A stretch of DNA of 64,000 nucleotides from Phyllobacterium phragmitis (GTDB lineage Bacteria; Pseudomonadota; Alphaproteobacteria; Rhizobiales; Rhizobiaceae): NCBI RefSeq assembly GCF_002980495.1, contig NZ_PVBR01000008.1, forward strand, positions 62,001 through 126,000, written 5' to 3'. Positions 1-64,000 of the stretch are shown here, in pieces; within the stretch, counting starts at the first letter, position 1; each line of letters opens with the position of its first letter. The notes under the pieces are model-generated. The model saw only the letters and a program-made list of their open reading frames with translations, had not been told where the DNA came from and did no database searches. Both the position numbers and the translations under genes were made by a program.

Positions 1-1
1 C

Positions 2-3000
2 GCCTATGCTCGCCTTCAGGAGCGCGGCCGTGTCGTGTTTTCTGCGGCTATCGATGGCTCCGTCTATGCGAAGCATGGCACGACGTTTGCGACGCGGCTT
101 ACCGTCGTCGATAAGCTGCCCGCCGATGACCCATCCGTGTTCCCGGCCGCTCCCGGTGTCGCGCCGGACGCGGCGGCGCTGATGGGCTGGGTAGCCGAGC
201 ATGTGCCGGCCCGTTTGCCGATCGATCCCGCCATGGCTGTTCCGGTCGCCGCTACGCCTGCGCCGCGCACCGTGCGCGGGTACATCGCCCGTGCCGTCAA
301 GGCCGCGCCCAGAAAACCTCTGGCCGAGCTGGAGGGCGTTGATCTCGCTTATGAGACCGCCGAGCGGCGGGAGGCGGATGCCGGCCGCATCACGGACGCC
401 ATCTATGAGGAATACGCGCTTCAGTCGATCCGCATTCCCGATGCGCAGCCTCATCCGACCAAGCTGGTGCAGTCTGCGGCGATGGCCTCCGTCGCGCCGC
501 CGAAGCCGAGCTACCGGCCGCGCCTGCCGGCCAATCTCGTCTCGGACGGCCTGTTGTCCGACGCCCAACTCGAAACTCTGATCTATGCCGGCGAAGCCCA
601 TTCCGATCGTCTCGCCGGATCGTGGACGGTCGACGAGACCTTCGACGTCGTGAAGGCCGCTCCAGACGATGCAACGGATGTCGTGCGCTTCCGCCGCGGT
701 TTCATGATCGGCGACGGCACCGGCGTCGGCAAGGGCCGCGAATCCGCGAGTATCATCCTGGACAACTGGATGCGGGGACGCCGCAAAGCGCTATGGATCT
801 CCAAGTCGGACAAACTTCTCGAGGACGCGCAGCGGGACTGGTCAGCGCTCGGCATGGAGCGTCTGCTGATTACGCCGCAGTCGCGTTTCCCCCAGGGCAA
901 GCCGATCACGCTGTCCGAGGGCATCCTGTTCACGACCTACGCCACGCTTCGCACGGACGAGCGCGGCGGGAAGGCGTCCCGCGTCAAGCAGATCGTCGAT
1001 TGGCTTGGCGCCGACTTCGACAGCGTCATCATTTTCGACGAATGCCATGCGTTACAGAACGCGGTCGGCACCAAAGGCGAGCGCGGCGACACCGCGCCCT
1101 CGCAACAGGGCCGGGCCGGCCTGCGCCTTCAGCATGCGCTCCCCGATGCCCGCGTCGTCTATGTCTCGGCCACAGGCGCAACCAATGTCCATAATCTCGC
1201 CTATGCGCAGCGGCTTGGCCTGTGGGGCGGCGAGGATTTTCCGTTCAGCACGAGAGCGGAATTCGTGGAGGCGATCGAAGCCGGCGGCGTCGCGGCAATG
1301 GAGGTGCTGGCCCGTGACCTGCGCGCGCTCGGTCTTTACACCGCCCGCTCACTCTCCTTTGACGGTGTCGAATACGAACTGGTCGAGCATGAACTGACGC
1401 CCGAGCAGACGCGCATCTACGACGCCTATGCCGGCGCTTTCGCCGTCATCCACAACAATCTCGACGCGGCCATGGAGGCGGCCAACATCACCGGCTCGTC
1501 CGGGACGTTGAACCGGCAGGCCAAGTCCGCCGCACGCTCGGCCTTCGAGAGCACCAAGCAGCGCTTCTTCGGTCATCTGCTGACCTCGATGAAGACGCCA
1601 ACTCTGCTGCGCTCGATCACCCGCGATCTGGAGGCAGGCCATGCCGCCGTCGTACAGATCGTCTCGACCGGCGAAGCGCTCACCGAGCGCCGCCTTGCCG
1701 AGATTCCCACCGAGGAATGGAACGATCTGAGGATCGACCTCTCTCCTCGCGAGTACGTACTCACATATTTGCAACATTCCTTTCCGGTGCAGCTCTATGA
1801 GCCGTTCACTGACTCGGAGGGCAATCTGTCGTCGCGGCCAGTCACGCGCGACGGCCAGCCGGTCGAAAGCCGCGAGGCCGTCGCCCGGCGCGACGCGCTG
1901 ATCGAAAAGCTCGCCAGCCTGCCACCGGTCCCCGGCGCGCTCGACCAGATCGTCCAGCATTTTGGCACCGACATGGTGGCGGAAGTGACGGGCCGGTCCC
2001 GGCGGATCGTGCGCAAGACTAGCCCCGGCGGCATCGATCGCCTTATGGTCGAGAACCGCGCCGGCTCAGCCAATCTCGCCGAGACCGCATCCTTCATGGA
2101 CGATCAGAAGCGCATTCTGGTCTTCTCGGACGCCGGCGGCACCGGACGCAGCTACCATGCCGAGTTATCGGCGAAGAACACGCGGCTGCGCATCCACTAT
2201 CTGCTCGAACCGGGCTGGAAGGCCGATGCCGCCATCCAGGGGCTCGGCCGCACGCACCGCACCAACCAGGCCCAACCACCGTTGTTCCGGCCGATCGCCA
2301 CCAACGTCAAGGCCGAAAAGCGCTTCCTGTCAACCATCGCCCGCCGGCTCGACACGCTGGGCGCGATCACGCGTGGCCAGCGCCAGACCGGTGGTCAGGG
2401 CCTGTTCCGGCCGGAGGACAATCTGGAGAGCCATTATGCCCGCGATGCACTGCGCCAGCTCTACATGCTGATCGTTCGCGGCAAACTCGAAGGCTGCTCG
2501 CTCGACCGCTTCGAGGCGGCGACCGGCCTGAAGCTGATGGACTCTAATGGCATCAAGGACGAGCTGCCGCCGATCACGACGTTCCTCAACCGTCTGCTGG
2601 CGCTCACCATCGAGCTTCAGGGCATCATCTTCACCGCCTTCGAGCAGTTGCTGAACGCCCGCATCGAGGGCGCCATCGCGGCGGGCAGCTACGACATGGG
2701 CCTGGAGACGCTGCGCGCCGAGAGCTTTGTCGTTACCGACCGGCAGGTGATCTACACCCATCCGGGCACCGGCGCGGAAACCCGGTTGCTCACGATCACC
2801 CAGCGCCAGCGCAACCGCCCCGTCACGCTCGGCGATGCGTTCGCCCATCTCTCCGACGGACGGGCGAAGCTGCTCGTCAATGAGCGCTCCGGCCGTGCCG
2901 CCGTGCAGGTCCCAGCGTCAAGCGTCATGCTCGACGATGGGGAGATCGAACGCCGTATCCGGCTCATCCGGCCGATGGAGGCGCACAACATGCCGGTGAA

Positions 3001-3547
3001 GGTGATGGCCGAGAGCCATTGGGTCGAAGCCGACCGCGGCAGCTTTGCCGAGGCATGGAATGACGAGCTCGCGCAGGTGCCGGAGTTCTCGGATTCCACG
3101 CTGCACATGGTCTCCGGGCTGTTGCTGCCGATCTGGAAGCGGCTGCCGAAGGAGTCGACACGCGTCTATCGGCTCCAGACGGATGACGGCGAGCGCATCA
3201 TCGGCCGCCGTGTCTCTCCCGCCTGGGTGGCCGAGGCCACCGCGACCGGCACGAGTTCGCTGACGCCGGACGACGCCTTTGCAGCGCTGATGGAAGGCCG
3301 CACCGTCCTCGACCTCACCGAGGGGCTCCAGCTTCGGCGCAGCCGCGTCATGGGCGCCAATCGCATCGAACTGTCCGGCTTTACAGACACGATGCGCGAG
3401 CGCCTGACGGCCTATGGCCTCTTCCACGAGATCATTTCCTGGAAGCTGCGCATGTTCGTGCCTGCCGACGCCAAGGGACCGGAGGTTCTTGCGAAGATTC
3501 TTGAATGCTGGCCGGTCCAGCGCATCGGCGAGCGCGAGGCGGCGTGA
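2..3547 (+). CDS. Strawberry-notch-type superfamily 2 helicase/ATPase, 5' end outside the window
   Basis: The reading frame is open from the first bases of the window, so the gene starts upstream; an internal GTG at 35 would give 1170 residues, but family members in such elements are longer (about 1400 or more, with an N-terminal methyltransferase-like part). A Walker A motif GDGTGVGKGR is encoded at about 710-739 and a DECH box at 1037-1048, followed by a C-terminal helicase half with GLGRTHRTNQ near 2240. These are hallmarks of bacterial strawberry-notch helicases carried by ICEs and large plasmids. The role is inferred to be ATP-driven remodelling of element DNA, substrate unknown. It overlaps the next gene by one base (TGATG), so the two are translationally coupled. 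Confidence 0.85.
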   Translation, partial: AYARLQERGRVVFSAAIDGSVYAKHGTTFATRLTVVDKLPADDPSVFPAAPGVAPDAAALMGWVAEHVPARLPIDPAMAVPVAATPAPRTVRGYIARAVKAAPRKPLAELEGVDLAYETAERREADAGRITDAIYEEYALQSIRIPDAQPHPTKLVQSAAMASVAPPKPSYRPRLPANLVSDGLLSDAQLETLIYAGEAHSDRLAGSWTVDETFDVVKAAPDDATDVVRFRRGFMIGDGTGVGKGRESASIILDNWMRGRRKALWISKSDKLLEDAQRDWSALGMERLLITPQSRFPQGKPITLSEGILFTTYATLRTDERGGKASRVKQIVDWLGADFDSVIIFDECHALQNAVGTKGERGDTAPSQQGRAGLRLQHALPDARVVYVSATGATNVHNLAYAQRLGLWGGEDFPFSTRAEFVEAIEAGGVAAMEVLARDLRALGLYTARSLSFDGVEYELVEHELTPEQTRIYDAYAGAFAVIHNNLDAAMEAANITGSSGTLNRQAKSAARSAFESTKQRFFGHLLTSMKTPTLLRSITRDLEAGHAAVVQIVSTGEALTERRLAEIPTEEWNDLRIDLSPREYVLTYLQHSFPVQLYEPFTDSEGNLSSRPVTRDGQPVESREAVARRDALIEKLASLPPVPGALDQIVQHFGTDMVAEVTGRSRRIVRKTSPGGIDRLMVENRAGSANLAETASFMDDQKRILVFSDAGGTGRSYHAELSAKNTRLRIHYLLEPGWKADAAIQGLGRTHRTNQAQPPLFRPIATNVKAEKRFLSTIARRLDTLGAITRGQRQTGGQGLFRPEDNLESHYARDALRQLYMLIVRGKLEGCSLDRFEAATGLKLMDSNGIKDELPPITTFLNRLLALTIELQGIIFTAFEQLLNARIEGAIAAGSYDMGLETLRAESFVVTDRQVIYTHPGTGAETRLLTITQRQRNRPVTLGDAFAHLSDGRAKLLVNERSGRAAVQVPASSVMLDDGEIERRIRLIRPMEAHNMPVKVMAESHWVEADRGSFAEAWNDELAQVPEFSDSTLHMVSGLLLPIWKRLPKESTRVYRLQTDDGERIIGRRVSPAWVAEATATGTSSLTPDDAFAALMEGRTVLDLTEGLQLRRSRVMGANRIELSGFTDTMRERLTAYGLFHEIISWKLRMFVPADAKGPEVLAKILECWPVQRIGEREAA

Positions 3548-4578
3548 TGTCCCGTCACGACGCCACCGAACTGGCGATTCGTCTCTGCCGGCAGGCCGAG
3601 GCGGTGTGCCGATACTATCTCTCTAACGGCCGGAGGCAGGGCCGCTATTGGCTGGTCGGAGATGTCCGCAACACGCCAGGTCGTTCCATGTTCGTCCGCC
3701 TTGTCGGCCCGGAGACCGGTCGGGGCGCTTGCGGTCGCTGGACCGATGCCGCAACGGGCGAATACGGCGACCTGCTCGACGTCATCCGCGAAACGCTGGG
3801 CCTTGTCGACTTCAAGGACGTGGCTGAGGAAGCACGCAGCTTCCTCAGGCTTCCGCATCCGAAGCCGGAGCGTCGGCGGGAACCGGCTCCATCCGGCTCC
3901 CCCGAAGCGGCACGGCGGCTCTTCGTCATGTCGCAGCCGATCCACGGCACGCTCGCCGAAACGTACCTGCGCGGGCGCGGCATCACGAATCTTTCCGGCA
4001 CCGCCAGCCTGCGCTTCCATCCGAGCTGCTATCATCGGCCGGACGAGCTTTCCACCACCGAGACCTGGCCGGCGATGATCGCCGCCGTCACCGATCTCAG
4101 CGGCCGCGTCACCGGCGCGCATCGCACATGGCTGGAGCCGGATGGCAGAAGCAAGGCCCCAATCGACACGCCGCGACGTGCAATGGGCAACATTCTCGGG
4201 CATGGCGTCCGTTTCGGTCTGATAACCGATGTGCTCGCGGCCGGCGAAGGCATCGAGACGGTGCTGTCCGTACGCTCGGCTCTCGCCCACATGCCGATGC
4301 TGGCGGCAACCTCGGCAGCCCATCTCGCGGCCGTCCTGTTCCCGGCGACGCTGCGCCGGTTCTACGTCCTGCGCGATCGAGATCCCGCCGGCGACGGCGC
4401 GCGAGACCGGCTCGTCGAGCGAGCCACGAGCGCCGGCATCGAGGTAATCGTGCTGTCGCCATGGCTGGAGGACTTCAACGATGATCTGCGGCTCCACGGC
4501 ATCGACGCGCTTCGGGCGGTGATCGTGCCGCACCTCGTCCCGGAGGACGCCAATCGCTTCATGGCGCTGGCGGCATAG
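3547..4578 (+). CDS. Toprim domain protein (primase-like)
   Basis: A 343-residue protein. I chose the ATG at 3547, which overlaps the TGA of the helicase gene, rather than an in-frame upstream ATG at 3505 lying inside that gene. The C-terminal third carries a Toprim fold: an acidic strand AAGEGIET, then DRDPAGD, then DFNDD, giving the Glu and Asp-x-Asp residues that bind magnesium in primases and topoisomerases. The N-terminal part resembles the DUF7146-type region found with this Toprim in ICEs. The likely role is DNA priming or processing together with the helicase, but no zinc-binding primase domain is obvious. Confidence is high for the domain and moderate for the role. Confidence 0.8.
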   Translation: MSRHDATELAIRLCRQAEAVCRYYLSNGRRQGRYWLVGDVRNTPGRSMFVRLVGPETGRGACGRWTDAATGEYGDLLDVIRETLGLVDFKDVAEEARSFLRLPHPKPERRREPAPSGSPEAARRLFVMSQPIHGTLAETYLRGRGITNLSGTASLRFHPSCYHRPDELSTTETWPAMIAAVTDLSGRVTGAHRTWLEPDGRSKAPIDTPRRAMGNILGHGVRFGLITDVLAAGEGIETVLSVRSALAHMPMLAATSAAHLAAVLFPATLRRFYVLRDRDPAGDGARDRLVERATSAGIEVIVLSPWLEDFNDDLRLHGIDALRAVIVPHLVPEDANRFMALAA

Positions 4579-4887
4579 GCGGGATCGGGATCGAGCCGCG
4601 GTGTCCACTGCCGTCCTGTTCGATTCCGCGTGGCCGGCCGAACGTCGGCTGAGATCGCGGCCCGGCCTTCTTGAGAGGGCGATCGGCCCACAAACGGCTC
4701 GGCCCGGCAATGGCCGCGCTCCGGCTATCGTCCGCCGGCGGGCAAGCCCGCCTTTGCATCGCGAAGCAAGATAGCCGGGCTTAGCCATCAAGGCCCTCGC
4801 GAGCGAGGGCTGCCGTTCCGGACCGCCCGTGGGCTTTCGACGCCTGCGAAGGCCGCGAGGGTCGCGGTCAGACCGACGAAGGAGACC
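4579..4887. other. Non-coding gap of about 310 bp with a hairpin
   Basis: No gene is supported here. The stretch holds a compact hairpin, GCCCTCGC at 4793-4800 and GCGAGGGC at 4803-4810 with a 2-base loop, between the Toprim and DUF2493 genes. There is no T-run, so it is not a standard intrinsic terminator. The last bases (AAGGAG before 4888) are the ribosome-binding site of the next gene. Confidence 0.4.
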
Positions 4888-5823
4888 ATGCTGATGAGAA
4901 ACGAACAGGACGGTATCGACCCGCATCACGCCTCTTCCCCGACCGACCATCTGCTCACCGAGCTTCAGCTCTATGGCTGGCGTCCCTTCCAGGATGAGCC
5001 CGATCCGAGGCCGCTCCCCGAAGGTGGTCATGTCGCCGGCGCCGTCGCAGACATCTTCGACGCCCTCATCGCCACCCTTGGCGACACCCGCCTCGAGCCC
5101 GACCTTGATGAGCTGCTCTGGGGCACGGTCAATCTCTTCCACCGTGCGGTCGGCCGGATCGAGCGCGAACTGGACGACAACGAGCAGGCGCAGCGCCAGC
5201 TTCAACGGGAACAGGACGGCACCGAAATCAAGGCCGTGGAGTTGGAGCGCCTGACGGCCGAGGGCCAGACGCTGATCGAGCGCCGCGACGCCTTCGAACT
5301 GATGCGCGACCAGGCGGCCGAGCACTACGAACACCACACCGGCACTGCCTGGCGTCCACGCTCCGGCTCTATGGTCAACCATCGCAACCTGACCTCGGCG
5401 ATGATTGACAGCCGGGATTTTCTGGCCGCGAAGCGCCGGGCCGAGGCGCAGGTCATGCTGCCCGACGGCCCCAGGGTCGCCTTCACCGGCGGGCTCGACT
5501 TCAACGATCACCGGCTGGTCTGGGACATGCTCGACAAGGTTCTGACGAAGCACCCGGATATGGTGCTGCTGCACGGCGGCTCGCCCAGGGGTGCCGAGCT
5601 GATCGCCGCCAAATGGGCCGACGCTCGCAAGGTTCGCCAGGTCGCCTTCAAACCCGACTGGGACAGGCACGGCCGCGCCGCGCCCTTCAAGCGCAACGAC
5701 GCCATGCTGGAGACGCTGCCGGTCGGGGTCATCGTCCTCCCCGGCACTGGCATCCAGGAGAATCTCGCCGACAAGGCGAAGAAGCTCGGCATCCCGGTCA
5801 TGAAGTTCTCCGGCAGCGCGTGA
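4888..5823 (+). CDS. DUF2493 (SLOG-family, YspA-like) protein
   Basis: A 311-residue protein with a good AAGGAG site before ATG 4888. The C-terminal ~110 residues (VAFTGG, then LLHGGSPRGAE, then VIVLPGTG) form the Rossmann-like nucleotide-binding pattern of DUF2493, a branch of the SLOG superfamily. The middle part, roughly residues 85-150, is charged and probably coiled coil. SLOG proteins bind nucleotide or nucleotide-sugar ligands; the exact job in ICEs is not established. It is a standard neighbour of the helicase/Toprim pair in this type of element. Confidence 0.8.
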   Translation: MLMRNEQDGIDPHHASSPTDHLLTELQLYGWRPFQDEPDPRPLPEGGHVAGAVADIFDALIATLGDTRLEPDLDELLWGTVNLFHRAVGRIERELDDNEQAQRQLQREQDGTEIKAVELERLTAEGQTLIERRDAFELMRDQAAEHYEHHTGTAWRPRSGSMVNHRNLTSAMIDSRDFLAAKRRAEAQVMLPDGPRVAFTGGLDFNDHRLVWDMLDKVLTKHPDMVLLHGGSPRGAELIAAKWADARKVRQVAFKPDWDRHGRAAPFKRNDAMLETLPVGVIVLPGTGIQENLADKAKKLGIPVMKFSGSA

Positions 5824-5852
5824 GCGCTGCCTTCTTTTCACAGGAGCCGGCT

Positions 5853-6269
5853 ATGACGCTGATCCTTCTCGCCATCTCGTTCACGATCGCGCTGACGATC
5901 ACCGCATTTCGTTTCTCGATGTACGCTCTCCCGTGCATGGTCGGGCGGGCGGCGTTCCGTTACGTCCATGCGATGGATGCCGGCTTCCTGATGTCCGGTT
6001 TTGCCGCGCTCGGCGCCGCGTTCCTGTCGATCGCGCTGGTCGTTGCCCTGCTTACCATCGCAGGAAACTCCCGACTGCGCATTGTCATCCTCGTGATCTT
6101 CGCCGCGCCCGCCGCCGTCGCGGGCTACGCGCTGGTGTACGGCGTGGCGCACAACGCCGTCGATTCGGTCATCGCGCTGCGGACGCTGTGCGGCGCAGGC
6201 GGATTGTTCGTCGGCATCGCCGCCATGTTGAACGTCAACGCATTCGCCGCCGGTACCTCGGGGGGTTAG
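5853..6269 (+). CDS. Small multi-spanning membrane protein of unknown function
   Basis: A 138-residue protein. The open frame extends upstream into the DUF2493 gene, but ATG 5853 has an AGGAG site at 5842-5846 and starts directly with a hydrophobic segment (MTLILLAISFTIALTITAF). About four membrane spans can be seen. I do not recognise a family. It lies 29 bp after the DUF2493 gene and probably belongs to the same transcript, the last backbone gene before cargo 1. Confidence 0.65.
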   Translation: MTLILLAISFTIALTITAFRFSMYALPCMVGRAAFRYVHAMDAGFLMSGFAALGAAFLSIALVVALLTIAGNSRLRIVILVIFAAPAAVAGYALVYGVAHNAVDSVIALRTLCGAGGLFVGIAAMLNVNAFAAGTSGG

Positions 6270-6574
6270 CCTAAATGACGGCAACCGACCCCAGTATGTC
6301 ATTCGCTATTGCATTGTGAAATCCCGAAAGCAGCCATTCCTCTGCTCACGGTAGTAGCGGTACGGCGCCCCAATTTTGCCATTCGGTAAGCCGCTGGGAC
6401 TTGACAAAGTCAGACTTTGGCTTGGGCACTTGTTTGCTTCGAAAGGCTTGGATTTGCTGGCACCATGGCCTGCGTTGGAGAGCGATCCGCGTAGTTCTGA
6501 GGAAAACTCAGTAAACAGGTGAACGAAACGAGAAGGATGAGTTAAATATATGTCCCGTCTTCTGGAGTCGGCCC
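6270..6574. other. Backbone/cargo junction, no gene seen
   Basis: About 305 bp without a supported gene. It contains one copy of the short motif GAAAGCAGCCATTC (6325-6338), which recurs in similar form at other cargo borders. A GGAG at 6563-6566 serves the downstream TTG start. Confidence 0.35.
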
Positions 6575-7534
6575 TTGGACAAAGACCTGCTACGCGCGAT
6601 ATTTCTGCCTACCCTCGACGAAGCCATCAAGAACATGGATGCCAAAAAGATCAAGTTGGCGCACTACACCTCGTTTGAGGTCGCCCTCCAAATCATCGAG
6701 GGTGAGGCCGTCTGGATGCGTGACGTGTCCCACATGAATGACATCGGCGAAGTGCGCTACGGCATTCAGGCAGTTGACGCATTTATCTCTGAAACGGCCG
6801 ACCGGCAGACGCTGGTTGATACACTGGACGCTGTTCACTCTGGCCTCGGCGCTCAGATTGTCCCGCTCTGGCAGATGATGAAGGCTAATATATCTACTAG
6901 TGTGTACATCTCGTGCTTTTCCGAGCACCTACCCGGCAAGGAAGATTTCGGGCGGCTATCCATGTGGCGGGCATACTGCTGCAAGCCAGACGGCGTAGCA
7001 TTAGTGCTGAACACAGAGGCGTTCCGTTTGGAATCGAATGCGCTCAACGCCTATTCAAGCCCCGTATTCTACGGCACCGTCGGCGAGTTCCACGCGAAAT
7101 TCCGCGAGATGCTGAGCAACATCCAAGCGAACGCCGACATGCTGCGAACCATCGATCCCCAGATGCTGCTAGGCCATGTCATCATGGCTGTCCTTTTCGG
7201 CGCAGTTTGCTTGAAGCACCCCGGCTTTTCGGAGGAGAAGGAATGGAGGGTGATCCACATGTCGTCGATTAAGTTGCCGTCCCTTCTTCGGAAAAAGGAA
7301 GTGACTGTCCGTGGCAGCGACGAAACGATATTTGAGATTCCGCTGAAGGATGCGCCCGAGCAGGGACTAGTCGGAATTGAGATCAAAGACCTATTGCACC
7401 AGATCGTTATCGGACCGTCGAACCGGACAGAGACGATAAGATCGGGGTTGGCTGAGGCGCTGAGCAAGAAAGGTATCATGAACCCTGCTTCCCGCATCGT
7501 AGCCTCGGATATTCCTCTCAGGGTGGAAGCCTAA
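6575..7534 (+). CDS. DUF2971 family protein
   Basis: A 319-residue soluble protein. The start is TTG 6575 with GGAG eight bases upstream; no in-frame ATG lies close by. Its pattern fits DUF2971: LAHYTSFEVALQII near the N-terminus, then WMRDVSHMNDIGEVRYG, a central CFSEHL, MWRAYCCKPDGVALVL, and EEKEWRVI. The family function is unknown; members are frequent in accessory DNA. Base composition looks clearly less GC-rich than the flanking backbone, which suggests recent acquisition. A defence role is possible from context only and is not shown. Confidence 0.8.
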   Translation: MDKDLLRAIFLPTLDEAIKNMDAKKIKLAHYTSFEVALQIIEGEAVWMRDVSHMNDIGEVRYGIQAVDAFISETADRQTLVDTLDAVHSGLGAQIVPLWQMMKANISTSVYISCFSEHLPGKEDFGRLSMWRAYCCKPDGVALVLNTEAFRLESNALNAYSSPVFYGTVGEFHAKFREMLSNIQANADMLRTIDPQMLLGHVIMAVLFGAVCLKHPGFSEEKEWRVIHMSSIKLPSLLRKKEVTVRGSDETIFEIPLKDAPEQGLVGIEIKDLLHQIVIGPSNRTETIRSGLAEALSKKGIMNPASRIVASDIPLRVEA

Positions 7535-7809
7535 TTATCGAACTGAAATCACCGCCAGTGTTGAGAACGAGCGCGACTATGCACCGGCTGCGGGAGTCCT
7601 TGAGCCGGCGCGGTGTTATTTACGCCAGCGCATAGCCCCGGCTACTTACTCCATTTTACTATCTCGTGCGGCATCCCTGGGATGGAACTGGCAACGGCTA
7701 GTGTATGTCCGCTTTCCCGATCCCATATCCCAAAGCAGGCCGACCGCTCCCCACCCTTTTAAAGCCTTCGCCTGGAACTGCGACCCGACCGCTGCTCAAG
7801 TTGGTGTAG

Positions 7810-8241
7810 TTAATCTTCGACTGCTGCAATGGCGTCCATCTCAAACAGAATATCAGGGCTGAAGAAGGCTGCCACCTGCACCAGCGTGCTTGTCGGCGGG
7901 CTTTGAACTCGAATGAATTGATCTCGTACGCGCCGCAGGGTGGCAAGGTTGGCCATGTCGGTCACATACAGTCCGATCTTTACTAAGTCACCGAAACCCG
8001 CCCCGACCTCTTTGAGGGCAATCTCCAGGTTCTCGAAAACCTTGACCGCCTGGGCTTCGAAGTCGCCCTTGCCGATAAGCACACCATTCACATCGAGAGG
8101 CACCTGCCCGGAAATATATATGGTCCGCGCTCCTTCGGGCACGACGGCTAAATGCGAGTAATTTGCGGTTGGCGGCAGCGCCTGCGGTGAACTGAACTGA
8201 ATGGTTGGAATGATATGCCTTCCTCCTGGTTGGTGGATCAT
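7810..8241 (-). CDS. RidA/YjgF family enamine/imine deaminase-like protein
   Basis: A 143-residue frame with the RidA pattern: YISGQVPLD, then QAVKVFENLEIALKEVGAGFGDLVKI, and the C-terminal FEMDAIAAVED. RidA proteins form trimers and hydrolyse reactive enamine/imine intermediates from amino-acid enzymes. The ATG at 8241 lacks a ribosome site, whereas a perfect AGGAGG sits inside the first codons (8227-8222) just before ATC/ATT codons; the true start may be non-canonical, giving a protein beginning near IIPTIQF. Convergent or divergent partners are unrelated cargo genes. Confidence 0.85.
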   Translation of the reverse strand: MIHQPGGRHIIPTIQFSSPQALPPTANYSHLAVVPEGARTIYISGQVPLDVNGVLIGKGDFEAQAVKVFENLEIALKEVGAGFGDLVKIGLYVTDMANLATLRRVRDQFIRVQSPPTSTLVQVAAFFSPDILFEMDAIAAVED

Positions 8242-8414
8242 CCGCTTTTACCCAATCTGCCTCAGAAGCAGACAGTCTGAAAGCCACCCCACAGCGGAAG
8301 CCAGTCCGCCCCGTCAGGTGCAGAGTTGTCGCTTTGGTCTTAGTGGAGAATTGCCCGAGACCGCCACATTTGCAGAGTACCCGGCATAGTCGCCGTAAGC
8401 CGCTGGAGCCGCAC

Positions 8415-9191
8415 TTGTTCAGACGCTCTTCCCTCGCCACCGCTGCCTTGTGCCTGATCCTCGCTACTGTGCCTGCACATGCGGATACGGCCTGCGAGTT
8501 TGAGAGTGAACCGCACGTGCTGATGGAAGAAGGTGATCCTCATGAGGTCGGCAGCAAGCTTCTGCAGGTGTGGGAAGTCCCGAACTGCCCGGTTCTCTGG
8601 TCGGAAACGCCTCCCGAAAGCGGCCATTATCGTCGTTTCAGGGATGATCTGGCCAAACGAAAGATTGAAACGGATCCGGTCCGCTTGCTGGAACGCAGCC
8701 CAACAGAAAACAACCGGATGGTGGTGCGGAATGCCGACGACTGGATCAGGCCCGCTGCTTGCCTCGAAATGCTGATGTTCGGCCATCAGCATGGACGCCT
8801 TGATACCTTTGAGACCCCAAGCGAGTTCGCGAGCATCGTTCTGCGTTCCGCCGATGGCGAACGCCTGCGAGTCTACTACTATACGATAAATCATGACGGC
8901 ATCGGTCGGATGGACCCCATCGTAAAGCCAGCGCTTGAGGACAAGCGGGATGGATGGGAGGTGCTGGTGGCGCTGCACAGTCACGTGTTCCATCCGGATC
9001 AGCCCCAGATTGACGGCATCCTTGCCCCGAGCGAGGCCGATGCCGATTTCCATGTCCGGTTTCATGCCGAGTCTGGCGTCCAAGAGGCACGGATTACCAA
9101 TGGCATTCATACGATCATAATGCCGGCGTCGAGCTTCGACGGGTTTAAGCGCCCCGCTGATGACAGAGAGATCAGCAATCCATCTGACTAG
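8415..9191 (+). CDS. Secreted protein with a JAMM-like metal-binding motif
   Basis: The frame is open from TTG 8334, but the first clear protein signature is an export signal beginning at TTG 8415 (MFRRSSLATAALCLILATVP, predicted cleavage AHA-D), giving 258 residues. The C-terminal half has HSH (residues 188-190) followed by S206 and D209, spaced as H-x-H-x(15)-S-x-x-D. This resembles the JAMM/MPN metalloprotease motif, with a longer loop than the usual 7-10 residues. DUF4329-type proteins have a similar pattern. No second zinc or partner protein is evident. Both the start and the function are uncertain. Confidence 0.55.
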   Translation: MFRRSSLATAALCLILATVPAHADTACEFESEPHVLMEEGDPHEVGSKLLQVWEVPNCPVLWSETPPESGHYRRFRDDLAKRKIETDPVRLLERSPTENNRMVVRNADDWIRPAACLEMLMFGHQHGRLDTFETPSEFASIVLRSADGERLRVYYYTINHDGIGRMDPIVKPALEDKRDGWEVLVALHSHVFHPDQPQIDGILAPSEADADFHVRFHAESGVQEARITNGIHTIIMPASSFDGFKRPADDREISNPSD

Positions 9192-9269
9192 GCGGGGCTA
9201 AGCACGAAAGCAACCAGGCCCCCTCTATCGGGCAGCAACCGACCCCGAAACAGCGCTCTTCACGGTCGC

Positions 9270-10118
9270 TCAGAAAGCAAGTTCCTGGACTCGATGCAGA
9301 TGGTATTCAGCGGCTTCCCGAATCTCTGCGCTGTGGGAAATATTCGCCCAACACCAGACGGCCACGCACACGCTCTTCAGGTCAGCATAGCGCCTAACGA
9401 GGGCTTGATCGATATCTCTGAAATGCGACCACGCGGCGAGCGGCAAGCCAGCGATGTCATATTCGCGAGGTCCGCGGCATGCGTCCTCAAAATCCGTCCA
9501 CAGAGGGCCTCGCTCGCCAAGCAGGAGATTGCCGAGATGAGCGTCTCCGTGGAGGGGAACCCAATTGCTGGCCACTTCCTCGACTTCGTGACGAAGGCGG
9601 CGATATTGCGTCTTCAGGAGATCTCTATCGTGCCTGCTAAGCACGGCAGACGCTCCATCATCGACAAGCACAGCCCAACAGCGGTCCAGTGCAAGCGTGT
9701 ACGGCGGCAGTTCGCCGCCGTAATCGAGCAGAGCTTCATGAACCGAAGCGAGCGTCGTGGCGGCGAGTGCCGCATCAGCCTCATCGGCCGTCCGCTCGTG
9801 CTTCACATAAGGCCAAAGCGTCACGACAGAATCCGCGATGACGTGCGGTCCCGCCAGATCCACCAGGGGCGCAACGACGGGTGCGCTGCGGGAGGCCAGG
9901 TGACGTGCGACGGCTACTTCCCTGATCGCCCTTTGCCGAGCCGCGTCGAGCGGCTCGGAGGATTGGACCCTCGCAACAATCGTGAGAGGAGAAATCAGGA
10001 GCGTAGTGTGATGTGCCTTCTTCAGAATAGTAGGCGTGACCTCGCCCAGTCCGAGGTTCCTGCATATGGTGGATACCACCGCAATCTCATCGTGGAAGTT
10101 CGGTCGGGACATGTTCAT
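9270..10118 (-). CDS. APH-fold phosphotransferase (aminoglycoside phosphotransferase family)
   Basis: A 282-residue protein using ATG 10118. A longer frame reaches 10247 but would overlap the start of the divergent GNAT gene head to head, so I prefer the internal start. The catalytic loop HGDAHLGNLL and the magnesium loop WTDFEDACRGPREYD define the choline/aminoglycoside kinase fold. The substrate cannot be told from sequence: aminoglycosides, sugars, macrolides or choline-like alcohols are all possible. The 127 bp up to the divergent GNAT gene should hold both promoters. Confidence 0.8.
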   Translation of the reverse strand: MNMSRPNFHDEIAVVSTICRNLGLGEVTPTILKKAHHTTLLISPLTIVARVQSSEPLDAARQRAIREVAVARHLASRSAPVVAPLVDLAGPHVIADSVVTLWPYVKHERTADEADAALAATTLASVHEALLDYGGELPPYTLALDRCWAVLVDDGASAVLSRHDRDLLKTQYRRLRHEVEEVASNWVPLHGDAHLGNLLLGERGPLWTDFEDACRGPREYDIAGLPLAAWSHFRDIDQALVRRYADLKSVCVAVWCWANISHSAEIREAAEYHLHRVQELAF

Positions 10119-10245
10119 TAAAATGCGCGAGAAGCTGACCTTCCGCAAACCACCCCGAAGCTGCTGATCCGATTTCGCCCCCATAGCTGCCGTTGCACGT
10201 TCCCCAGTGCCGACCCATCTATGACGGAGGACGGGAGACCGATAC

Positions 10246-10731
10246 ATGGACGAAACCAGGATTCGGCCAGCACAGATCGACGAGGCCCCTCAGCTCACGA
10301 AGCTCTGTAAGGATGCGTCTCTTCCGTACGGTTATAACGAAGAAACGATCGAGCGATTTGAGCCTGCACTCTCGGTGAATCTGGCGCTGATCGCATCCGG
10401 GCTGACGTTTGTCGCTGAAAGGTTGGACTCCCAACCACTCGGCGTTATGGCTCTGAGGCCCATTGGGCTTGGCGGTCTCATCCTTCTGGACCGCATCTTT
10501 GTTCATCCGTCTGCGCAACGCCAAGGAATAGGTATGCAGCTATTTTCCAAGGCGGCCGATAAGTCGGCTGCAATGGGTGGAAGTGCAATCCTGATCTATT
10601 CACACCCGCAAGCTGCTGCCTTCTACAAGCGGGTCGGCTGCATCAACATTGGCGAGACACCCTTCTATCTCTCACACGACCTCAAGATGCCGATGATGGT
10701 GTATTCAATTCCCGCGTCTGAAGCGGGATGA
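10246..10731 (+). CDS. GNAT family N-acetyltransferase
   Basis: A 161-residue protein with the acetyl-CoA-binding motif A: LDRIFVHPSAQRQGIGMQLF (R/Q-x-x-G-x-G/A), then IYSHPQAAAFYKRVGC. It transfers an acetyl group from acetyl-CoA to an amine of unknown identity. A GGGAG lies upstream of ATG 10246, slightly far. It is transcribed divergently from the phosphotransferase gene; the pairing of two small-molecule-modifying enzymes is typical of cargo, but no resistance phenotype can be claimed. Confidence 0.85.
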   Translation: MDETRIRPAQIDEAPQLTKLCKDASLPYGYNEETIERFEPALSVNLALIASGLTFVAERLDSQPLGVMALRPIGLGGLILLDRIFVHPSAQRQGIGMQLFSKAADKSAAMGGSAILIYSHPQAAAFYKRVGCINIGETPFYLSHDLKMPMMVYSIPASEAG

Positions 10732-10906
10732 TCGGCTGCTTTCCACCAAACTGCGACGCTCCTGCGAGCTGAGCTTGCTTGCTGTGTTTCCGGGTCTTAC
10801 TCCACGTTCTTCTGCGCGCTCCAGTTGCCGTGTGAATCTGACGGACGGTTGTCATGCAAATTCACATCCTGGCACATACGGTGGAGCACAAAACAGGGAG
10901 GCTGTC

Positions 10907-11542
10907 ATGCTCCGCGTCACCAACGACGCACGCTTCTGGGATCGAATTGCGCGCAAATACGCCGCCGATCCGGTCGCCGACACGGCCGGCTATGAGCGAA
11001 CGCTGGAGCGAACGCGGCAGCATCTCAAAGGCAGCGATACGGTATTCGAATTCGGCTGCGGCACGGGCACCACGGCGCTCAAGCTTGCAGGAACCGTCGA
11101 GCGTATCGTGGCAACCGACATTTCCGGTGAGATGATCGCCATCGCCCGCGAGAAGGCCGAAGCGGAAGGCTGCTCCAACGTCGAGTTCAAGATTGCCACC
11201 CCGGATGTGGCGCCGTGGTCGGACGGCACGTTCGACGTCGCGTTGGGCTTCAATGTCCTGCATCTGATGGCCGCCCGGGAAGCAGCTCTGAAAGGTGTGT
11301 ACCGGCTGCTGAAATCGGGCGGGCTTTTCATCTCCAAAACGCCATGCCTCAAGGAAATGAACCCGTTCGTGCGCGTCGCCATTCCCGTGATGCAGCTCTT
11401 CGGCAAAGCGCCCTATGTGAGCGTTCTCGATGGGAATGAGCTCGAGCGTGAGATCGCGGCGGCGGGGTTCGAGATCATCGAGCGTGAGCGTCATGCCACG
11501 CGCGGCAAGGATGCGCGCCCGTTTCTCGTCGCAAGAAAGTGA
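10907..11542 (+). CDS. Class I SAM-dependent methyltransferase
   Basis: A 211-residue protein. ATG 10907 is preceded by AGGGAG; the in-frame ATG at 10775 gives an N-terminal extension with no family resemblance. Motif I is VFEFGCGTGTTALKL, motif II ends in VATDISGEMI, and motif III includes VYRLLKSGGLFISKTP, as in small-molecule methyltransferases of the UbiE/type-11 group. The substrate is unknown. It closes cargo 1 and is followed by a 600-bp gap before ssb. Confidence 0.85.
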   Translation: MLRVTNDARFWDRIARKYAADPVADTAGYERTLERTRQHLKGSDTVFEFGCGTGTTALKLAGTVERIVATDISGEMIAIAREKAEAEGCSNVEFKIATPDVAPWSDGTFDVALGFNVLHLMAAREAALKGVYRLLKSGGLFISKTPCLKEMNPFVRVAIPVMQLFGKAPYVSVLDGNELEREIAAAGFEIIERERHATRGKDARPFLVARK

Positions 11543-12143
11543 TCCAAGGGCTTGCGATCAGGTTGCCTTGAGCCTCTCCGCATTACCCCGGTTCTCCTGC
11601 GGAAACCGACATCTCCCCTGATCTCGGTCCCCGGGACTGAGCGTCCTCGTGGGTTTCTTGCTTCGGTGCGGTAATGCGAAGCCCGGACATACGTCCACGC
11701 CGTTTATCGTAGCTGTGATCGTCTCCCCCGCGCCGTTGATGTCAAAGCGGTGCCGCTAACCTGAATCCGTTAGCCGGTCTGTCCCGCTCCTCGAAGTCTG
11801 CAGCCAGGAAGCATGAGCAGGTGATGCCGCGGGATATGGCTGGTGCCACTTGGTTTGAGAGCATCGGGAGCTTGCCCGGTGTCCGGGCCGGCAAGGACGA
11901 TGCGGCTGCTGTCGTCTCCGAAGAGCTCCATCGCAGGACTAACCCCTCCGACTGACTGATTCCCTAATCCCGAGCGGCTGCCGGCAGCAACCACCAAGAT
12001 TCCGGCCGTGTTGTCGCTGAAGCGACTGCCCGCCCCACACCGGAACTTGGCGGCGAGCCTTCGGTTGCAACCGGCCTCCGGCGGGCTTGGCCGGGTCTCG
12101 TCGGAGGGATGGTCCCTCGGACGGAAGCAACGGAGACAGAAAA
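11543..12143. other. 600-bp gap upstream of ssb
   Basis: Several small frames are open on both strands but none has a ribosome site plus a recognisable protein. The last ~90 bp are rich in CCGG-type short inverted repeats (for example around 12070-12115) and end with CGGAGACAG as the ssb ribosome site. I see no T-run terminator. Confidence 0.35.
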
Positions 12144-12548
12144 ATGCAGAACATCGTCATTCTCGCCGGCAACATCGGTCAGGACCCCGAGACCGTCACC
12201 ACCCAGGGCGGCACCCGCATCACCCGCTTCACACTGGCCACCTCGCGGCCCCGCTACGCCGACGGCAAGGTGCTTCGGGACGAGAACGGCTACCGGGTCC
12301 AGGACACCGAATGGCACCGTATCACCTGCTTCAACGGCCTCGGCAAGACGGTCCAGGAGCACTGCAATAAGGGCATGAAGGTGCTGGTGCGCGGCCGCAT
12401 CCACTATACCAAGTGGACCGACCAGAACGGCAATGACCGCTACGGCTGCGAGATCATCGCCGAGACGGTGGACTTCCTCAGCCGGGCCAAGCAGGCGGAA
12501 AGCCAGAGCGGCAGCCAGCCCGACTACGATGACGAGATACCATTCTGA
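12144..12548 (+). CDS. ssb: Single-stranded DNA-binding protein
   Basis: A 134-residue SSB. ATG 12144 follows GGAG; the 19-codon extension upstream has no SSB character. The OB-fold is seen from MQNIVILAGNIGQDPE through FTLATSR, WHRITCFNGLGKTVQEH and GMKVLVRGRIHYTKW to YGCEIIAETVDFL, and the C-terminus is the acidic tip DDEIPF used to recruit partner proteins. As an ICE-borne copy it probably protects the transferred single strand or supports replication of the excised circle. It is shorter than many chromosomal SSBs because the glycine-rich linker is reduced. Confidence 0.92.
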   Translation: MQNIVILAGNIGQDPETVTTQGGTRITRFTLATSRPRYADGKVLRDENGYRVQDTEWHRITCFNGLGKTVQEHCNKGMKVLVRGRIHYTKWTDQNGNDRYGCEIIAETVDFLSRAKQAESQSGSQPDYDDEIPF

Positions 12549-12620
12549 GCGGTTCGAATCGACGCCCGGCGGCGCAAGCTGCCGGGCTCTATGTTCATGC
12601 TCGCACCTTGCCGCTCGGGC

Positions 12621-13055
12621 CTAACCGCAGGAGATGCTGGTGATCGCCCGTGAATCCTCGTCGTAGGACACGTTCATCCGCTCGCGGCCGAGATCCGACG
12701 TCACCGCGCAGGTCGAACATGCCATTCGCCATGTAGCGCCGGCTGGCTTGTCGGGGAGGGCGTCGACCGGTTGGCCGACGAAATGCTGGAACTGCGAGGC
12801 GCGGCACTGATCCCCGAAATAATACAAGCGCGATCCGCCTTCGGTCTCCGCAATCCAGGTCAACGGATCGCGGGGATGGTTGCGGATCGTGGAGTTCTCG
12901 GGCGCCCAATAGGTGAAAGGCGGCGGCGGATCGGCTTCCATTACCACCTTAGGCTCAGCGAGCGGCGTAGGCTCCGCGTCCAGCACCACCGCGCACCCCG
13001 ACGCCGCGAGCACAGTTACAACGACGAGAGCGGGCACTGCGGGAAGGAACTGCAA
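12621..13055 (-). CDS. Lipoprotein with peptidase inhibitor I78-like domain
   Basis: A 144-residue protein starting at TTG 13055, supported by a perfect AGGAGG (13068-13063) seven bases upstream. A lipoprotein signal is followed by the lipobox ASGC with Cys21. The C-terminal half reads CRASQFQHFVGQPVDALP, then VTSDLGRERMNVSYDEDSRAI and a final CG, which matches the I78 inhibitor pattern with a conserved Cys at each end of the domain. The probable role is a periplasmic, membrane-anchored inhibitor of serine proteases. It runs opposite to ssb and its neighbours. Confidence 0.65.
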   Translation of the reverse strand: MQFLPAVPALVVVTVLAASGCAVVLDAEPTPLAEPKVVMEADPPPPFTYWAPENSTIRNHPRDPLTWIAETEGGSRLYYFGDQCRASQFQHFVGQPVDALPDKPAGATWRMACSTCAVTSDLGRERMNVSYDEDSRAITSISCG

Positions 13056-13477
13056 TCCTGATCCTCCTAGACGGTGTTGCGCTGGCCGCGCCTATCATTG
13101 GCCTGAGACACCGGCTAACCCGCAATCGCGGCGTCAAAACGGCAGCGCTCTGGTCCGCACCTGCATGTTCGCAGTTCGTGCTCTTCGCAAAGCCGTGGTG
13201 GCGCGAAAGGCGTCGATCGATAACACGATGGTTGCAGAACAGACCTTTGGGCACCGCATCCAGGGCATGTCCGGCTCCGGTTGCCGGGAAGCGAACCCGC
13301 TCTTGGAGGCTTACCTTGGTTTCAATCACGGCCTTCCACGATCAACCCTGAAAGGGTCGGACTATGCGAAGCATGCCGCCGCTGAGGTGACCTCAGCGGT
13401 GATCGCGGCCGTGGCCGAAACACATCGGCGCCTGTCGAGCGGGCAATCGCCCCGCCAAAAGAACAGGAGCCGGAACA
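13056..13477. other. 422-bp gap with a 9-bp hairpin
   Basis: No convincing gene. A perfect hairpin CCGCTGAGG / CCTCAGCGG (13379-13387 and 13391-13399, loop TGA) lies about 80 bp before the small gene at 13478. AGGAG at 13466-13470 is that gene's ribosome site. Confidence 0.4.
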
Positions 13478-13645
13478 ATGTCCTTCCCAGATGCGCAAGC
13501 CTTCGCCCTCAGCCTCGCCGACACCCTGATGATCTCCATCGTCATCTTCCGCGCCGGTGACGGCACGCACTCGGTGGTGCCCGCGCCCGAATACGACGGC
13601 GACGAGGATGAGATCGTCAGCGAGATTGATCCCTTCGCGCCCTGA
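13478..13645 (+). CDS. 55-residue acidic protein of unknown function
   Basis: This gene is short. ATG 13478 is preceded by AGGAG eight bases upstream. The product begins MSFPDAQAFALSLADTLMIS and ends in an acidic tail with DGDEDEIVSEIDPFAP. A strong stem-loop overlaps the stop codon and follows it, as expected for the end of a short transcript. I do not recognise a family. The good ribosome site and flanking hairpins argue that it is real. Confidence 0.55.
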   Translation: MSFPDAQAFALSLADTLMISIVIFRAGDGTHSVVPAPEYDGDEDEIVSEIDPFAP

Positions 13646-13671
13646 GCGCGAAGGAACTGTGCGCTCAGGGC
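13639..13671 (+). terminator. Strong stem-loop after the 55-aa gene
   Basis: An 11-bp perfect stem, GCCCTGAGCGC at 13639-13649 and its complement at 13661-13671, with an 11-base loop. The left arm covers the stop codon of the small gene. Only TTT follows, so it may be an intrinsic terminator with a weak T-tract or an mRNA-stabilising hairpin. Confidence 0.5.
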
Positions 13672-13792
13672 ACACTTTCCCGCCGGCGTTGACGGGCGGC
13701 GGCGCTGGCTGCCTCAGTTCGCGAATGAGGAACGAATCCGCCGGTTAATGCATATCAAGAGACTATTCTGTCAGATCTGGCTATATCCGATT

Positions 13793-13823
13793 ACCTAGTA
13801 TATTGGGTGGAAGTATATTAGGT
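13793..13823 (+). promoter_or_regulatory. Inverted-repeat operator and promoter of the XRE gene
   Basis: ACCTAGTATA (13793-13802) and TATATTAGGT (13814-13823) form a 10-bp inverted repeat with one mismatch and an 11-base spacer. Two TATATT hexamers (13799-13804, 13814-13819) lie within it and can act as -10 boxes. The patch is conspicuously AT-rich in GC-rich surroundings and ends 19 bp before the XRE start, so autoregulation by that protein is the simplest reading. Confidence 0.5.
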
Positions 13824-13842
13824 AGCTGGCGACTTCTCCCGT

Positions 13843-14055
13843 ATGAGCTTACGGGAGAGAGTCGCACGCAATCTGCGCCGGCTGAGACAGGAGAAATCCA
13901 TCTCGCAGGAGGAGCTTGCCCATCGTGCCCAGATCAACCGCAATTATGTCGGCATGGTCGAACGCGAGGAATATTCGATCTCGGTCGACAAGCTGGAGAA
14001 GCTTGCCGATGCTCTGGGCGTCGATCCGGCGGAGTTCTTTCGGAGCGAAGCCTGA
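13843..14055 (+). CDS. qseC: Small XRE-family DNA-binding protein (QseC-like)
   Basis: A 70-residue single-domain helix-turn-helix protein: LRRLRQEKSISQEELAHRA is the first half of the motif and INRNYVGMVEREE the recognition helix region. It has no ligand domain, as in Cro-like repressors. No Shine-Dalgarno is seen before ATG 13843; the message may be nearly leaderless. Position, size and the following DUF2285 and FseA-like genes match QseC of ICEMlSymR7A, the regulator that sets antiactivator expression. The symbol is by context and not proven. Confidence 0.7.
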   Translation: MSLRERVARNLRRLRQEKSISQEELAHRAQINRNYVGMVEREEYSISVDKLEKLADALGVDPAEFFRSEA

Positions 14056-14204
14056 TGCGCCACGCCCGCCACGCATGGGGAAAAGCACAATATTCGTGGA
14101 TATGGCGCCGCCGAAAACACCCGATCACCGCAAAAAAAGCGCCAATTCTCGTCATGGCGGCATGGTCTCATTCCGCGATTGCCGGATGCTTGCTGTCGCC
14201 AAAC

Positions 14205-14234
14205 TTGTTGCGCTCATGACCGATAAGGTATTGT
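14205..14234 (+). promoter_or_regulatory. Possible sigma-70-type promoter before the QseM-like gene
   Basis: TTGTTG (14205-14210) and TATTGT (14229-14234) are separated by 18 bases, and the start codon follows 33 bases later. It is a plausible -35/-10 pair but degenerate. Confidence 0.3.
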
Positions 14235-14267
14235 GAGCAACACATCGGAGGACGTAAAGACAGGCCG

Positions 14268-14531
14268 ATGAATAAACCCGACTTCCAGGAGAGCCCGCCT
14301 CAGACCGACAGGGTGAATGCCTATGACGAGGCGCACCTTGCCACCTATCTGCGTCTGCTGGACGCGGATGAGGAAGGCGCCGACTGGCGGGAAGTCGCCG
14401 GAATCGTCTTCGGCCTCGACGTCGCAGCCGATCCGGAACGCGCGAAGCGCGTTCACGACAGCCATCTCGCCCGTGCCCGCTGGATGTCCGAGAAGGGCTA
14501 TCGCCACCTTCTCAAACCGCGCATGCAGTGA
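14268..14531 (+). CDS. qseM: Small DUF2285-type protein, QseM-like antiactivator
   Basis: An 87-residue protein. The core YLRLLDADEEGADWREVAGIV and SHLARARWMSEKGYRHLL is the compact helical DUF2285 form. In ICEMlSymR7A a protein of this size and family, QseM, binds and blocks the activators TraR and FseA, keeping the element integrated in most cells. Here it lies 212 bp after the XRE gene and 154 bp before the split fseA, in the same direction. A GGAGG is 16 bases from the ATG, rather far. The gene symbol rests on family and context. Confidence 0.7.
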   Translation: MNKPDFQESPPQTDRVNAYDEAHLATYLRLLDADEEGADWREVAGIVFGLDVAADPERAKRVHDSHLARARWMSEKGYRHLLKPRMQ

Positions 14532-14685
14532 TCGGTAGCCGAAAGCCGCTCCACATCGGAATCCATGGCGCCAGAATGCTCAGCCGACGAAACAACAGCA
14601 TTCCGATTATCTGTCTATACGATCCTCAGCCCGCCCCAATACTCGAATCAGCCTGAAGCCATCGGTTGAGGCGGGGGAGGAAGAC

Positions 14686-15472
14686 ATGGAACCACTGCAC
14701 GACTGGCGATCACCGCAATTCGAGGAACAACTGGGCCGTCTTGACCGTGGCGGTGTCGCCTTCGAGTTTCTTCGACGCAACCTCCAATACCGGCAGGACT
14801 ATGCCGAGATGCTGGCAAGGATCGCCTCCGGCGGCACGGACGAGGCAGCGGAGATCGAGCGCCTGTCCTGTCGCTGGGGGCTGTCCTTTCCCGGCGGACC
14901 CTTCTGTCTCTGCCGTCTCCGCCCACCCAATCTGGCAAGCCATCCACTTCCCCGCCACGCTCATTGTCAGGGCTGTTCCGGACGGCTTCGGAGGTTTACC
15001 GCTCCCTGATCCGCAAACACTGCCCGCCGATGGCCGGCTTGCCAGGGATGGTCTCCACACCCTCGTCGCCGACGACGATGGCGATCACCGGCTGTGGTTT
15101 CCCGATGGTAACGAGCCGACCAAGTCGGCCATCGTTCTGCCTATCGACGAGCACTTCTTCTGGCGTCACCGCAATGCGGGCCGCTTCGTACGAAGGCTTG
15201 AGGGAAAGCGACCCGGCATCTTGCCGCGCGCGCAGCGCCTCACGGCCTTCCAGATCCATCGCGCAGCTCTCATGCTGCGTGCCTGGGACGGCATGGAGGC
15301 TGGCGCGTCGCGCCGCATGATCGCCTCAGTCCTGCTCAACAGAAAGATAGAAACCTTGCGCGCCATCGAATGGCAGAACGCGCCGGAGCGCCGACGGCTC
15401 GCCCGCATCCTCAAGGCTGCGCGCGGACACATCGAAGGCGGCTATCTACGCTGGCTGCGAACTCGCAGGTGA
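14686..15472 (+). CDS. fseA: FseA-like excision activator read across a +1 frameshift (DUF6499-DUF2285)
   Basis: Two overlapping frames encode one expected protein. The first (ATG 14686, GGGGAGGAAG before it, stop at 15009) carries the DUF6499 start: DWRSP, then FEFLRRNLQYRQDYAEML. The second, in the +1 frame to 15472, carries DUF2285: LTAFQIHRAALMLRAWDG, then GGYLRWLRTRR. The expected join is ...WGLSF-PADPS..., at TTT CCC G (14887-14893): slipping by one base at TTT or at CCC gives the same protein, 261 residues. In ICEMlSymR7A, FseA is made exactly this way from msi172/msi171 by programmed +1 frameshifting and activates rdfS. An ordinary frameshift mutation or read error is the alternative. 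Confidence 0.75.
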
Positions 15473-15687
15473 TCCGCGTGGGCTCTTATTCTCGACGCCC
15501 AGGACGTCCTGCCAACCCGGCTGGCGTGCGTCTCTGGCGACTCGCAGTGTTGCAGCTTGTGGTTCTAGAAACGTTTTTCGGGTTTTGGGAGTTTCGCGAC
15601 GGCCGAACGGCTATGTCTGGTGGTTTCCTGTCTGTCCGCTTGCGGCGGTAAGGAAGAAAAGCGGGCCAAAGAATTGAGGAGAGCGAA

Positions 15688-16485
15688 GTGACGTCACTGA
15701 CCACGGGAAATGCAGAACAGTATGGTTCCAGCGAGAGGCTTGCGGCGAGAGCGCGCCTAGCCTCCGAATACACCATATCGGAGCATCCTTGGTTCGCCTG
15801 GGTGGCGAGCCATCTCCCCATGAAGACTGGCGACCGGATTGTGGATGTCGGATGCGGGCCTGCATGGTTTTGGGAAGGCGCGGGTGCCGTGCCTGGTGGC
15901 CTCGATCTTACCTTAACCGATCTCTCACAGGGCATGGTGGAAGAAGCAATGAAACGCTGCGGTTCCCTGCCTTTTGCCGCTGTAGCCGGTCAGACAGCGG
16001 ATGCGGCGTCACTGCCGTTCGAGGACGGGAGCTTCGACGGCGCGATCGCGATGCACATGCTCTACCATCTCACCGATCCGGCGGTGGCGGTCGCCGAGAT
16101 GCATCGCGTCCTGAAGCCGGGAGGCTTCCTTGCTGTGACGACCAACGGCGCCAACAATATGCGTCGGCTCTACGAACTGACGACCGCGTTCGGTGGAACG
16201 CCTTACGATCCGGCGGCCGCCGCGTTTGGTTTCTCGGATGCCGAGCGGTTGCTTCAAGAGCGGTTCGGGAACGTGAAATCCTATGTTCATCCCGCCCATA
16301 TGCGAGTGACCAGTCCAGATGACGTATTCCTCGCCCTGACCTCCTACCCACCGGGAGACCAGGCCGACGACCGACAGCTCATAGCCTTCAAGGACGCGAT
16401 CCAGTCCGCCTTTGCGGAGGGCGGCGGAGCGTTGGATGTGCCGAAGGAGACCGGTCTGTTTCTCGCGATCAAAGACAATTCCTGA
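15688..16485 (+). CDS. Class I SAM-dependent methyltransferase
   Basis: A 265-residue protein. GTG 15688 is preceded by GAGGAGAG. Motif I is RIVDVGCGPAWFWEGAG, motif II LTLTDLSQGMVEEA, and further on SFDGAIAMHMLYHLTDP and VLKPGGFLAVTTNG; this is the type-11 methyltransferase pattern. The substrate is unknown. It is not closely similar to the methyltransferase at 10.9 kb. It opens cargo 2. Confidence 0.85.
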   Translation: MTSLTTGNAEQYGSSERLAARARLASEYTISEHPWFAWVASHLPMKTGDRIVDVGCGPAWFWEGAGAVPGGLDLTLTDLSQGMVEEAMKRCGSLPFAAVAGQTADAASLPFEDGSFDGAIAMHMLYHLTDPAVAVAEMHRVLKPGGFLAVTTNGANNMRRLYELTTAFGGTPYDPAAAAFGFSDAERLLQERFGNVKSYVHPAHMRVTSPDDVFLALTSYPPGDQADDRQLIAFKDAIQSAFAEGGGALDVPKETGLFLAIKDNS

Positions 16486-16820
16486 CCCGAAGGGCGCTAT
16501 CGGGCACGCCTATCGCTCCACAGAATGTCTCTGACGGGATCGACCTTTTCCGGTTCCCATCTGTCTCAAGGGGTGGGATGCGGATGGTCTGGTTCCAGGC
16601 ATGAGATGACCAAAGCGGACGTGCTACCGTTTCTCGGTTCGTACGATGCCCACTCAGACTGCCGCTGCGCGGTACGCAGATAGGCGACCCCGATAGAACG
16701 AAGATCCTATCAGACATGCCGACAAATCGAAATCCTGATACTTTCTTGTTCGATATTGCTCTGTTAGCAGCTTCTTTAGGGGTCCATAACCGTCATTTCT
16801 GCGCATTGGGAGGTGCACGC
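16486..16820. other. 335-bp gap upstream of the hydrolase gene
   Basis: The frame of the next gene is open back to ATG 16716, but that extension has no family resemblance and the good GGGAGG site is at 16808-16813. The part from about 16720 is AT-rich and probably holds the promoter. Nothing else is seen. Confidence 0.35.
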
Positions 16821-17606
16821 ATGATAATTAATTATGCCCCTAAATTGAAAACGGGTAACGGGCGTACTGCTGAAGTTAACACCGTCGATATGTATTATGA
16901 GGAGTATGGATCAGGAAGGCCGCTCCTGCTGCTACACGGTTTCGGTGGCTCGGGACAAAACTGGTATCCCTTCCTCGACGCGCTCGCAGAACGCCATCGA
17001 CTAATTGTTGTTGACCTGCCTGGGCATGGGCATAGCTCTGATCCAACCAGCGAGTTCACCCACCGGCAAGCGGCGCTTGATGTGTTGCTGCTCCTCGAAA
17101 AGCTGGGAATTCATCAGCTTTCGGCCATGGGCATCAGCTCTGGTGGGATGACTTTGCTGCACATGGCTACGATCGCTTCCATGCGCATCGAAGCGATGGT
17201 CTTAGTCAGTGCAACCACTCACTTTCCCGTTCAAGCAAGGGACATCATGCGCGAGGCCTCGTTTGCCAGAATGCCGCAACATGTTCAGGACATGTACAGG
17301 GCATGCGCGAAACGGGGTGACGCGCAGATCCGCCAGCTTATAGCTCAGTTCAACGCGCTGGCCGACAATTTCGATGATATGAACTTCACTGAGGAGGATC
17401 TCTCCGTCATCAATGCGCGCACGCTGATTGTGCATGGGGATCGTGACAGCTTTTTTCCGATTGAGATACCCGTCAGCCTTTATCGGTCCATTCCTGATTC
17501 CCAGCTATGGATCATCCCTAATGGCGAGCACGTTCCGGTTTATGATCCCATGATCCCATTCGCGGCAACGGCCATGCGATTTCTTGATCCTCCAGCCTGT
17601 GCTTAA
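16821..17606 (+). CDS. Alpha/beta-fold hydrolase
   Basis: A 261-residue protein from ATG 16821, which has GGGAGG eight bases upstream. Oxyanion region LLLLHGFGGSG, nucleophile elbow G-I-S106-S-G, acid in VHGDRDSF and histidine in NGEHVP make a complete Ser-Asp-His triad. The substrate is not deducible. Base composition is less GC-rich than the backbone. It stands alone, followed by a 400-bp gap. Confidence 0.85.
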   Translation: MIINYAPKLKTGNGRTAEVNTVDMYYEEYGSGRPLLLLHGFGGSGQNWYPFLDALAERHRLIVVDLPGHGHSSDPTSEFTHRQAALDVLLLLEKLGIHQLSAMGISSGGMTLLHMATIASMRIEAMVLVSATTHFPVQARDIMREASFARMPQHVQDMYRACAKRGDAQIRQLIAQFNALADNFDDMNFTEEDLSVINARTLIVHGDRDSFFPIEIPVSLYRSIPDSQLWIIPNGEHVPVYDPMIPFAATAMRFLDPPACA

Positions 17607-18012
17607 GTCCCGTCCGCTTCCAGTACATTGACCCTGAGTCTTGGATGGGGTGGACTTCTGCCTGTCCGCTTGTAGGTCTCTAGGTGAGGAAAGCAGCCGT
17701 TCTGGTGACCGCCGCACTTCGACCGCAACGCGCCTCCATGTCGGTCATGGAGGCAAAGTTGCCTTCCCCTGGAAGCGGACGTTCGAGCGAGGGTATTGAG
17801 GCTTGTGTCTCATGCAGAGCGTTGCTAGAAAATCGCGCGGAAGCTGTGACAGGTCACGAACTTCATACGGCCGCCCCACTTTTTGAGCGCGAGCGAACGC
17901 GCGTTGTTGCGCACCAATCCCTAGCCGCCATCGGGCAATCTTCGGGATTCGATGCTTCCGACCCTTTAGCGCCCGGTCGCCGGACCGGGTGACTGGCCCC
18001 GGCTTCTCTTCC
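17607..18012. other. 406-bp gap between convergent cargo genes
   Basis: No gene is supported. It contains GGAAAGCAGCCGTTC (17691-17705), one of the short motifs shared with other cargo borders, and a hairpin CCCGGTC/GACCGGG (17972-17978, 17983-17989) just past the end of the minus-strand monooxygenase gene, which may help end that transcript. Confidence 0.35.
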
Positions 18013-18294
18013 TCAGAAAGGCTTTTCGGCCTTGTCGGTGCGATAGAGGCTGACAGCGACCTCTCGAGGCTTCACGCGCGGCCCCTTCGCGACCTTGCGC
18101 CAGGCGTCCAGCGCGGTTTGGTCGCGCCAGCATTCGAAGAGATTGACGCGCTCCGGATCGACCGCGTCCGCGCTTATGGAGAAGTCGAGACAGCCGTCGT
18201 ACGCCCTCGCGCGTTCGACCATGCCCCTGAAGGCGTCCACGGCGCCGTCTCGCTTCTCAGCGTCGGTGCGGGTGTAGCCGGCTATGATGATCAT
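18013..18294 (-). CDS. Antibiotic-biosynthesis-monooxygenase (ABM) domain protein
   Basis: A 93-residue protein with GAAGGAGA before ATG 18294. The pattern MIIIAGYTRTDAEKRDGAVDAF, then ERARAYDGCLDFSIS and RVNLFECWRDQTALDAW is the dimeric ferredoxin-like ABM fold, as in quinol monooxygenases such as YgiN. It probably oxidises a quinol or similar aromatic without cofactor. It forms a minus-strand series with the two NTF2-like genes, all of which face away from the TetR gene. Confidence 0.8.
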   Translation of the reverse strand: MIIIAGYTRTDAEKRDGAVDAFRGMVERARAYDGCLDFSISADAVDPERVNLFECWRDQTALDAWRKVAKGPRVKPREVAVSLYRTDKAEKPF

Positions 18295-18373
18295 TGGTTT
18301 TCTCCTTCAGGCTGACACGGCGCCGGGCATGGTCAGGTATAGCGACCCGAGGATCGCCGGTGCGATGGGAACG

Positions 18374-18739
18374 TCAGCCTCCCTTTACGTAGCCCAGACC
18401 CTCGACGATCTTTCCGTCCCGGACGCGCATAATGTTGACGCCTCGGATCCGGTCCGCTTCGCGCTCGCTCCAGCGAAGCTGCCAGCGGATGATCCCGCGG
18501 TCGCCCATCGCGGAGATTTCCTCAGCTGTGAAGGCAAGGTTGGCCGACGACGCCACTTTCTTCCAGAAAGCGAGGCAAGCCTCACGCCCTTCGTAGAGCG
18601 CGCCATCCGGGGCCGGCGCCGTGTTTTCGAGAACACAGCTCTCGCCGATGAGATCATCGAGGTCTTCGGGGCGATGCTTCTCAAACGCGTTGTGGAATCG
18701 TTCGACGATGTCGCGGGTAACTTTGCTTTCAGTGGTCAT
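18374..18739 (-). CDS. NTF2/SnoaL-like protein
   Basis: A 121-residue single-domain cone-fold protein: IVERFHNAFEKHRPEDLDDLI, ENTAPAPDGALYEGREACLAFW, then IRGVNIMRVRDGKIVEGLGYVKG. SnoaL-like proteins act as isomerases, hydrolases or ligand-binding proteins, and the substrate is unknown. It is a paralogue of the broken gene at 18902-19278 and belongs to the set divergent from tetR. Confidence 0.8.
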   Translation of the reverse strand: MTTESKVTRDIVERFHNAFEKHRPEDLDDLIGESCVLENTAPAPDGALYEGREACLAFWKKVASSANLAFTAEEISAMGDRGIIRWQLRWSEREADRIRGVNIMRVRDGKIVEGLGYVKGG

Positions 18740-18901
18740 TTTCTCACCTCATTGAACGATGGAGCCACCGTAGATCCCGACCGAGTGGTCGATAGTGAAC
18801 GAGGTCCGGTTGAACAACGAAATACAACGGTGCTTCCGACTCTCACTTTGTCTTGTCATCCTTTCCGCGGATGACGTGGGGCAACAGGCCACATACAACG
18901 G

Positions 18902-19278
18902 TCACTCGGGCAAGGGCGCCACCTGACCGGGTGTTTTGGCGTAAGCCAGGGCTTCGACGATCCGACCGTCGCGGACACGGATCAGGCTGACCCCGCGCAT
19001 CGAGCCGCCGTCGCCGAAATGGAAGCGCAGCGGATGTTGGCGCGGTCGCCCATCACAAAAGTGTCTTCCACCTCGAAGCGGTTGATGCGGTCGGCCGCCA
19101 TCGCCTGCCAGAATGCCAAGTTGATATCGTAGCCTTCATAGCGCGTGCCGTTTGGTGCCGGCTGGATCGACTCCATGACGCAGTCCGCTGCGACCAAGTC
19201 CTCGAAGATCGCAGGATCGTGTTCCTCAAACGCCTGATTGAACCGACGGACGACTTCGGCTGTGTCTCTCGCTTGCAT
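18902..19278 (-). pseudogene. NTF2/SnoaL-like gene broken by a frameshift
   Basis: From ATG 19278 the frame reads VVRRFNQAFEEHDPAIFEDLV and ESIQPAPNGTRYEGY, then loses the family pattern after GDRANIR and stops at 18982. In the next frame the expected C-terminus continues: RFHFGDGGSMRGVSLIRVRD, GRIVEALAYAK, stop at 18902. Restoring one base near 19028-19031 (CGCTGCGC for an expected CGCTGGCGC) would join them into about 125 residues. It is either a recent loss or a read error. Confidence 0.7.
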
Positions 19279-19291
19279 GACGTTTTCCTAT

Positions 19292-19335
19292 ACAGACAGG
19301 TCTGTCTACATATTGCACTATACAGACCTGTCTGT
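19292..19335 (+). promoter_or_regulatory. Twin palindromic operators for the TetR regulator
   Basis: ACAGACAGGTCTGT (19292-19305) and ACAGACCTGTCTGT (19322-19335) are each perfect 6+2+6 palindromes, are reverse complements of each other, and are centred 30 bp (about three helical turns) apart. They lie between the divergent NTF2-like gene and tetR, so one bound repressor pair could control both directions. Confidence 0.7.
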
Positions 19336-19347
19336 TAGGGTCAAGCG

Positions 19348-19926
19348 ATGAGACAGAAAAAATCTGAAAGCCAGTCTGAAGTAGGTTCCGCGCGTGGTCG
19401 TCTGCTCGACACCGCGACACGGCTTTTTTACGAAGGCGGCATCCATGCTGTCGGCATCGACCGCATCATCGCGGAAGCCGGCGTGGCCAAAGCGACCTTC
19501 TACAATCACTTTCCCTCGAAGGATGACCTCGTCGTCGCCTATCTCGAAGAGATAGACCGGCTCGGCCGGGCGGCAGTGGCTGCGCTTCCGAAGCAACCTC
19601 CTCGGAAAATGATTGCGGCTATCATGGCGCGTATCAGCGAGGCTGTGACCGCGGGAGGCTGGCGGGGGTGTCCGTTCCTCAACGCGGCGGCGGAATATCC
19701 CGATTCAGCCAGCCCTGTGCGCCAGGCGATCAATGCGCGTCGCGTTTGGTATCACGACAGCCTTGAGAACCTTCTCGCTGAGGATGGCGATCCCGCTCCT
19801 TCCGTTACCGCTTCCCTTCTCGTCGCGCTTTCGGACGGCCTGCTGGAAAGCGCCTATCTGGATGATGCCGAAAGCGTCCCCGCCCTTGTCCGCGAGGCGG
19901 TGACGAGACTGCTGGACCGGCGATGA
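19348..19926 (+). CDS. TetR/AcrR family transcriptional regulator
   Basis: A 192-residue repressor. The N-terminal helix-turn-helix is ATRLFYEGGIHAVGIDRIIA and GVAKATFYNHFPSKDDLV; the C-terminal part (RARPVR-type ligand pocket) contains WRGCPFLNAAAEYPD, as in regulators of quinone- or aldehyde-responsive genes. It probably represses the divergent NTF2/ABM genes and its own operon through the two palindromes at 19292-19335. Its stop overlaps the start of the next gene (ATGA). Confidence 0.9.
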   Translation: MRQKKSESQSEVGSARGRLLDTATRLFYEGGIHAVGIDRIIAEAGVAKATFYNHFPSKDDLVVAYLEEIDRLGRAAVAALPKQPPRKMIAAIMARISEAVTAGGWRGCPFLNAAAEYPDSASPVRQAINARRVWYHDSLENLLAEDGDPAPSVTASLLVALSDGLLESAYLDDAESVPALVREAVTRLLDRR

Positions 19927-20594
19927 ACGCCGCTCGCAGCCCAAGCAGCACGGGTCTGCGCCAGTTCCTGGATCTCGAGCAGCAGCGCGATTGGATGGAG
20001 GGCAAGACGGTTCCGCGCGACGCCGCCGACCGCTCGGAGTCCCTCGAACTGCGCTTCAAATATGTCGCGCGGTTTGAGAAGCTGCTGCGCCAGCCGCAGG
20101 CACAGGAGGTTCTGGCGATTCTGCGGCGCTACGGTCGCGACTGCATCCCGATCCCACGCCGGACCGAGCGGCACTACTGGTCGATTTCCTGTCTGCCGTC
20201 GACTCCGGGCAAGGCGCTTCTTCGCATCAATGCGAGTTGGATGGAGCTCTTCTCGCTCTACGCGGACGGTGAGGGCATCCGCGCGCTTTTCGTGGTGCAT
20301 CTTTCCGATTTCACCACCGACCATTCACTTGATCGCGGGCAAGTAGACGATGCTTTCCTTGAGCGCTGTGTCGTGACGCCGGAAGACATCAGCTACTTTT
20401 TTCCCCGCGGCGAGGACATGTTCGGCATCCAAGTCCGCGGCTTCCCCTCGATTGGCAAATTGCTCGCGGCGCACCGCGCATTGCGGGCCATCCGGACGTT
20501 CAACCTGACGCACATGAACCGGGGCCGGAACGCCTATCAGGCGAGCCACTGCTACAGCCTGGCCGATCACATGTTGAGTGATGAGGGACGCTGA
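19923..20594 (+). CDS. Protein of unknown function co-transcribed with tetR
   Basis: A 223-residue protein whose ATG overlaps the tetR stop, so the two genes are translationally coupled. I do not recognise a family. Visible features: a charged N-terminus, LELRFKYVARFEKLLR, LPSTPGKALLRINASWMELF in the middle, and a C-terminal AIRTFNLTHMNRGRNAYQ. No signal peptide or membrane segment is apparent. Coupling to tetR suggests that it belongs to the same response. Confidence 0.6.
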   Translation: MNAARSPSSTGLRQFLDLEQQRDWMEGKTVPRDAADRSESLELRFKYVARFEKLLRQPQAQEVLAILRRYGRDCIPIPRRTERHYWSISCLPSTPGKALLRINASWMELFSLYADGEGIRALFVVHLSDFTTDHSLDRGQVDDAFLERCVVTPEDISYFFPRGEDMFGIQVRGFPSIGKLLAAHRALRAIRTFNLTHMNRGRNAYQASHCYSLADHMLSDEGR

Positions 20595-21060
20595 ATAACG
20601 GGTCAGAACATCGGGGAGCCTGCGGCGGCACCTTCCGACTTTGGTTGGAGACTGCTTTCCGCTGTGCTCATCCTGTAACCGGACAGGCCGCTTGCGGCCC
20701 CGACCCAGCCGTCAGTCTGAGCCTCACGAATGGCGGGTTTTGGTACTTATGCACCTTAGCCGAAAATGACCGGGACAAGGTCGAAAGCTGCCGTTTTCGC
20801 GTCGCAAAAATTCCCTAAACCCACGACGGATCGGGCAGGATCGGGACGGCCGTTCCCATTGCTGCACGTCCCGGACTGCCCGAATGGGTAAAGCGAGACG
20901 GCATCCCGAAAGCCGTTTCCCATGTCTCCGACACCAGACAGTGGGAGGGGGACACTTCTCCTAAGATCCCCCGAATTTTGTCACTCCGCCTGACCGATGT
21001 TTCTTCGCCATCGTCGCATCTGCAACGCCGCTCTGCCGGCTTACGCGACGGAGGCCGAAC
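20595..21060. other. 466-bp regulatory region upstream of rdfS
   Basis: No gene is supported. The main structure is a long inverted repeat: TCGGGCAG plus CGGGACG (20831-20838, 20842-20848) facing CGTCCCG plus CTGCCCGA (20867-20873, 20876-20883), an interrupted 15-bp match with an 18-base centre. It lies about 180 bp before rdfS and is a candidate activator or repressor site. GGAGG at 21050-21054 is the rdfS ribosome site. Confidence 0.5.
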
Positions 21061-21327
21061 ATGCAGGACAAGACCGACACCGACTGGCCGCGCTTCGTGC
21101 GCACGCCCGAAGCCGCCCGGCTCCTCGGCCTTTCTCCCCGCACGTTGGAAAAGTATCGCTGCGAGGGCATGGGGCCGATCTACCACAAGCTCGGCGGCCG
21201 CGTGGTCTACACGGTCGCCGATCTTGTCGCATGGATCGACGCCTGCGCCCGCCAGTCCACCTTCGAGCCGCTGACGCCGGGCTTTCCCGCACCGCAGGAC
21301 GCGGACGCACCGGCCGGCGACCGCTGA
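21061..21327 (+). CDS. rdfS: RdfS-like excisionase (MerR-type helix-turn-helix)
   Basis: An 88-residue protein with ACGGAGG before ATG 21061. FVRTPEAARLLGLSPRTLEKYRCEG, then IYHKLGGRVVYTVADLVAWI is the winged helix-turn-helix of excisionases. In ICEMlSymR7A the protein at this position, RdfS, is the recombination directionality factor that makes IntS excise the element, and its gene heads the repA-traF-relaxase operon just as here. The integrase is not in the window. Confidence 0.8.
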   Translation: MQDKTDTDWPRFVRTPEAARLLGLSPRTLEKYRCEGMGPIYHKLGGRVVYTVADLVAWIDACARQSTFEPLTPGFPAPQDADAPAGDR

Positions 21328-21339
21328 CTGGTCGCCTCC

Positions 21340-22185
21340 ATGCCAACGCCCGTTCCCGCACCCCATACCGAACCGTTCCGGACGCATGCACGCGACATTG
21401 CCGCGCGTGATGCGCAGGACCTTATGTCCTGGCCCTTCTTCTCGCTGGCAAAATCCCGCCGCGTCATCCCGATCGACTTCCGCCTCGGCGACGTGTCGAT
21501 CCGCGTCGAGGCCACGGCAGAGCACGGCATGGCGACCATATGGGACGCGGACATCCTGATCTGGGCCGCCAGCCAGATCGTCGACGCGCGTGACAACGGC
21601 CTGCGCACCTCGCGCTTCATGCTCGCCAGGCCCTACGAGATCCTCTCCTTTATCGGCCGCGCCGATACCGGGCTGAACTACATACGTCTGAAGGCCGCGT
21701 TCGACCGGCTCCAGTCCACCACCGTCGTCACTTCGATCCGCCAGCTCTCAGAGAAGCGCCGGCACCGCTTCTCGTGGATCGCCGAATGGAAGGAGCGGCT
21801 GGATGGCGCCCGCTCACTCGGCGTCGAACTCGTGCTCGCGGACTGGTTCTATGCCGGCGTCCTCGATGACGCGCTGATCCTGACCATCGACCGGGAATAT
21901 TTTGCGCTGAAGGGCGGCCTCGAACGCTGGCTCTACCGGCTCGTGCGCAAGCATGGCGGCCGACAGCGCTGGGGCTGGAGTTTTGATATCGCCCATCTCC
22001 ACCTCAAATCGGGGAGCCTCGCGCCGCTGCGCCGCTTCCGCTTCGAGCTGCGCGCCATCGTTCGGCAGCAATCGTTGCCTGGCTATTACCTGGAACTGGT
22101 GGATGAACCTGATGGCCGTCAGCGCCTGATCTTCCAGCCGGACAAACCCGATCTGGTGGGGCGTCGTACCGGAGGCGCAAAATGA
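21340..22185 (+). CDS. Replication initiator protein A (RepA-like)
   Basis: A 281-residue protein beginning 12 bp after rdfS. It matches the replication initiator A family: DLMSWPFFSLAKSRR, GMATIWDADILIWAASQI, TSRFMLARPYEILSFIGR, and GGLERWLYRLVRKHGG. Such proteins are thought to let the excised circle replicate. A series of iteron-like direct repeats starts 50 bp after the stop. A ParA gene, often next in related elements, is absent. The start codon lacks a clear ribosome site. Confidence 0.85.
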   Translation: MPTPVPAPHTEPFRTHARDIAARDAQDLMSWPFFSLAKSRRVIPIDFRLGDVSIRVEATAEHGMATIWDADILIWAASQIVDARDNGLRTSRFMLARPYEILSFIGRADTGLNYIRLKAAFDRLQSTTVVTSIRQLSEKRRHRFSWIAEWKERLDGARSLGVELVLADWFYAGVLDDALILTIDREYFALKGGLERWLYRLVRKHGGRQRWGWSFDIAHLHLKSGSLAPLRRFRFELRAIVRQQSLPGYYLELVDEPDGRQRLIFQPDKPDLVGRRTGGAK

Positions 22186-22234
22186 CGTCCCCCGCGCCGC
22201 ACGGCAATTGTGGATGGCCTGTGAAACAAGCCGA

Positions 22235-22293
22235 ACCAGCGGGAACACTCTTTCCCGTACCAGCAGGAACGCCATTCCCGTACCAGCGGGAAC
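22235..22293 (+). repeat. Three iteron-like direct repeats
   Basis: ACCAGCRGGAAC occurs at 22235-22246, 22259-22270 and 22282-22293, that is every 23-24 bp or about two helical turns, with TTCCCGT between the copies. The unit also forms short inverted repeats (TTCCCG/CGGGAA). They follow the RepA-like gene and are good candidates for initiator binding sites or an origin. Confidence 0.55.
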
Positions 22294-22354
22294 GAATACA
22301 CACTGTAATCGGCGGATATTATTGGCGGATTCCAGCCCCTCTAACTTATCTAAC

Positions 22355-22379
22355 ATCAGGAATCCTTCGGATCCCTGAT
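22355..22379 (+). other. Hairpin in an AT-rich patch after the iterons
   Basis: ATCAGGAATCC (22355-22365) and GGATCCCTGAT (22369-22379) pair with one mismatch around a TTC loop. The surrounding 22310-22380 is the most AT-rich part of this region. It could be part of an origin or end the repA transcript; no T-run follows. Confidence 0.35.
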
Positions 22380-22507
22380 TCTAACGGCATCTCCGAAACC
22401 CGGAGAACGGGGATAAACCCCGGCAGGCAGCAAGGCTCCGAAACAGTTTTCGGATTGCCAGCCCGCGCGCGTCCGATCGCCAGCGATTGTTGGTGCAGGA
22501 GCGCGCT

Positions 22508-22999
22508 ATGAGGACGGGCGAACATCATCCAGCCATTGCGTCCGCGACCACCCTGGTCGAACTGACGTGGCGCGAGAAAGGGATCGAGCATTGGCTTCGC
22601 TTCGGACGGATCGCCGGCGAACAACGTCTCGACCGTCATCGTCGGATCGTCAGCTTCACGCCGGGTAACGTCTTCGCCTTCGTGCGCTGGGCCGGAAACG
22701 AGTATGGCACGATCATCTCGCGTATCGACATTGTGCGCGCCGTCGATCAAGGCGAGCCGTTCCAGACATTGCCTTTCGTTCGGCCAGGGGGCGAGATCCT
22801 ACTCCGTATTCATGGCTGGCCGAAAGTCGAGACGGTGCTGAAGGCAGTCGACGGGATCGAAGCGCTCGGCATTGATCCAGCTGACGTCGCACCGGATCAC
22901 TGGCGGCACATCCACAATCGCGTCAGCGTCAATGAACCGTTCCGAGCCTATACGCTCGTACAGCACCGCGCCTGGCTGCGCCGCCGCGAGGTGACGTGA
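22508..22999 (+). CDS. DUF2840 family protein
   Basis: A 163-residue protein with AGGAG seven bases before ATG 22508. TLVELTWREKGIEHWLRFG, RIVSFTPGNVFAFVRWAGNE and IDIVRAVDQGE with LLRIHGWPKVE follow the DUF2840 pattern. The function is unknown, but the gene is almost always immediately upstream of the TraF peptidase in this ICE class; here the two overlap (TGATG). Confidence 0.85.
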   Translation: MRTGEHHPAIASATTLVELTWREKGIEHWLRFGRIAGEQRLDRHRRIVSFTPGNVFAFVRWAGNEYGTIISRIDIVRAVDQGEPFQTLPFVRPGGEILLRIHGWPKVETVLKAVDGIEALGIDPADVAPDHWRHIHNRVSVNEPFRAYTLVQHRAWLRRREVT

Positions 23000-23559
23000 T
23001 GTCCAGCCGCCGCCTGAAGATCCTTTCAATGCTCGCCGGGGTGGCGCTGGTCGCCACACCGGCATGGCACCGGCCCGACATTCGCTTCATCTGGAATGCC
23101 TCCGCCAGCGTGCCGGTCGGTCTCTACCGCATTGTCCCTGCGGATCGCATCGACGTCACAGATCTGGCCGTCGTCATGCCGCCCGACGAGTTGGCGGCGT
23201 TCCTCGGCGAACGCGGCTACCTGCCGCGCGGTGTTCCGCTCATCAAGCGCGTGCTGGCGCTCGGCGGTACCGAGATTTGCCGGTGCGGCAGCGCGATTAT
23301 CGCCTACGGCATGAACTACGGACAGGCTCGCGGCCACGACACGCGTGGCCGGTCGCTGCCCGTCTGGAAGGGCTGCCGGACGCTCGGCGACGGTGAAGCC
23401 TTCTTCATGAACTGGGACAGTCCCGACAGCTTCGACAGCCGGTATTTCGGGCCGCTTCCCATCTCCACCATCGTCGGCCGAGCCGTCCCCATCTGGGCGG
23501 CCGACCACCCCGATCCGGTCGCGGAAGGCTTTCGCGAGCCGGTTTCCAACGAGCCGTAG
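22999..23559 (+). CDS. traF: Conjugal transfer peptidase TraF (S26 family)
   Basis: A 186-residue membrane-anchored protease with ATG 22999 overlapping the preceding stop. One N-terminal membrane segment (ILSMLAGVALVATPAW) is followed by NASASVPVGLY with catalytic Ser (S38) and LIKRVLALGG with catalytic Lys (K83). TraF of RP4 and Ti plasmids cleaves and cyclises the TrbC pilin. The pilin gene trbC is 25 kb downstream on the far side of cargo 3. Confidence 0.9.
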   Translation: MSSRRLKILSMLAGVALVATPAWHRPDIRFIWNASASVPVGLYRIVPADRIDVTDLAVVMPPDELAAFLGERGYLPRGVPLIKRVLALGGTEICRCGSAIIAYGMNYGQARGHDTRGRSLPVWKGCRTLGDGEAFFMNWDSPDSFDSRYFGPLPISTIVGRAVPIWAADHPDPVAEGFREPVSNEP

Positions 23560-23595
23560 CGGCTCGCTTCCGCCAGCAACGAAAGGAAAGACATC

Positions 23596-23922
23596 GTGGC
23601 CCAGATTGGAACCTTTACCCGCAATGACGACGGCTTCTTCGGCCGTGTCCGCACGCTCACCCTCGACGTCGAAATGACCATTCTTCCTGCCGAAGGATCG
23701 GACGCGGAAAACGCGCCGAACCATCGCGTCTTTTGCGACGGTCTGGAAGTCGGCGCGGCCTGGGACCGCACCGGCGACAGGGCGGGCGGCTACCTCTCCG
23801 TGACCATCGACGATCCGTCCTTCGTCGAGCCGATCCGCACCCGCCTGTTCGAGTCCGATACAAAGAAGGACACATGGAACCTGCATTGGACGCGCAGGAA
23901 GAAGAACGACGGCGAGGCATGA
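23596..23922 (+). CDS. DUF736 family protein
   Basis: A 108-residue protein starting at GTG 23596 after GAAAGGAAAG. MAQIGTFTRNDDGFFGRVRT, then PNHRVFCDGLEVGAAWDR and YLSVTIDDPSF is typical DUF736, a small protein always linked to conjugation modules in alphaproteobacteria. The function is unknown. Confidence 0.88.
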   Translation: MAQIGTFTRNDDGFFGRVRTLTLDVEMTILPAEGSDAENAPNHRVFCDGLEVGAAWDRTGDRAGGYLSVTIDDPSFVEPIRTRLFESDTKKDTWNLHWTRRKKNDGEA

Positions 23923-23928
23923 CAAGTC

Positions 23929-24966
23929 ATGCGGTGCCATCGTTCTCGTCGAACTTCTGGCCCAATCCCCTCGATCGATCGAGCGCCGGTCAATCCCCTC
24001 GACCCGATCGCCTGTCAGGCGGCCGTCGCGCGCAGAGAAGGTCAAGGGCGGCGGCCTGTTTTCCGGGAGACGCTCACGTTTTCGGACGATGCCCGTCCGG
24101 AAAATGTTGGCCGCCGGCGCAGCCTTGCCCTTGGCCGCAGCGAGCACGATGGCAGGCTGATGGCGGTTCGGGACGGCGGTGCTTGCGCTGCCGTCCCTAC
24201 GACCATGACGATGCTCATCGCCTGTACGATGATCGTCGTCATGGCGGCTCCGTCGTCAGCAGAGCCTCCATCGGACGAGTCTCTGCCCGCCGCCATGGCG
24301 ACGCGCGACGGATCGCCCGAGCGCTTGTCGGCAGTCGCGTCGGCGACCGATCCGTGGGCGGCTCACGTCACCGAAGCCGCCCGCCGTTTCGCCATTCCCG
24401 AGCGATGGATTCGCGCGGTCATGGCAGCTGAAAGCGTCGGCGATCCGGCTGCTCTGTCGCCTAAAGGCGCTATCGGTCTCATGCAGGTGATTCCCGCGAC
24501 ATGGGACGAGCTGCGCGTGAAGCACAGTCTCGGAAACGATCCCTGGCAACCTCGCGACAACATCCTCGCAGGTACTGCCTATCTGCGCGAGATGCACGAC
24601 CGCTACGGCACGGTCGACGCGATGCTGGCCGCCTATAATGCCGGGCCGGCGCGCTACGACGAACATGTCGAGAGCGGCGGCGCGCTGCCAGCGGAGACGA
24701 TCGATTACGTCGCGAAGATCACGCCGATGATCGACGGCACGGTTCCCATTGCGCGCGCTATTGGCAGATCATCGCGACCGACATGGCCCCACGCGCCGCT
24801 CTTCATTGCCCGCTCGAGTGTCCATTCAAACGACGATCCGGCGATTGCCAATCTTCCTTCTGGTCGCCCCTCAAACGATCCGGCGGTGGTCGATCTGTCA
24901 GCATTCGTGCCGCCATCCGACGGTCTCTTCGTGGGACGGCCGGAAGCGGAAGGAGAAACGCGATGA
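23929..24966 (+). CDS. Lytic transglycosylase (VirB1-type)
   Basis: The frame from ATG 23929 gives 345 residues. The first ~90 residues look non-globular, and a signal-like segment MTMLIACTMIVVMAAPSSA begins near residue 93 (about 24205), so the true start may be there. The SLT domain has catalytic Glu168 in MAAESVGDP, GLMQVIPATW (183-192) and AAYNAGP (234-240). It opens peptidoglycan locally so the Trb channel can be assembled. Confidence 0.85.
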   Translation: MRCHRSRRTSGPIPSIDRAPVNPLDPIACQAAVARREGQGRRPVFRETLTFSDDARPENVGRRRSLALGRSEHDGRLMAVRDGGACAAVPTTMTMLIACTMIVVMAAPSSAEPPSDESLPAAMATRDGSPERLSAVASATDPWAAHVTEAARRFAIPERWIRAVMAAESVGDPAALSPKGAIGLMQVIPATWDELRVKHSLGNDPWQPRDNILAGTAYLREMHDRYGTVDAMLAAYNAGPARYDEHVESGGALPAETIDYVAKITPMIDGTVPIARAIGRSSRPTWPHAPLFIARSSVHSNDDPAIANLPSGRPSNDPAVVDLSAFVPPSDGLFVGRPEAEGETR

Positions 24967-25064
24967 TCATCGTGGTTTCTCGCGTTGCAGAGTGTGCAAT
25001 CGCAGGCGTTGCGAGACACTGCGGGGCAGCCGGGACCGACCGAAGAGGAGGGCGGGATAAAAAG

Positions 25065-25192
25065 CCGCACATCGCGGCTCGGTTGGGTGGGGGGTATTGC
25101 TGGCTCTGCCGGAACCTTCCGCACATCGCGGCCAAGCACTGCGATGTGCGCGTCTTGACTTTATCGAGCGATTTCAACGGAATCCGCACATC
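25065..25192 (+). other. oriT: Candidate origin of transfer (oriT)
   Basis: The region directly before the relaxase gene holds CCGCACATCGCGGC twice (25065-25078, 25119-25132), a third partial CCGCACATC (25184-25192), and a perfect 10-bp inverted repeat CGCACATCGC / GCGATGTGCG (25120-25129, 25141-25150) with an 11-base loop. Repeats and an inverted repeat beside the relaxase gene are the usual layout of an oriT with its nic site. No nic position can be assigned by eye. Confidence 0.6.
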
Positions 25193-25207
25193 TCAACGGA
25201 AATGGCC

Positions 25208-26944
25208 ATGAGCCGCGACGACGATTTCCGCGTCCGGCCAGGCCGCATCCGCTCATCGAGGGCGCAGCGGGCAAAACCCTTCGTCGCCCAGGCGCTCGCC
25301 GCCGCGCAGAAAGCCGGCGGCCGCATCTCGCGCTCGGGCAGGATCACCTCCGGCAACGGCTCGCGCTTCGGCCGCGGCCGCGTCGCCAGCGTGCGCGCCA
25401 ACCGCCTGATCACCAGCCGCTCGCGCGGCGCCGTCATCAAGACCCGCGTTGTCCGGCACACTGTGCGCTCCGCGACGCTGACCGCCCATCTCAACTATCT
25501 TCGCCGCGACGGCGTGACCCGTGACGGCGAAAAGGCTCGCATGTTCGGCCCCGAGACGGACGATGCTGACGTCAAGGGCTTCGCCGAGCGCTGCGAGGAC
25601 GATCGCCACCACTTCCGCTTCATCGTCTCGCCCGACGATGCGCTGGAGATGACCGATCTGAAAACCTTCACCCGTGATCTCATGGCGCAGATGGAAAAGG
25701 ATCTTGGCACGAAGCTAGAATGGGTGGCCGTTGATCACTGGAATACGGCGCATCCCCATGTCCATGTCATCCTGCGCGGCCGCGCCGATGACGGGCAGGA
25801 CCTCATGATCGCCCGCGACTACATCAAGGAGGGCATGCGCAACCGCGCACAGGACCTCATCACCCAGGAACTCGGCTCGCGCACCGATCTCGACATTCGC
25901 CGCGTGCTGGAGCGACAGGTCGAGGCTGAACGCTGGACTCGGCTCGACCGTCAGCTTGTCCGGGACGCCGACAGATACGGTTTCCTCGACGTTGCTCCCG
26001 TGCCCGACCAGAAGCCGGACGAATACCTCACCCTGAAGGTCGGCCGGCTGCGCCATCTCGAGCGTCTCGGCCTTGCCGAGAGCGTCGGCCCTGGCCAATG
26101 GCTCATTGCCGATGAAGCCGAGCCGACTTTGCGCGAGCTCGGCGAGCGCAACGACATCATCAAGCGCATGCACCGAGCGCTCACCGAGCGCGGCATAGAT
26201 CGCGGCCTCACCGATTACGTCATCGCTGGTGACACGCAGGCCGAACCGATCATCGGCAGGCTGGTCGATCGTGGCCTCGACGACGAACTGCGCGGCACCG
26301 CCTATGCCGTGGTCGACGGCATAGACGGCCGCACCCACCATATTCGCTTCCACGATCTCGACGCGGCTGGTGATTCCGCGCCCGGTTCCATCGTCGAGTT
26401 GCGCCGCTTCGAAGATCGTAGCGGTCGGCCCCGCACCGCGCTCGCCGTTCGCTCCGACCTCTCCATCGAGGCACAGGCGACGGCGGACGGCGTGACTTGG
26501 CTCGACCGCCAGCTCATCGCCCGCGACCCTGTCGATCTGGGCGGCCGCTTCGGCCTGGAGGTGAAACAGGCCATGGAGGCTCGCGCCGAGCACCTGATCC
26601 AGGAAGGGCTAGCGCGGCGCGAAGGCCAGGGCATCGTCTTTGCCCGCAATCTGCTCGCCACGCTGCGCGAGCGCGAGCTGGATGCGCTCGGCCAAAAGCT
26701 CGCGGCCGAGACCGGCATGCCCTTCCAGAAATTCGCCGCCGGTGAATATGTCGCGGGCACCTACCGGCAGCGCTTCGCGCTCGCCTCCGGCCGCTTCGCC
26801 CTAATCGACGACGGGCTCGGCTTCAAACTGGTGCCCTGGACCCCATCCGTCGAGAAGCATATCGGTCAGCACATCTCCGGCGTCGCTCGTGGCGACGGCG
26901 GTGTCGATTGGTCCATTGGCCGCAAGCGCGGGCTGGGATTGTGA
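25208..26944 (+). CDS. rlxS: VirD2-like relaxase (DUF3363), RlxS-like
   Basis: A 578-residue protein. I use ATG 25208 (MSRDDDFRVRPGRIR, the usual family start) although the frame is open further upstream. Domains: a basic, arginine-rich first 100 residues; a relaxase core with the metal-binding histidines H182, H184 and H186 in AHPHVHVIL; and a C-terminal DUF3363 region from about residue 240. It should nick oriT, stay covalently attached to the 5' end and be passed through TraG to the Trb channel. In ICEMlSymR7A the equivalent RlxS is required for transfer. Confidence 0.9.
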   Translation: MSRDDDFRVRPGRIRSSRAQRAKPFVAQALAAAQKAGGRISRSGRITSGNGSRFGRGRVASVRANRLITSRSRGAVIKTRVVRHTVRSATLTAHLNYLRRDGVTRDGEKARMFGPETDDADVKGFAERCEDDRHHFRFIVSPDDALEMTDLKTFTRDLMAQMEKDLGTKLEWVAVDHWNTAHPHVHVILRGRADDGQDLMIARDYIKEGMRNRAQDLITQELGSRTDLDIRRVLERQVEAERWTRLDRQLVRDADRYGFLDVAPVPDQKPDEYLTLKVGRLRHLERLGLAESVGPGQWLIADEAEPTLRELGERNDIIKRMHRALTERGIDRGLTDYVIAGDTQAEPIIGRLVDRGLDDELRGTAYAVVDGIDGRTHHIRFHDLDAAGDSAPGSIVELRRFEDRSGRPRTALAVRSDLSIEAQATADGVTWLDRQLIARDPVDLGGRFGLEVKQAMEARAEHLIQEGLARREGQGIVFARNLLATLRERELDALGQKLAAETGMPFQKFAAGEYVAGTYRQRFALASGRFALIDDGLGFKLVPWTPSVEKHIGQHISGVARGDGGVDWSIGRKRGLGL

Positions 26945-26976
26945 TCACCACCTATCGATACGGCATCGATCTGTCG

Positions 26977-27756
26977 TCACCGCTTGCCGCCGATCAGAGA
27001 TTTGAGACGCCCCATTAAGCCGCCTTGGCGCCGCGGCGGAAGAGGCGTACTCTGCCCGACGGGTGGCTTGACAAAGATCGTCTGTCTCAGCCGCTCAGAG
27101 GCGACATCCCGTCGGCGCTCGGTCCGTGGCGATCTGACTCCAGGCAAGAGGTCGGCCTCGTCAATACCGAATGATGGCGAGCCCACGGCTTCGAACGGCA
27201 TGGCAAGCCTCGTCGCCTTCATCCTTCGCACATGGTTGACGCTCATGGGAAAGAAGGCGCCGTCCGGTTCCTCGAACAGGTTGAAGTCTCCCTGCAGCAC
27301 CTTGCACGCCGGGCAATGATTGGCCCAATAGGTCGTCTGCGTCGTCTTGCTGAAGGCCGGGCGATAAAGCGGCGCTTCCGACTTCAGCGTCTTCACGACC
27401 GCTGGCGGCAGATCGGTAATGTAGTGAGCAAAAGCCCATTCGTCGTGCCTGAACCAGAACCGCACCTCCTCGCCGTGCTCATCCTCGTCATAATCCCGCA
27501 TCTCGAAGCCGGGCGCCATCAGAAGCCCGACCGCCGCGAAGGGCTCCGAACAGCGCCAGCATCGTGCCGGTGAGCGCACGAGATAGGCTTCCGCCGCCCG
27601 CAGATTGAAATCGCTCTCTGCCGGAAGCCAGCGAGCAAAGGGAGCCGGATCGACACCGTCCGGCACATACCAGACGCGCTTGCTTGGGTTCCAGCGGGCT
27701 CCGAGCTTCTTGACTTCGTCCTTCTGTGGGTAGGGAACATTGAGATCGATTCGCAT
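26977..27756 (-). CDS. DUF5710 protein with two CxxC pairs
   Basis: A 259-residue protein on the opposite strand between the relaxase and traG genes. ATG 27756 is preferred over a slightly longer frame; AAAGGTG lies upstream. Residues 1-35 (MRIDLNVPYPQKDEVKKLGA, then RWNPSKRVWYVP) form the DUF5710 module, which is linked to nucleic-acid-processing proteins. CWRC and CPAC further on could hold a zinc ion. The C-terminal 50 residues are basic. The function is unknown. Confidence 0.75.
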   Translation of the reverse strand: MRIDLNVPYPQKDEVKKLGARWNPSKRVWYVPDGVDPAPFARWLPAESDFNLRAAEAYLVRSPARCWRCSEPFAAVGLLMAPGFEMRDYDEDEHGEEVRFWFRHDEWAFAHYITDLPPAVVKTLKSEAPLYRPAFSKTTQTTYWANHCPACKVLQGDFNLFEEPDGAFFPMSVNHVRRMKATRLAMPFEAVGSPSFGIDEADLLPGVRSPRTERRRDVASERLRQTIFVKPPVGQSTPLPPRRQGGLMGRLKSLIGGKR

Positions 27757-27926
27757 CTGCGGGCACCTTTGAGCGCGCATCGACGCGCTCTGTTGCTCGC
27801 CGAAATGCGCAAATATTTTTTCGCTATCCTACGATCAGCTACGCCGGCCACTCAATATCAATTGGCCAACAAATCCCTTCTGCGCTTCTTTGGCTATTTG
27901 AATGCTTTGATGGGAGTCAGATCGTC

Positions 27927-29954
27927 TTGTCCGCGAGCCGCATCATGTGGGGCCAGATCATCGTCGTGTTCTCGATCGTGCTCATCGCGGTCTGGAGCGC
28001 GACGCAATGGACCGCATGGCGGCTCGGTTTCCAGGCGCAGCTCGGCCAGCCCTGGCTCGAGATTGTCGGCCTGCCGGTCTATCCGCCACCCGCCTTCTTC
28101 TGGTGGTGGTATTTTTACGACGCCTATGCACCACATATTTTCTATGAAGGTGCGGCCATTGCGGCCTCGGGCGGCCTTGTCGCTATCGCTGCCGCCATAC
28201 TCATGTCGATCTATCGTGCGCGCGAGGCAAAGGATGTGCGCACCTTCGGCTCGGCGCGCTGGGCCGAGCGGCAGGAAATCAGGGATGCTGGCCTGCTCGG
28301 TGACGATGGCATCGTACTCGGCAAGCTCGACCACGAATATCTGCGCCATGACGGTGCCGAGCATGTGCTGTGCTTCGCGCCGACACGCTCCGGCAAGGGC
28401 GTCGGGCTCGTCGTGCCAACCCTGCTCACCTGGCCTGGTTCGGCCATCGTCCACGACATCAAGGGCGAGAACTGGGAACTGACCGCTGGCCTACGTTCGC
28501 GTTTCGGCCGCGTGCTGTTGTTCGACCCGACGAATGCGAAGTCGGCGGCCTACAATCCGCTTCTCGAAGTCCGGCGCGGCGAATGGGAAGTACGCGACGT
28601 TCAGAACGTCGCTGACGTGCTGGTCGATCCCGAAGGCTCGCTGGAGCGCCGGAACCATTGGGAAAAGACCAGTCACGCACTGCTGGTCGGCGCGATCCTG
28701 CATGTCCTCTATGCCGAAAAGGACAAGACGCTCGCCGGTGTCGCCGCCTTTCTTTCCGACCCGCGTCGGCCGATCGAGGCGACGCTTGCCGCCATGATGA
28801 CGACGCCGCATCTGGGCGAGAAAGGTCCGCACCCAGTGGTCGCCAGTGCCGCGCGCGAACTGCTCAACAAATCGGACAACGAGCGTTCCGGCGTGCTGTC
28901 CACCGCCATGTCCTTCCTCGGACTCTACCGCGATCCGGTTGTCGCTGCCGTCACCAGCCGCTGCGACTGGCGCATCGCCAACATCGTATCCGCCGACAAA
29001 CCAACGACGCTCTATCTCGTCGTGCCGCCCTCCGACATCAGCCGCACAAAACCGCTCGTGCGCCTCGTGCTCAACCAGATCGGCCGCCGGCTCACCGAGG
29101 AACTGCATGCGAAGGACCGCCGCCATCGCCTGCTCCTGATGCTCGACGAATTCCCGGCGCTCGGCCGGCTCGATTTCTTTGAATCGGCGCTTGCCTTCAT
29201 GGCCGGCTACGGCATCAAGGCGTTCTTGATTGCACAATCGCTCAATCAGATCGAGAAGGCATACGGCGCCAACAACTCGATCCTCGACAATTGCCATGTC
29301 CGCGTGAGCTTCGCGACCAACGACGAGCGGACGGCCAAGCGTGTGTCGGATGCGCTCGGCACCGCCACCGAGATGCGCGCCATGCAGAACTATGCCGGGC
29401 ATCGGCTCGCGCCCTGGCTCAGCCACCTGATGGTCTCGCGTTCCGAAACGGCGCGGCCGCTGCTGACCCCCGGCGAGGTGATGCAGCTGCCACCCGACGA
29501 TGAGATCGTCATGGTAGCCGGTACACACCCGATCCGGGCGAAGAAGGCGCGCTATTACGAGGATGCACGCTTCACGGAGCGGCTGCTACCTGTACCCAAG
29601 AGCCCGAGTGCCGGGTTCTTGCCACAGCCCGACGACTGGTCGGTGCTGAAGCCGGTCGTACCTTCTCGTCCTCCCGAAGATGATAGTGGCTCAACGCTTC
29701 CTTCTGCCACCCAACCGAAAATCGCTCAATCTGCGAAGGAAGACGATCCGGCCAATGCCGGCCTGCGCCGTGAGCCCGGCCTCGAGCCGCACAAAGATAT
29801 CGCACCGGAGCCCGCCAGGCCGCTGGCCAACGAGTTCGATCCCGACATTGATGAACCCGACCGCGAATCCACCGCCAACCGTGCGCTTGTGCGCAACATG
29901 CGCCAGGTCGCACGACAGGTCTCGATGGATCCCGGAGACCGTATGGAGATGTAA
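27927..29954 (+). CDS. traG: Type IV coupling protein TraG (VirD4 family)
   Basis: A 675-residue protein starting at TTG 27927, ten bases after GGGAG; the sequence from here (MSASRIMWGQIIVVF) matches the usual family N-terminus. Two membrane segments lie at about residues 8-25 and 75-93. Walker A is APTRSGKGVG (151-160) and Walker B LLLMLDEFPALG with D407-E408. The hexameric ATPase links the relaxase-DNA complex to the Trb channel. The last ~110 residues are proline-rich and variable. Confidence 0.93.
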   Translation: MSASRIMWGQIIVVFSIVLIAVWSATQWTAWRLGFQAQLGQPWLEIVGLPVYPPPAFFWWWYFYDAYAPHIFYEGAAIAASGGLVAIAAAILMSIYRAREAKDVRTFGSARWAERQEIRDAGLLGDDGIVLGKLDHEYLRHDGAEHVLCFAPTRSGKGVGLVVPTLLTWPGSAIVHDIKGENWELTAGLRSRFGRVLLFDPTNAKSAAYNPLLEVRRGEWEVRDVQNVADVLVDPEGSLERRNHWEKTSHALLVGAILHVLYAEKDKTLAGVAAFLSDPRRPIEATLAAMMTTPHLGEKGPHPVVASAARELLNKSDNERSGVLSTAMSFLGLYRDPVVAAVTSRCDWRIANIVSADKPTTLYLVVPPSDISRTKPLVRLVLNQIGRRLTEELHAKDRRHRLLLMLDEFPALGRLDFFESALAFMAGYGIKAFLIAQSLNQIEKAYGANNSILDNCHVRVSFATNDERTAKRVSDALGTATEMRAMQNYAGHRLAPWLSHLMVSRSETARPLLTPGEVMQLPPDDEIVMVAGTHPIRAKKARYYEDARFTERLLPVPKSPSAGFLPQPDDWSVLKPVVPSRPPEDDSGSTLPSATQPKIAQSAKEDDPANAGLRREPGLEPHKDIAPEPARPLANEFDPDIDEPDRESTANRALVRNMRQVARQVSMDPGDRMEM

Positions 29955-29957
29955 GCG

Positions 29958-30377
29958 ATGCGTGAGCGTCCCGACAAGAAGAGCCGCCTGTCCGTCTATC
30001 TCGACCCGGATCTGATGCGCCTGCTGGCTGATTTCGCTGCTCGGCGCGAGCAATCCCGCTCCCTCATCGCCGAGGCGGCGATTGCCTCCTTTCTCTCCCC
30101 CGATGCCGACGAGCGGCAGGAGGCAGCGGTCGCCAAGCGCCTCGACCGGATCGACCGCAACATCCAGCGGCTCGAACGCGACATCGGCATCGCCAATGAA
30201 GCCTTCGCTATCTTTATTCGCTCCTGGCTGACCTCCACCGCGTCTCTGCCAGAAGCCGCACAAGTGGCCGCCCGGGCCAAGGGTGGCGAGCGCTATGACA
30301 AGTTCTTGGAGGCGCTCGGCCGGCGTCTAGCCAAGGGGCCGAAGCTCAGGCAGGAAGTGCTGGAGGATGTTCCCTAA
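29958..30377 (+). CDS. CopG/ribbon-helix-helix protein linked to traG
   Basis: A 139-residue protein starting 3 bp after traG ends. The N-terminal LSVYLDPDLMRLLADFAA, then REQSRSLIAEAAIASFL is a ribbon-helix-helix DNA-binding fold. The C-terminal part is helical and charged. In related elements this gene sits between traG and trbB; here 17.6 kb of cargo separates it from trbB. It may act as an accessory oriT-binding or regulatory protein. Confidence 0.85.
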   Translation: MRERPDKKSRLSVYLDPDLMRLLADFAARREQSRSLIAEAAIASFLSPDADERQEAAVAKRLDRIDRNIQRLERDIGIANEAFAIFIRSWLTSTASLPEAAQVAARAKGGERYDKFLEALGRRLAKGPKLRQEVLEDVP

Positions 30378-30604
30378 GCCCACCGCAGGGCTGCGCCTAG
30401 CCCCGCCGACTAGCCTGAAGGCATCAGTTGCAGGCATGGAAGAAACGCATTGAAACGCAGGATGCGATCGTCGTTGAGATCGTGCCCGAAACGGCGCCTA
30501 CGCTTTCCCAGGTCTGAACGGGAGAGCAGCGATGGGGCTAACACAAACGGTCAGCGATCCCGTGGTTGTGGCGGCATTGGACGAAGCCCCAGCAACCGTT
30601 GTAG
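30378..30604. other. Left junction of cargo 3
   Basis: Past the copG stop the sequence changes to gene fragments. A 29-codon frame from 30532 (MGLTQTVSDPVVVAALDEAP...) is open but ends at once and is not recognised. It is probably debris at the insertion border. Confidence 0.35.
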
Positions 30605-30703
30605 AATATCGCCATGTTTGATGACGGCGCGTACCTGAAGGCGTTCGATGGTGCCCAGCTCGGATCGGTGGACATCGCCTTGAAGAAGGGGCGGACCGCC
30701 TCA
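30605..30703 (+). pseudogene. Internal fragment of a GlcG/HbpS-like gene
   Basis: About 33 codons, NIAMFDDGAYLKAFDGAQLG then SVDIALKKGRTAS, match the internal part of the intact GlcG/HbpS protein at 62590-63003 (VLDAGGHLKAFHRMDG, ASIDIAMRKAKTA). Both ends are missing; the fragment runs in frame into the NTF2-like pseudogene. It is a relic, not a working gene. Confidence 0.6.
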
Positions 30704-31135
30704 ATGAATCGCGCGCTGATCGCCCGTAGCTTCAAGGGGTATCGGACAGGCGCCGGCAGCTCCTATGATTTGCTCGCCCCCGACGCGAGTTGGACGAACA
30801 CCGGCAACTCGCTCGCGGCAAAGACGTGTCCGACAAAGGACGCCTTCATTGAGGTCATCCGGCCGTTCAACGCGCGCGTGAAATCCCGCTTGGTACAGTC
30901 GGTCCGTAAGCTCTAAGCGGAAAATGAGACGGTCGTCGCCTTCGTCGACGCGACCGGTACGGCCCGCCACCAGCGACCTTGTTCCAATACCTACGCTTGG
31001 ACTCTTGAGATCGAGGGTGGACAGATCGTTTGCGCCTGCGCATTTTACGACAGCGTTGCTTTCGATAATCTGTGGCAACGGATCCAGGTGACATCGGCGG
31101 GCGCTGCCGAGCCGCCGGGCGTGTCTGACGACTAG
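30704..31135 (+). pseudogene. NTF2/SnoaL-like gene with an internal stop
   Basis: From ATG 30704 the frame reads NRALIARSFKGYRTGAGSSY, DLLAPDASWTNTG and AFIEVIRPFNARVKSRL, then meets TAA at 30914-30916 just where relatives have a Tyr codon. The same frame continues with TVVAFVDATGTARHQ, NTYAWTLEI and FYDSVAFDNLWQRI to TAG 31133-31135, the expected C-terminus. A single nonsense change explains the break. The full product would be about 143 residues. Confidence 0.7.
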
Positions 31136-31159
31136 GCGGCATCGAGCAAAGAGGAACGG

Positions 31160-32026
31160 ATGCACCAGACGAGCTATCGAACTGCGAAGGTCGACGGGAT
31201 CAAGCTCTTTTATCGCGAGGCCGGGGTCGTCGGCTCGCCGAAGATCCTGCTGCTTCACGGATTTCCGACGTCAAGCCACATGTTCCGCGATCTCATTCCG
31301 CTGCTGACGGACCACTTCCATCTCGTCGCACCAGACCTGCCTGGTTTTGGTCGATCGGATAATCCAAAAGCGAATACATTCGATTCCATTGCTGAGACCA
31401 TAGAGCGGTTCACCGAGATTATCGGCTTCGACAGCTTCGCAGCCTATGTGTTCGACTATGGCGCCCCCACGGGATTTCGGCTGGCTATGCGTCATCCAGA
31501 GCGCATCACTGCGCTCATCTCCCAAAACGGAAACGCGTATCTGGAGGGACTAAGCGACGGCTGGGGTCCGCTCCGCGCATATTGGGAGGATCCGTCGCCA
31601 GCCAACCGCGTAGCGCTGCAAACCCTGCTGACGCGGGAGACAACTTACTGGCAGTATACACACGGCGTGCCCGATCCTGCGGCTGTCTCGCCGGACGGCT
31701 ACGCGCTCGACGAATATTATCTGAACCGTCCGGGCGCAGCCGATGTGCAACTCGATCTCTTCGGCGACTATAAGAATAACGTGGCGCTCTATCCGGCCTT
31801 CCAAGCCTATTTTCGAGAGGCTCAACCACGGTTGCTTGCGATCTGGGGCAGGAACGATCCCTTCTTTTTGCCAGCCGGCGCGGAGGCCTACAGACGGGAC
31901 CTCCAGAATGCGGACGTGCGGCTTCTCGACACCGGCCACTTCGCGCTTGAAACCCACGCATTTGAAGTTGCCGACGCGATACGTGAGTTTCTGGGCGTCA
32001 GCGTGGCTGCCGGGCCTGCTCGCTAA
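31160..32026 (+). CDS. Alpha/beta hydrolase of the dehalogenase/epoxide-hydrolase type
   Basis: A 288-residue protein with AGAGGAACGG before ATG 31160. LLLHGFPTSSHMFRDLIPLL, VAPDLPGFGRSDNP, and an Asp nucleophile (D99) in VFDYGAPTG identify the branch that uses aspartate, as in epoxide hydrolases and haloalkane dehalogenases. The acid is in WGRNDPFF and the histidine in TGHFALE. The substrate is unknown. Confidence 0.85.
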   Translation: MHQTSYRTAKVDGIKLFYREAGVVGSPKILLLHGFPTSSHMFRDLIPLLTDHFHLVAPDLPGFGRSDNPKANTFDSIAETIERFTEIIGFDSFAAYVFDYGAPTGFRLAMRHPERITALISQNGNAYLEGLSDGWGPLRAYWEDPSPANRVALQTLLTRETTYWQYTHGVPDPAAVSPDGYALDEYYLNRPGAADVQLDLFGDYKNNVALYPAFQAYFREAQPRLLAIWGRNDPFFLPAGAEAYRRDLQNADVRLLDTGHFALETHAFEVADAIREFLGVSVAAGPAR

Positions 32027-32833
32027 AGCCTGGTTGGCGGCTGCAGGGTCTGACCGCGAAACCCTTCAATTGGGTGCCCCACGGCCGGTCCACGGATGTT
32101 TAGTGCGTCCTCGGCAGCGCTAGAGTTTTCCGGACCCTGATCGGCACACGGAATCGCTTCGTATGCCGATTTCATGAGCACGATCAGTGGTTTGCTGCTT
32201 TCCGCGCTATGGGACGAACAATGGCGGCCGGCCTGGAGGAGGGACAGGCCGGCCGCACGAACCCGGTGCAAGGCGGGGGGAGGAGGGGCCGGGTTCGTAT
32301 CAATGTGCACATCCTTGTTGTCGAAGTGCACGGAGATCGACAAGTGAGGAAGTTGTGAGACGCTTCCAATCGCCATGGCGCGATTTCTTTGTTGATCTCA
32401 ATCTACGCCACCACTGCCGATCCACTCCATCCTACGTCGGTGGGCTCGCGTAACGTCTTTGTCTGAACAGGGGCATACCATGGTCTATAGGCGTGAGCCG
32501 GTCCGGCGTAACCGACCCATGGGTGAGCCTTCGCCGCTGCTCCATTCGCCGGAGCGTTACTGAAACCGCCGACGTACATTTCGAAGCGGTCAAACAATGG
32601 TTACCCGTTGAAGGAGAGGCGGTGAGCCAGGAACATCTACCATCGACAGCGATGGTGCGTAATGCGTCCACGCGTGCTGCCGGCCGCAAAGCGCCGTTTA
32701 AAGCTCAGCCATACCAACGTATGAGCCGCGCAACCTCCCGTACGATGGCTACACCCGCATTTGTCCGGCAGCATCGTGCCAGCCACATTGCTGAGCTCAG
32801 CGAATTCGAAGCCGAAGAGGAGCTGCGATTGCC
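32027..32833. other. About 800 bp without a supported gene
   Basis: Short frames are open but lack recognisable products or ribosome sites. One perfect 10-bp hairpin is present: ACGAACCCGG at 32257-32266 and its complement at 32289-32298 with a purine-rich 22-base loop. The part just before 32834 probably contains the promoter of the oxidoreductase operon. The stretch may be degraded sequence left by the insertion events. Confidence 0.4.
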
Positions 32834-33463
32834 ATGTCAGGTAGAAAGACGGATCATCGTGCCGATAGTGAAGACCGCGCACATACTTGGGAAGTGACGC
32901 GCCGGGAGACTTTCGAGATTGCTGCAGGTGCCGCCGTATTCGCAGCGATGCCGCTCACCACGTCACAATCCGCAAACGGCATGGGAGAGGGCAGCATGCA
33001 GGGCCACAGCATCGAGCTCGTCGTCAATGGACAGTCGCACGCACTTGCGATCGATCCCCGTCAGTCGCTGCTTGACGTGCTGCGCGAAACGCTGGATCTC
33101 ACCGGTACAAAGAAGGGCTGCAATCAAGGCGCCTGCGGGGCCTGCACGATCCTCGTCGACGGAAAGCGCGTCGTCTCCTGCCTGACGCTGGCGGCGATGC
33201 ATGACGGCGGCGAAATTACGACGATCGAGGGGATCGCCAACGGTGAGGAGCTCCATCCACTGCAGACGGCCTTCATCGAGCATGAGGGCTTCCAGTGCGG
33301 CTACTGCACACCCGGCCAGATCATGTCCGGCATCGGCTGCATCAGCGAAGGGCATGCCGGCTCGCCCGACGAGATCCGGTTCTGGATGAGCGGGAATATC
33401 TGCCGCTGCGGTGCCTATCCAGGCATCGTTGCCGCTGTCGCGGACGCTGCAGAGAGGAGTTGA
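32834..33463 (+). CDS. paoA: Tat-exported 2Fe-2S subunit of an aldehyde oxidoreductase (PaoA-like)
   Basis: A 209-residue protein. A twin-arginine signal (T-R23-R24-E-T-F followed by a hydrophobic run) precedes the iron-sulfur part. Cluster ligands are C96, C101, C104 and C116 (plant ferredoxin-like) and C155, C158, C190 and C192 (the second 2Fe-2S domain). The Tat signal indicates a periplasmic enzyme, as for Escherichia coli PaoABC. It heads the three-subunit operon; the next gene starts 3 bp after its stop. Confidence 0.85.
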   Translation: MSGRKTDHRADSEDRAHTWEVTRRETFEIAAGAAVFAAMPLTTSQSANGMGEGSMQGHSIELVVNGQSHALAIDPRQSLLDVLRETLDLTGTKKGCNQGACGACTILVDGKRVVSCLTLAAMHDGGEITTIEGIANGEELHPLQTAFIEHEGFQCGYCTPGQIMSGIGCISEGHAGSPDEIRFWMSGNICRCGAYPGIVAAVADAAERS

Positions 33464-33465
33464 TC

Positions 33466-34443
33466 ATGCTTCCCTTCACAATCCAGAAAGTGACTTCCGT
33501 CGAGGCTGCCATAGCTGCCGCGACATCCGGCGGCCGCTACATCGCCGGCGGCACCACGCTGGTCGACCTCATGCGTGAGGAGGTGGAACACCCGGAGCGC
33601 CTAGTCGATATCAATTCGCTGTCCATGAGCGACATCCGCGTTGAGGGCTCCGATCTCATCATCGGCGCGCTTGCCCGCATGTCCGAGGTCGCCGCCCATC
33701 CCGAGGTGCGACGTCTCCAGCCAGTGATCGCCGAGAGCCTGATCGAAGGCGCTTCGCCGCAGCTGCGTAACATGGCCTCGATGGGCGGCAACCTGCTGCA
33801 GCGCTGCCGTTGCCCCTACTTTCGCATGCTCGACACGGCCTGCAACAAGCGCGACCCGGGTTCGGGCTGTGCGGCGATCGACGGCCTTAATGCCGGCCAT
33901 GCGATCCTTGGCACCAGCAACGATTGCGTGGCGACCCATCCCTCCGACGTCGCGGTAGCTCTCGTTGCCCTGGATGCGACGATGCGCGTTCGTGGTCCGG
34001 ATGGCGAGCGAAGCTTTCCCGTGGAAGACCTCTTTCGCCTGCCGGGTGACACGCCGCATCTCGAACATACGCTGCTCCCGGGCGAGTTGGTCCTGGACAT
34101 CCGCGTGCCCGGCGGGCCCGACAGTCGCCGCGCGCGCTACCTCAAGGTGCGGGACCGCGCGTCATACGAGTTCGCCCTCGTTTCGGCGGCCGCCGCGCTC
34201 GATGTGGAGGACGGCGTCATCCGCTCCGCGCGTATCGCCGTCGGCGGTGTCGGCACCAAGCCGTGGCGTCTGAGAGCCTGCGAGGAGGCACTTGTCGGTA
34301 AGCCCGCGGATCGCCCGACCTTCGAAGCGGCCGCTCAACTGGCCACGGAGGGCGCCCGCCCGTTAAGCCACAATCATTACAAGGTCGAACTGTTGCCGCG
34401 GACGATCGTCCGCGCCCTCGAGATGTCGGGAGAAGTCGCATGA
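33466..34443 (+). CDS. paoB: FAD-binding subunit of the aldehyde oxidoreductase (PaoB-like)
   Basis: A 325-residue protein with AGAGAGGAG before ATG 33466. The FAD-binding signatures are RYIAGGTTLVDLM and NMASMGGNLLQ. Cysteines C114, C116, C126 and C135 form an extra cluster site, the 4Fe-4S feature that distinguishes PaoB-type subunits from ordinary xanthine dehydrogenase FAD subunits. Its stop overlaps the start of the large subunit gene. Confidence 0.87.
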   Translation: MLPFTIQKVTSVEAAIAAATSGGRYIAGGTTLVDLMREEVEHPERLVDINSLSMSDIRVEGSDLIIGALARMSEVAAHPEVRRLQPVIAESLIEGASPQLRNMASMGGNLLQRCRCPYFRMLDTACNKRDPGSGCAAIDGLNAGHAILGTSNDCVATHPSDVAVALVALDATMRVRGPDGERSFPVEDLFRLPGDTPHLEHTLLPGELVLDIRVPGGPDSRRARYLKVRDRASYEFALVSAAAALDVEDGVIRSARIAVGGVGTKPWRLRACEEALVGKPADRPTFEAAAQLATEGARPLSHNHYKVELLPRTIVRALEMSGEVA

Positions 34444-36674
34444 ACACGAGTGTCATCGGAAGGTCGCTACGGCGCGTGGATGGCCCCAGAAAGGTGACCG
34501 GGAGCGCCCGCTATGCGGCCGACTTCAACCAGCCAGATCAGGCCTACGCGGTGATTGTCGGCGCCACCGCCGGTCTCGGCCGGGTGACCGGCATCGACAT
34601 CAGCCCGGTCGAAGAGATGCCCGGAGTTGTCGCGGTGCTCACGCATCACAATGCCGAAAGGCTGCCTTATCTGCCGCACAAGGCTGGCATCGATCCCGCT
34701 GTTGGGGAGCGTCTGCATGTATTACAGGACGATACCGTGCGCTTCTACGGTCAGCCGGTCGCGGTCGTCGTGGCCGACACGCTCGACGATGCCGAACGTG
34801 CGGCCGCGGCGCTGCGTATCAGCTATGAAGCCAAGCCTCCGATTGTCGATCCCACCGGACCCGATACGCAGAGGATCGTGCCCGAGGCAGCGGCCCGGCC
34901 TGGTGCCAGAACGCTGGCTGACCGGTCGCGCGGCGATGCGGATGCAGCGGTAGCGAACGCACCGGTGAAGGTCGACGCAAGATACGGCATGGCTCGTGAG
35001 AACCACAATCCCATGGAGCCGCATGCAACGATCGCCGCCTGGGATGGCGACCGCCTGACTTTGTGGAGCAAGAGCCAGTATCTCGTCAACGAGCAGGCCG
35101 AGATCGCCGCCATCTTCGGTCTGCCGACCGAGAATGTGCGCGTGATTTGCCCCTTCATCGGCGGTGCCTTCGGTACAAGCCTCAGAACCTGGCCGCATGT
35201 CACGCTGGCGGCACTGGCGGCACGGCATGTCGGGCGGCCGGTCAAGCTCGTTCTGACACGCAAGCAGATGTTCTTCACTACCGGCCATCGGCCGCACACC
35301 CTGCAGCGCATCGCCATCGGCGCGACGATGGATGGACAACTGACCGGCCTCGTGCACCAGGGTGCCGGCGAGACCAGCCGCTATGAGCAGTTCATGGAGG
35401 CGCTGACCTCGGTCACCGACTTCATGTATTCGTGCTCGAACCTGCGCACCGAATACCGGCTCATCCCGCTCGACACTGGCACGCCCAATCACATGCGCGG
35501 TCCGGGCGAAGCGAGCGGCGTCTTCGCCCTCGAATGCGCCATGGACGAACTCTCCTACGAGCTCGGCATCGACCCGATCGAGTTGCGCCGCCGCAACGAG
35601 CCCGAACTGGACGAAGCCGAGAACCGGCCGTTCTCGAGCCGCTCGCTGATGCCATGCTACGATCTCGCTGCCGAGCGCTTCGGCTGGTCGCGGCGGTCGC
35701 CCGAGCCGCGTTCGATGCGCGATGGCCGGCTGCTGATAGGCATGGGGGCGGCGTCGGCCAGCTACCCGGCCTTCCACGCGCCGGCGAGCGCTCGGGTGCG
35801 GCTGCTCGCCGATGGAACGGTCGAGGTTGAGGCGGCGGCCAGTGACATGGGCCCCGGCACCTATACGTCGATGACGCAGGTCGCGGCCGAGTTCCTGGGC
35901 GTGCCGCCGGAGCGGGTCCGGTTTCGCCTCGGCCAAACCGACTACCCTCCCACGCCCTCCCACGGCGGCTCGTGGACCATGGCGTCGGTCGGCTCGGCGA
36001 TCCGCGCGGCCTGCATCGCGGTCCAGGAGGAGGCTGCGAGGCTGGCTATTGCCGACCAGCACTCGCCGGTGTTCGGTGCGTCGGCCGGGGACGTCGAATG
36101 GAATGAGGGTCGCTTGCACCGGCGTGGAGATGCCTCCCGGGGCCAGCCCTACGGCGATATCGCGGCGAGCGCCGGTCGGCCGATCGAGGCGGAGGGTTCG
36201 GCGCAGCGCGATCCGGAGGTCGCTTCGCGCTATTCCATGCACTCGTTCGGTGCGGTGTTTGCCGAGGTCGCTGTCGATCCCGATGTCGGCACGATCAGGG
36301 TCCGGCGTATCGTCGGCGCTTACGGGATCGGCCGCGTCGTCAACCCTCTTCTCGCCCGGAGCCAGTGCACCGGCGGGATGATCGGTGGAATGGGCATGGC
36401 GCTCATGGAGCGCACCGCGCTCGATCCTCGCGACGGCCGGCCGGTGAACGCCCACATGGCCGACTATCTGATGCCGGTGAACCTTGATATCCCGGAGATG
36501 GAGGCGCACTTTGTCGAGGAGGACGATCCTCACGTCAATCCGCTTGGCGTCAAGGGACTGGGTGAGATCGCCCTGGTCGGTACCGCGCCGGCGATCGCCA
36601 ACGCCATCTTCCATGCCACGGGCAAGCGCGTACGTAACCTCCCGATCCGGATCGAAGATGTGCTGAGTGTTTAA
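34440..36674 (+). CDS. paoC: Molybdenum cofactor-binding subunit of the aldehyde oxidoreductase (PaoC-like)
   Basis: A 744-residue catalytic subunit of the xanthine oxidase family. Cofactor-binding segments include CPFIGGAFGTS, MRGPGEASGVFALE and GGSWTMASVGSA; the catalytic base is E709 in GVKGLGEIALVG. It oxidises aldehydes with water as oxygen donor. The cofactor is probably molybdopterin cytosine dinucleotide, as in PaoC. No PaoD/XdhC-type insertion chaperone follows, so the host would have to supply one. Confidence 0.9.
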   Translation: MNTSVIGRSLRRVDGPRKVTGSARYAADFNQPDQAYAVIVGATAGLGRVTGIDISPVEEMPGVVAVLTHHNAERLPYLPHKAGIDPAVGERLHVLQDDTVRFYGQPVAVVVADTLDDAERAAAALRISYEAKPPIVDPTGPDTQRIVPEAAARPGARTLADRSRGDADAAVANAPVKVDARYGMARENHNPMEPHATIAAWDGDRLTLWSKSQYLVNEQAEIAAIFGLPTENVRVICPFIGGAFGTSLRTWPHVTLAALAARHVGRPVKLVLTRKQMFFTTGHRPHTLQRIAIGATMDGQLTGLVHQGAGETSRYEQFMEALTSVTDFMYSCSNLRTEYRLIPLDTGTPNHMRGPGEASGVFALECAMDELSYELGIDPIELRRRNEPELDEAENRPFSSRSLMPCYDLAAERFGWSRRSPEPRSMRDGRLLIGMGAASASYPAFHAPASARVRLLADGTVEVEAAASDMGPGTYTSMTQVAAEFLGVPPERVRFRLGQTDYPPTPSHGGSWTMASVGSAIRAACIAVQEEAARLAIADQHSPVFGASAGDVEWNEGRLHRRGDASRGQPYGDIAASAGRPIEAEGSAQRDPEVASRYSMHSFGAVFAEVAVDPDVGTIRVRRIVGAYGIGRVVNPLLARSQCTGGMIGGMGMALMERTALDPRDGRPVNAHMADYLMPVNLDIPEMEAHFVEEDDPHVNPLGVKGLGEIALVGTAPAIANAIFHATGKRVRNLPIRIEDVLSV

Positions 36675-36697
36675 CCCCCTAGACCTGTGGGCGAGCC

Positions 36698-37555
36698 ATG
36701 ACATCCGTGAACGCTGCCGCATCCGGAACTTTCAAAATCGGCGGGGAACAACCCGTCACCCGCTTGGGCTTCGGCGCCATGCGCATCACGGGGCCGGGCA
36801 TCTGGGGAGAGCCCGAAGACCGCGCGGAAGCCCTGCGTACGCTCAAGGCTCTGCCGGAGTTCGGCGTCAATTTTATCGATACCGCGGATTCCTACGGCCC
36901 CGAGATCTCGGAGCGCCTGATCCGTGAGGCGCTCCATCCCTACGGCGGTCTCTTCATCGCAACCAAGGGCGGGCTGATGCGACCGGGACCGAACAATTGG
37001 GTTTCGAACGGACAGCCCGAATATCTGATCGCACAGGCGCACAAGAGCCGGGACATTCTCGATGTCGCGAGCATCGACTTGTGGCAGTTGCATCGTATCG
37101 ACCCGAACGTGCCACGCGACGAGCAGTTCGCGGCCGTGAGGCAGCTGATCGACACCGGCGTGATCCGCTTTGCCGGGTTGAGCGAGGTATCGGTCGAGGA
37201 GGTCAAGGCGGCACAGGCAGTGTTTCCTGTCGCGACGGTGCAAAACCGCTATAACCTCGCCGACCGCGGCAGCGAGGACGTGCTTGTCTACTGCGAGGCT
37301 CAGGGCATCGGCTTTATTCCCTGGTATCCGTTGGCGGCAGGCAGCCTTGCCCGCCCGGGTGGTCCGGTGGAGGCCATTGCGCCCCGCTATGGCGCAACGC
37401 CGGGCCAGATCGCGCTTGCCTGGGTGCTGAAGCGCAGCCCCGTCATGCTGCCGATCCCGGGCACGTCGAAGCATGCGCACTTGGAGGAGAACATCGCCGC
37501 CGCCGAGATCAAGCTCAGCGATGAGGACCTTGCAGCGCTCGATGATGGTACGTGA
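36698..37555 (+). CDS. Aldo/keto reductase
   Basis: A 285-residue NAD(P)H-dependent reductase. The catalytic tetrad is D61 and Y66 ([10 protein letters not shown]), K90 (ATKGG) and H132 (QLHRID). The C-terminal cofactor site [15 protein letters not shown] is present. It begins 23 bp after paoC in the same direction; an aldehyde-oxidising and an aldehyde-reducing enzyme together suggest carbonyl detoxification. The last codons directly abut the broken receiver gene, so the extreme C-terminus may be altered by the junction. Confidence 0.9.
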
Positions 37556-37558
37556 AGT

Positions 37559-37877
37559 GTCGATGACGACCTGTCTCTGCAAAACGCTCTTGTCAGGCTG
37601 ATCCGTTCGCTTGGCTATAGCGCGGTTCGCGTCCGCCGAAGAGTTCCTCGAATCAGGCGTCATATCGGACTCTTCTTGCGTTATTACGGATATCCAAATA
37701 CCGGGTATGAGTGGCATCGCTTTAAAGCGTACCATGGACGAGCGTGGATGCTGCATACCCGTCGTCATGATCCCGGCGCGTGCCGAGCTGGGCCTCGAAG
37801 AGAAAGCTCTTGCAAGCGGTGCTCTGTGCTTCCTCAGGAAGCCGATCGACGCGAAGGCTCTCGCTGAATGCATTTGA
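37559..37877 (+). pseudogene. Truncated and frameshifted response-regulator receiver domain
   Basis: The remnant starts inside the gene (VDDDLSLQNALVRLIRSLGY, no start codon) directly after the aldo/keto reductase, changes frame near 37622-37626 (one extra base), and continues as FASAEEFLESG, the phospho-Asp segment VITDIQIPGMSG, and LRKPIDAKALAECI. It is a FixJ/CheY-type receiver and was probably the partner of the kinase downstream. Confidence 0.7.
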
Positions 37878-38031
37878 GCGCTTAAGCCAAATTGACCCAA
37901 TCCTGGATAGAAGGTCCGACCCCATGGAGGTTGCGGTTCAGTCGGTAGGGAAGCTCGTCAACAAGGACGAATATTTGGCCGGGCGGGACGGGAAATTGCG
38001 AGACAAAGGGCGCAAGATCACACCTCCTCCG
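37878..38031. other. Short remnant region between receiver relic and duplicated segment
   Basis: A frame from ATG 37924 gives MEVAVQSVGKLVNKDEYLAG, faintly like a winged-helix domain, but it does not continue into a complete protein. No other gene is seen. Confidence 0.25.
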
Positions 38032-38270
38032 TCAAACTTTGATCTTTCCGTTGGTAGGTGCTTTTCGGTTGGCACTTCGCCACGGCCGACGGGACGGCAA
38101 CAAGGCTTAACACGCTTTCACAGACCTAAACTCGATTAGCTCAATCAGGTAACGCAACGTGCATCAGCATTGCCGAAAAAGGGAGGCAACTGACGATGTA
38201 CGTGTCTTATCAAGCCCGAGCGCTTCTCGAAAGCGCGGAGGCCAAAGCGCGAGAGTTGGAGGTGCCGGTC
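38032..38270 (+). repeat. 239-bp duplicate of the GlcG promoter and first 25 codons (copy 1)
   Basis: This stretch repeats 62426-62667 in the same orientation. The upstream part differs at scattered bases; from about 38114 the two are nearly identical, including the leader, ribosome site (GGGAGGCAAC here, AGGAGGCAAC there) and the codons from ATG to GGTGCCGGTC. One codon is missing in this copy (SYQ for SSYQ). Identity stops abruptly after 38270, where the kinase sequence begins. Confidence 0.8.
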
Positions 38271-39986
38271 GTGCATCCCGATGATGCTGCCATAGCGCGG
38301 CAGGTCATCGAGCAAGCGGCAAACGACGGGCAAGGTTTTGATTTGGTGCATCGTCTGGTGATGCCCGACGGTTCCGTCAAATACGTTCATGCTGTCGCCC
38401 ATGCCGCGCCAAACGGATCAAACGGCCGCCAATATTTCGGTGCGGTCTCGGACATCACCGAAAGCAAGGAGGCGGAAGAGCGGGCCCGCCAGGCGGAAGC
38501 GGAGTTGCGCGCGGCTATCGACACCATTCCGGTCAATGTCTGGACTGCTACGTCCAGCGGCGAGCATGCCTTTTACAATCAACGTCTGCTGTCCTACAGC
38601 GGGTTTACTCCCGAAAGTGCCCCAAGCTCGGGGCGGGTGCTCCATCCGGAGGATGCGCCGCGACACGCCGAGGCTTGGGAAATGGCCGTAGAAGCTGGCA
38701 CCTCCTTCGAATGCGAAGTCCGTCTGCGGGGTTCCAATGGGCAATATCGCTGGTTTCTGGCGCGAGCCGAACCGGTGCGAGATGAGCACGGCAACGTTAC
38801 CAAATGGTACGGAACGGACGTCGATATCGATGATCTGAAGCGAGCCGAGCAAGCCTTGGTGGCGAGCGAGCAGCGGCTTCGAAGACTTGTCGATACGGTG
38901 CCGTCGCTCATCTGGTGCACGACCGCCGAAGGAGAGCCGACCTACATAAACAAGCGGCTGGCGGCCTACAGTGGTTTGGCGATCGAGGACCTTGACTCTC
39001 CGGACTGCACGCGCCTTTCGCGGGCCATTGAAACCACCATCCACCCCGACGACATGCTTGCCCTGAGAGAGAGCCTGATGCATTCCTTCCGCACGGGTGA
39101 GACATTCGCAATGAAGTACCGCCGCCGCCGAGCCGATGGTGTGTACCGCTGGGTTGAAGGTCGCGCGGATCCGTTGCGCGACGAGGATGGCCGCATTCTC
39201 GAATGGTATGGCGTGACGGTGGATATCGACGACGAAATCCGGGCACAGGAGGCTCTTCGCGAGGCGCAAGATCGGCTCGCGCGCGCTTCGCAGGCTGCAA
39301 GCCTTGCAGAGCTTTCCGCCTCGATCGCCCATGAAGTCACCCAGCCGCTTGCCGCCATCGCCGCCAACGGCGAGGCCGGCTTGCGCTGGCTCGGCCGCCC
39401 CGAGCCGGATATCAGCGAACTGCGCGAGGTGACCGAAAGCATCGTCGCGGACGCCCGACGCGCAGTCGATATTGTTGCGCGCATTCGTGCTATGGCCGCC
39501 AGGCAGGCGCCCCAACAAACGCTGCTTTCACTCGACGATGTCATACGCGAGGCGTTGCAGTTCCTCCACCACGAAGTTCAGTCGCGGGCAGTCACCGTCT
39601 CGCATCAACCGGCGCCAATCGCGCCGCGGGTGCTCGCTGACCGAATCCAGCTCCAGCAGGTGATCATCAATCTCACCCTCAATTCGATGCAGGCAATATC
39701 CCAAGCGGGAGGTGCTGCGCACCGAATTACCATTCGGACCATCGCGCCTGATCCTGCCACGGTGTGTTGCACACTCGAGGACAGCGGACCTGGCATCGAG
39801 CCTGAGCACCTCGGTCGGCTCTTCCAGAGCTTCTTCACGACCAAGGAGGGGGGTATGGGCATGGGCCTGCCCATCTGCCGATCCATCATCGAGACTCACG
39901 GCGGACACCTCACTGCCGACAACAACAGCTCCGATGGCGGCGCCCGCTTCTCCTTTACGCTTCCGGCGGCCTCCAATTCGCACTGA
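38196..39986 (+). CDS. Chimeric PAS-domain sensor histidine kinase
   Basis: A 596-residue protein. The first 25 residues (MYVSYQARALLESAEAKARE, LEVPV) belong to the GlcG/HbpS family; the rest is a kinase. From residue 26 it starts inside a first PAS domain (VHPDDAAIARQVIEQA), followed by two complete PAS/PAC units (about 100-220 and 225-355), a HisKA helix with H379 in SIAHEVTQPLAAI, and an ATPase domain with LTLNSMQAI, DSGPGIEP and GMGMGLPICRSI. It is soluble. The fusion removed the native start and first part of PAS1; expression now depends on the GlcG leader. Confidence 0.8.
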   Translation: MYVSYQARALLESAEAKARELEVPVVHPDDAAIARQVIEQAANDGQGFDLVHRLVMPDGSVKYVHAVAHAAPNGSNGRQYFGAVSDITESKEAEERARQAEAELRAAIDTIPVNVWTATSSGEHAFYNQRLLSYSGFTPESAPSSGRVLHPEDAPRHAEAWEMAVEAGTSFECEVRLRGSNGQYRWFLARAEPVRDEHGNVTKWYGTDVDIDDLKRAEQALVASEQRLRRLVDTVPSLIWCTTAEGEPTYINKRLAAYSGLAIEDLDSPDCTRLSRAIETTIHPDDMLALRESLMHSFRTGETFAMKYRRRRADGVYRWVEGRADPLRDEDGRILEWYGVTVDIDDEIRAQEALREAQDRLARASQAASLAELSASIAHEVTQPLAAIAANGEAGLRWLGRPEPDISELREVTESIVADARRAVDIVARIRAMAARQAPQQTLLSLDDVIREALQFLHHEVQSRAVTVSHQPAPIAPRVLADRIQLQQVIINLTLNSMQAISQAGGAAHRITIRTIAPDPATVCCTLEDSGPGIEPEHLGRLFQSFFTTKEGGMGMGLPICRSIIETHGGHLTADNNSSDGGARFSFTLPAASNSH

Positions 39987-40130
39987 AAGGACGCAGCGAC
40001 AAGTTCACTGCTACGATTCTGCTATCAGTAGCAAGTTCGCAGTGACCAAGAAAGTTGAGGTCTGCCGCCACAGTGGCGTGCCATCTTGGCTGCTTCTCCT
40101 ATCGTCGCTGAGTCCAAAGACGGTGCTGAT

Positions 40131-41027
40131 TTAACGCCTGCGCTCTCGCAGAAAGTCGACCAGCGCCTTTAGGGCCGGCCGCATCTGCCGGCGGCTCGGA
40201 TAGTATAGGAAGAACCCGTCCACCGGCGGCGGCGCCCATTCGTCGAGGACCGTCACAAGCCGACCCGCAGCAAGTTCGGGAGCGACCATTTCTCGCGTTG
40301 CCTGGAAGAGCCCCATGCCCTCAACCGCTGCCCGTACCTGCATTGTTGCCGTGTTGACGGTGAGGCGACCGTCTACATGGGCCTCGACCGGCCGGCCTTT
40401 CGCATGGAAACGCCAAGGAATTGTTGCCCCGTTTGGCAGGCGAACACTGAAGCAATTGTGCTCTGCCAGTTCCTGCGGTGTCCTTGGTTCGCCATGTTCG
40501 GCCAGATAGCGCGGCGAAGCGACAACCACGCCCGGAATTTCATTGCTGATACGCACGGCGATCATATCGCGTTCAAGCCGCTGGCCCGCCCGGATTCCGG
40601 CATCGAAGCGGCCGGCAACAATGTCGACCAGCCCGCTGTCGACGGAAATATCGAGACTGATCTCAGGGTAAAGCGCGAGAAATGACGAAACCGCCGGCTC
40701 AAGGGCAGAGTCCGCGGCCGGCGGGGCCACCGTCAGCCGCAGGAGGCCCGCGGGCTTGTCACGGAACTCGTTCGTGGATTCCAGCGCGGCCCGGTAGTCG
40801 TCGAGTACAGGCCGCAGCCGCTGAAGCAGGTGCTCGCCGGCAATCGTAGGACTTACCGACCGTGTGGTGCGCTCGACAAGCCGCACGCCTAAGCGCTCTT
40901 CCAGATTGCGCACCAACTCGCTGACCCGCGGCAGTGAGAGGCCGAGCTGTTTCGCCGCCCTTGTAAAGCTCTTCTGCTCCAGGACGGTGACGAAGGCATT
41001 TGCCTCCGCGAAACCAGGCGCGGTCAT
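40131..41027 (-). CDS. LysR-type regulator divergent from the secreted-protein/azoreductase genes
   Basis: A 298-residue protein from ATG 41027 (upstream in-frame starts exist to 41051). The helix-turn-helix is FVTVLEQKSFTRAAKQLGLS with LPRVSELVRNLEERLGVRL; the C-terminal ligand domain has DAGIRAGQRLERDMIAVRI. It belongs to the branch with many quinone/azoreductase-linked regulators. The 138-bp gap to the secreted-protein gene contains AT-rich sequence suited to a LysR box, so it probably controls that gene and the azoreductase. Confidence 0.88.
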   Translation of the reverse strand: MTAPGFAEANAFVTVLEQKSFTRAAKQLGLSLPRVSELVRNLEERLGVRLVERTTRSVSPTIAGEHLLQRLRPVLDDYRAALESTNEFRDKPAGLLRLTVAPPAADSALEPAVSSFLALYPEISLDISVDSGLVDIVAGRFDAGIRAGQRLERDMIAVRISNEIPGVVVASPRYLAEHGEPRTPQELAEHNCFSVRLPNGATIPWRFHAKGRPVEAHVDGRLTVNTATMQVRAAVEGMGLFQATREMVAPELAAGRLVTVLDEWAPPPVDGFFLYYPSRRQMRPALKALVDFLRERRR

Positions 41028-41165
41028 GAGGCTCACTCTTCGGCACTCCAATATAGTCTATTCTGGTTATTCGACATTATCCGTTTGGCGCCGCGTGTCC
41101 ATATTCCCGGTCAGAGAGGACTCGAACAATCGAATGGATCCTCTCAGATCAAAAGGAAAAGACCA

Positions 41166-41489
41166 ATGCGCAAGTTCATTCTCCTCACTTCTACTCTCGC
41201 CATACTCGGGCTCTGCCTTGGAAGCACTTACGCGCAGAACAACAGCCGCAGCAACGCACAGAGCCACGCCGGATATAATGCTTCGGACGACTTCGGATTC
41301 AGCGAACAGAACGACCTTCCATCCCACGGCAGGCAGCAGTTCGGTCGCTCCGACGTCGGGGTTATTACGGACAGGGACAGGATGCATACCGGTTACCCCG
41401 CTCTAGAGCAGCCCGGTGACACGAAGCGGGTCTACAGGGGTTGGATCTATAGGGGTTACAATGCTTCGGACGACTTCGGCCCCAGCTAA
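41166..41489 (+). CDS. Small secreted protein with GYNAxDDFG motif, copy 1
   Basis: A 107-residue protein with AAAAGGAAAAG before ATG 41166. The signal peptide is [20 protein letters not shown], then TYA-Q. The mature part has [17 protein letters not shown] at about residues 37-53 and ends with a second [11 protein letters not shown] that stops at the point where the paralogue at 44897 continues with EQNDLP. I do not recognise a published family. It lies 46 bp before the azoreductase, divergent from LysR. Confidence 0.7.
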
Positions 41490-41535
41490 GGAAAGGAAAC
41501 TGAACTGCACCCCAGGCAGGCGTCGGAGCACCACT

Positions 41536-42144
41536 ATGAAAATCCTACATGTCGATACGAGCATCACCGGGCCGGCTTCGGTGAGCCGAAAGCTGTCCGC
41601 CGAGATCGTCGAGGCTGCGCTGCGGCGACATCCTGATGCCGAGCTGACGGTTCGCGATCTTGCCGCCCAACAGATCGATCATCTGTCAAGCGCACACCTT
41701 GCCGCCGCGCAGGGCACGGCGCCGGAAAACGCGCAGGTTCGTGAGGACATCGCGGCGGGCCGGTCCGCTTTGGAAGAATTCCTTGCCGCGGACCTCATCA
41801 TACTGGGAGCGCCAATGTACAATTTTGGCATTCCCAGCCAACTCAAGGCGTGGATCGACCGCCTCGCGGTTCCCGGTGCAACCTTCCGTTACACCGAGAG
41901 CGGCCCCGAGGGCCTTGTCGGCAACAAGAAGCTGATTATCGCCTCGTCGCGCGGCGGCTTCTACGGGCCGGGTTCGCCGGCGGAAGCGCTCGATCATCAG
42001 GAGAGCTATCTCCGAGCGATCTTTGGGTTCTTCGGCATCACGGATGTGACGGTCGTGCGGGCCGAGGGTGTCGCCATCAGCGAACAGGCTCGTGCAACCG
42101 CAATCGACAGCGCACGCGGTGAGATCGCAGCCATCGCATCATAG
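41536..42144 (+). CDS. azoR: FMN-dependent NADH-azoreductase (AzoR type)
   Basis: A 202-residue flavodoxin-fold enzyme. The frame is open upstream, but [20 protein letters not shown] at ATG 41536 is the family start and CGGAG precedes it. FMN-binding segments are [27 protein letters not shown] and [11 protein letters not shown]. It reduces azo compounds and quinones by two-electron transfer. It is likely co-transcribed with the small secreted protein under LysR control, consistent with a quinone or electrophile stress response. Confidence 0.9.
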
Positions 42145-42321
42145 CTGCCCATGGTATAAGTGAGCGCCACCTGGTGGGATTGCGGCTGTTCCAGCCGTCT
42201 TCTCCCAGGCGGAGTTCTGTGCTGTCGTTTGTTCGGTGAAAGGCGGGAGCGGTGGCGTGCCATTGTTCAATTCCTTTCAGGGACTGCGGATGCGCTCATC
42301 CTGACCACATAAGGCAGAGAG

Positions 42322-42356
42322 CCAAAGAGCCTCGGAAGTGTGACGAGGCTCTTTGG
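42322..42356. terminator. Bidirectional intrinsic terminator
   Basis: CCAAAGAGCCTC (42322-42333) pairs perfectly with GAGGCTCTTTGG (42345-42356) across an 11-base loop, between the convergent azoreductase and DUF983 genes. The A/T-containing stem ends can serve both strands. Confidence 0.6.
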
Positions 42357-42404
42357 AAACTTAGTCAGGAGCTATTGCTCTGGGGCCGGCTTACCAAATG
42401 GTTG

Positions 42405-42827
42405 TTACCGTTTCCCAGTCGAGCTGGACACGATAGGCCTTACAAGCTGCCCCTCTTCGGCCTTGTAATAATATTGGCTTGCCACTAGCCACCCCTTGAG
42501 CGGCCTTAGCGGGGGGATGCAGGTAATGAGCATGAATGGCATTGTCGTAAAGAGATGCACCCAGAAAGGCGCCTGGTAGGCGACCTCCAGCCAGACGGCG
42601 AAAGCCACGCTGGGCACACAGGCGAAGCAGATGACAAAGAATGCGGGGCCATCTGCCGGGTCGGCAAAGGAATAGTCCAGTCCACAGACCTCACATTCCT
42701 TTCGCAGCTTAAGGAAACCATCAAACAGATGTCCCTCGCCGCAGCGCGGGCAGCGCCCGCGTATGCCCGTCTTCATCGGTGGGAGCGGCGGCCATTGGCG
42801 GTCGGCGGAAGCGGTCTTGTTGGACAT
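42405..42827 (-). CDS. DUF983 membrane protein with zinc-ribbon start
   Basis: A 140-residue protein; ATG 42827 has GAAAGGAACG upstream and starts MSNKTASADRQWPPLPP. Near the N-terminus GRCPRCGEGHLF and CEVCGLDYSFADPADGPAFF are the CxxC pairs and signature of DUF983, followed by two membrane spans. The function is unknown. It is divergent from the MocR-type gene, which is probably its regulator. Confidence 0.87.
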   Translation of the reverse strand: MSNKTASADRQWPPLPPMKTGIRGRCPRCGEGHLFDGFLKLRKECEVCGLDYSFADPADGPAFFVICFACVPSVAFAVWLEVAYQAPFWVHLFTTMPFMLITCIPPLRPLKGWLVASQYYYKAEEGQLVRPIVSSSTGKR

Positions 42828-42898
42828 GATCGTTCCTTTCGCGTTTGGGAACAGATGCGAAGGGCCAATCCGCCCATACATCTGACCGCTATATAAGG

Positions 42899-42929
42899 AT
42901 TGTATGCATCGATGTAAGATCATTGTATG
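42899..42929. promoter_or_regulatory. Direct-repeat site between DUF983 and MocR-type genes
   Basis: ATTGTATG occurs at 42899-42906 and 42922-42929, 23 bp apart. MocR-type regulators typically bind two direct repeats in the shared promoter of a divergent target gene. The region is AT-rich and carries TATAAG (42893-42898) as a possible -10. Confidence 0.4.
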
Positions 42930-43064
42930 GAATATGTGCATTTGTCGCGCCAGACATCAAGACTCGGGCGAGCTGGAGAATGCGGTGTATAAGGAGCTTA
43001 ATCTTGTCCGGTTGCATCGTCAGGATATCTCTTCGTATGGGAAAATAGCATGCAAGGAGTACCA

Positions 43065-44444
43065 ATGTTCTCGTGGAAGCCCTGGACCGTCGAGGATTCC
43101 CGGCTCAAATATCTTGGCCTCGTGGAGGCGCTCGAAGCCGACCTTCGCCAAGGCCTGGTGAAGCCGGGCGACCGTCTGCCTCCGCAGCGCGCCATTGCCG
43201 AGGCGCTGGGCATCGACGTCACGACGGTGACGCGCGCCTTCAACGAGGCGCGGCGGCGTGGGCTGGTGGAAGCCAATGCCGGGCGTGGCAGCTTCGTGCG
43301 CGCGGCGCCCGAGATAGCGGCGGCTTCCGCCGACCGTCCGGTGGATCTCAGCATGAACATTCCGCCGCAACCTGCGGGCGCGGCCCTCCAGCGCCGCATT
43401 CCCGAGGCCATCGCAGGCATCCTTTCTGCGCCGCAGGGCATGTTGCGGCTTCACTACCAGCAAAGCGAAGGCAGCGCGCCGGACCGCGCCGCAGGCGCGG
43501 CCTGGCTTGCGGAACGGCTCGGCTCGCTTGCGCCTGACCGCGTCATCGTCGCTGGCGGCGCGCAGAGTGCGCTCTTTGCCATCTGCTCGGCGCTGCTTAA
43601 GCCAGGCGAGGCTCTGGCCGCCGGACGACTGACCTATCCCGGTTTCAAGGCAGTTGCCGCACAATTGAATCTGCCGCTCGTCGGTCTGGCCATAGATGAG
43701 AATGGCATTGTGCCGGAGGATTTTGAGCGTGTTTGCCATGAGCGCAGTCCGCGGGCTCTCTATGTCATTCCGGCCATCGACAATCCAACGACGGCGACGC
43801 TTCCCGAGGGGCGGCGGCGCGAAATCGCGGAAATCGCGCGCCGCCATTCCGTCGCAATTATCGAGGACGACCCCTATTCCTGCCTTCGAGAGCAAGTCGT
43901 ACCGACCTTCGCCGAGATCGCTGGGGATATCACCTGGCACATCGCCACGCTCTCCAAATGCCTGACGCCGGCGCTGCGCATCGCCTATACGGTTGCGCCC
44001 GATGCCGGTGGGGCGATGAGGCTTGCGGGCATCCTGCGCGCGACGAGCCTGATGGCCCCGCCGCTGATGGCAGCACTCGCGGCGCGCTGGATTGCGGACG
44101 GGACAGCGCGTGAGGTCACCGATGCCGTGCGGCACGAAAGTGCGGAACGACAGAAGCTTGCCGCTACCGCGCTCGGCACGGCCACCTTCTTCGCCGATCC
44201 GAACGGCCATCATCTGTGGCTGAAGCTTCCCGACCATTGGCGCGCCGAGGAATTCGCCGCCGAGGCGGACCGTTCCGGTATCGCCATTGTCCCTTCCGGC
44301 GCGTTTTCGATCTCAGGCGATCCCGAGCGGGCGGTTCGCGTATCGCTCGGCGTAGCGCCTGATCGGGCCGCGCTCGAACGCGGATTGACGCTGCTGGCAC
44401 GGTTGCTGGAGCGGCCATCCTACGCCGCTCGGGTCGTCGTCTGA
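43065..44444 (+). CDS. MocR-type regulator (GntR helix-turn-helix fused to aminotransferase)
   Basis: A 459-residue protein. I chose ATG 43065, which has AGGAG five bases upstream; the earlier ATG at 43050 has none. The GntR wing-helix covers about residues 10-75 (LPPQRAIAEALGIDVTTVTR). The rest is a fold-type I aminotransferase with the PLP lysine K298 in TLSKCLTPALR and YVIPAIDNPTTATL. Such proteins sense PLP-bound amines and regulate a neighbour, here probably the divergent DUF983 gene. Confidence 0.88.
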   Translation: MFSWKPWTVEDSRLKYLGLVEALEADLRQGLVKPGDRLPPQRAIAEALGIDVTTVTRAFNEARRRGLVEANAGRGSFVRAAPEIAAASADRPVDLSMNIPPQPAGAALQRRIPEAIAGILSAPQGMLRLHYQQSEGSAPDRAAGAAWLAERLGSLAPDRVIVAGGAQSALFAICSALLKPGEALAAGRLTYPGFKAVAAQLNLPLVGLAIDENGIVPEDFERVCHERSPRALYVIPAIDNPTTATLPEGRRREIAEIARRHSVAIIEDDPYSCLREQVVPTFAEIAGDITWHIATLSKCLTPALRIAYTVAPDAGGAMRLAGILRATSLMAPPLMAALAARWIADGTAREVTDAVRHESAERQKLAATALGTATFFADPNGHHLWLKLPDHWRAEEFAAEADRSGIAIVPSGAFSISGDPERAVRVSLGVAPDRAALERGLTLLARLLERPSYAARVVV

Positions 44445-44475
44445 TCGGCCTGCTCTCTGGGGAGGGGAGGCGGCA

Positions 44476-44568
44476 ATGAGCACGACAACCGGCAAGCCTT
44501 GCTACATCTGCGGGACCATCGACATGGTCAGCCATGTTCTGCCGGTCGAGCAGGGCTGGGTGGTGTAG
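44476..44568 (+). CDS. Possible 30-residue protein with a CxxC pair
   Basis: GGAGGGGAGG precedes ATG 44476 closely, and the frame reads MSTTTGKPCYICGTIDMVSH and stops at 44568. It could be a small zinc-ribbon-like peptide or the 5' end of a gene cut by rearrangement. The ribosome site is the main support. Confidence 0.3.
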   Translation: MSTTTGKPCYICGTIDMVSHVLPVEQGWVV

Positions 44569-44896
44569 GATTTCCAAAGCGCGAAGCGACCGGAGCAATC
44601 GGCTCGTGCTCGATCCAGCCTCAGCGCTCGCGGGAATAGCCGATCATTTCCCTCCAAGTGCGCGTCTGGAGCCAGCCCATTTGGACTATCTGGCGGTACG
44701 GGAATGTGAATTTGCGAAGCCACCCGCACGAGCGGATGGCTCTGGAAAACCAGAGTGTTAGCGCGCTAACACCTACCGACGTGACCGGCACATGCATGGG
44801 TGGTGGTTGGCGTACAGGGCGTCCGGTAGCCTTTCAACCGTACCAGCGCGGTCAGAAGCACCCTGACCCAACAGAGCCAACACGAAAGGAAATGCA
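44569..44896. other. 328-bp region upstream of the second secreted protein
   Basis: No gene is supported. It contains an 18-bp perfect palindrome (listed separately) and, near 44884, the GAAAGGAAATG ribosome site of the next gene. Confidence 0.4.
44755..44772. promoter_or_regulatory. 18-bp perfect palindrome resembling a LacI/GalR-family operator
   Basis: GTGTTAGCGCGCTAACAC is self-complementary over all 18 bases. Its outer part TGTTAGC...GCTAACA matches the classical LacI-family consensus with two extra central bases. It lies 125 bp before the secreted-protein gene. No LacI-type gene is in the window. Confidence 0.5.
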
Positions 44897-45223
44897 ATGC
44901 GCAAGTTCATCCTTCTCACGTCCACTTCTGCCTTGCTTGGGCTCGGCCTTTTCGGCGCCAATGCGCAGGGATACTCCGGCTACAACGCAGCGGACGACTT
45001 CGGCGTCAGCGAACAGAATGATCTGCCGCCTCGTCTCAGACAGTACTCCGGTGGCCCTGACATCGGAGCTATCACCTCCAGCACCGGCCAGAGCCGGATG
45101 ACCGCACCCTATCATGTCCCAGCCCTGCCCAGTGGCATGGACCGGGCCTACAGAGGTTACAATGCTGCGGATGACTTCGGTCCCAGCGAACAGAACGATC
45201 TGCCATTTCGATTCAGGCGGTAG
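44897..45223 (+). CDS. Small secreted protein with GYNAxDDFG motif, copy 2
   Basis: A 108-residue paralogue of the protein at 41166. The signal peptide [20 protein letters not shown] (then ANA-Q) is almost the same. The mature part has two complete motifs, GYNAADDFGVSEQNDLP and GYNAADDFGPSEQNDLP, one near each end, each followed by an R-rich stretch (RLRQ, RFRR). GAAAGGAAATG provides the ribosome site. The function is unknown; the repeated acidic-aromatic motif suggests a ligand- or metal-binding or surface role. Confidence 0.7.
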   Translation: MRKFILLTSTSALLGLGLFGANAQGYSGYNAADDFGVSEQNDLPPRLRQYSGGPDIGAITSSTGQSRMTAPYHVPALPSGMDRAYRGYNAADDFGPSEQNDLPFRFRR

Positions 45224-45711
45224 ATCGCTGGTTCAGACATAGACGCCATGATAGCTCCGATGACCGTCGGTTCGGACGACGGGACCGTAGCCGATGGAGC
45301 AATCTTGAAACGAAATAGGCAGCCTCCACCGAGGCTGCCTATTGGCGTTCTTTGTCATAGAATCATTACGTTGCTGTCGCCGTGGTCCGATAAGCGGCGG
45401 GCCGATCACGAGATCATCCTGATCCGCGGAGATGATCTGTTTGATACGTTGGTATTAGTGCGCGAGCCGTGCGTACTATTCTCGATCGCCATGTCCTTCT
45501 TTAGCTTCTTTCCTGCGGGTTTTGCCGGAGAGGACAAAAAAGTCATGGCCACGATCATTTCGTCATCCGAAAACTTTTTCCCGGGGCTACGGTCCACCGC
45601 CGCTGTAGGCGAGATGGCATCTGTTTCCGCTCTCGCGCGACGTCGCAGCTTCCCGTCGCGGCACTAGCGCAGAACACAATACTCAGCGACAGCTCGAAAG
45701 GAGAGCTTCAC
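45224..45711. other. 488-bp gap with a terminator
   Basis: A frame 45248-45667 is open but has no ribosome site or family resemblance and crosses the terminator at 45315-45342, so I do not call it. The last ~20 bp (CGAAAGGAGAGC) are the ribosome site of the next gene. Confidence 0.4.
45315..45342 (+). terminator. Intrinsic terminator after the second secreted-protein gene
   Basis: ATAGGCAGCCTC (45315-45326) and GAGGCTGCCTAT (45331-45342) form a perfect 12-bp stem with a CACC loop, followed by TTGGCGTTCTTT. The tight, GC-rich stem with a short loop is typical. Confidence 0.7.
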
Positions 45712-46554
45712 ATGAGCAGTGGATTCGTGAAGACCGAGGACGGCACCGATATCTTTTACAAGGATTGGGGGCCGAAGGACGCTCAGCCGATCATGTTCCA
45801 TCATGGCTGGCCATTGTCGTCGGACGATTGGGACACGCAGATGCTGTTCTTCCTGGCGAATGGCTATCGCGTGGTCGCTCACGACCGACGTGGTCACGGC
45901 CGTTCCTCGCAGGTGGATACCGGCAACGATATGGATCACTATGCAGCTGATGCCTTCGCGGTCGTCGAGCACCTGGATTTGCGAAATGCCATCCATATCG
46001 GCCATTCGACCGGTGGCGGCGAAGTCGGGCGTTATGTCGCGAAGTTTGGCCAACCCAACGGCCGCGTCGCCAAGGCAGTGCTGGTCAGCGCGATTCCTCC
46101 GCTGATGCTCAAGACCGAGGCGAACCCCGGTGGCACCCCAATCGAGGTTTTCGACGGTTACCGCAAGGCGCTCGCGGGCAATAGGGCACAGTTTTACCTT
46201 GATGTGCCCTCGGGCCCGTTCTACGGCTTCAATCGCCCGGGGGCGAAGGTCTCGCAGGGCGCCATCCAGAACTGGTGGCGTCAGGGAATGATGGGCGGTG
46301 CTTTGGCACACTATGAAGGCATCAAGGTCTTCTCCGAGACGGATCAGACGGAAGATCTCAAGGCGATCACCGTGCCGACCCTCGTAATGCACGGCGATGA
46401 CGACCAGGTCGTGCCATACCAGGACGCCGCTCTGCTTCAGGCCGAGTTAATCAAGAACAGCACGCTGAAAATTTATCCCGGTTTCCCCCATGGCATGCTT
46501 ACGACGCACGCCGATACCGTCAATCCGGACCTGCTCACCTTTATCAAGAGCTGA
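45712..46554 (+). CDS. Alpha/beta hydrolase, cofactor-free haloperoxidase type
   Basis: A 280-residue protein with AAAGGAGAG before ATG 45712. [31 protein letters not shown], nucleophile S99 in GHSTGGGE, the acid in [10 protein letters not shown] and the histidine in GFPHGML match non-heme chloroperoxidases/perhydrolases. These enzymes act mainly as esterases and can form peracids. It is a lone cargo gene upstream of a LysR regulator. Confidence 0.88.
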
Positions 46555-46863
46555 TGAAGATCGTCGCTTGGCAAATTGATCCTCACAATGGAGGCGTTGT
46601 GCCAAGATCAGGTGCCAAGCGATCGGCTCGGAATATCGCAGTTGTTGCTCGCGCGCATCAATGCTCATATCGCCACGATTGAATATCCTATCCTCGCAGG
46701 CGTGTTGCACGACACGCGGCTTATCGAGAAACTACAAGCTCTAATAGTTGCGGGTGCCAGACAGATGAAACCCACAAGGGAGTTGTAGAAAAATTCAAGA
46801 GCCACGGCGATCGCGAGGTGGAGAAATCGTCCAGCTAAAAAGCGCCTCGCGGGAGGGAAACGA
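46555..46863. other. 309-bp gap before the second LysR gene
   Basis: A 70-codon frame at 46576-46788 (MILTMEALCQDQVPSDRLGI...) is open but has no ribosome site and is not recognised. GGGAGGG at 46853-46859 serves the LysR gene. Nothing else is seen. Confidence 0.35.
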
Positions 46864-47754
46864 TTGGAACTGCGCCACCTTCGCTACATCCTGGCTAGCG
46901 CGCGCAACGGCAGTTTCAGCGCTGCCGGGCACGAACTCAATGTCCGGCAGCCGATCGTCAGCAAGCGCATCAAGGAGGTGGAGGACGAGCTTGGTGGCAT
47001 TGCCTTGTTCGACCGTTCGACCTCAGGCGCGCGCCTCACGCCGACCGGAGAGGAATTCCTTGTCTCCGCGCGCCGCATTATCGAGGATGTCGAGCGGCTG
47101 ACCGAACGCGCGAAAGCTAGTGCTGCCGGGAAGGTGGGACGCCTCCTCGTTGGCTTCTACAAATCGCTCTCGGCCGGAGCTTTCCGCGCCGCGCTGCACG
47201 ATTTCCGGGAGCAATATCCCGATATCGAGGTGGAATTGGTTGAAGTTCCCTTCACCGAATTGATGGCCGGCCTGCAGTCTGACAGGATAGATCTTGCCGT
47301 CATCCTCGGTGACGCCGGCAAGTGCAAGGACTTTGCATCGGTCACGCTATGGGCCGAACGTCTCGTGGTCGCGTTGCCGGAATGTCATCCACTCGTCGAC
47401 AGACCCCTCATCTACTGGCCGGAACTGAAGAGCGAGCGCTTCCTCATCAGCCACCACGATCCTGGCCCCGACATCCGCCACATACTGCTTCGCCATCTTG
47501 CAGCACCCTCGGACCACCCGGAGATTCTTGCGCGTCACCTTAGCCGCGAAAGCATTTTGAGCGAGGTAGCCGATCGCCAGGGCATTGCGCTGCAGTGCGA
47601 GTCCGCGATGGGGCTCACCAGCCTCGGCGTGGTGTTTCGGCCCGTCCATGATGGCCATGGAGCGACCCGCCTCGGCTACATTGCCTGCTGGAAGCCCGAA
47701 AACACTAACCCGGTTGTGAAGACCTTCGTTGATGCCATAAAGCCGCGCGGTTGA
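46864..47754 (+). CDS. LysR-type transcriptional regulator
   Basis: A 296-residue protein starting at TTG 46864 after GGGAGGGAAACGA. The helix-turn-helix is YILASARNGSFSAAGHELNV with RQPIVSKRIKEVEDELG. The ligand domain begins VGRLLVGFYKSLSAGAFRAA. Many relatives regulate aromatic-compound metabolism; the target here is unknown. It is the last cargo gene before trbB and is oriented like it. Confidence 0.88.
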   Translation: MELRHLRYILASARNGSFSAAGHELNVRQPIVSKRIKEVEDELGGIALFDRSTSGARLTPTGEEFLVSARRIIEDVERLTERAKASAAGKVGRLLVGFYKSLSAGAFRAALHDFREQYPDIEVELVEVPFTELMAGLQSDRIDLAVILGDAGKCKDFASVTLWAERLVVALPECHPLVDRPLIYWPELKSERFLISHHDPGPDIRHILLRHLAAPSDHPEILARHLSRESILSEVADRQGIALQCESAMGLTSLGVVFRPVHDGHGATRLGYIACWKPENTNPVVKTFVDAIKPRG

Positions 47755-47943
47755 TTCGGCTTAACCTTCACGGAGGTGGCTATCTACCGGCTCGGGCCGC
47801 CGAATACTGCCTGTATTTTTTCGATTGCCTACGACCGCGTACGTTACGCCGAAGAATAGTGTTGCGCGCGCGCAAATTGTGCCTTTCTTAATTGTCCCCG
47901 TTGCCATCCGATCGTTTCGTGGGTGGCCGGAAACGGGGGCGAG

Positions 47944-48948
47944 ATGCCGGCACACCATCACCAGAATGAAAGACTATCGCGCGGCGCGCGCATGCTGCGC
48001 ACGGCGCTCGGTCCCGCCATTGCGCGCTATCTCGAAGACCCTTCGATCGTTGAGGTGATGTTGAACCCTGACGGGCGGCTCTGGGTCGACCGGCTGAGAG
48101 AAGGGCTGATCGCCACGGACGACCTTCTGATCCCGGCCGATGGCGAGCGCATTGTCAGGTTGGTCGCGCATCATGTCGGCACCGAAGTCCATCCGGGCAG
48201 CCCTCGCGTCTCAGCCGAACTGCCGGAGACGGGCGAGCGCTTCGAAGGTCTCCTGCCTCCGGTCGTTGCGGCGCCCGCCTTTGCCATCCGCAAGCCTGCC
48301 GTCGCCGTCTTCACGCTCGCCGACTACGTCGCGTCCGGTATCATGACGGCAGCCCAGGCCGACGTGCTGCGCCTCGCCGTCGAGAAGCGGAAAAACATTC
48401 TCGTCGCCGGCGGCACTTCGACCGGCAAGACCACGCTGACGAATGCCCTGCTGGCGGAGGTGGCAAAGACCGCCGACCGCGTGGTGCTGATCGAGGACAC
48501 CCGCGAGCTGCAATGCGCCGCGGCCAACCTCGTGGCGCTACGCACCAAGGACGGCGTGGCCTCGCTCTCCGAGTTGGTGAAGTCGTCCCTGCGCCTGCGC
48601 CCCGACCGCATCCCGGTCGGCGAGGTGCGCGGAGCGGAGGCCCTCGACCTGCTCAAGGCGTGGGGCACCGGCCATCCCGGCGGCATCGGCACGATCCATG
48701 CCAGCACCGCGATCGGCGCGATGCGTCGGCTGGAGCAGCTCGTGCAGGAGGCCGTGGTCACGGTCCCGCGCGCGCTGATCGCCGAGACGATTGACCTGAT
48801 TGTAGTGCTCGCTGGCCGCGGCGCCGAACGCCGGCTGGCGGAGATCGCCCTTGTCGAGGGGCTCGATCCCGCGACCGGCGATTACCGCACCCTCAACGCG
48901 CAGCTCGTACCCGATCCGCAACGCCGTCCCGAAGGAGACGAACAATGA
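47944..48948 (+). CDS. trbB: TrbB, secretion ATPase (VirB11 family)
   Basis: A 334-residue ATPase. ATG 47944 has GGGGGCGAG just before it; the in-frame extension to 47923 is unlikely. Walker A is [10 protein letters not shown] with K162; the Asp box [10 protein letters not shown], Walker B region RIPVGEVRG and the His box GGIGTIHAS follow. It powers pilus assembly and substrate transfer. It starts the trb operon, 4 bp overlaps linking the next genes. The cargo border lies in the 190 bp upstream. Confidence 0.93.
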
Positions 48949-49280
48949 CGCCTTCCATCCCCGCCCGAATCCGCAGCGGCTTGGTCCACGCGACCGCGCT
49001 CGCTGCCGCCACCGTGCTGACCGCGCTTCCCGCCCGTGCCGCCGGTTCCTCCATGCCGTGGGAGGAACCGCTTCAACAGATCCTAGAATCCATCGAAGGC
49101 CCTGTCGCCAAGATCGTCGCCGTCATCATCATCATTATCACCGGCCTGACGCTCGCCTTCGGCGACACGGCCGGCGGCTTTCGCAGGCTGATCCATATCG
49201 TGTTCGGATTGAGCATCGCTTTCGCGGCCAGCTCCTTCTTCCTGTCCTTCTTCTCCTTCGGTGGCGGAGCGCTCGTCTGA
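48945..49280 (+). CDS. trbC: TrbC, conjugative pilin precursor (VirB2 family)
   Basis: A 111-residue protein; ATG 48945 overlaps the trbB stop. A long signal peptide (cleavage near ARA-A, residue ~33) is followed by two hydrophobic helices (IVAVIIIIITGLTLAF and LIHIVFGLSIAFAASSFFL). The TraF peptidase would cleave the C-terminus and cyclise the pilin. Confidence 0.9.
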   Translation: MTPSIPARIRSGLVHATALAAATVLTALPARAAGSSMPWEEPLQQILESIEGPVAKIVAVIIIIITGLTLAFGDTAGGFRRLIHIVFGLSIAFAASSFFLSFFSFGGGALV

Positions 49281-49546
49281 TGATGGAAGAGGACGTTCGC
49301 GGCTTCTTCGCGCCGGTCCATCGCGCGCTGACCGAGCCGATCCTGCTCGGCGGCGCTCCACGCTCTGTCGCCATTCTCAACGGTACGCTTGCCGGTGCGG
49401 TTGGGCTCGGCCTGCGCCTTTGGATCGCCGGCCTCGCCATCTGGGTGATCGGCCATTTCGCGGCCGTGTGGGCGGCGAAGCGCGACGCCCAGTTTGTCGA
49501 CGTGGTGCGACGGCACCTGCGCTATCCGGCCCATCTAGGCGTGTGA
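49280..49546 (+). CDS. trbD: TrbD (VirB3 family)
   Basis: An 88-residue inner-membrane protein with ATG 49280 overlapping the trbC stop; a second ATG follows at 49283. FFAPVHRALTEPILLGGAPR is the family signature, followed by one or two membrane spans (ILNGTLAGAVGLGL, LWIAGLAIWVIGHF). It works with TrbE in channel assembly. Confidence 0.9.
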   Translation: MMEEDVRGFFAPVHRALTEPILLGGAPRSVAILNGTLAGAVGLGLRLWIAGLAIWVIGHFAAVWAAKRDAQFVDVVRRHLRYPAHLGV

Positions 49547-49553
49547 GGTCGCC

Positions 49554-52091
49554 ATGCTCAATCTCTCTGAGTACCGCAAGCGTTCCGCCAGCCTCGCCGA
49601 CTTCCTGCCCTGGGCAGCGCTCGTGGCACCGGGGGTGGTGCTCAACAAGGATGGCTCCTTCCAGCGCACCGCGCGCTTTCGCGGTCCCGATCTCGACAGC
49701 GCCACGCCGGCCGAACTGGTCGCCACGACCGCGCGCCTCAACAATGCGCTGCGCCGCCTCGGCTCGGGCTGGGCCATCTTCGTCGAAGCCCAGCGCAACC
49801 CCGCCACCGACTATCCCGCCAGCCTGTATCCCGACAGCGCGTCCGCGCTCCTCGACATCGAGCGCCGCGAGCAGTTCGAGGAATCCGGCCTTCTCTACGA
49901 GAGCAGCTATTTCCTTACTTTCGTCTGGTTGCCGCCGGCCGAGGAAGCCTCCCGTATAGAAAGTTGGCTCTACGAGGGCCGGGAACGAAGCGGCGTCGAC
50001 CCCTGGGAACTGCTCAAAGGCTTCGTCGATCGTACAGATCGCGTCCTCAACCTTGTCGAAGGGTTCGTGCCGGAGGCCGAATGGCTCGATGATAGCGAGA
50101 CCCTGACCTATCTGCACTCGACCATCTCGACGACCCGTCATCGCGTCCGCATGCCCGAGATGCCGATGCACCTCGATGCGCTGCTCGCCGACCAGCCGCT
50201 GACCGGCGGGCTGGAGCCACGACTGGGCGATCTCCATCTGCGTACACTGACCGTGATCGGATTCCCGACCACGACGTTCCCCGGAATCCTCGATGATCTC
50301 AACCGTCTCGCCTTCCTCTATCGCTGGTCGACACGCGCGATCATGCTCGACAAGCTGGAGGCTACCCGCCTGGTCACGAAGATACGGCGGCAGTGGTTCG
50401 CCAAGCGGAAGTCCGTCGCCGCCATCATCAAGGAGGTGATGACCAATGAGGCGTCGGTGCTGACGGACACCGACGCTGCCAACAAGGCCGCCGACGCCGA
50501 CGCCGCCTTGCAGGATCTCGGCTCCGATCAGGTCGGCGAAGCATACGTCACAGCCACGGTGACGGTCTGGGACGCGGATCGCGCCATCGCTGACGAGAAG
50601 CTGAGGCTGGTCGAGAAGGTGATCCAGGCCAGAGACTTCACCTCGATCGTCGAGGGCGTCAACGCCATTGAAGCCTGGCTCGGCTCCATCCCCGGCCAGA
50701 CTTACGCGAACGTCCGGCAGCCGCCGATCTCGACGCTCAACCTCGCCCATATGATCCCTCTTTCAGCGGTCTGGGCGGGGTCGGCCAAGGATGAGCACTT
50801 CGATGCGCCACCGCTCTTCTATGCCAAGACCGAAGGCGCGACGCCGTTCCGTTTCGCGCTTCATATCGGCGATGTGGGCCACACGGTCGTCATCGGCCCT
50901 ACCGGCGCAGGCAAATCCGTATTGCTCGCGCTCATGGCGCTCCAGTTTCGCCGCTACGCGCATGCCCAAGTTTTCGTCTTCGATTTCGGCGGCTCGATTC
51001 GGGCGGCCACGCTGGCGATGGGCGGCGACTGGCAGGACCTGGGCGGCTCGCTGTCGGACGATGCCGTTTCCACCTCCGTCTCGCTCCAGCCGCTCGCCGG
51101 CATCCATCACACGCCCGAGCGCGCCTGGGCGGCCGACTGGCTGGTCGACATTCTCGTGCGCGAGGGCGTGACCATCACCCCGGAAGTGAAGGAGCATCTC
51201 TGGTCGGCGCTCACCTCACTCGCCTCGGCGCCGGTCGACGAGCGCACCATCACCGGCCTGACCGTTCTGCTGCAAGTTAACGCGCTCAAGCAGGCACTCA
51301 AACCATATTGCATCGGCGGCGCGCATGGTCGGCTGCTCGACGCCGAGACCGAACGGCTCGGCGAGGCGTCCGTCCAGGCCTTCGAGACCGAGGGGCTGAT
51401 AGGCACCAAGGCCGCTCCCGCCGTGCTCTCCTATCTCTTCCACCGCATCGAGGCCCGCTTCGATGGGCGGCCGACGCTTCTCATTATCGACGAGGGCTGG
51501 CGTGCGCTCGATGACGGCGACTTCGCCGACAAGATTAAGGAATGGCTGAAGACGCTGCGCAAGAAGAACGTCTCCGTCGTCTTCTCCTCGCAGTCGCTCG
51601 CCGACATCGAAGCATCGCCGATCGCCCCTGTCATCGTCGAGAGCTGCCCGACACGCATCTTCCTCGCCAACGAACGCGCCCTCGAGCCGCAGATCGCTGC
51701 CGTCTATCGCCAGTTCGGCCTGAACGATCGCCAGATCGAGATCGTCGCGCGGGCAACGCCCAAGCGTGACTATTACTGCCAGTCGCGGCGCGGCAACCGC
51801 CTGTTCGAACTCGGCCTGGGCCACATCGCACTCATCCTGTGCGGAGCTTCCGACAAGGCGGCCCATGCCCTGATCGACGAGCTGCTCCGTGAGGGCGTAC
51901 GCCCTCACTTCCTTGAAGCATGGCTGCGGGCCAATGGCCTTGGCTGGGCCGCCGACCTCATCCCCGACATTACAAACGTCATCGACCAGTCCGCGTCCGC
52001 GGATGCGCCGGACAGGTCCGTCGCAGCCGATGAATCCGTCACGGCGGAAGATCTTGATCCCACCCATCCGTCATCCGAACAGGAGGTTTGA
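49554..52091 (+). CDS. trbE: TrbE, secretion ATPase (VirB4 family)
   Basis: An 845-residue protein starting 7 bp after trbD. The N-terminal half (LSEYRKRSASLADFLPWAAL, then GSFQRTARFRGPD) is the VirB4 membrane/assembly region. Walker A is GPTGAGKS (448-455) and Walker B LLIIDEGW with D646-E647. It is the largest channel ATPase and is slightly longer than most TrbE proteins because of the C-terminal acidic tail. Its stop lies just upstream of the trbJ start. Confidence 0.94.
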   Translation: MLNLSEYRKRSASLADFLPWAALVAPGVVLNKDGSFQRTARFRGPDLDSATPAELVATTARLNNALRRLGSGWAIFVEAQRNPATDYPASLYPDSASALLDIERREQFEESGLLYESSYFLTFVWLPPAEEASRIESWLYEGRERSGVDPWELLKGFVDRTDRVLNLVEGFVPEAEWLDDSETLTYLHSTISTTRHRVRMPEMPMHLDALLADQPLTGGLEPRLGDLHLRTLTVIGFPTTTFPGILDDLNRLAFLYRWSTRAIMLDKLEATRLVTKIRRQWFAKRKSVAAIIKEVMTNEASVLTDTDAANKAADADAALQDLGSDQVGEAYVTATVTVWDADRAIADEKLRLVEKVIQARDFTSIVEGVNAIEAWLGSIPGQTYANVRQPPISTLNLAHMIPLSAVWAGSAKDEHFDAPPLFYAKTEGATPFRFALHIGDVGHTVVIGPTGAGKSVLLALMALQFRRYAHAQVFVFDFGGSIRAATLAMGGDWQDLGGSLSDDAVSTSVSLQPLAGIHHTPERAWAADWLVDILVREGVTITPEVKEHLWSALTSLASAPVDERTITGLTVLLQVNALKQALKPYCIGGAHGRLLDAETERLGEASVQAFETEGLIGTKAAPAVLSYLFHRIEARFDGRPTLLIIDEGWRALDDGDFADKIKEWLKTLRKKNVSVVFSSQSLADIEASPIAPVIVESCPTRIFLANERALEPQIAAVYRQFGLNDRQIEIVARATPKRDYYCQSRRGNRLFELGLGHIALILCGASDKAAHALIDELLREGVRPHFLEAWLRANGLGWAADLIPDITNVIDQSASADAPDRSVAADESVTAEDLDPTHPSSEQEV

Positions 52092-52093
52092 CC

Positions 52094-52834
52094 ATGCCCC
52101 AACATTCCCGCCTTCATCACGCTCTTGCAGCCGGCACACTTTCCATCGGCATCGCGTTGGTCGCCACACCGGTCTCGGCGCTGATCGTGTTCGATCCGTC
52201 CAATTACGCGGAAAATGTTCTGACCGCGACACGCACGCTGGAACAGATCAACAACCAGATTACCTCGCTCGCCAACGAGGCGCAGATGCTTATCAATCAG
52301 GCGAAGAATCTGACCAGCCTGCCGACATCGATGCTGTCCCGGATCGAGGGCAATTTCTCGGAGATGAAGAGCCTGCTCGGCGAAGCCGAGCGCCTCGCTT
52401 ACAGCGTACAGGACATCGAGAACCAGTTCTCCGCGACCTATCGCGACTTCGCCGCCGACAAGACCGGCGAGCAACTCGTCACCGCCGCCCGCGAGCGCTG
52501 GCGGCAGTCCGTCTCCGCCTTCGAGCACTCGCTGAAAGCCGGAGCCGTCGCGGTCGGCAATATCGAGGGCACGCAGGCACAGACTCGCAACCTGGTCGAT
52601 GCCAGCCAGTCCGCTGCCGGAATCCTTCAGGCGACACAGGCCGGCAACCAGTTGCTCGCCGTACAGGCGAGCCAGATCGCCGATCTCACCGCCATGCTCG
52701 CGGCCCAGGGGCGGGCCGACGCGCTGGAGCAGTCGCGGCGCGCGGCCGCGCAGGAACAGGCCCGCGAGCAGTTCGGTCGCTTCATGGCCGGCCGAGACTA
52801 CACCCCGTCCACCGTGCGCATGTTCAACGAGTGA
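52094..52834 (+). CDS. trbJ: TrbJ (VirB5 family)
   Basis: A 246-residue exported protein. ATG 52094 has a perfect AGGAGG seven bases upstream; a TTG at 52088 is also in frame but too close. The signal peptide ends in VSALIVFDPSN, typical of TrbJ, and the mature part is helical and glutamine-rich (LEQINNQITSLANEAQML). It is a minor pilus or adhesion component. Confidence 0.9.
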   Translation: MPQHSRLHHALAAGTLSIGIALVATPVSALIVFDPSNYAENVLTATRTLEQINNQITSLANEAQMLINQAKNLTSLPTSMLSRIEGNFSEMKSLLGEAERLAYSVQDIENQFSATYRDFAADKTGEQLVTAARERWRQSVSAFEHSLKAGAVAVGNIEGTQAQTRNLVDASQSAAGILQATQAGNQLLAVQASQIADLTAMLAAQGRADALEQSRRAAAQEQAREQFGRFMAGRDYTPSTVRMFNE

Positions 52835-52847
52835 GGGCACACACGCG

Positions 52848-53117
52848 ATGGACCTGAAGATCGCCGCCCGGATGATCGCCGCCCTCGCCATCGGCGCAGC
52901 CATGATTGCCGCCGTCGTTGCGCTGCGCGAGGTAGGCTCGGAGGACACCGCCCCCACCAGCCGCCTCCGTGATCCGGGCGGCGAGCCCGCAAATACCGAA
53001 CTGGTTCGCTGCCGCGACCTGGGCATGGCGGCTGCCGACGATGCCACCTGCAAGGAGGTGTGGGCCGAGCATCGTCGGCGTTTCCTCGAAACGCGCAGGG
53101 AGCGCTCGCACCCGTGA
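52848..53117 (+). CDS. trbK: TrbK-alt type putative entry-exclusion protein
   Basis: An 89-residue protein from ATG 52848. An N-terminal membrane helix (MIAALAIGAAMIAAVVAL) is followed by a short domain with two cysteines in ELVRCRDLGMAAADDATCKE, the pattern of the alternative TrbK family. It probably prevents redundant transfer into cells already carrying the element. It overlaps trbL by 4 bp. Confidence 0.8.
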   Translation: MDLKIAARMIAALAIGAAMIAAVVALREVGSEDTAPTSRLRDPGGEPANTELVRCRDLGMAAADDATCKEVWAEHRRRFLETRRERSHP

Positions 53118-54481
53118 ACGATGTCGGCGTCATCGACCGCTTCCTGGGCACCTTCACCGCCTATATCGACTCCGGCTTCGGCCTGCTCGGCGGCGAGGTG
53201 GCGTTTCTCACCACCACGCTGATCGTCATCGACATCACGCTCGCCGGCCTGTTCTGGGCTTGGGGCGCGGACGAGGACGTGCTTCAGCGGCTGGTGAAGA
53301 AGACGCTCTATATCGGCTTCTTCGCCTTCATCATCGGCAACTTCAACGCGCTCGCCGGCATCGTCTTCGAGAGCTTCTCCGGCCTCGGCCTCCAGGCTGG
53401 CGGATCGTCGCTCTCCGGTTCCGAACTTCTCCAGCCAGGCCGCGTCGCCCAGGTCGGCATTGACGCCGGCAATCCGATCCTCGAGGCCGCCAGCGAGCTG
53501 ATGGGCTATATCTCCTTCTTCGAGAACCTGATCCAGATCGTCGTGCTGATGACCGCTTGGGTGATCGTTTTGATCGCCTTCTTCGTTCTCGCCGTCCAGA
53601 TCTTCGTCACGCTCATCGAGTTCAAGCTGACCACCTTGGCGGGATTCGTGCTGATCCCGTTCGCGCTCTTCGGCAAGACGGCCTTCCTCGCCGAAAAGGT
53701 GCTCGGCAATATCGTCGCCTCGGGTGTCAAGATCCTCGTGCTCGCCGTGATTGTCGGCATCGGCTCCGGCCTGTTCGGCGAGTTCACCTCGGGCTTTCCG
53801 GGCGAGCCGACCGTCACCGACGCCATGTCGCTGGCGCTCGGCGCGTTGGCGCTGATGGGTCTGTCCATCTTCGGTCTCGGCATCGCCACCGGCCTTATTT
53901 CCGGCGCCCCGCAGCTCGGCGCGGGCGCCGCCGTGGGCACCGGGCTCGCCGTCGCCGGTATGGGAGCGGCGGGCTACATGGGCGCGCGTGCGGGACTGAG
54001 TGGTGGTGCCGCTGCGATCGGAGCGGGCGGGCGCATGAGCGCGGCCGCCGCACGCGGCGGCGCGCATATGGCCGGCAGCACATCCACGGCCTACGGGCTC
54101 GCCGCCGCCACGTCCGGTCAGAGCGGCATGGGCGCCGTCGCCGCCGGACTGGGCGGTGTTGCAAGGGCCGGGGCCTCCGCCGCAGCCCAGCCCGCGCGGC
54201 AGGCGATGTCGCGTGCCGCCGGGGCCCTGCGCTCCAGCTATCGCTCCGGCCAGGCCGGCGCATGGACCGCGACAGGCGGTCAATCGCCCGGCGCCAGCAT
54301 GGACGGGTCCAGTGGCGGCACCGCTGCCGCCCCCTCGTCGGAGCAACCGGCCTGGGCCGCCCGCATGAAGCGTGGCCAGACCATGAGCCACGGCGCGACC
54401 GCCGCTGCCCACGCAGTCCGGTCCGGCGACCACGGCGGCGGCTCCATGAATGTCTCACTCGATCAGGATGACCGCAGATGA
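53114..54481 (+). CDS. trbL: TrbL, polytopic channel protein (VirB6 family)
   Basis: A 455-residue inner-membrane protein starting at GTG 53114, which overlaps the trbK stop. About six membrane spans lie in residues 25-275 (for example FLTTTLIVIDITLAGLF, IVVLMTAWVIVLIAFF). The last ~180 residues are rich in Ala, Gly and Ser and low in complexity, as is usual for TrbL. It forms the inner part of the DNA channel. Confidence 0.92.
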   Translation: MNDVGVIDRFLGTFTAYIDSGFGLLGGEVAFLTTTLIVIDITLAGLFWAWGADEDVLQRLVKKTLYIGFFAFIIGNFNALAGIVFESFSGLGLQAGGSSLSGSELLQPGRVAQVGIDAGNPILEAASELMGYISFFENLIQIVVLMTAWVIVLIAFFVLAVQIFVTLIEFKLTTLAGFVLIPFALFGKTAFLAEKVLGNIVASGVKILVLAVIVGIGSGLFGEFTSGFPGEPTVTDAMSLALGALALMGLSIFGLGIATGLISGAPQLGAGAAVGTGLAVAGMGAAGYMGARAGLSGGAAAIGAGGRMSAAAARGGAHMAGSTSTAYGLAAATSGQSGMGAVAAGLGGVARAGASAAAQPARQAMSRAAGALRSSYRSGQAGAWTATGGQSPGASMDGSSGGTAAAPSSEQPAWAARMKRGQTMSHGATAAAHAVRSGDHGGGSMNVSLDQDDRR

Positions 54482-55167
54482 ACCCCTTCAAAAGACCATC
54501 AGTGCGCTACGCACGCACGCCTGAACCCGAGACCCCTTACCAGAAGGCGACCCAGGCCTGGGACGAGCGCATCGGCTCCGCCCGTATGCAGGCGAGGAAC
54601 TGGCGGCTTATGGCGTTTGGCTCGCTGCTGCTGGCCGGCGGCTTCGCCGCCGCACTCGTCTGGCAGTCGACGCGCGGAACCATCGTGCCCTGGGTCGTGC
54701 AGGTCGACAAGTTCGGCGAGGCGCAGGCCGTGGCCTCGGCCTTTGCCGACTACGAACCTACCGATCCGCAGATCGCATGGCATCTCGCCCGCTTCATCGA
54801 GCAGGTCCGTTCGATCCCCGCCGACCCGATCATCGTGCGCCAGAACTGGTTGCGCGCCTACGAATACACGACCGATCGCGGCGCCATCGCGCTCAACGAC
54901 TATGCCCGTTCGAACGACCCGTTCACCAAGGTCGGAAAGCAGCAGATCGCCGTCGAGATTTCCTCGGTGATCCGCGCCTCGCCAGACTCCTTCCGCATCG
55001 CCTGGACCGAGCGGGCCTACGAGAACGGCCAACTCTCCGGGACCGAGCGCTGGACCGCCATCCTGACCGTGGTGATCCAGCAACCCCGCACTGCCGAACG
55101 CCTCAGAGCGAACCCGCTTGGCGTCTACGTCAACGCAATCAACTGGTCAAAGGAGATGGGATCATGA
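54478..55167 (+). CDS. trbF: TrbF (VirB8 family)
   Basis: A 229-residue inner-membrane protein whose ATG overlaps the trbL stop. One membrane span (LMAFGSLLLAGGFAAALVW, about 42-60) precedes a periplasmic NTF2-like domain with VPWVVQVDKFGEAQAV and WTERAYENGQLSGTERW. It nucleates the secretion complex. Confidence 0.93.
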   Translation: MNPFKRPSVRYARTPEPETPYQKATQAWDERIGSARMQARNWRLMAFGSLLLAGGFAAALVWQSTRGTIVPWVVQVDKFGEAQAVASAFADYEPTDPQIAWHLARFIEQVRSIPADPIIVRQNWLRAYEYTTDRGAIALNDYARSNDPFTKVGKQQIAVEISSVIRASPDSFRIAWTERAYENGQLSGTERWTAILTVVIQQPRTAERLRANPLGVYVNAINWSKEMGS

Positions 55168-56189
55168 GGGGGGAAAACAGGAAAGGCACTTCCGCTTTGC
55201 TGGCCACGCTGGTGTCCGCGGCAGCGCTCGCTGGCTGCGCGAAGAATTATATCCCGCCGGAGATCGATTATGATAACGCGGCACCTGCCATGCTGACGGT
55301 CGATCCGCCCGGCCCGGTGAAGGTCGTGGAATTGCCTAAACCCTTACCGCTGCCAGGCCAGTTGAAGCCCGTCGACGGAGTGGAGGAGAACCCCGAGCCT
55401 CCCGATCCCAAGGCCCGTGTCACGCAAGCCAACAAGGCAGCGCGCGTGCAGCCTGTCCGCGATGGCTTCATCAATGCCGTTCAGGTCTATCCCTTCTCGC
55501 CCGGCGCTCTCTATCAGGTCTATGCCGCGCCGGGTCAGATCACGGACATCGCGCTCCAGCCTGGCGAGCAGCTTGTCGGCTCCGGCCCGGTCGCGGCCGG
55601 CGACACGGTGCGCTGGATCATCGGCGACACCGAAAGTGGGGCAGGGGACCGCAGGCAGATTCATATCCTGGTGAAACCAATACGGCCCGACCTTCAGACC
55701 AACCTCATCATCAACACTGATCGGCGCACCTACCACATGGAGCTGCGCTCCACGCCCTCGACCTATATGGCTTCGGTCTCGTGGCAATATCCACAGGACC
55801 AGCTAATTGCGCTACGCCGGCAGAACGCAAGAGCGACCGCCGCGCGGCCCGTCGCGACCGGCGTCGACATCTCGAAGCTTAACTTCCGCTACCGCATCGA
55901 GGGAGACTTGGCACCCTGGAAACCGTTGCGCGCCTTCGACGACGGCTCGAAGGTCTACATCGAGTTCCCGGCCGGCATCGGCCAGGGAGAGATGCCCCCG
56001 CTCTTCGTCATCGGCCCGTCGGGCAATTCCGAGTTGGTCAACTACCGTTCCCGCCAGAACTACTATGTTGTGGATCGGCTGTTTGCAGCGGCCGAACTGC
56101 GCCTTGGCGACAAGTCTTCCGAAAAGCGCGTGCGGATCGTGCGCACCGATGGGCGTAGATCGGCGCGCAGCGCGGGGCTGTTCCGATGA
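55164..56189 (+). CDS. trbG: TrbG lipoprotein (VirB9 family)
   Basis: A 341-residue protein; ATG 55164 follows AAAGGAGATGG and overlaps the trbF stop. The signal peptide ends in a lipobox LAGC (Cys24). The C-terminal beta-rich domain contains VYIEFPAGIGQGEMPPLFVI and NYRSRQNYYVVDRLF. With TrbI it forms the outer-membrane core of the channel. Confidence 0.93.
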   Translation: MRGENRKGTSALLATLVSAAALAGCAKNYIPPEIDYDNAAPAMLTVDPPGPVKVVELPKPLPLPGQLKPVDGVEENPEPPDPKARVTQANKAARVQPVRDGFINAVQVYPFSPGALYQVYAAPGQITDIALQPGEQLVGSGPVAAGDTVRWIIGDTESGAGDRRQIHILVKPIRPDLQTNLIINTDRRTYHMELRSTPSTYMASVSWQYPQDQLIALRRQNARATAARPVATGVDISKLNFRYRIEGDLAPWKPLRAFDDGSKVYIEFPAGIGQGEMPPLFVIGPSGNSELVNYRSRQNYYVVDRLFAAAELRLGDKSSEKRVRIVRTDGRRSARSAGLFR

Positions 56190-57412
56190 CAGATGCTCAG
56201 AATCCATCTCCCGGCGGCGACATTCGCGCCAAGCTGCGCCTGCGGCCCGAGCCGCCCCGCGTCACGCGGCTCTCTCGCAAAATGCTGGTCGGACTTGGCG
56301 GCGTCAGCGCCGTCGCGATTCTCGGTGCGCTGGTCTGGGCGCTCGATTCGAGCCGCCACGGCAGCGAGCAGCCTGCGGAACTCTACAGCACCGAGAATCG
56401 CTCGACGGCGGACGGTTTGCAGAACCTGCCGCGCGACTACACCGGCCTGCCGCGTCCGGACGTTCCGGAGCTGGGGCCGGCGCTGCCCGGCGATCTCGGC
56501 CGGCCGATCCGCCGTGCGCAGGAGCGAGGCCAGCCCGTCGCGCCGCCCGCCATCGAGACGCCAGGCGCCGACCCGGAGGAACAGCGCCGCCTTGCCGAGA
56601 TCGAGGCCGCCCGTGTGGCAAGGCTGTTTACCGACAGCCGTGGAGAACGCACTGCCGGCGGCGAGGCCGTCGTGGCGAGATCGGGCGACGATCCGGCGGC
56701 GGGCCTGCCGCTTTCGGCGGAGCCGCCGCCGACCGATCCGGGATCTGTGCAGAATATGCAGGACCGAAAGCTCGCCTTCGTCAATGCCGAGACCGACCGA
56801 CGCACCGTCAGCCCCGACCGCGTCCAGGAGAAGGCCTCGCCCTATGTTCTGCAGGCTGGTGCCGTCATCCCCGCCGCGTTGATCACCGGCATCAATTCCG
56901 ATCTGCCCGGCCAGATCACAGCACAGGTGACGAGTCATGTCTACGACAGTCCGACGGGAACGTATCTCCTCATCCCGCAGGGCGCACGGCTGATCGGCCA
57001 ATATGACAGTCAAGTCGCTTTCGGTCAGCGTCGCGTCCTTCTCGTCTGGAACCGGATTGTCATGCCAGACGGCACCTCCATCGTGCTGGAGCGGCTACCC
57101 GGCGCCGACACGCAAGGCTTCTCCGGCCTGGAGGACGAGGTGGACTACCACTGGGGCCAGATTTTCCGCGCTGCGGTTCTTTCGACACTGCTCGGCGTCG
57201 GGACGGAACTCTCCAGCGACGATGAGAGCGACATCGCCCGCGCCATCCGCGAAAGTACCCAGGATTCCGCCTCCGACATCGGGCAGCAGATCGTGCGTCG
57301 CCAGCTCAATATCCAGCCAACGCTCACGGTGCGTCCCGGCTTCCCGGTGCGCGTGGTCGTGGGCCGGGATTTGGTCATGCAGCCCTACGGAACCGCGAGG
57401 GAACCATCATGA
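56186..57412 (+). CDS. trbI: TrbI (VirB10 family)
   Basis: A 408-residue protein with ATG overlapping the trbG stop. One membrane span near residues 35-53 (LVGLGGVSAVAILGALVWAL) is followed by a proline-rich linker and the VirB10 domain (VLQAGAVIPAALITGINSDL, LIPQGARLIGQYDSQV, GRDLVMQPY). It spans the periplasm and transmits energy from the ATPases to the outer pore. Confidence 0.94.
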   Translation: MTDAQNPSPGGDIRAKLRLRPEPPRVTRLSRKMLVGLGGVSAVAILGALVWALDSSRHGSEQPAELYSTENRSTADGLQNLPRDYTGLPRPDVPELGPALPGDLGRPIRRAQERGQPVAPPAIETPGADPEEQRRLAEIEAARVARLFTDSRGERTAGGEAVVARSGDDPAAGLPLSAEPPPTDPGSVQNMQDRKLAFVNAETDRRTVSPDRVQEKASPYVLQAGAVIPAALITGINSDLPGQITAQVTSHVYDSPTGTYLLIPQGARLIGQYDSQVAFGQRRVLLVWNRIVMPDGTSIVLERLPGADTQGFSGLEDEVDYHWGQIFRAAVLSTLLGVGTELSSDDESDIARAIRESTQDSASDIGQQIVRRQLNIQPTLTVRPGFPVRVVVGRDLVMQPYGTAREPS

Positions 57413-57654
57413 CAAAGCTGAGACTATCCACCATTCCCGATGACAGGCCGGTCAAGATCACTGTCGAACTGCCGGCGCCAGTGTTCAGGGACTTGCAGAC
57501 TTATGCCGAAATCCTCACTCGTACTACCGGCGAGAAGATTCCGCTCGATCCCGCTAAGCTTGTTGTACCAATGGTCCAGCGATTCATGGCAACCGATAAG
57601 GGATTCGCCAAGGCAAAGCGCACCATTCCGGTGACGATCAAGGGAGCAGTTTGA
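57409..57654 (+). CDS. DUF2274 family protein
   Basis: An 81-residue protein whose ATG overlaps the trbI stop. KLRLSTIPDDRPVKITVELP, then LVVPMVQRFMATDKGFAKAK is the DUF2274 pattern, found as the last gene of trb operons in alphaproteobacterial ICEs. It may be a small DNA-binding or regulatory protein; the function is unproven. Confidence 0.88.
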   Translation: MTKLRLSTIPDDRPVKITVELPAPVFRDLQTYAEILTRTTGEKIPLDPAKLVVPMVQRFMATDKGFAKAKRTIPVTIKGAV

Positions 57655-57657
57655 TCC

Positions 57658-57798
57658 ATGTCGGCCGTTTACGTCGACTTTTGCAACGGCCCGAAGGCAG
57701 AAGATATTGCCGCAGGCCACGCTGGAGATCTCGGTTGCGAAGCGCTTCACATCGAACCCAGTGCGGTCCCTTCTTGCGACGGGACTCAGGTTAAGTGA
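57658..57798 (+). CDS. Possible 46-residue protein after DUF2274
   Basis: ATG 57658 lies 3 bp after the DUF2274 stop, with GGGAG 12 bases upstream. The frame reads MSAVYVDFCNGPKAEDIAAG and on to 57798. I do not recognise it; it may be a short real gene or the remains of one at the backbone/cargo border. Confidence 0.3.
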   Translation: MSAVYVDFCNGPKAEDIAAGHAGDLGCEALHIEPSAVPSCDGTQVK

Positions 57799-57936
57799 CG
57801 AGGTTCGCCATCAGCATTGGATGCTCACGTTCCGTGCTTCGAAAGCCGCATAGATTGCATTGTGGAGACTGGTAGCGAAATGAGCGGCTGTCTGATTGCG
57901 GCCCATTTTTGCGTATGGCGCGCCGGTCTAGGAGCT

Positions 57937-60776
57937 TCAGCTCAGCTCTACCAACAGACGTTTGGCCACCTGCAAATCTGCAGTGTCAAAACCTTCCATG
58001 AAAAGATCATAGACCTGTGAAAGTGTTTGGCGAGCTTCCTCGTTCCGACCTTGATAAGACCGAAGCCGTGCCAGGCTTGTTGCGGTTCGCAAACGCCAGG
58101 ACAGTGATGCCTGTCGATCCGCCAAGGCAAGGGACTGTTCAAGGCATTTTTCCCCCTCCGCCCAATCTCCAGCCATTATGAGGACATCACCACGAACACG
58201 TATCAACTCTGGTAAGTTGAAGGCCGTGCCATGAGCTGCCACCTTCCCAATGGCGTCATCTATAATTGACAGTGCCTGATCGAAGTGCTTCCTAGAGGCG
58301 AGAGCTTGCGCCAATGTGCAGCGGAAGCCGGAAGTATAAAGTTCGTAGCGCTCTCTTTTTAGGCTCCGGAGAGCTTCTCTCAGGATTTTGATTCCGCCAT
58401 CCAGTTTCTCTTCGGCTATCAACGTCTCGCCTTTTATGCCGAGACCGACCGCGCGATACGGCGCCAGCGAATGCCTTTCTGCCTCGTCGATCAGCCTTTC
58501 AGTGTGGGTCGCCGCGGCAGCCCAGTTTCCTGTCCACTGGAAAACTGATATGGCCCAGATCAATGCGATGCAGAAAGTGACGACGTCCTGACGCGGAGCA
58601 AGCTCTTTCGCAACACCGTCGGCCATAGCTTCTGCCGCATCTGGATGCCCCTGTAGCCAAAGTGCTCGCGCTATCGCAATCTGAGGACTGCGATGGAATG
58701 CGAAGTGGCTTGCTCCGACCTGCCCTGCGGGCGAAGCATAGTGAGTGCATGCTTCCAGATGAGCTTGAGCGGCCGCTTGATCGCCAAGCAGATGATAGGA
58801 CACACCCAAGAGAACATTCGCCGCAGAGACAGCAATAGGGTCACGCAAATCTGCAGAGATTTGTTCCGCGCGCTCAGCGATCGGAAGAAGCTTGTCAAAC
58901 TCTCCCGTCCTCCGAAAATACATGTGCAATCGGCTAAGAAGCCTGAACTGTGCGAACGGGTCTTCGAGCTTCTCGGCAATGGTTAGGCCTCTTTCAAGGG
59001 CTGTCTGAACCCGGTCGTCGTTGCCTTCGCAAAACATCATTGCGTGCCCCAAAGAAGCCTGCAACTCTAGTTCGCACTTCGTTCCACGCTCGCTGCTTTC
59101 GAGGGCTGCAATCGCACGCTCTGCCCAGGAACGGCATTCCGCCACTAGTGACAGCTCAATGAACAGTGCAGTCGCGGCAGCCGCAAGAGCCAAGCTGAGA
59201 TCGCGATCTCCGTCAGCCGAGAAGCACAGTTCCAGCGCCGCACGGACGTCCCCCAGCAGAGCCTTTCGAGCTTGGCGATAACTGGCAAGCAACTCCCCGG
59301 ATGAAGCATCGGCTGTTCGGCCGAGAAACGAGATGCAAAAGCGAGCATGTCTTCGAAGAGTGTCTGTTTCCTCACCGCTCGCCACCAGTTTGTTCCGGGC
59401 ATAGGTGCGGGTAGTATCGAGCAGCCTATATCGGTTCGCACTATCGTCTAGCTGATGAAGGACGAGTGACTTGTCAGCAAGGAGTTCCAGGATTGCAATG
59501 ACTTGGACATCATCAATCTCGGTGTCCGACGCCACGGCTTGGGCCGCTTCAAGGGAGAAACCGCCCACGAACACGGACACCCGCCTGAGCACCCGCTGCT
59601 CTGGTTCGCTGATAAGATTGTAGCTCCAATCCAACATAGCGTGCAGCGTCTGGTGGCGCGGCGATGCAGTGCGTGACCCTTTCCACTGCAACTGCAACCG
59701 ATTATCGAGAAGAGCTGCTGTTTGATCCAGCCCGAGTACTCCCGTTCGCCTTGCCGCAAGCTCCAGTGCAAGTGCTATGCCCTCGAGACTGCGGCTGATT
59801 TCGGCAACCACTGATGCATTCTCTTCGGTAAGCTTAAAAGCCGGCCCGCTGGCATAGGCCCGCTCCACAAAGAAGCGAGTCGCAGAGAACGTGAGGAGAT
59901 CTCGTCGACAGTGAACATTTTGCCCTTTGGCGGCACATCCAAAGGCGGAAGACGGTACACGTACTCGCCATCGACGCGTAGTTGTTCTCTGCTCGTGACG
60001 AGTACCCTCACTTCTGAAGCCTCGCGGACGAGGTGGTCGGACAGTTGTGCCACTGCATCAATCACGTGTTCACAGCTATCGAAAACGATCAGCATTCTCC
60101 TCCGGTTGAAAAATTGAACCAGACTTTCCGTAGGATCGTCTGATTGAACCATCAGCCCCGCTGTGCTTGCGAGCGCGCTGGGTACGAGATCCGGGCGGAC
60201 GAGCGATCCGAGATCGACAAATAGGACTGCGCCATCAAAATCCACCTGCTGCGCATAGGCAACAGCAACGGCGACGGTTGTCTTGCCGATCCCGCCGGGG
60301 CCATGCAAGGTTACAATCGGTGCCTTCTGGATGAGTTCCGAAACGGTGGAGATCACTGCGTCGCGGCCGATAATGTGAGTCAGAGGACGAGGAAGAATGC
60401 AGGAGACGGCGTCTGTGCCGTTGGAACCAGCCATTCCATTACTTCGGCTGAGGGACCCCACGAAACTATATCCGCGCCCTGGAATATTGGCGATATACTT
60501 ATTCTCTTCAACTGTATCGCCGAGTGCTTTGCGAAGGCTTACCATATGAACGCGAAGACTGCTTTCCTCGACAACAAGGTTTGGCCAAGCACGAGCAATT
60601 AGATCTCTGCTCGTTACCACCTCTCCCGGCTTCTCCACGAGTGCAACGAGGATGTCGAAAGCCCGACTGCCGATTTTGATCGGCGTCCCATCCCTCTCGA
60701 TAAGCCTTTTCGAGGGGGTCAATTGAAAAGGGCCGAAAGAGAGGCTGAAATCGGAAAGGTTGGTTTCGGAACGCAT
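57937..60776 (-). pseudogene. Winged-helix/ATPase/TPR regulator split by a frameshift
   Basis: The expected protein is about 945 residues. The N-terminal frame (ATG 60776, stop 59775) holds an OmpR-type winged helix (residues ~15-105, SRAFDILVALVEKPGEVV) and an AAA/NB-ARC-like ATPase with P-loop GPGGIGKT (159-166). The second frame (to 57937) continues from FSATRFFVERAYASG with LEGIALALELAA and a long TPR-like helical part. One base appears to be missing near 59889-59893. It could be a true pseudogene, a read error, or two polypeptides. Such regulators usually control the divergent gene, here an MFS transporter. Confidence 0.75.
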
Positions 60777-60886
60777 TTTTTCGCTGGTCTTCGAAAAACT
60801 TAGAGTACAGTATTGCTACCATTTTCACAAATTCACTATTGCACACTTCAGCGACAGATATTCAAAGGTTGAGGGGTGGGGATCCT

Positions 60887-62230
60887 ATGTCGGCGACCAG
60901 CGTGCAGATCAGCGGCGAAGGCCCTGTAAATGTTGGAGGATTTCGATATGTCCTCTGGGTATTGATGTTCACTTGCGCCCTCAATTTCCTCGACCGCCAA
61001 ATCGTCAATATCCTCGCAGAACCGATAAAGGGTGAGTTTGATCTCACAGACCTGCAGCTCGGGTTATTGACCGGCTTCGCGTTTGCCGCCTTTCACGCCT
61101 TGCTGAGCATTCCAATCGCCCGTTTCGCAGATCGGACAAACCGATCGTTCGTGATTGCGGGATCGATGGGCATCTGGAGTTTGGCAACCGCTGCTTGCGG
61201 CTTGGCAGCATCTTTCTCTCAGCTTTTGATAGCCCGGATGTTTGTCGGCTTGGGAGAGGCTGGTGGTATAGCTCCTGCACACGCGCTTATTGCGGACTAC
61301 GCGCCGAAGGAAAAGCGGGCTAGAGCTTTGGCATTCTATTCGATCGGAATCCCGCTCGGCGGCCTTTTGGGAATGGCTATGGGAGGCTTGGTAATGGATG
61401 CTTACGGTTGGCGGACGGCTTTCTTTATCGCTGGTGTACCCGGTCTGCTCCTCGCTCCGTTGCTCGCTGTCACCGTAAGGGATCCCAGAATCCTGAAAAT
61501 GGCGGCCAATCCACCTGTACCACCTATACCGTTCAGGAAAGCGCTAAGCGAAATGCTGTCGAAGAAAGCATTCCTGCTCGTAACCGTAGCAGGTGCAATC
61601 CAGATGTTGGTCGGTTTCGGCCAGGCAGCGTTTATCGCTTCGTTCTTCTTCAGAGTTCACGGGGCCGCACTGTCCAACATTGCGTCAAGTATTGGCACTA
61701 TTCTTGGTGTGGCTTTCGGCGCGGCCGCGTTTCTCGGGCTCGCTTTAGGATTGTGTCGAGGCGTGACGGGCATTGCCGGCATGTTAATTGGGGGACAGGT
61801 GACTGATCGGATCGCCGGGCAAGGATATAGAGCCTACACGACGATTCCGGCTCTCATCGCCTTGCTGCGAGTTCCAATTATAGTCGCTGCGCTCTTGGTG
61901 GACGATGTTCTCTTGGCCCTTGCGCTGATTGCTGCTCAATGGTTTTTCTCCGGGGTCGGAACCATCGGCGGCTTTGCCGCCATCCAAGGCCTTGTACATC
62001 CTAGATCGCGTGCAACGGCTGCAGCTGTCTATGCTCTTGGGATCAATCTGATCGGCCTGGGCGTGGGGCCGTTGGTGGTGGGGATGCTGAGTGACCTCAT
62101 CGCGTCTGACGGACGGGGCCCGGCCGAAGGCCTGAGGTGGGCGCTGGTAATTTCAAGCGGTCTCTTGATTCCGGTCTCGCTCCTGTATTGGGCGGCCCGA
62201 GATCTAATCTCGCAGGAGAGCGTTAGTTAA
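60887..62230 (+). CDS. MFS transporter
   Basis: A 447-residue protein with about 12 membrane spans from ATG 60887. FLDRQIVNILAEPIKGEFDL, then LQLGLLTGFAFAAFHALLSI and ARFADRTNRS (motif A) are characteristic of the Spinster/hexuronate-like branch of MFS carriers. The substrate is unknown; organic acids, sugars or drugs are possible. It is divergent from the frameshifted regulator across 110 AT-rich bases that should hold both promoters. Base composition is lower in GC than the Trb region. Confidence 0.87.
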   Translation: MSATSVQISGEGPVNVGGFRYVLWVLMFTCALNFLDRQIVNILAEPIKGEFDLTDLQLGLLTGFAFAAFHALLSIPIARFADRTNRSFVIAGSMGIWSLATAACGLAASFSQLLIARMFVGLGEAGGIAPAHALIADYAPKEKRARALAFYSIGIPLGGLLGMAMGGLVMDAYGWRTAFFIAGVPGLLLAPLLAVTVRDPRILKMAANPPVPPIPFRKALSEMLSKKAFLLVTVAGAIQMLVGFGQAAFIASFFFRVHGAALSNIASSIGTILGVAFGAAAFLGLALGLCRGVTGIAGMLIGGQVTDRIAGQGYRAYTTIPALIALLRVPIIVAALLVDDVLLALALIAAQWFFSGVGTIGGFAAIQGLVHPRSRATAAAVYALGINLIGLGVGPLVVGMLSDLIASDGRGPAEGLRWALVISSGLLIPVSLLYWAARDLISQESVS

Positions 62231-62589
62231 GAACTGCCGTTCAGTGCTCTGCAGCAGTCCTGTTTTTAAGGTGCTGCCCCGGCCCAATGGTGTTTCTTGC
62301 GGAGAGTTTTACCCGTCATCCGTTGCCGTGGAAGCTGACATGCTTCCCTGTACAAGTCCCGCAAGCAATCGGTAACTTTTCATATAGATGCCGCGAATTC
62401 TCTGGAACTGCTCGAGACAGTGGTCTCAAACTTTGATCCTTCCGTTGCGGCGAGGCTTTCGTTTGACACTTCGCCACGGCCGATGGGACGGCAACAAAGC
62501 TTAACACGCTTTCACAGACCTAAACTCGATTAGCTCAATCAGGTAGCGCAACGTGCATCATCATTGCCGGAAAAAGGAGGCAACTGACG
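62231..62589. other. 359-bp region upstream of the GlcG gene
   Basis: No gene is supported. The part from 62426 is the upstream portion of the duplicated segment (see the repeat entry) and should contain the GlcG promoter; AAAAAGGAGG at 62571-62580 is its ribosome site. Confidence 0.45.
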
Positions 62590-62667
62590 ATGTACGTGTC
62601 TTCTTACCAAGCCCGAGCGCTTCTCGAAAGCGCGGAGGCCAAAGCGCGAGAGTTGGAGGTGCCGGTC
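62426..62667 (+). repeat. 242-bp duplicate of the GlcG promoter and first codons (copy 2)
   Basis: This is the counterpart of 38032-38270. Here the segment is continuous with a complete GlcG/HbpS gene, so this copy is presumably the source and the copy at 38.0 kb, fused to a kinase, is the derived one. Identity is highest from the leader through codon 26. Confidence 0.8.
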
Positions 62668-63003
62668 AATATCGTTGTTCTCGATGCAGGAGGCCATTTG
62701 AAGGCCTTTCATCGCATGGACGGCGCTGTACTGGCATCCATCGATATCGCTATGCGCAAGGCCAAGACCGCTGCGCTGTTTGAATGCAATAGCGAGGATA
62801 TCTGGGAATTCTGCAAGCCCGGCGCCGCGGCTCCCGGTCTCGAACTCACCAACGGGGGGCTTGCCCCTTATGGCGGTGGGATAGCTCTCAAATGTCCAAA
62901 TGGAGTTACTGCTGGGGCGGTCGGTGTTTCCGGCGGCAGCATTCAGCAGGACATGGAAATCGCTCAGGCGGCCCTCGCTACTTTCGAGGCAATGCTTGGT
63001 TGA
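62590..63003 (+). CDS. GlcG/HbpS family protein
   Basis: A 137-residue protein with AGGAGG nine bases before ATG 62590. LLESAEAKARELEVPVNIVV, LDAGGHLKAFHRMDG, then ASIDIAMRKAKTAALF and GGLAPYGGGIALK match the HbpS/GlcG family, whose members bind haem or act as accessory proteins of oxidoreductases. It is followed 33 bp later by an SDR gene, probably in one operon. Its 5' end is duplicated at 38.0 kb and an internal relic lies at 30.6 kb. Confidence 0.88.
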   Translation: MYVSSYQARALLESAEAKARELEVPVNIVVLDAGGHLKAFHRMDGAVLASIDIAMRKAKTAALFECNSEDIWEFCKPGAAAPGLELTNGGLAPYGGGIALKCPNGVTAGAVGVSGGSIQQDMEIAQAALATFEAMLG

Positions 63004-63036
63004 TGCCCGGGTTTCATAAACAGAAGGAAACGTGAA

Positions 63037-63840
63037 ATGACCAAAACCATCCTTATCACCGGTGCCGGTTCGGGCTTCGGCAAAGGTGCAGCCATCGGCA
63101 TGGCCAGGAACGGCCATAGCATTATCGCAACCACCCATGTCTCATCCCAGGTCACGCCGTTGCGCGAAGAAGCCGCAGTGCTCGGGCTGAAGAACTTCCG
63201 TGTAGAACGCCTCGACCTCTTTGATCCCTACGATATTAAGCAGGCACAAAGCTGGGACTTCGACGTGCTCTGGAACAATGCCGGCATGGGCGAAGCAGGT
63301 CCGGTCTGGGAAATTCCAGTCGATCTCGTCCGCAAAAACTACGAAGTCAATGTCTTTCTGCCACTGATCCTAACGCAGGGGGTCGTTCAGAAATGGGTAC
63401 GTGAAGGCAAGAAGGGCAAGGTGGTATTCACCTCATCCATGGGCGGTCTCTTCACGCCAGCCAATTGGGGCACCTATGTCTCGACCAAGCATGCGCTGGA
63501 AGCCTTTGCCGAGGCCATGCAGCAGGAACTGCATCCTTATGGCATCAAGATCCAGACCGTCAATCCAGGTGCCTACTACACCGGCTACAACGAGACAATG
63601 GCCGACAACCCCTTCCGTTGGCTTGATGACAGCAAGAACTTCACTAAGCGCGCCGACCTCCGAAAGGGCTTCGATGACTTCTTCGCCACGCCCGACGGCA
63701 AGATGGATCCGAAGGAAATGATCGACCGGATGATCGAGATCGTCCCGGCTGACACCGGCAAGTTTCGCAATGTGGTTCCGAGAAAAATCGAGGACATGCT
63801 GAAGCGACATCAGCTCGCAGCCTGGGAAAACCAGATCTGA
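63037..63840 (+). CDS. SDR-family oxidoreductase
   Basis: A 267-residue short-chain dehydrogenase with AGAAGGAAACG before ATG 63037. The cofactor motif is TGAGSGFGKG, NNAG is present (LWNNAGMGEAG), the catalytic Ser is in SSMGG, and Y147-x-x-x-K151 (YVSTK) is complete. It reduces a carbonyl or oxidises an alcohol with NAD(P); the substrate is unknown. It ends before a clear terminator. Confidence 0.9.
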   Translation: MTKTILITGAGSGFGKGAAIGMARNGHSIIATTHVSSQVTPLREEAAVLGLKNFRVERLDLFDPYDIKQAQSWDFDVLWNNAGMGEAGPVWEIPVDLVRKNYEVNVFLPLILTQGVVQKWVREGKKGKVVFTSSMGGLFTPANWGTYVSTKHALEAFAEAMQQELHPYGIKIQTVNPGAYYTGYNETMADNPFRWLDDSKNFTKRADLRKGFDDFFATPDGKMDPKEMIDRMIEIVPADTGKFRNVVPRKIEDMLKRHQLAAWENQI

Positions 63841-63892
63841 TAGCGAGCAAACGAGGTCCCCGGAGCGGCTCTTCCTCCCCGCCGCTCAACCT

Positions 63893-63933
63893 GCCCCGGG
63901 GGACATGTCACCATCAGTTCCCCGGGGCCTTTT
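63893..63933 (+). terminator. Intrinsic terminator after the SDR gene
   Basis: GCCCCGGGGGA (63893-63903) pairs with TTCCCCGGGGC (63918-63928) with one G-T pair around a 14-base loop, and CTTTT follows. It is a standard rho-independent terminator for the GlcG-SDR transcript. The last ~65 bases of the window show nothing further. Confidence 0.75.
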
Positions 63934-64000
63934 CTAAGGACGCCTTCAGAATTCCCCCGTCAGCTCCAATCGCTGGCCGGAACATCGCGACAATCGCTGC

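Follow-up and report, generated by a model that had tools for sequence, protein, structure and literature searches.

FseA (Msi172-Msi171) of ICEMlSymR7A in Mesorhizobium japonicum is the closest described system. As in the gene studied here, its DUF6499 and DUF2285 domains lie in overlapping frames; in FseA they are joined by a +1 shift, as stated in PMC10359603 and PMC5009743. According to the accessible parts of PMC10359603, this programmed shift is conserved across proteobacteria, about 61% of 4709 homologues have two frames and a conserved +1 site, FseA activates rdfS, QseM blocks FseA by binding DUF6499, and RovC is a distant relative. In the accessible part of PMC5009743, UUU_Ynn is given as a +1-prone tetranucleotide, and a UCC_UUU_CGU cassette is described, in which the TCC before UUU is reported as helping. 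A further case is prfB, the gene for RF2, where a +1 shift occurs and a Shine-Dalgarno (SD)-like run lies upstream.

The gene analysed here is found in a 64,000-nucleotide stretch of DNA, referred to as the window hereafter. The +1 shift, the conserved site and the wide distribution are already in print, and the window's gene is a divergent new copy. Its element resembles ICEMlSymR7A in having QseM and RdfS homologues and the same kind of conjugative backbone (PMC10359603, PMC5882170, PMC11963761, as far as these were accessible). Compared with ICEMlSymR7A by description, it differs in the gene order (qseC-like, qseM, fseA), in having no LuxR-domain match on its contig, and in the reduced motif and divergent sequence of its fseA. 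Like the UCC_UUU_CGU cassette, it carries UCC_UUU_C with no downstream structure seen in relatives, but CCC, not CGN, follows UUU, and a GGGGG run is added upstream. It shares with prfB the predicted +1 shift and the upstream SD-like run; however, the A site holds no stop codon (CCC follows TTT), the slip codon is different, and the GGGGG run ends 6 nt, not 3 nt, before it. Transfer of large mobile elements is gated by this conserved bacterial +1 frameshift, of which the locus supplies a further copy, divergent and showing natural variation. The gene probably switches on the transfer of such an element.

The split gene and its neighbourhood

The features of the locus are collected in Table 1. 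The ORF list gives a frame 0 of 107 aa and a +1 frame free of stops from 14666 to 15472. The Pfam search placed PF20109 (DUF6499; E 3.5e-20) in frame 0, and PF22792 (DUF7012; E 2.9e-11) and PF10074 (DUF2285; E 1.5e-23) in the +1 frame. These matches and the ORF coordinates bear out the initial annotation, which had assigned the DUF6499 and DUF2285 halves to different, overlapping frames. Within the overlap, the site reads TTT CCC G (14887–14893), with TTT in frame 0 and C as the next base. When the frames are joined here by a +1 shift, 68 and 193 residues make up a product of 261 residues, and the join (...WGLSF-PADPS...) is identical whether the slip falls on TTT or CCC. The joined translation thus reproduced the single product claimed for the two slips.

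Table 1 Features of the fseA locus and its element in the window
Feature	Position	Strand	Basis or match
XRE/Cro-type HTH protein, 70 aa, QseC-like	13843..14055	+	PF01381 E 8e-16
QseM homologue, lone DUF2285 protein, 87 aa	14268..14531	+	PF10074 E 1.9e-9
Perfect 7-bp inverted repeat, 16-nt spacer, between qseM and fseA	14574..14603		
Frame-0 product, DUF6499 and 39-codon tail after TTT	14686..15009	+	ORF list, Pfam
GGGGG run, SD-like, last G 6 nt before TTT	14876..14880	+	Sequence
Predicted slip tetranucleotide TTT-C	14887..14890	+	Conservation of TTT-Y in split relatives
+1-frame half of FseA, post-shift, 193 aa	14891..15472	+	Pfam, joined translation
DUF7012	14954-15109	+	Pfam, in +1-frame half of FseA
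DUF2285	15134-15460	+	Pfam, in +1-frame half of FseA
RdfS homologue, presumed FseA target, 88 aa	21061..21327	+	PF12728 E 4.4e-10
ICE backbone: RPA, DUF2840, S26 peptidase, DUF736, SLT, DUF3363/relaxase, TraG-type coupling protein	21340..29954	+	
trb-type conjugation cluster	47923..57412	+	T2SSE, CagE/TrbE, TrbL, VirB8, CagX, TrbI matches

Judged by its domains and neighbourhood, the gene is fseA. The QseM homologue matched PDB 7uqt, 'Quorum sensing master protein' (E 5.1e-16, residues 3–82), and the RdfS homologue matched PDB 8dgl, 'Recombination Directionality Factor RdfS' (E 1.3e-6, residues 11–59). Since both lie in a conjugative backbone, the gene would be the fseA of an ICEMlSymR7A-like element. 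The HTH protein at the head of the cluster may be QseC by its position; in NCBIfam, it matched 16 HTH families, none above the family's own cut-off. NCBIfam gave nothing for either fseA frame, the QseM homologue or the RdfS homologue, and the PDB search with the +1-frame half gave a single match (E 0.31), to an unrelated protein. No similarity was detected by BLASTP between the window's QseM and the +1 half of its FseA. The LuxR/TraR-type domain PF03472 had no match on the window's contig and five elsewhere in the host genome. In the plasmid search with a 1273-base query, 36 records were found, none with 80% query coverage; in the 20 of them listed, the matches fell at query bases 80–332, the qseM stretch.

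From these comparisons, it is very probable that a programmed +1 slip on TTT yields FseA, which activates rdfS and is checked by the QseM homologue. The majority of ribosomes would complete the frame-0 product, DUF6499 alone. A minority would slip by +1 with tRNA-Phe on TTT, its anticodon GAA re-pairing with TTC; CCG would be read next, and the 261-residue activator FseA would be made. The slip would be helped by the shift-prone TTT-Y tetranucleotide, and also by the upstream sequence, namely the GGGGG run and the weak codon that precedes TTT. FseA would then turn on rdfS, and the QseM homologue would block FseA by binding DUF6499. That the shift takes place in this host is our inference, as are its efficiency, what each upstream codon does and, by homology, the regulatory wiring. 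The proposal of an FseA-type programmed +1 switch, already made at the outset, is supported by the relatives, the QseM and RdfS homologues, and the codon conservation.

The FseA box consists of hexamers spaced 15–16 bp apart (PMC10359603, accessible part). A 16-nt spacing, as in the inverted repeat between qseM and fseA, was not enriched among 140 representatives of the relatives, and the repeat was dropped as a box-like element for this reason. Separately, the 220 nt upstream of DUF6499 in the relatives often contain short inverted repeats whose loops measure 5, 7, 9 or 11 nt: 43 of 140 representatives have 7-bp arms with a 7-nt loop, and in L001, a T-rich sequence follows the repeat. Such short repeats (e.g., in L001 and L002) are perhaps a terminator between qseM and fseA.

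Split genes and the slip codon among relatives

DUF6499 was found in 20 of the 61 genomes drawn as relatives (the window's own included), in 86 of 397 genomes of the order and in 43 of 398 of the phylum; the three samples overlap. The survey added 80 named loci (the best 80 of 492 confirmed) and left out six weak places (G315, G211 twice, G248, G227:C62 and G764:C10). In viral contigs, at least one locus was confirmed among the 600 pattern matches listed, and one viral locus was added to the set as well. In all, 255 distinct genes were classed, one of them the window's: 208 are split by +1 (counting L038, whose frames do not overlap), 35 are single-frame, 10 have no DUF2285 found, one is split by 0 (in frame) and one by −1; with five loci of the genus Brucella removed, 203 of 250 are split by +1. 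This proportion agrees in kind with the figure in the accessible part of PMC10359603, the sampling being different. Of the 208 split genes, 201 have TTT followed by a pyrimidine (TTT-Y) at the homologous place. The other seven, with no assigned slip site, are L030 (a spurious second hit of 4.3 bits), L069, L146, L151, L156, L157 and L177; in L156 and L157, TTT-C is present further downstream.

The same direction of the split in 208 of the 255 genes, together with TTT-Y at the homologous place, argues that the split is neither chance nor an error of a single record. A dead gene or a sequencing error, one base having been gained or lost with no shift, might be suspected from the long branch and the reduced motif of the window's copy. 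This is very unlikely, because all five DUF6499 genes of the host are also split in the same direction, both halves of the window's gene score well in Pfam, and the +1 half runs to its end with no stop. Nor did the genes examined include an unbroken close relative of the same element type, which would have spoken against a programmed shift: those in a single frame, 35 in all, are mostly weaker family matches and carry no signal as a set. A quick tree was made of 94 genes, in which 41 of 91 inner branches are left open. Counting well supported branches alone, genes switched between split and single at least 5 times; the best tree has 8 such switches. The window's FseA forms a long branch there, with a top identity of 40% among the 94 rows.

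Two separate proteins could also be made from the overlapping genes, with no fusion. In the window, the open stretch of the +1 frame begins before the frame-0 start, and a start codon of some kind lies upstream in this frame in 119 of 201 relatives. Nevertheless, the first 15 codons past the junction contain no start codon in 157 of the 201 or in the window, and both domains are in one frame in 35 genes, which makes this explanation extremely improbable.

The initial annotation had left open whether TTT or CCC slips. For this question, the fair test is a reading of 140 split genes at a fixed domain end with the bases unconditioned, since TTT-Y was required in the enlarged set. TTT was present at the junction in 132 of the 140, followed by C in 123, T in 9, and A or G in none; in the remaining 8, the register differs or TTT is missing. 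The codon after TTT (201 genes) is CCC in 90, CGC in 67, CGT in 15 and others in 29, including TCC in 7. As this codon varies across the relatives, natural variation points to TTT over CCC as the slip codon: the identity of the product stood, while CCC turned out to be one of many codons at its place. A slip of tRNA-Pro on CCC, with TTT incidental, would fit the CCC G of the window, the unchanged product and the rank of CCC as the commonest codon there. However, 111 of the 201 relatives carry another codon, so a CCC slip cannot be general, whereas re-pairing of tRNA-Phe from TTT to TTY can. The tRNAs also oppose it: the 48 found in the host include tRNA-Pro(GGG), along with TGG and CGG, and a slip of the GGG species from CCC to CCG would set G against G. 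A slip on CCC is accordingly exceedingly unlikely. The only tRNA-Phe found has the anticodon GAA, which should pair better on TTC than on TTT; the earlier suggestion that re-pairing from TTT to TTC would be favourable fits this.

The host genome has eleven DUF2285 matches and five DUF6499 matches. It belongs to the genus of Phyllobacterium salinisoli: genome G005 is a congener, and its locus L027 and L190 of P. salinisoli are identical, down to the contig coordinates. Besides the window's gene, four further split fseA copies lie on contigs C43, C59, C44 and C38 of the host (G000; L001, L002, L003 and L005), in all of which CGA precedes TTT and the base after TTT is a pyrimidine. The copy on C38 is preceded, some 500 nt upstream and in the same orientation, by a LuxR-domain match.

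Codon selection upstream of the slip codon

In 125 cluster representatives, the synonymous constraint at GGG, TTR, CGA and TTT is 1.80, 1.27, 1.99 and 1.66 bits, respectively, the last being for a codon selected for in that set. In comparison, it is 0.18–0.40 bits in the 20 codons preceding the conserved Trp. In the +1 frame, it is 0.17 bits directly after the slip and 0.08–0.38 over the first 14 codons; codon 15 has 0.64 and codon 16 has 0.45. The counts agree: GGG encodes the junction Gly in 158 of 198 split genes (97 of 122 representatives; background 12%), TTR occurs in 144 of 184 (79 of 111; 14%), CGA before TTT makes up 128 of 141 Arg codons (74 of 82; 10%), and TTT occurs in 201 of 201 (125 of 125; 32%), the set having been chosen to have TTT-Y. 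As these relatives share ancestry, binomial p-values were not taken at face value. Among the single-frame genes, GGG was found in 5 of 28, CGA in 0 of 11, TTT in 4 of 8, and TTR in 12 of 29, above their 23% background; GGG-TTR-CGA-TTT as a set is absent from them. TTT-Y itself is also present in three, the near-identical L152 and L153 and the out-of-register L184. The restriction of the constraint to the upstream side and the lack of the set in single-frame genes point to an upstream signal of about four codons tied to the split, whose parts can be tested separately.

The window's fseA keeps GGG and TTT-C, and CTG-TCC replaces TTR-CGA. Its DUF6499 has AFEFLRRN in place of the AWEFLRRN motif, one residue (Trp to Phe) being different. 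These replacements and the long branch suggest that the window's copy could be weakened. TCC or TCT precedes TTT in 20 of the 201 genes, and is then followed by CGC in 18, TGC in one and CCC in one (the window); nine relatives have UCC_UUU_CGC. The fseA junction is the one place in the 64 kb that has the pattern TGGGGNYTNNNNTTTY(N6)GA, against a shuffle mean of 0.01 occurrences; this count is a description and not an independent test, since the pattern was composed after the relatives were seen. An association between the codons before and after TTT (TCY with CGN, CGA with CCN; 59/29 versus 1/13, Fisher p 2.7e-5) was rejected as not shown, because only 3 independent pairs lie on well supported branches.

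When 60 of the 125 representatives were folded, no downstream RNA structure was seen (mean z 0.03 for +9 to +69, −0.24 for +4 to +54 and −0.03 for −30 to +60); the upstream stretch from −63 to −3 gave −0.61. The GGGGG run may pair with the anti-SD of the ribosome.

This run bears on a variant in which the shift occurs one step earlier, with the pre-TTT codon in the P site and tRNA-Phe taking the +1 TTY, so that the same protein results. The run lies 3 nt from the pre-TTT codon and 6 nt from TTT, and the SD-like run of prfB sits 3 nt from its slippery codon (PMC12421855, accessible part). The strong preference for CGA before TTT (128 of 141 Arg codons) would suit the variant as well; no tRNA-Arg(TCG) was among the 48 host tRNAs found, so that inosine is probably the only means of reading CGA. 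Downstream of TTT, the next codon is unconstrained (0.17 bits), though a tRNA-Phe waiting in the P site would gain from a slow codon there. On the other hand, the window has TCC, not CGA, and PMC5009743, in its accessible part, has the codon before UUU (UCC_UUU_CGU) act from the E site and does not name a stimulator for it. We consider the earlier shift unlikely, and retain the slip on TTT. The published account in Ramsay 2015 (PNAS) reportedly also has tRNA-Phe slipping from UUU to UUC.

In the accessible parts of the literature searched, to which Ramsay 2015 did not belong, the codon-by-codon selection, the SD-like spacing and a decoy role of the frame-0 product (below) are unmentioned; priority is not claimed for them.

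Possible role of the frame-0 product and further sites

Why the gene stays split may have a testable reason: the split would be kept because both products matter, the abundant frame-0 DUF6499 serving as a decoy for QseM and the rare +1 product as the activator. If this is true, a single slip ratio sets the transfer switch's threshold as well as its output. Residues 1–85 of FseA bind QseM as strongly as the whole FseA does in two-hybrid assays (PMC10359603, accessible part). Of 205 split genes, 135 are preceded by a lone DUF2285 gene in the same orientation at a distance of up to 900 nt, and such a neighbour was found in none of the 34 single-frame genes having 950 nt upstream. However, 70 of the 205 have no such neighbour in view, and split and single-frame genes each group together on the tree, where independent pairs give no support. 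Moreover, the DUF2285 profile was built from the same set, in which split genes dominate, and it could overlook antiactivators that have diverged next to single-frame genes. The linkage of qseM to the split state, having no independent support on the 94-gene tree, was set aside, and the decoy role is regarded as doubtful.

Three other observations were made in the survey. One is that GGAGG-CAT-CTTTGAC occurs near a release-factor gene of the host (L316), so the host may use SD-aided +1 shifting in prfB. Another is that Azorhizobium oxalatiphilum (L192) has the canonical split site GGG-TTG-CGA-TTT-C. The frameshift is said to be absent in A. caulinodans (PMC9601964, accessible part), a claim that deserves a re-check given this site. 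The last is that the fseA regions of L008, L255, L248 and L260, from differently named bacteria, are 97.5–99.9% alike over 1.6–2.9 kb; this near-identity suggests recent transfer.
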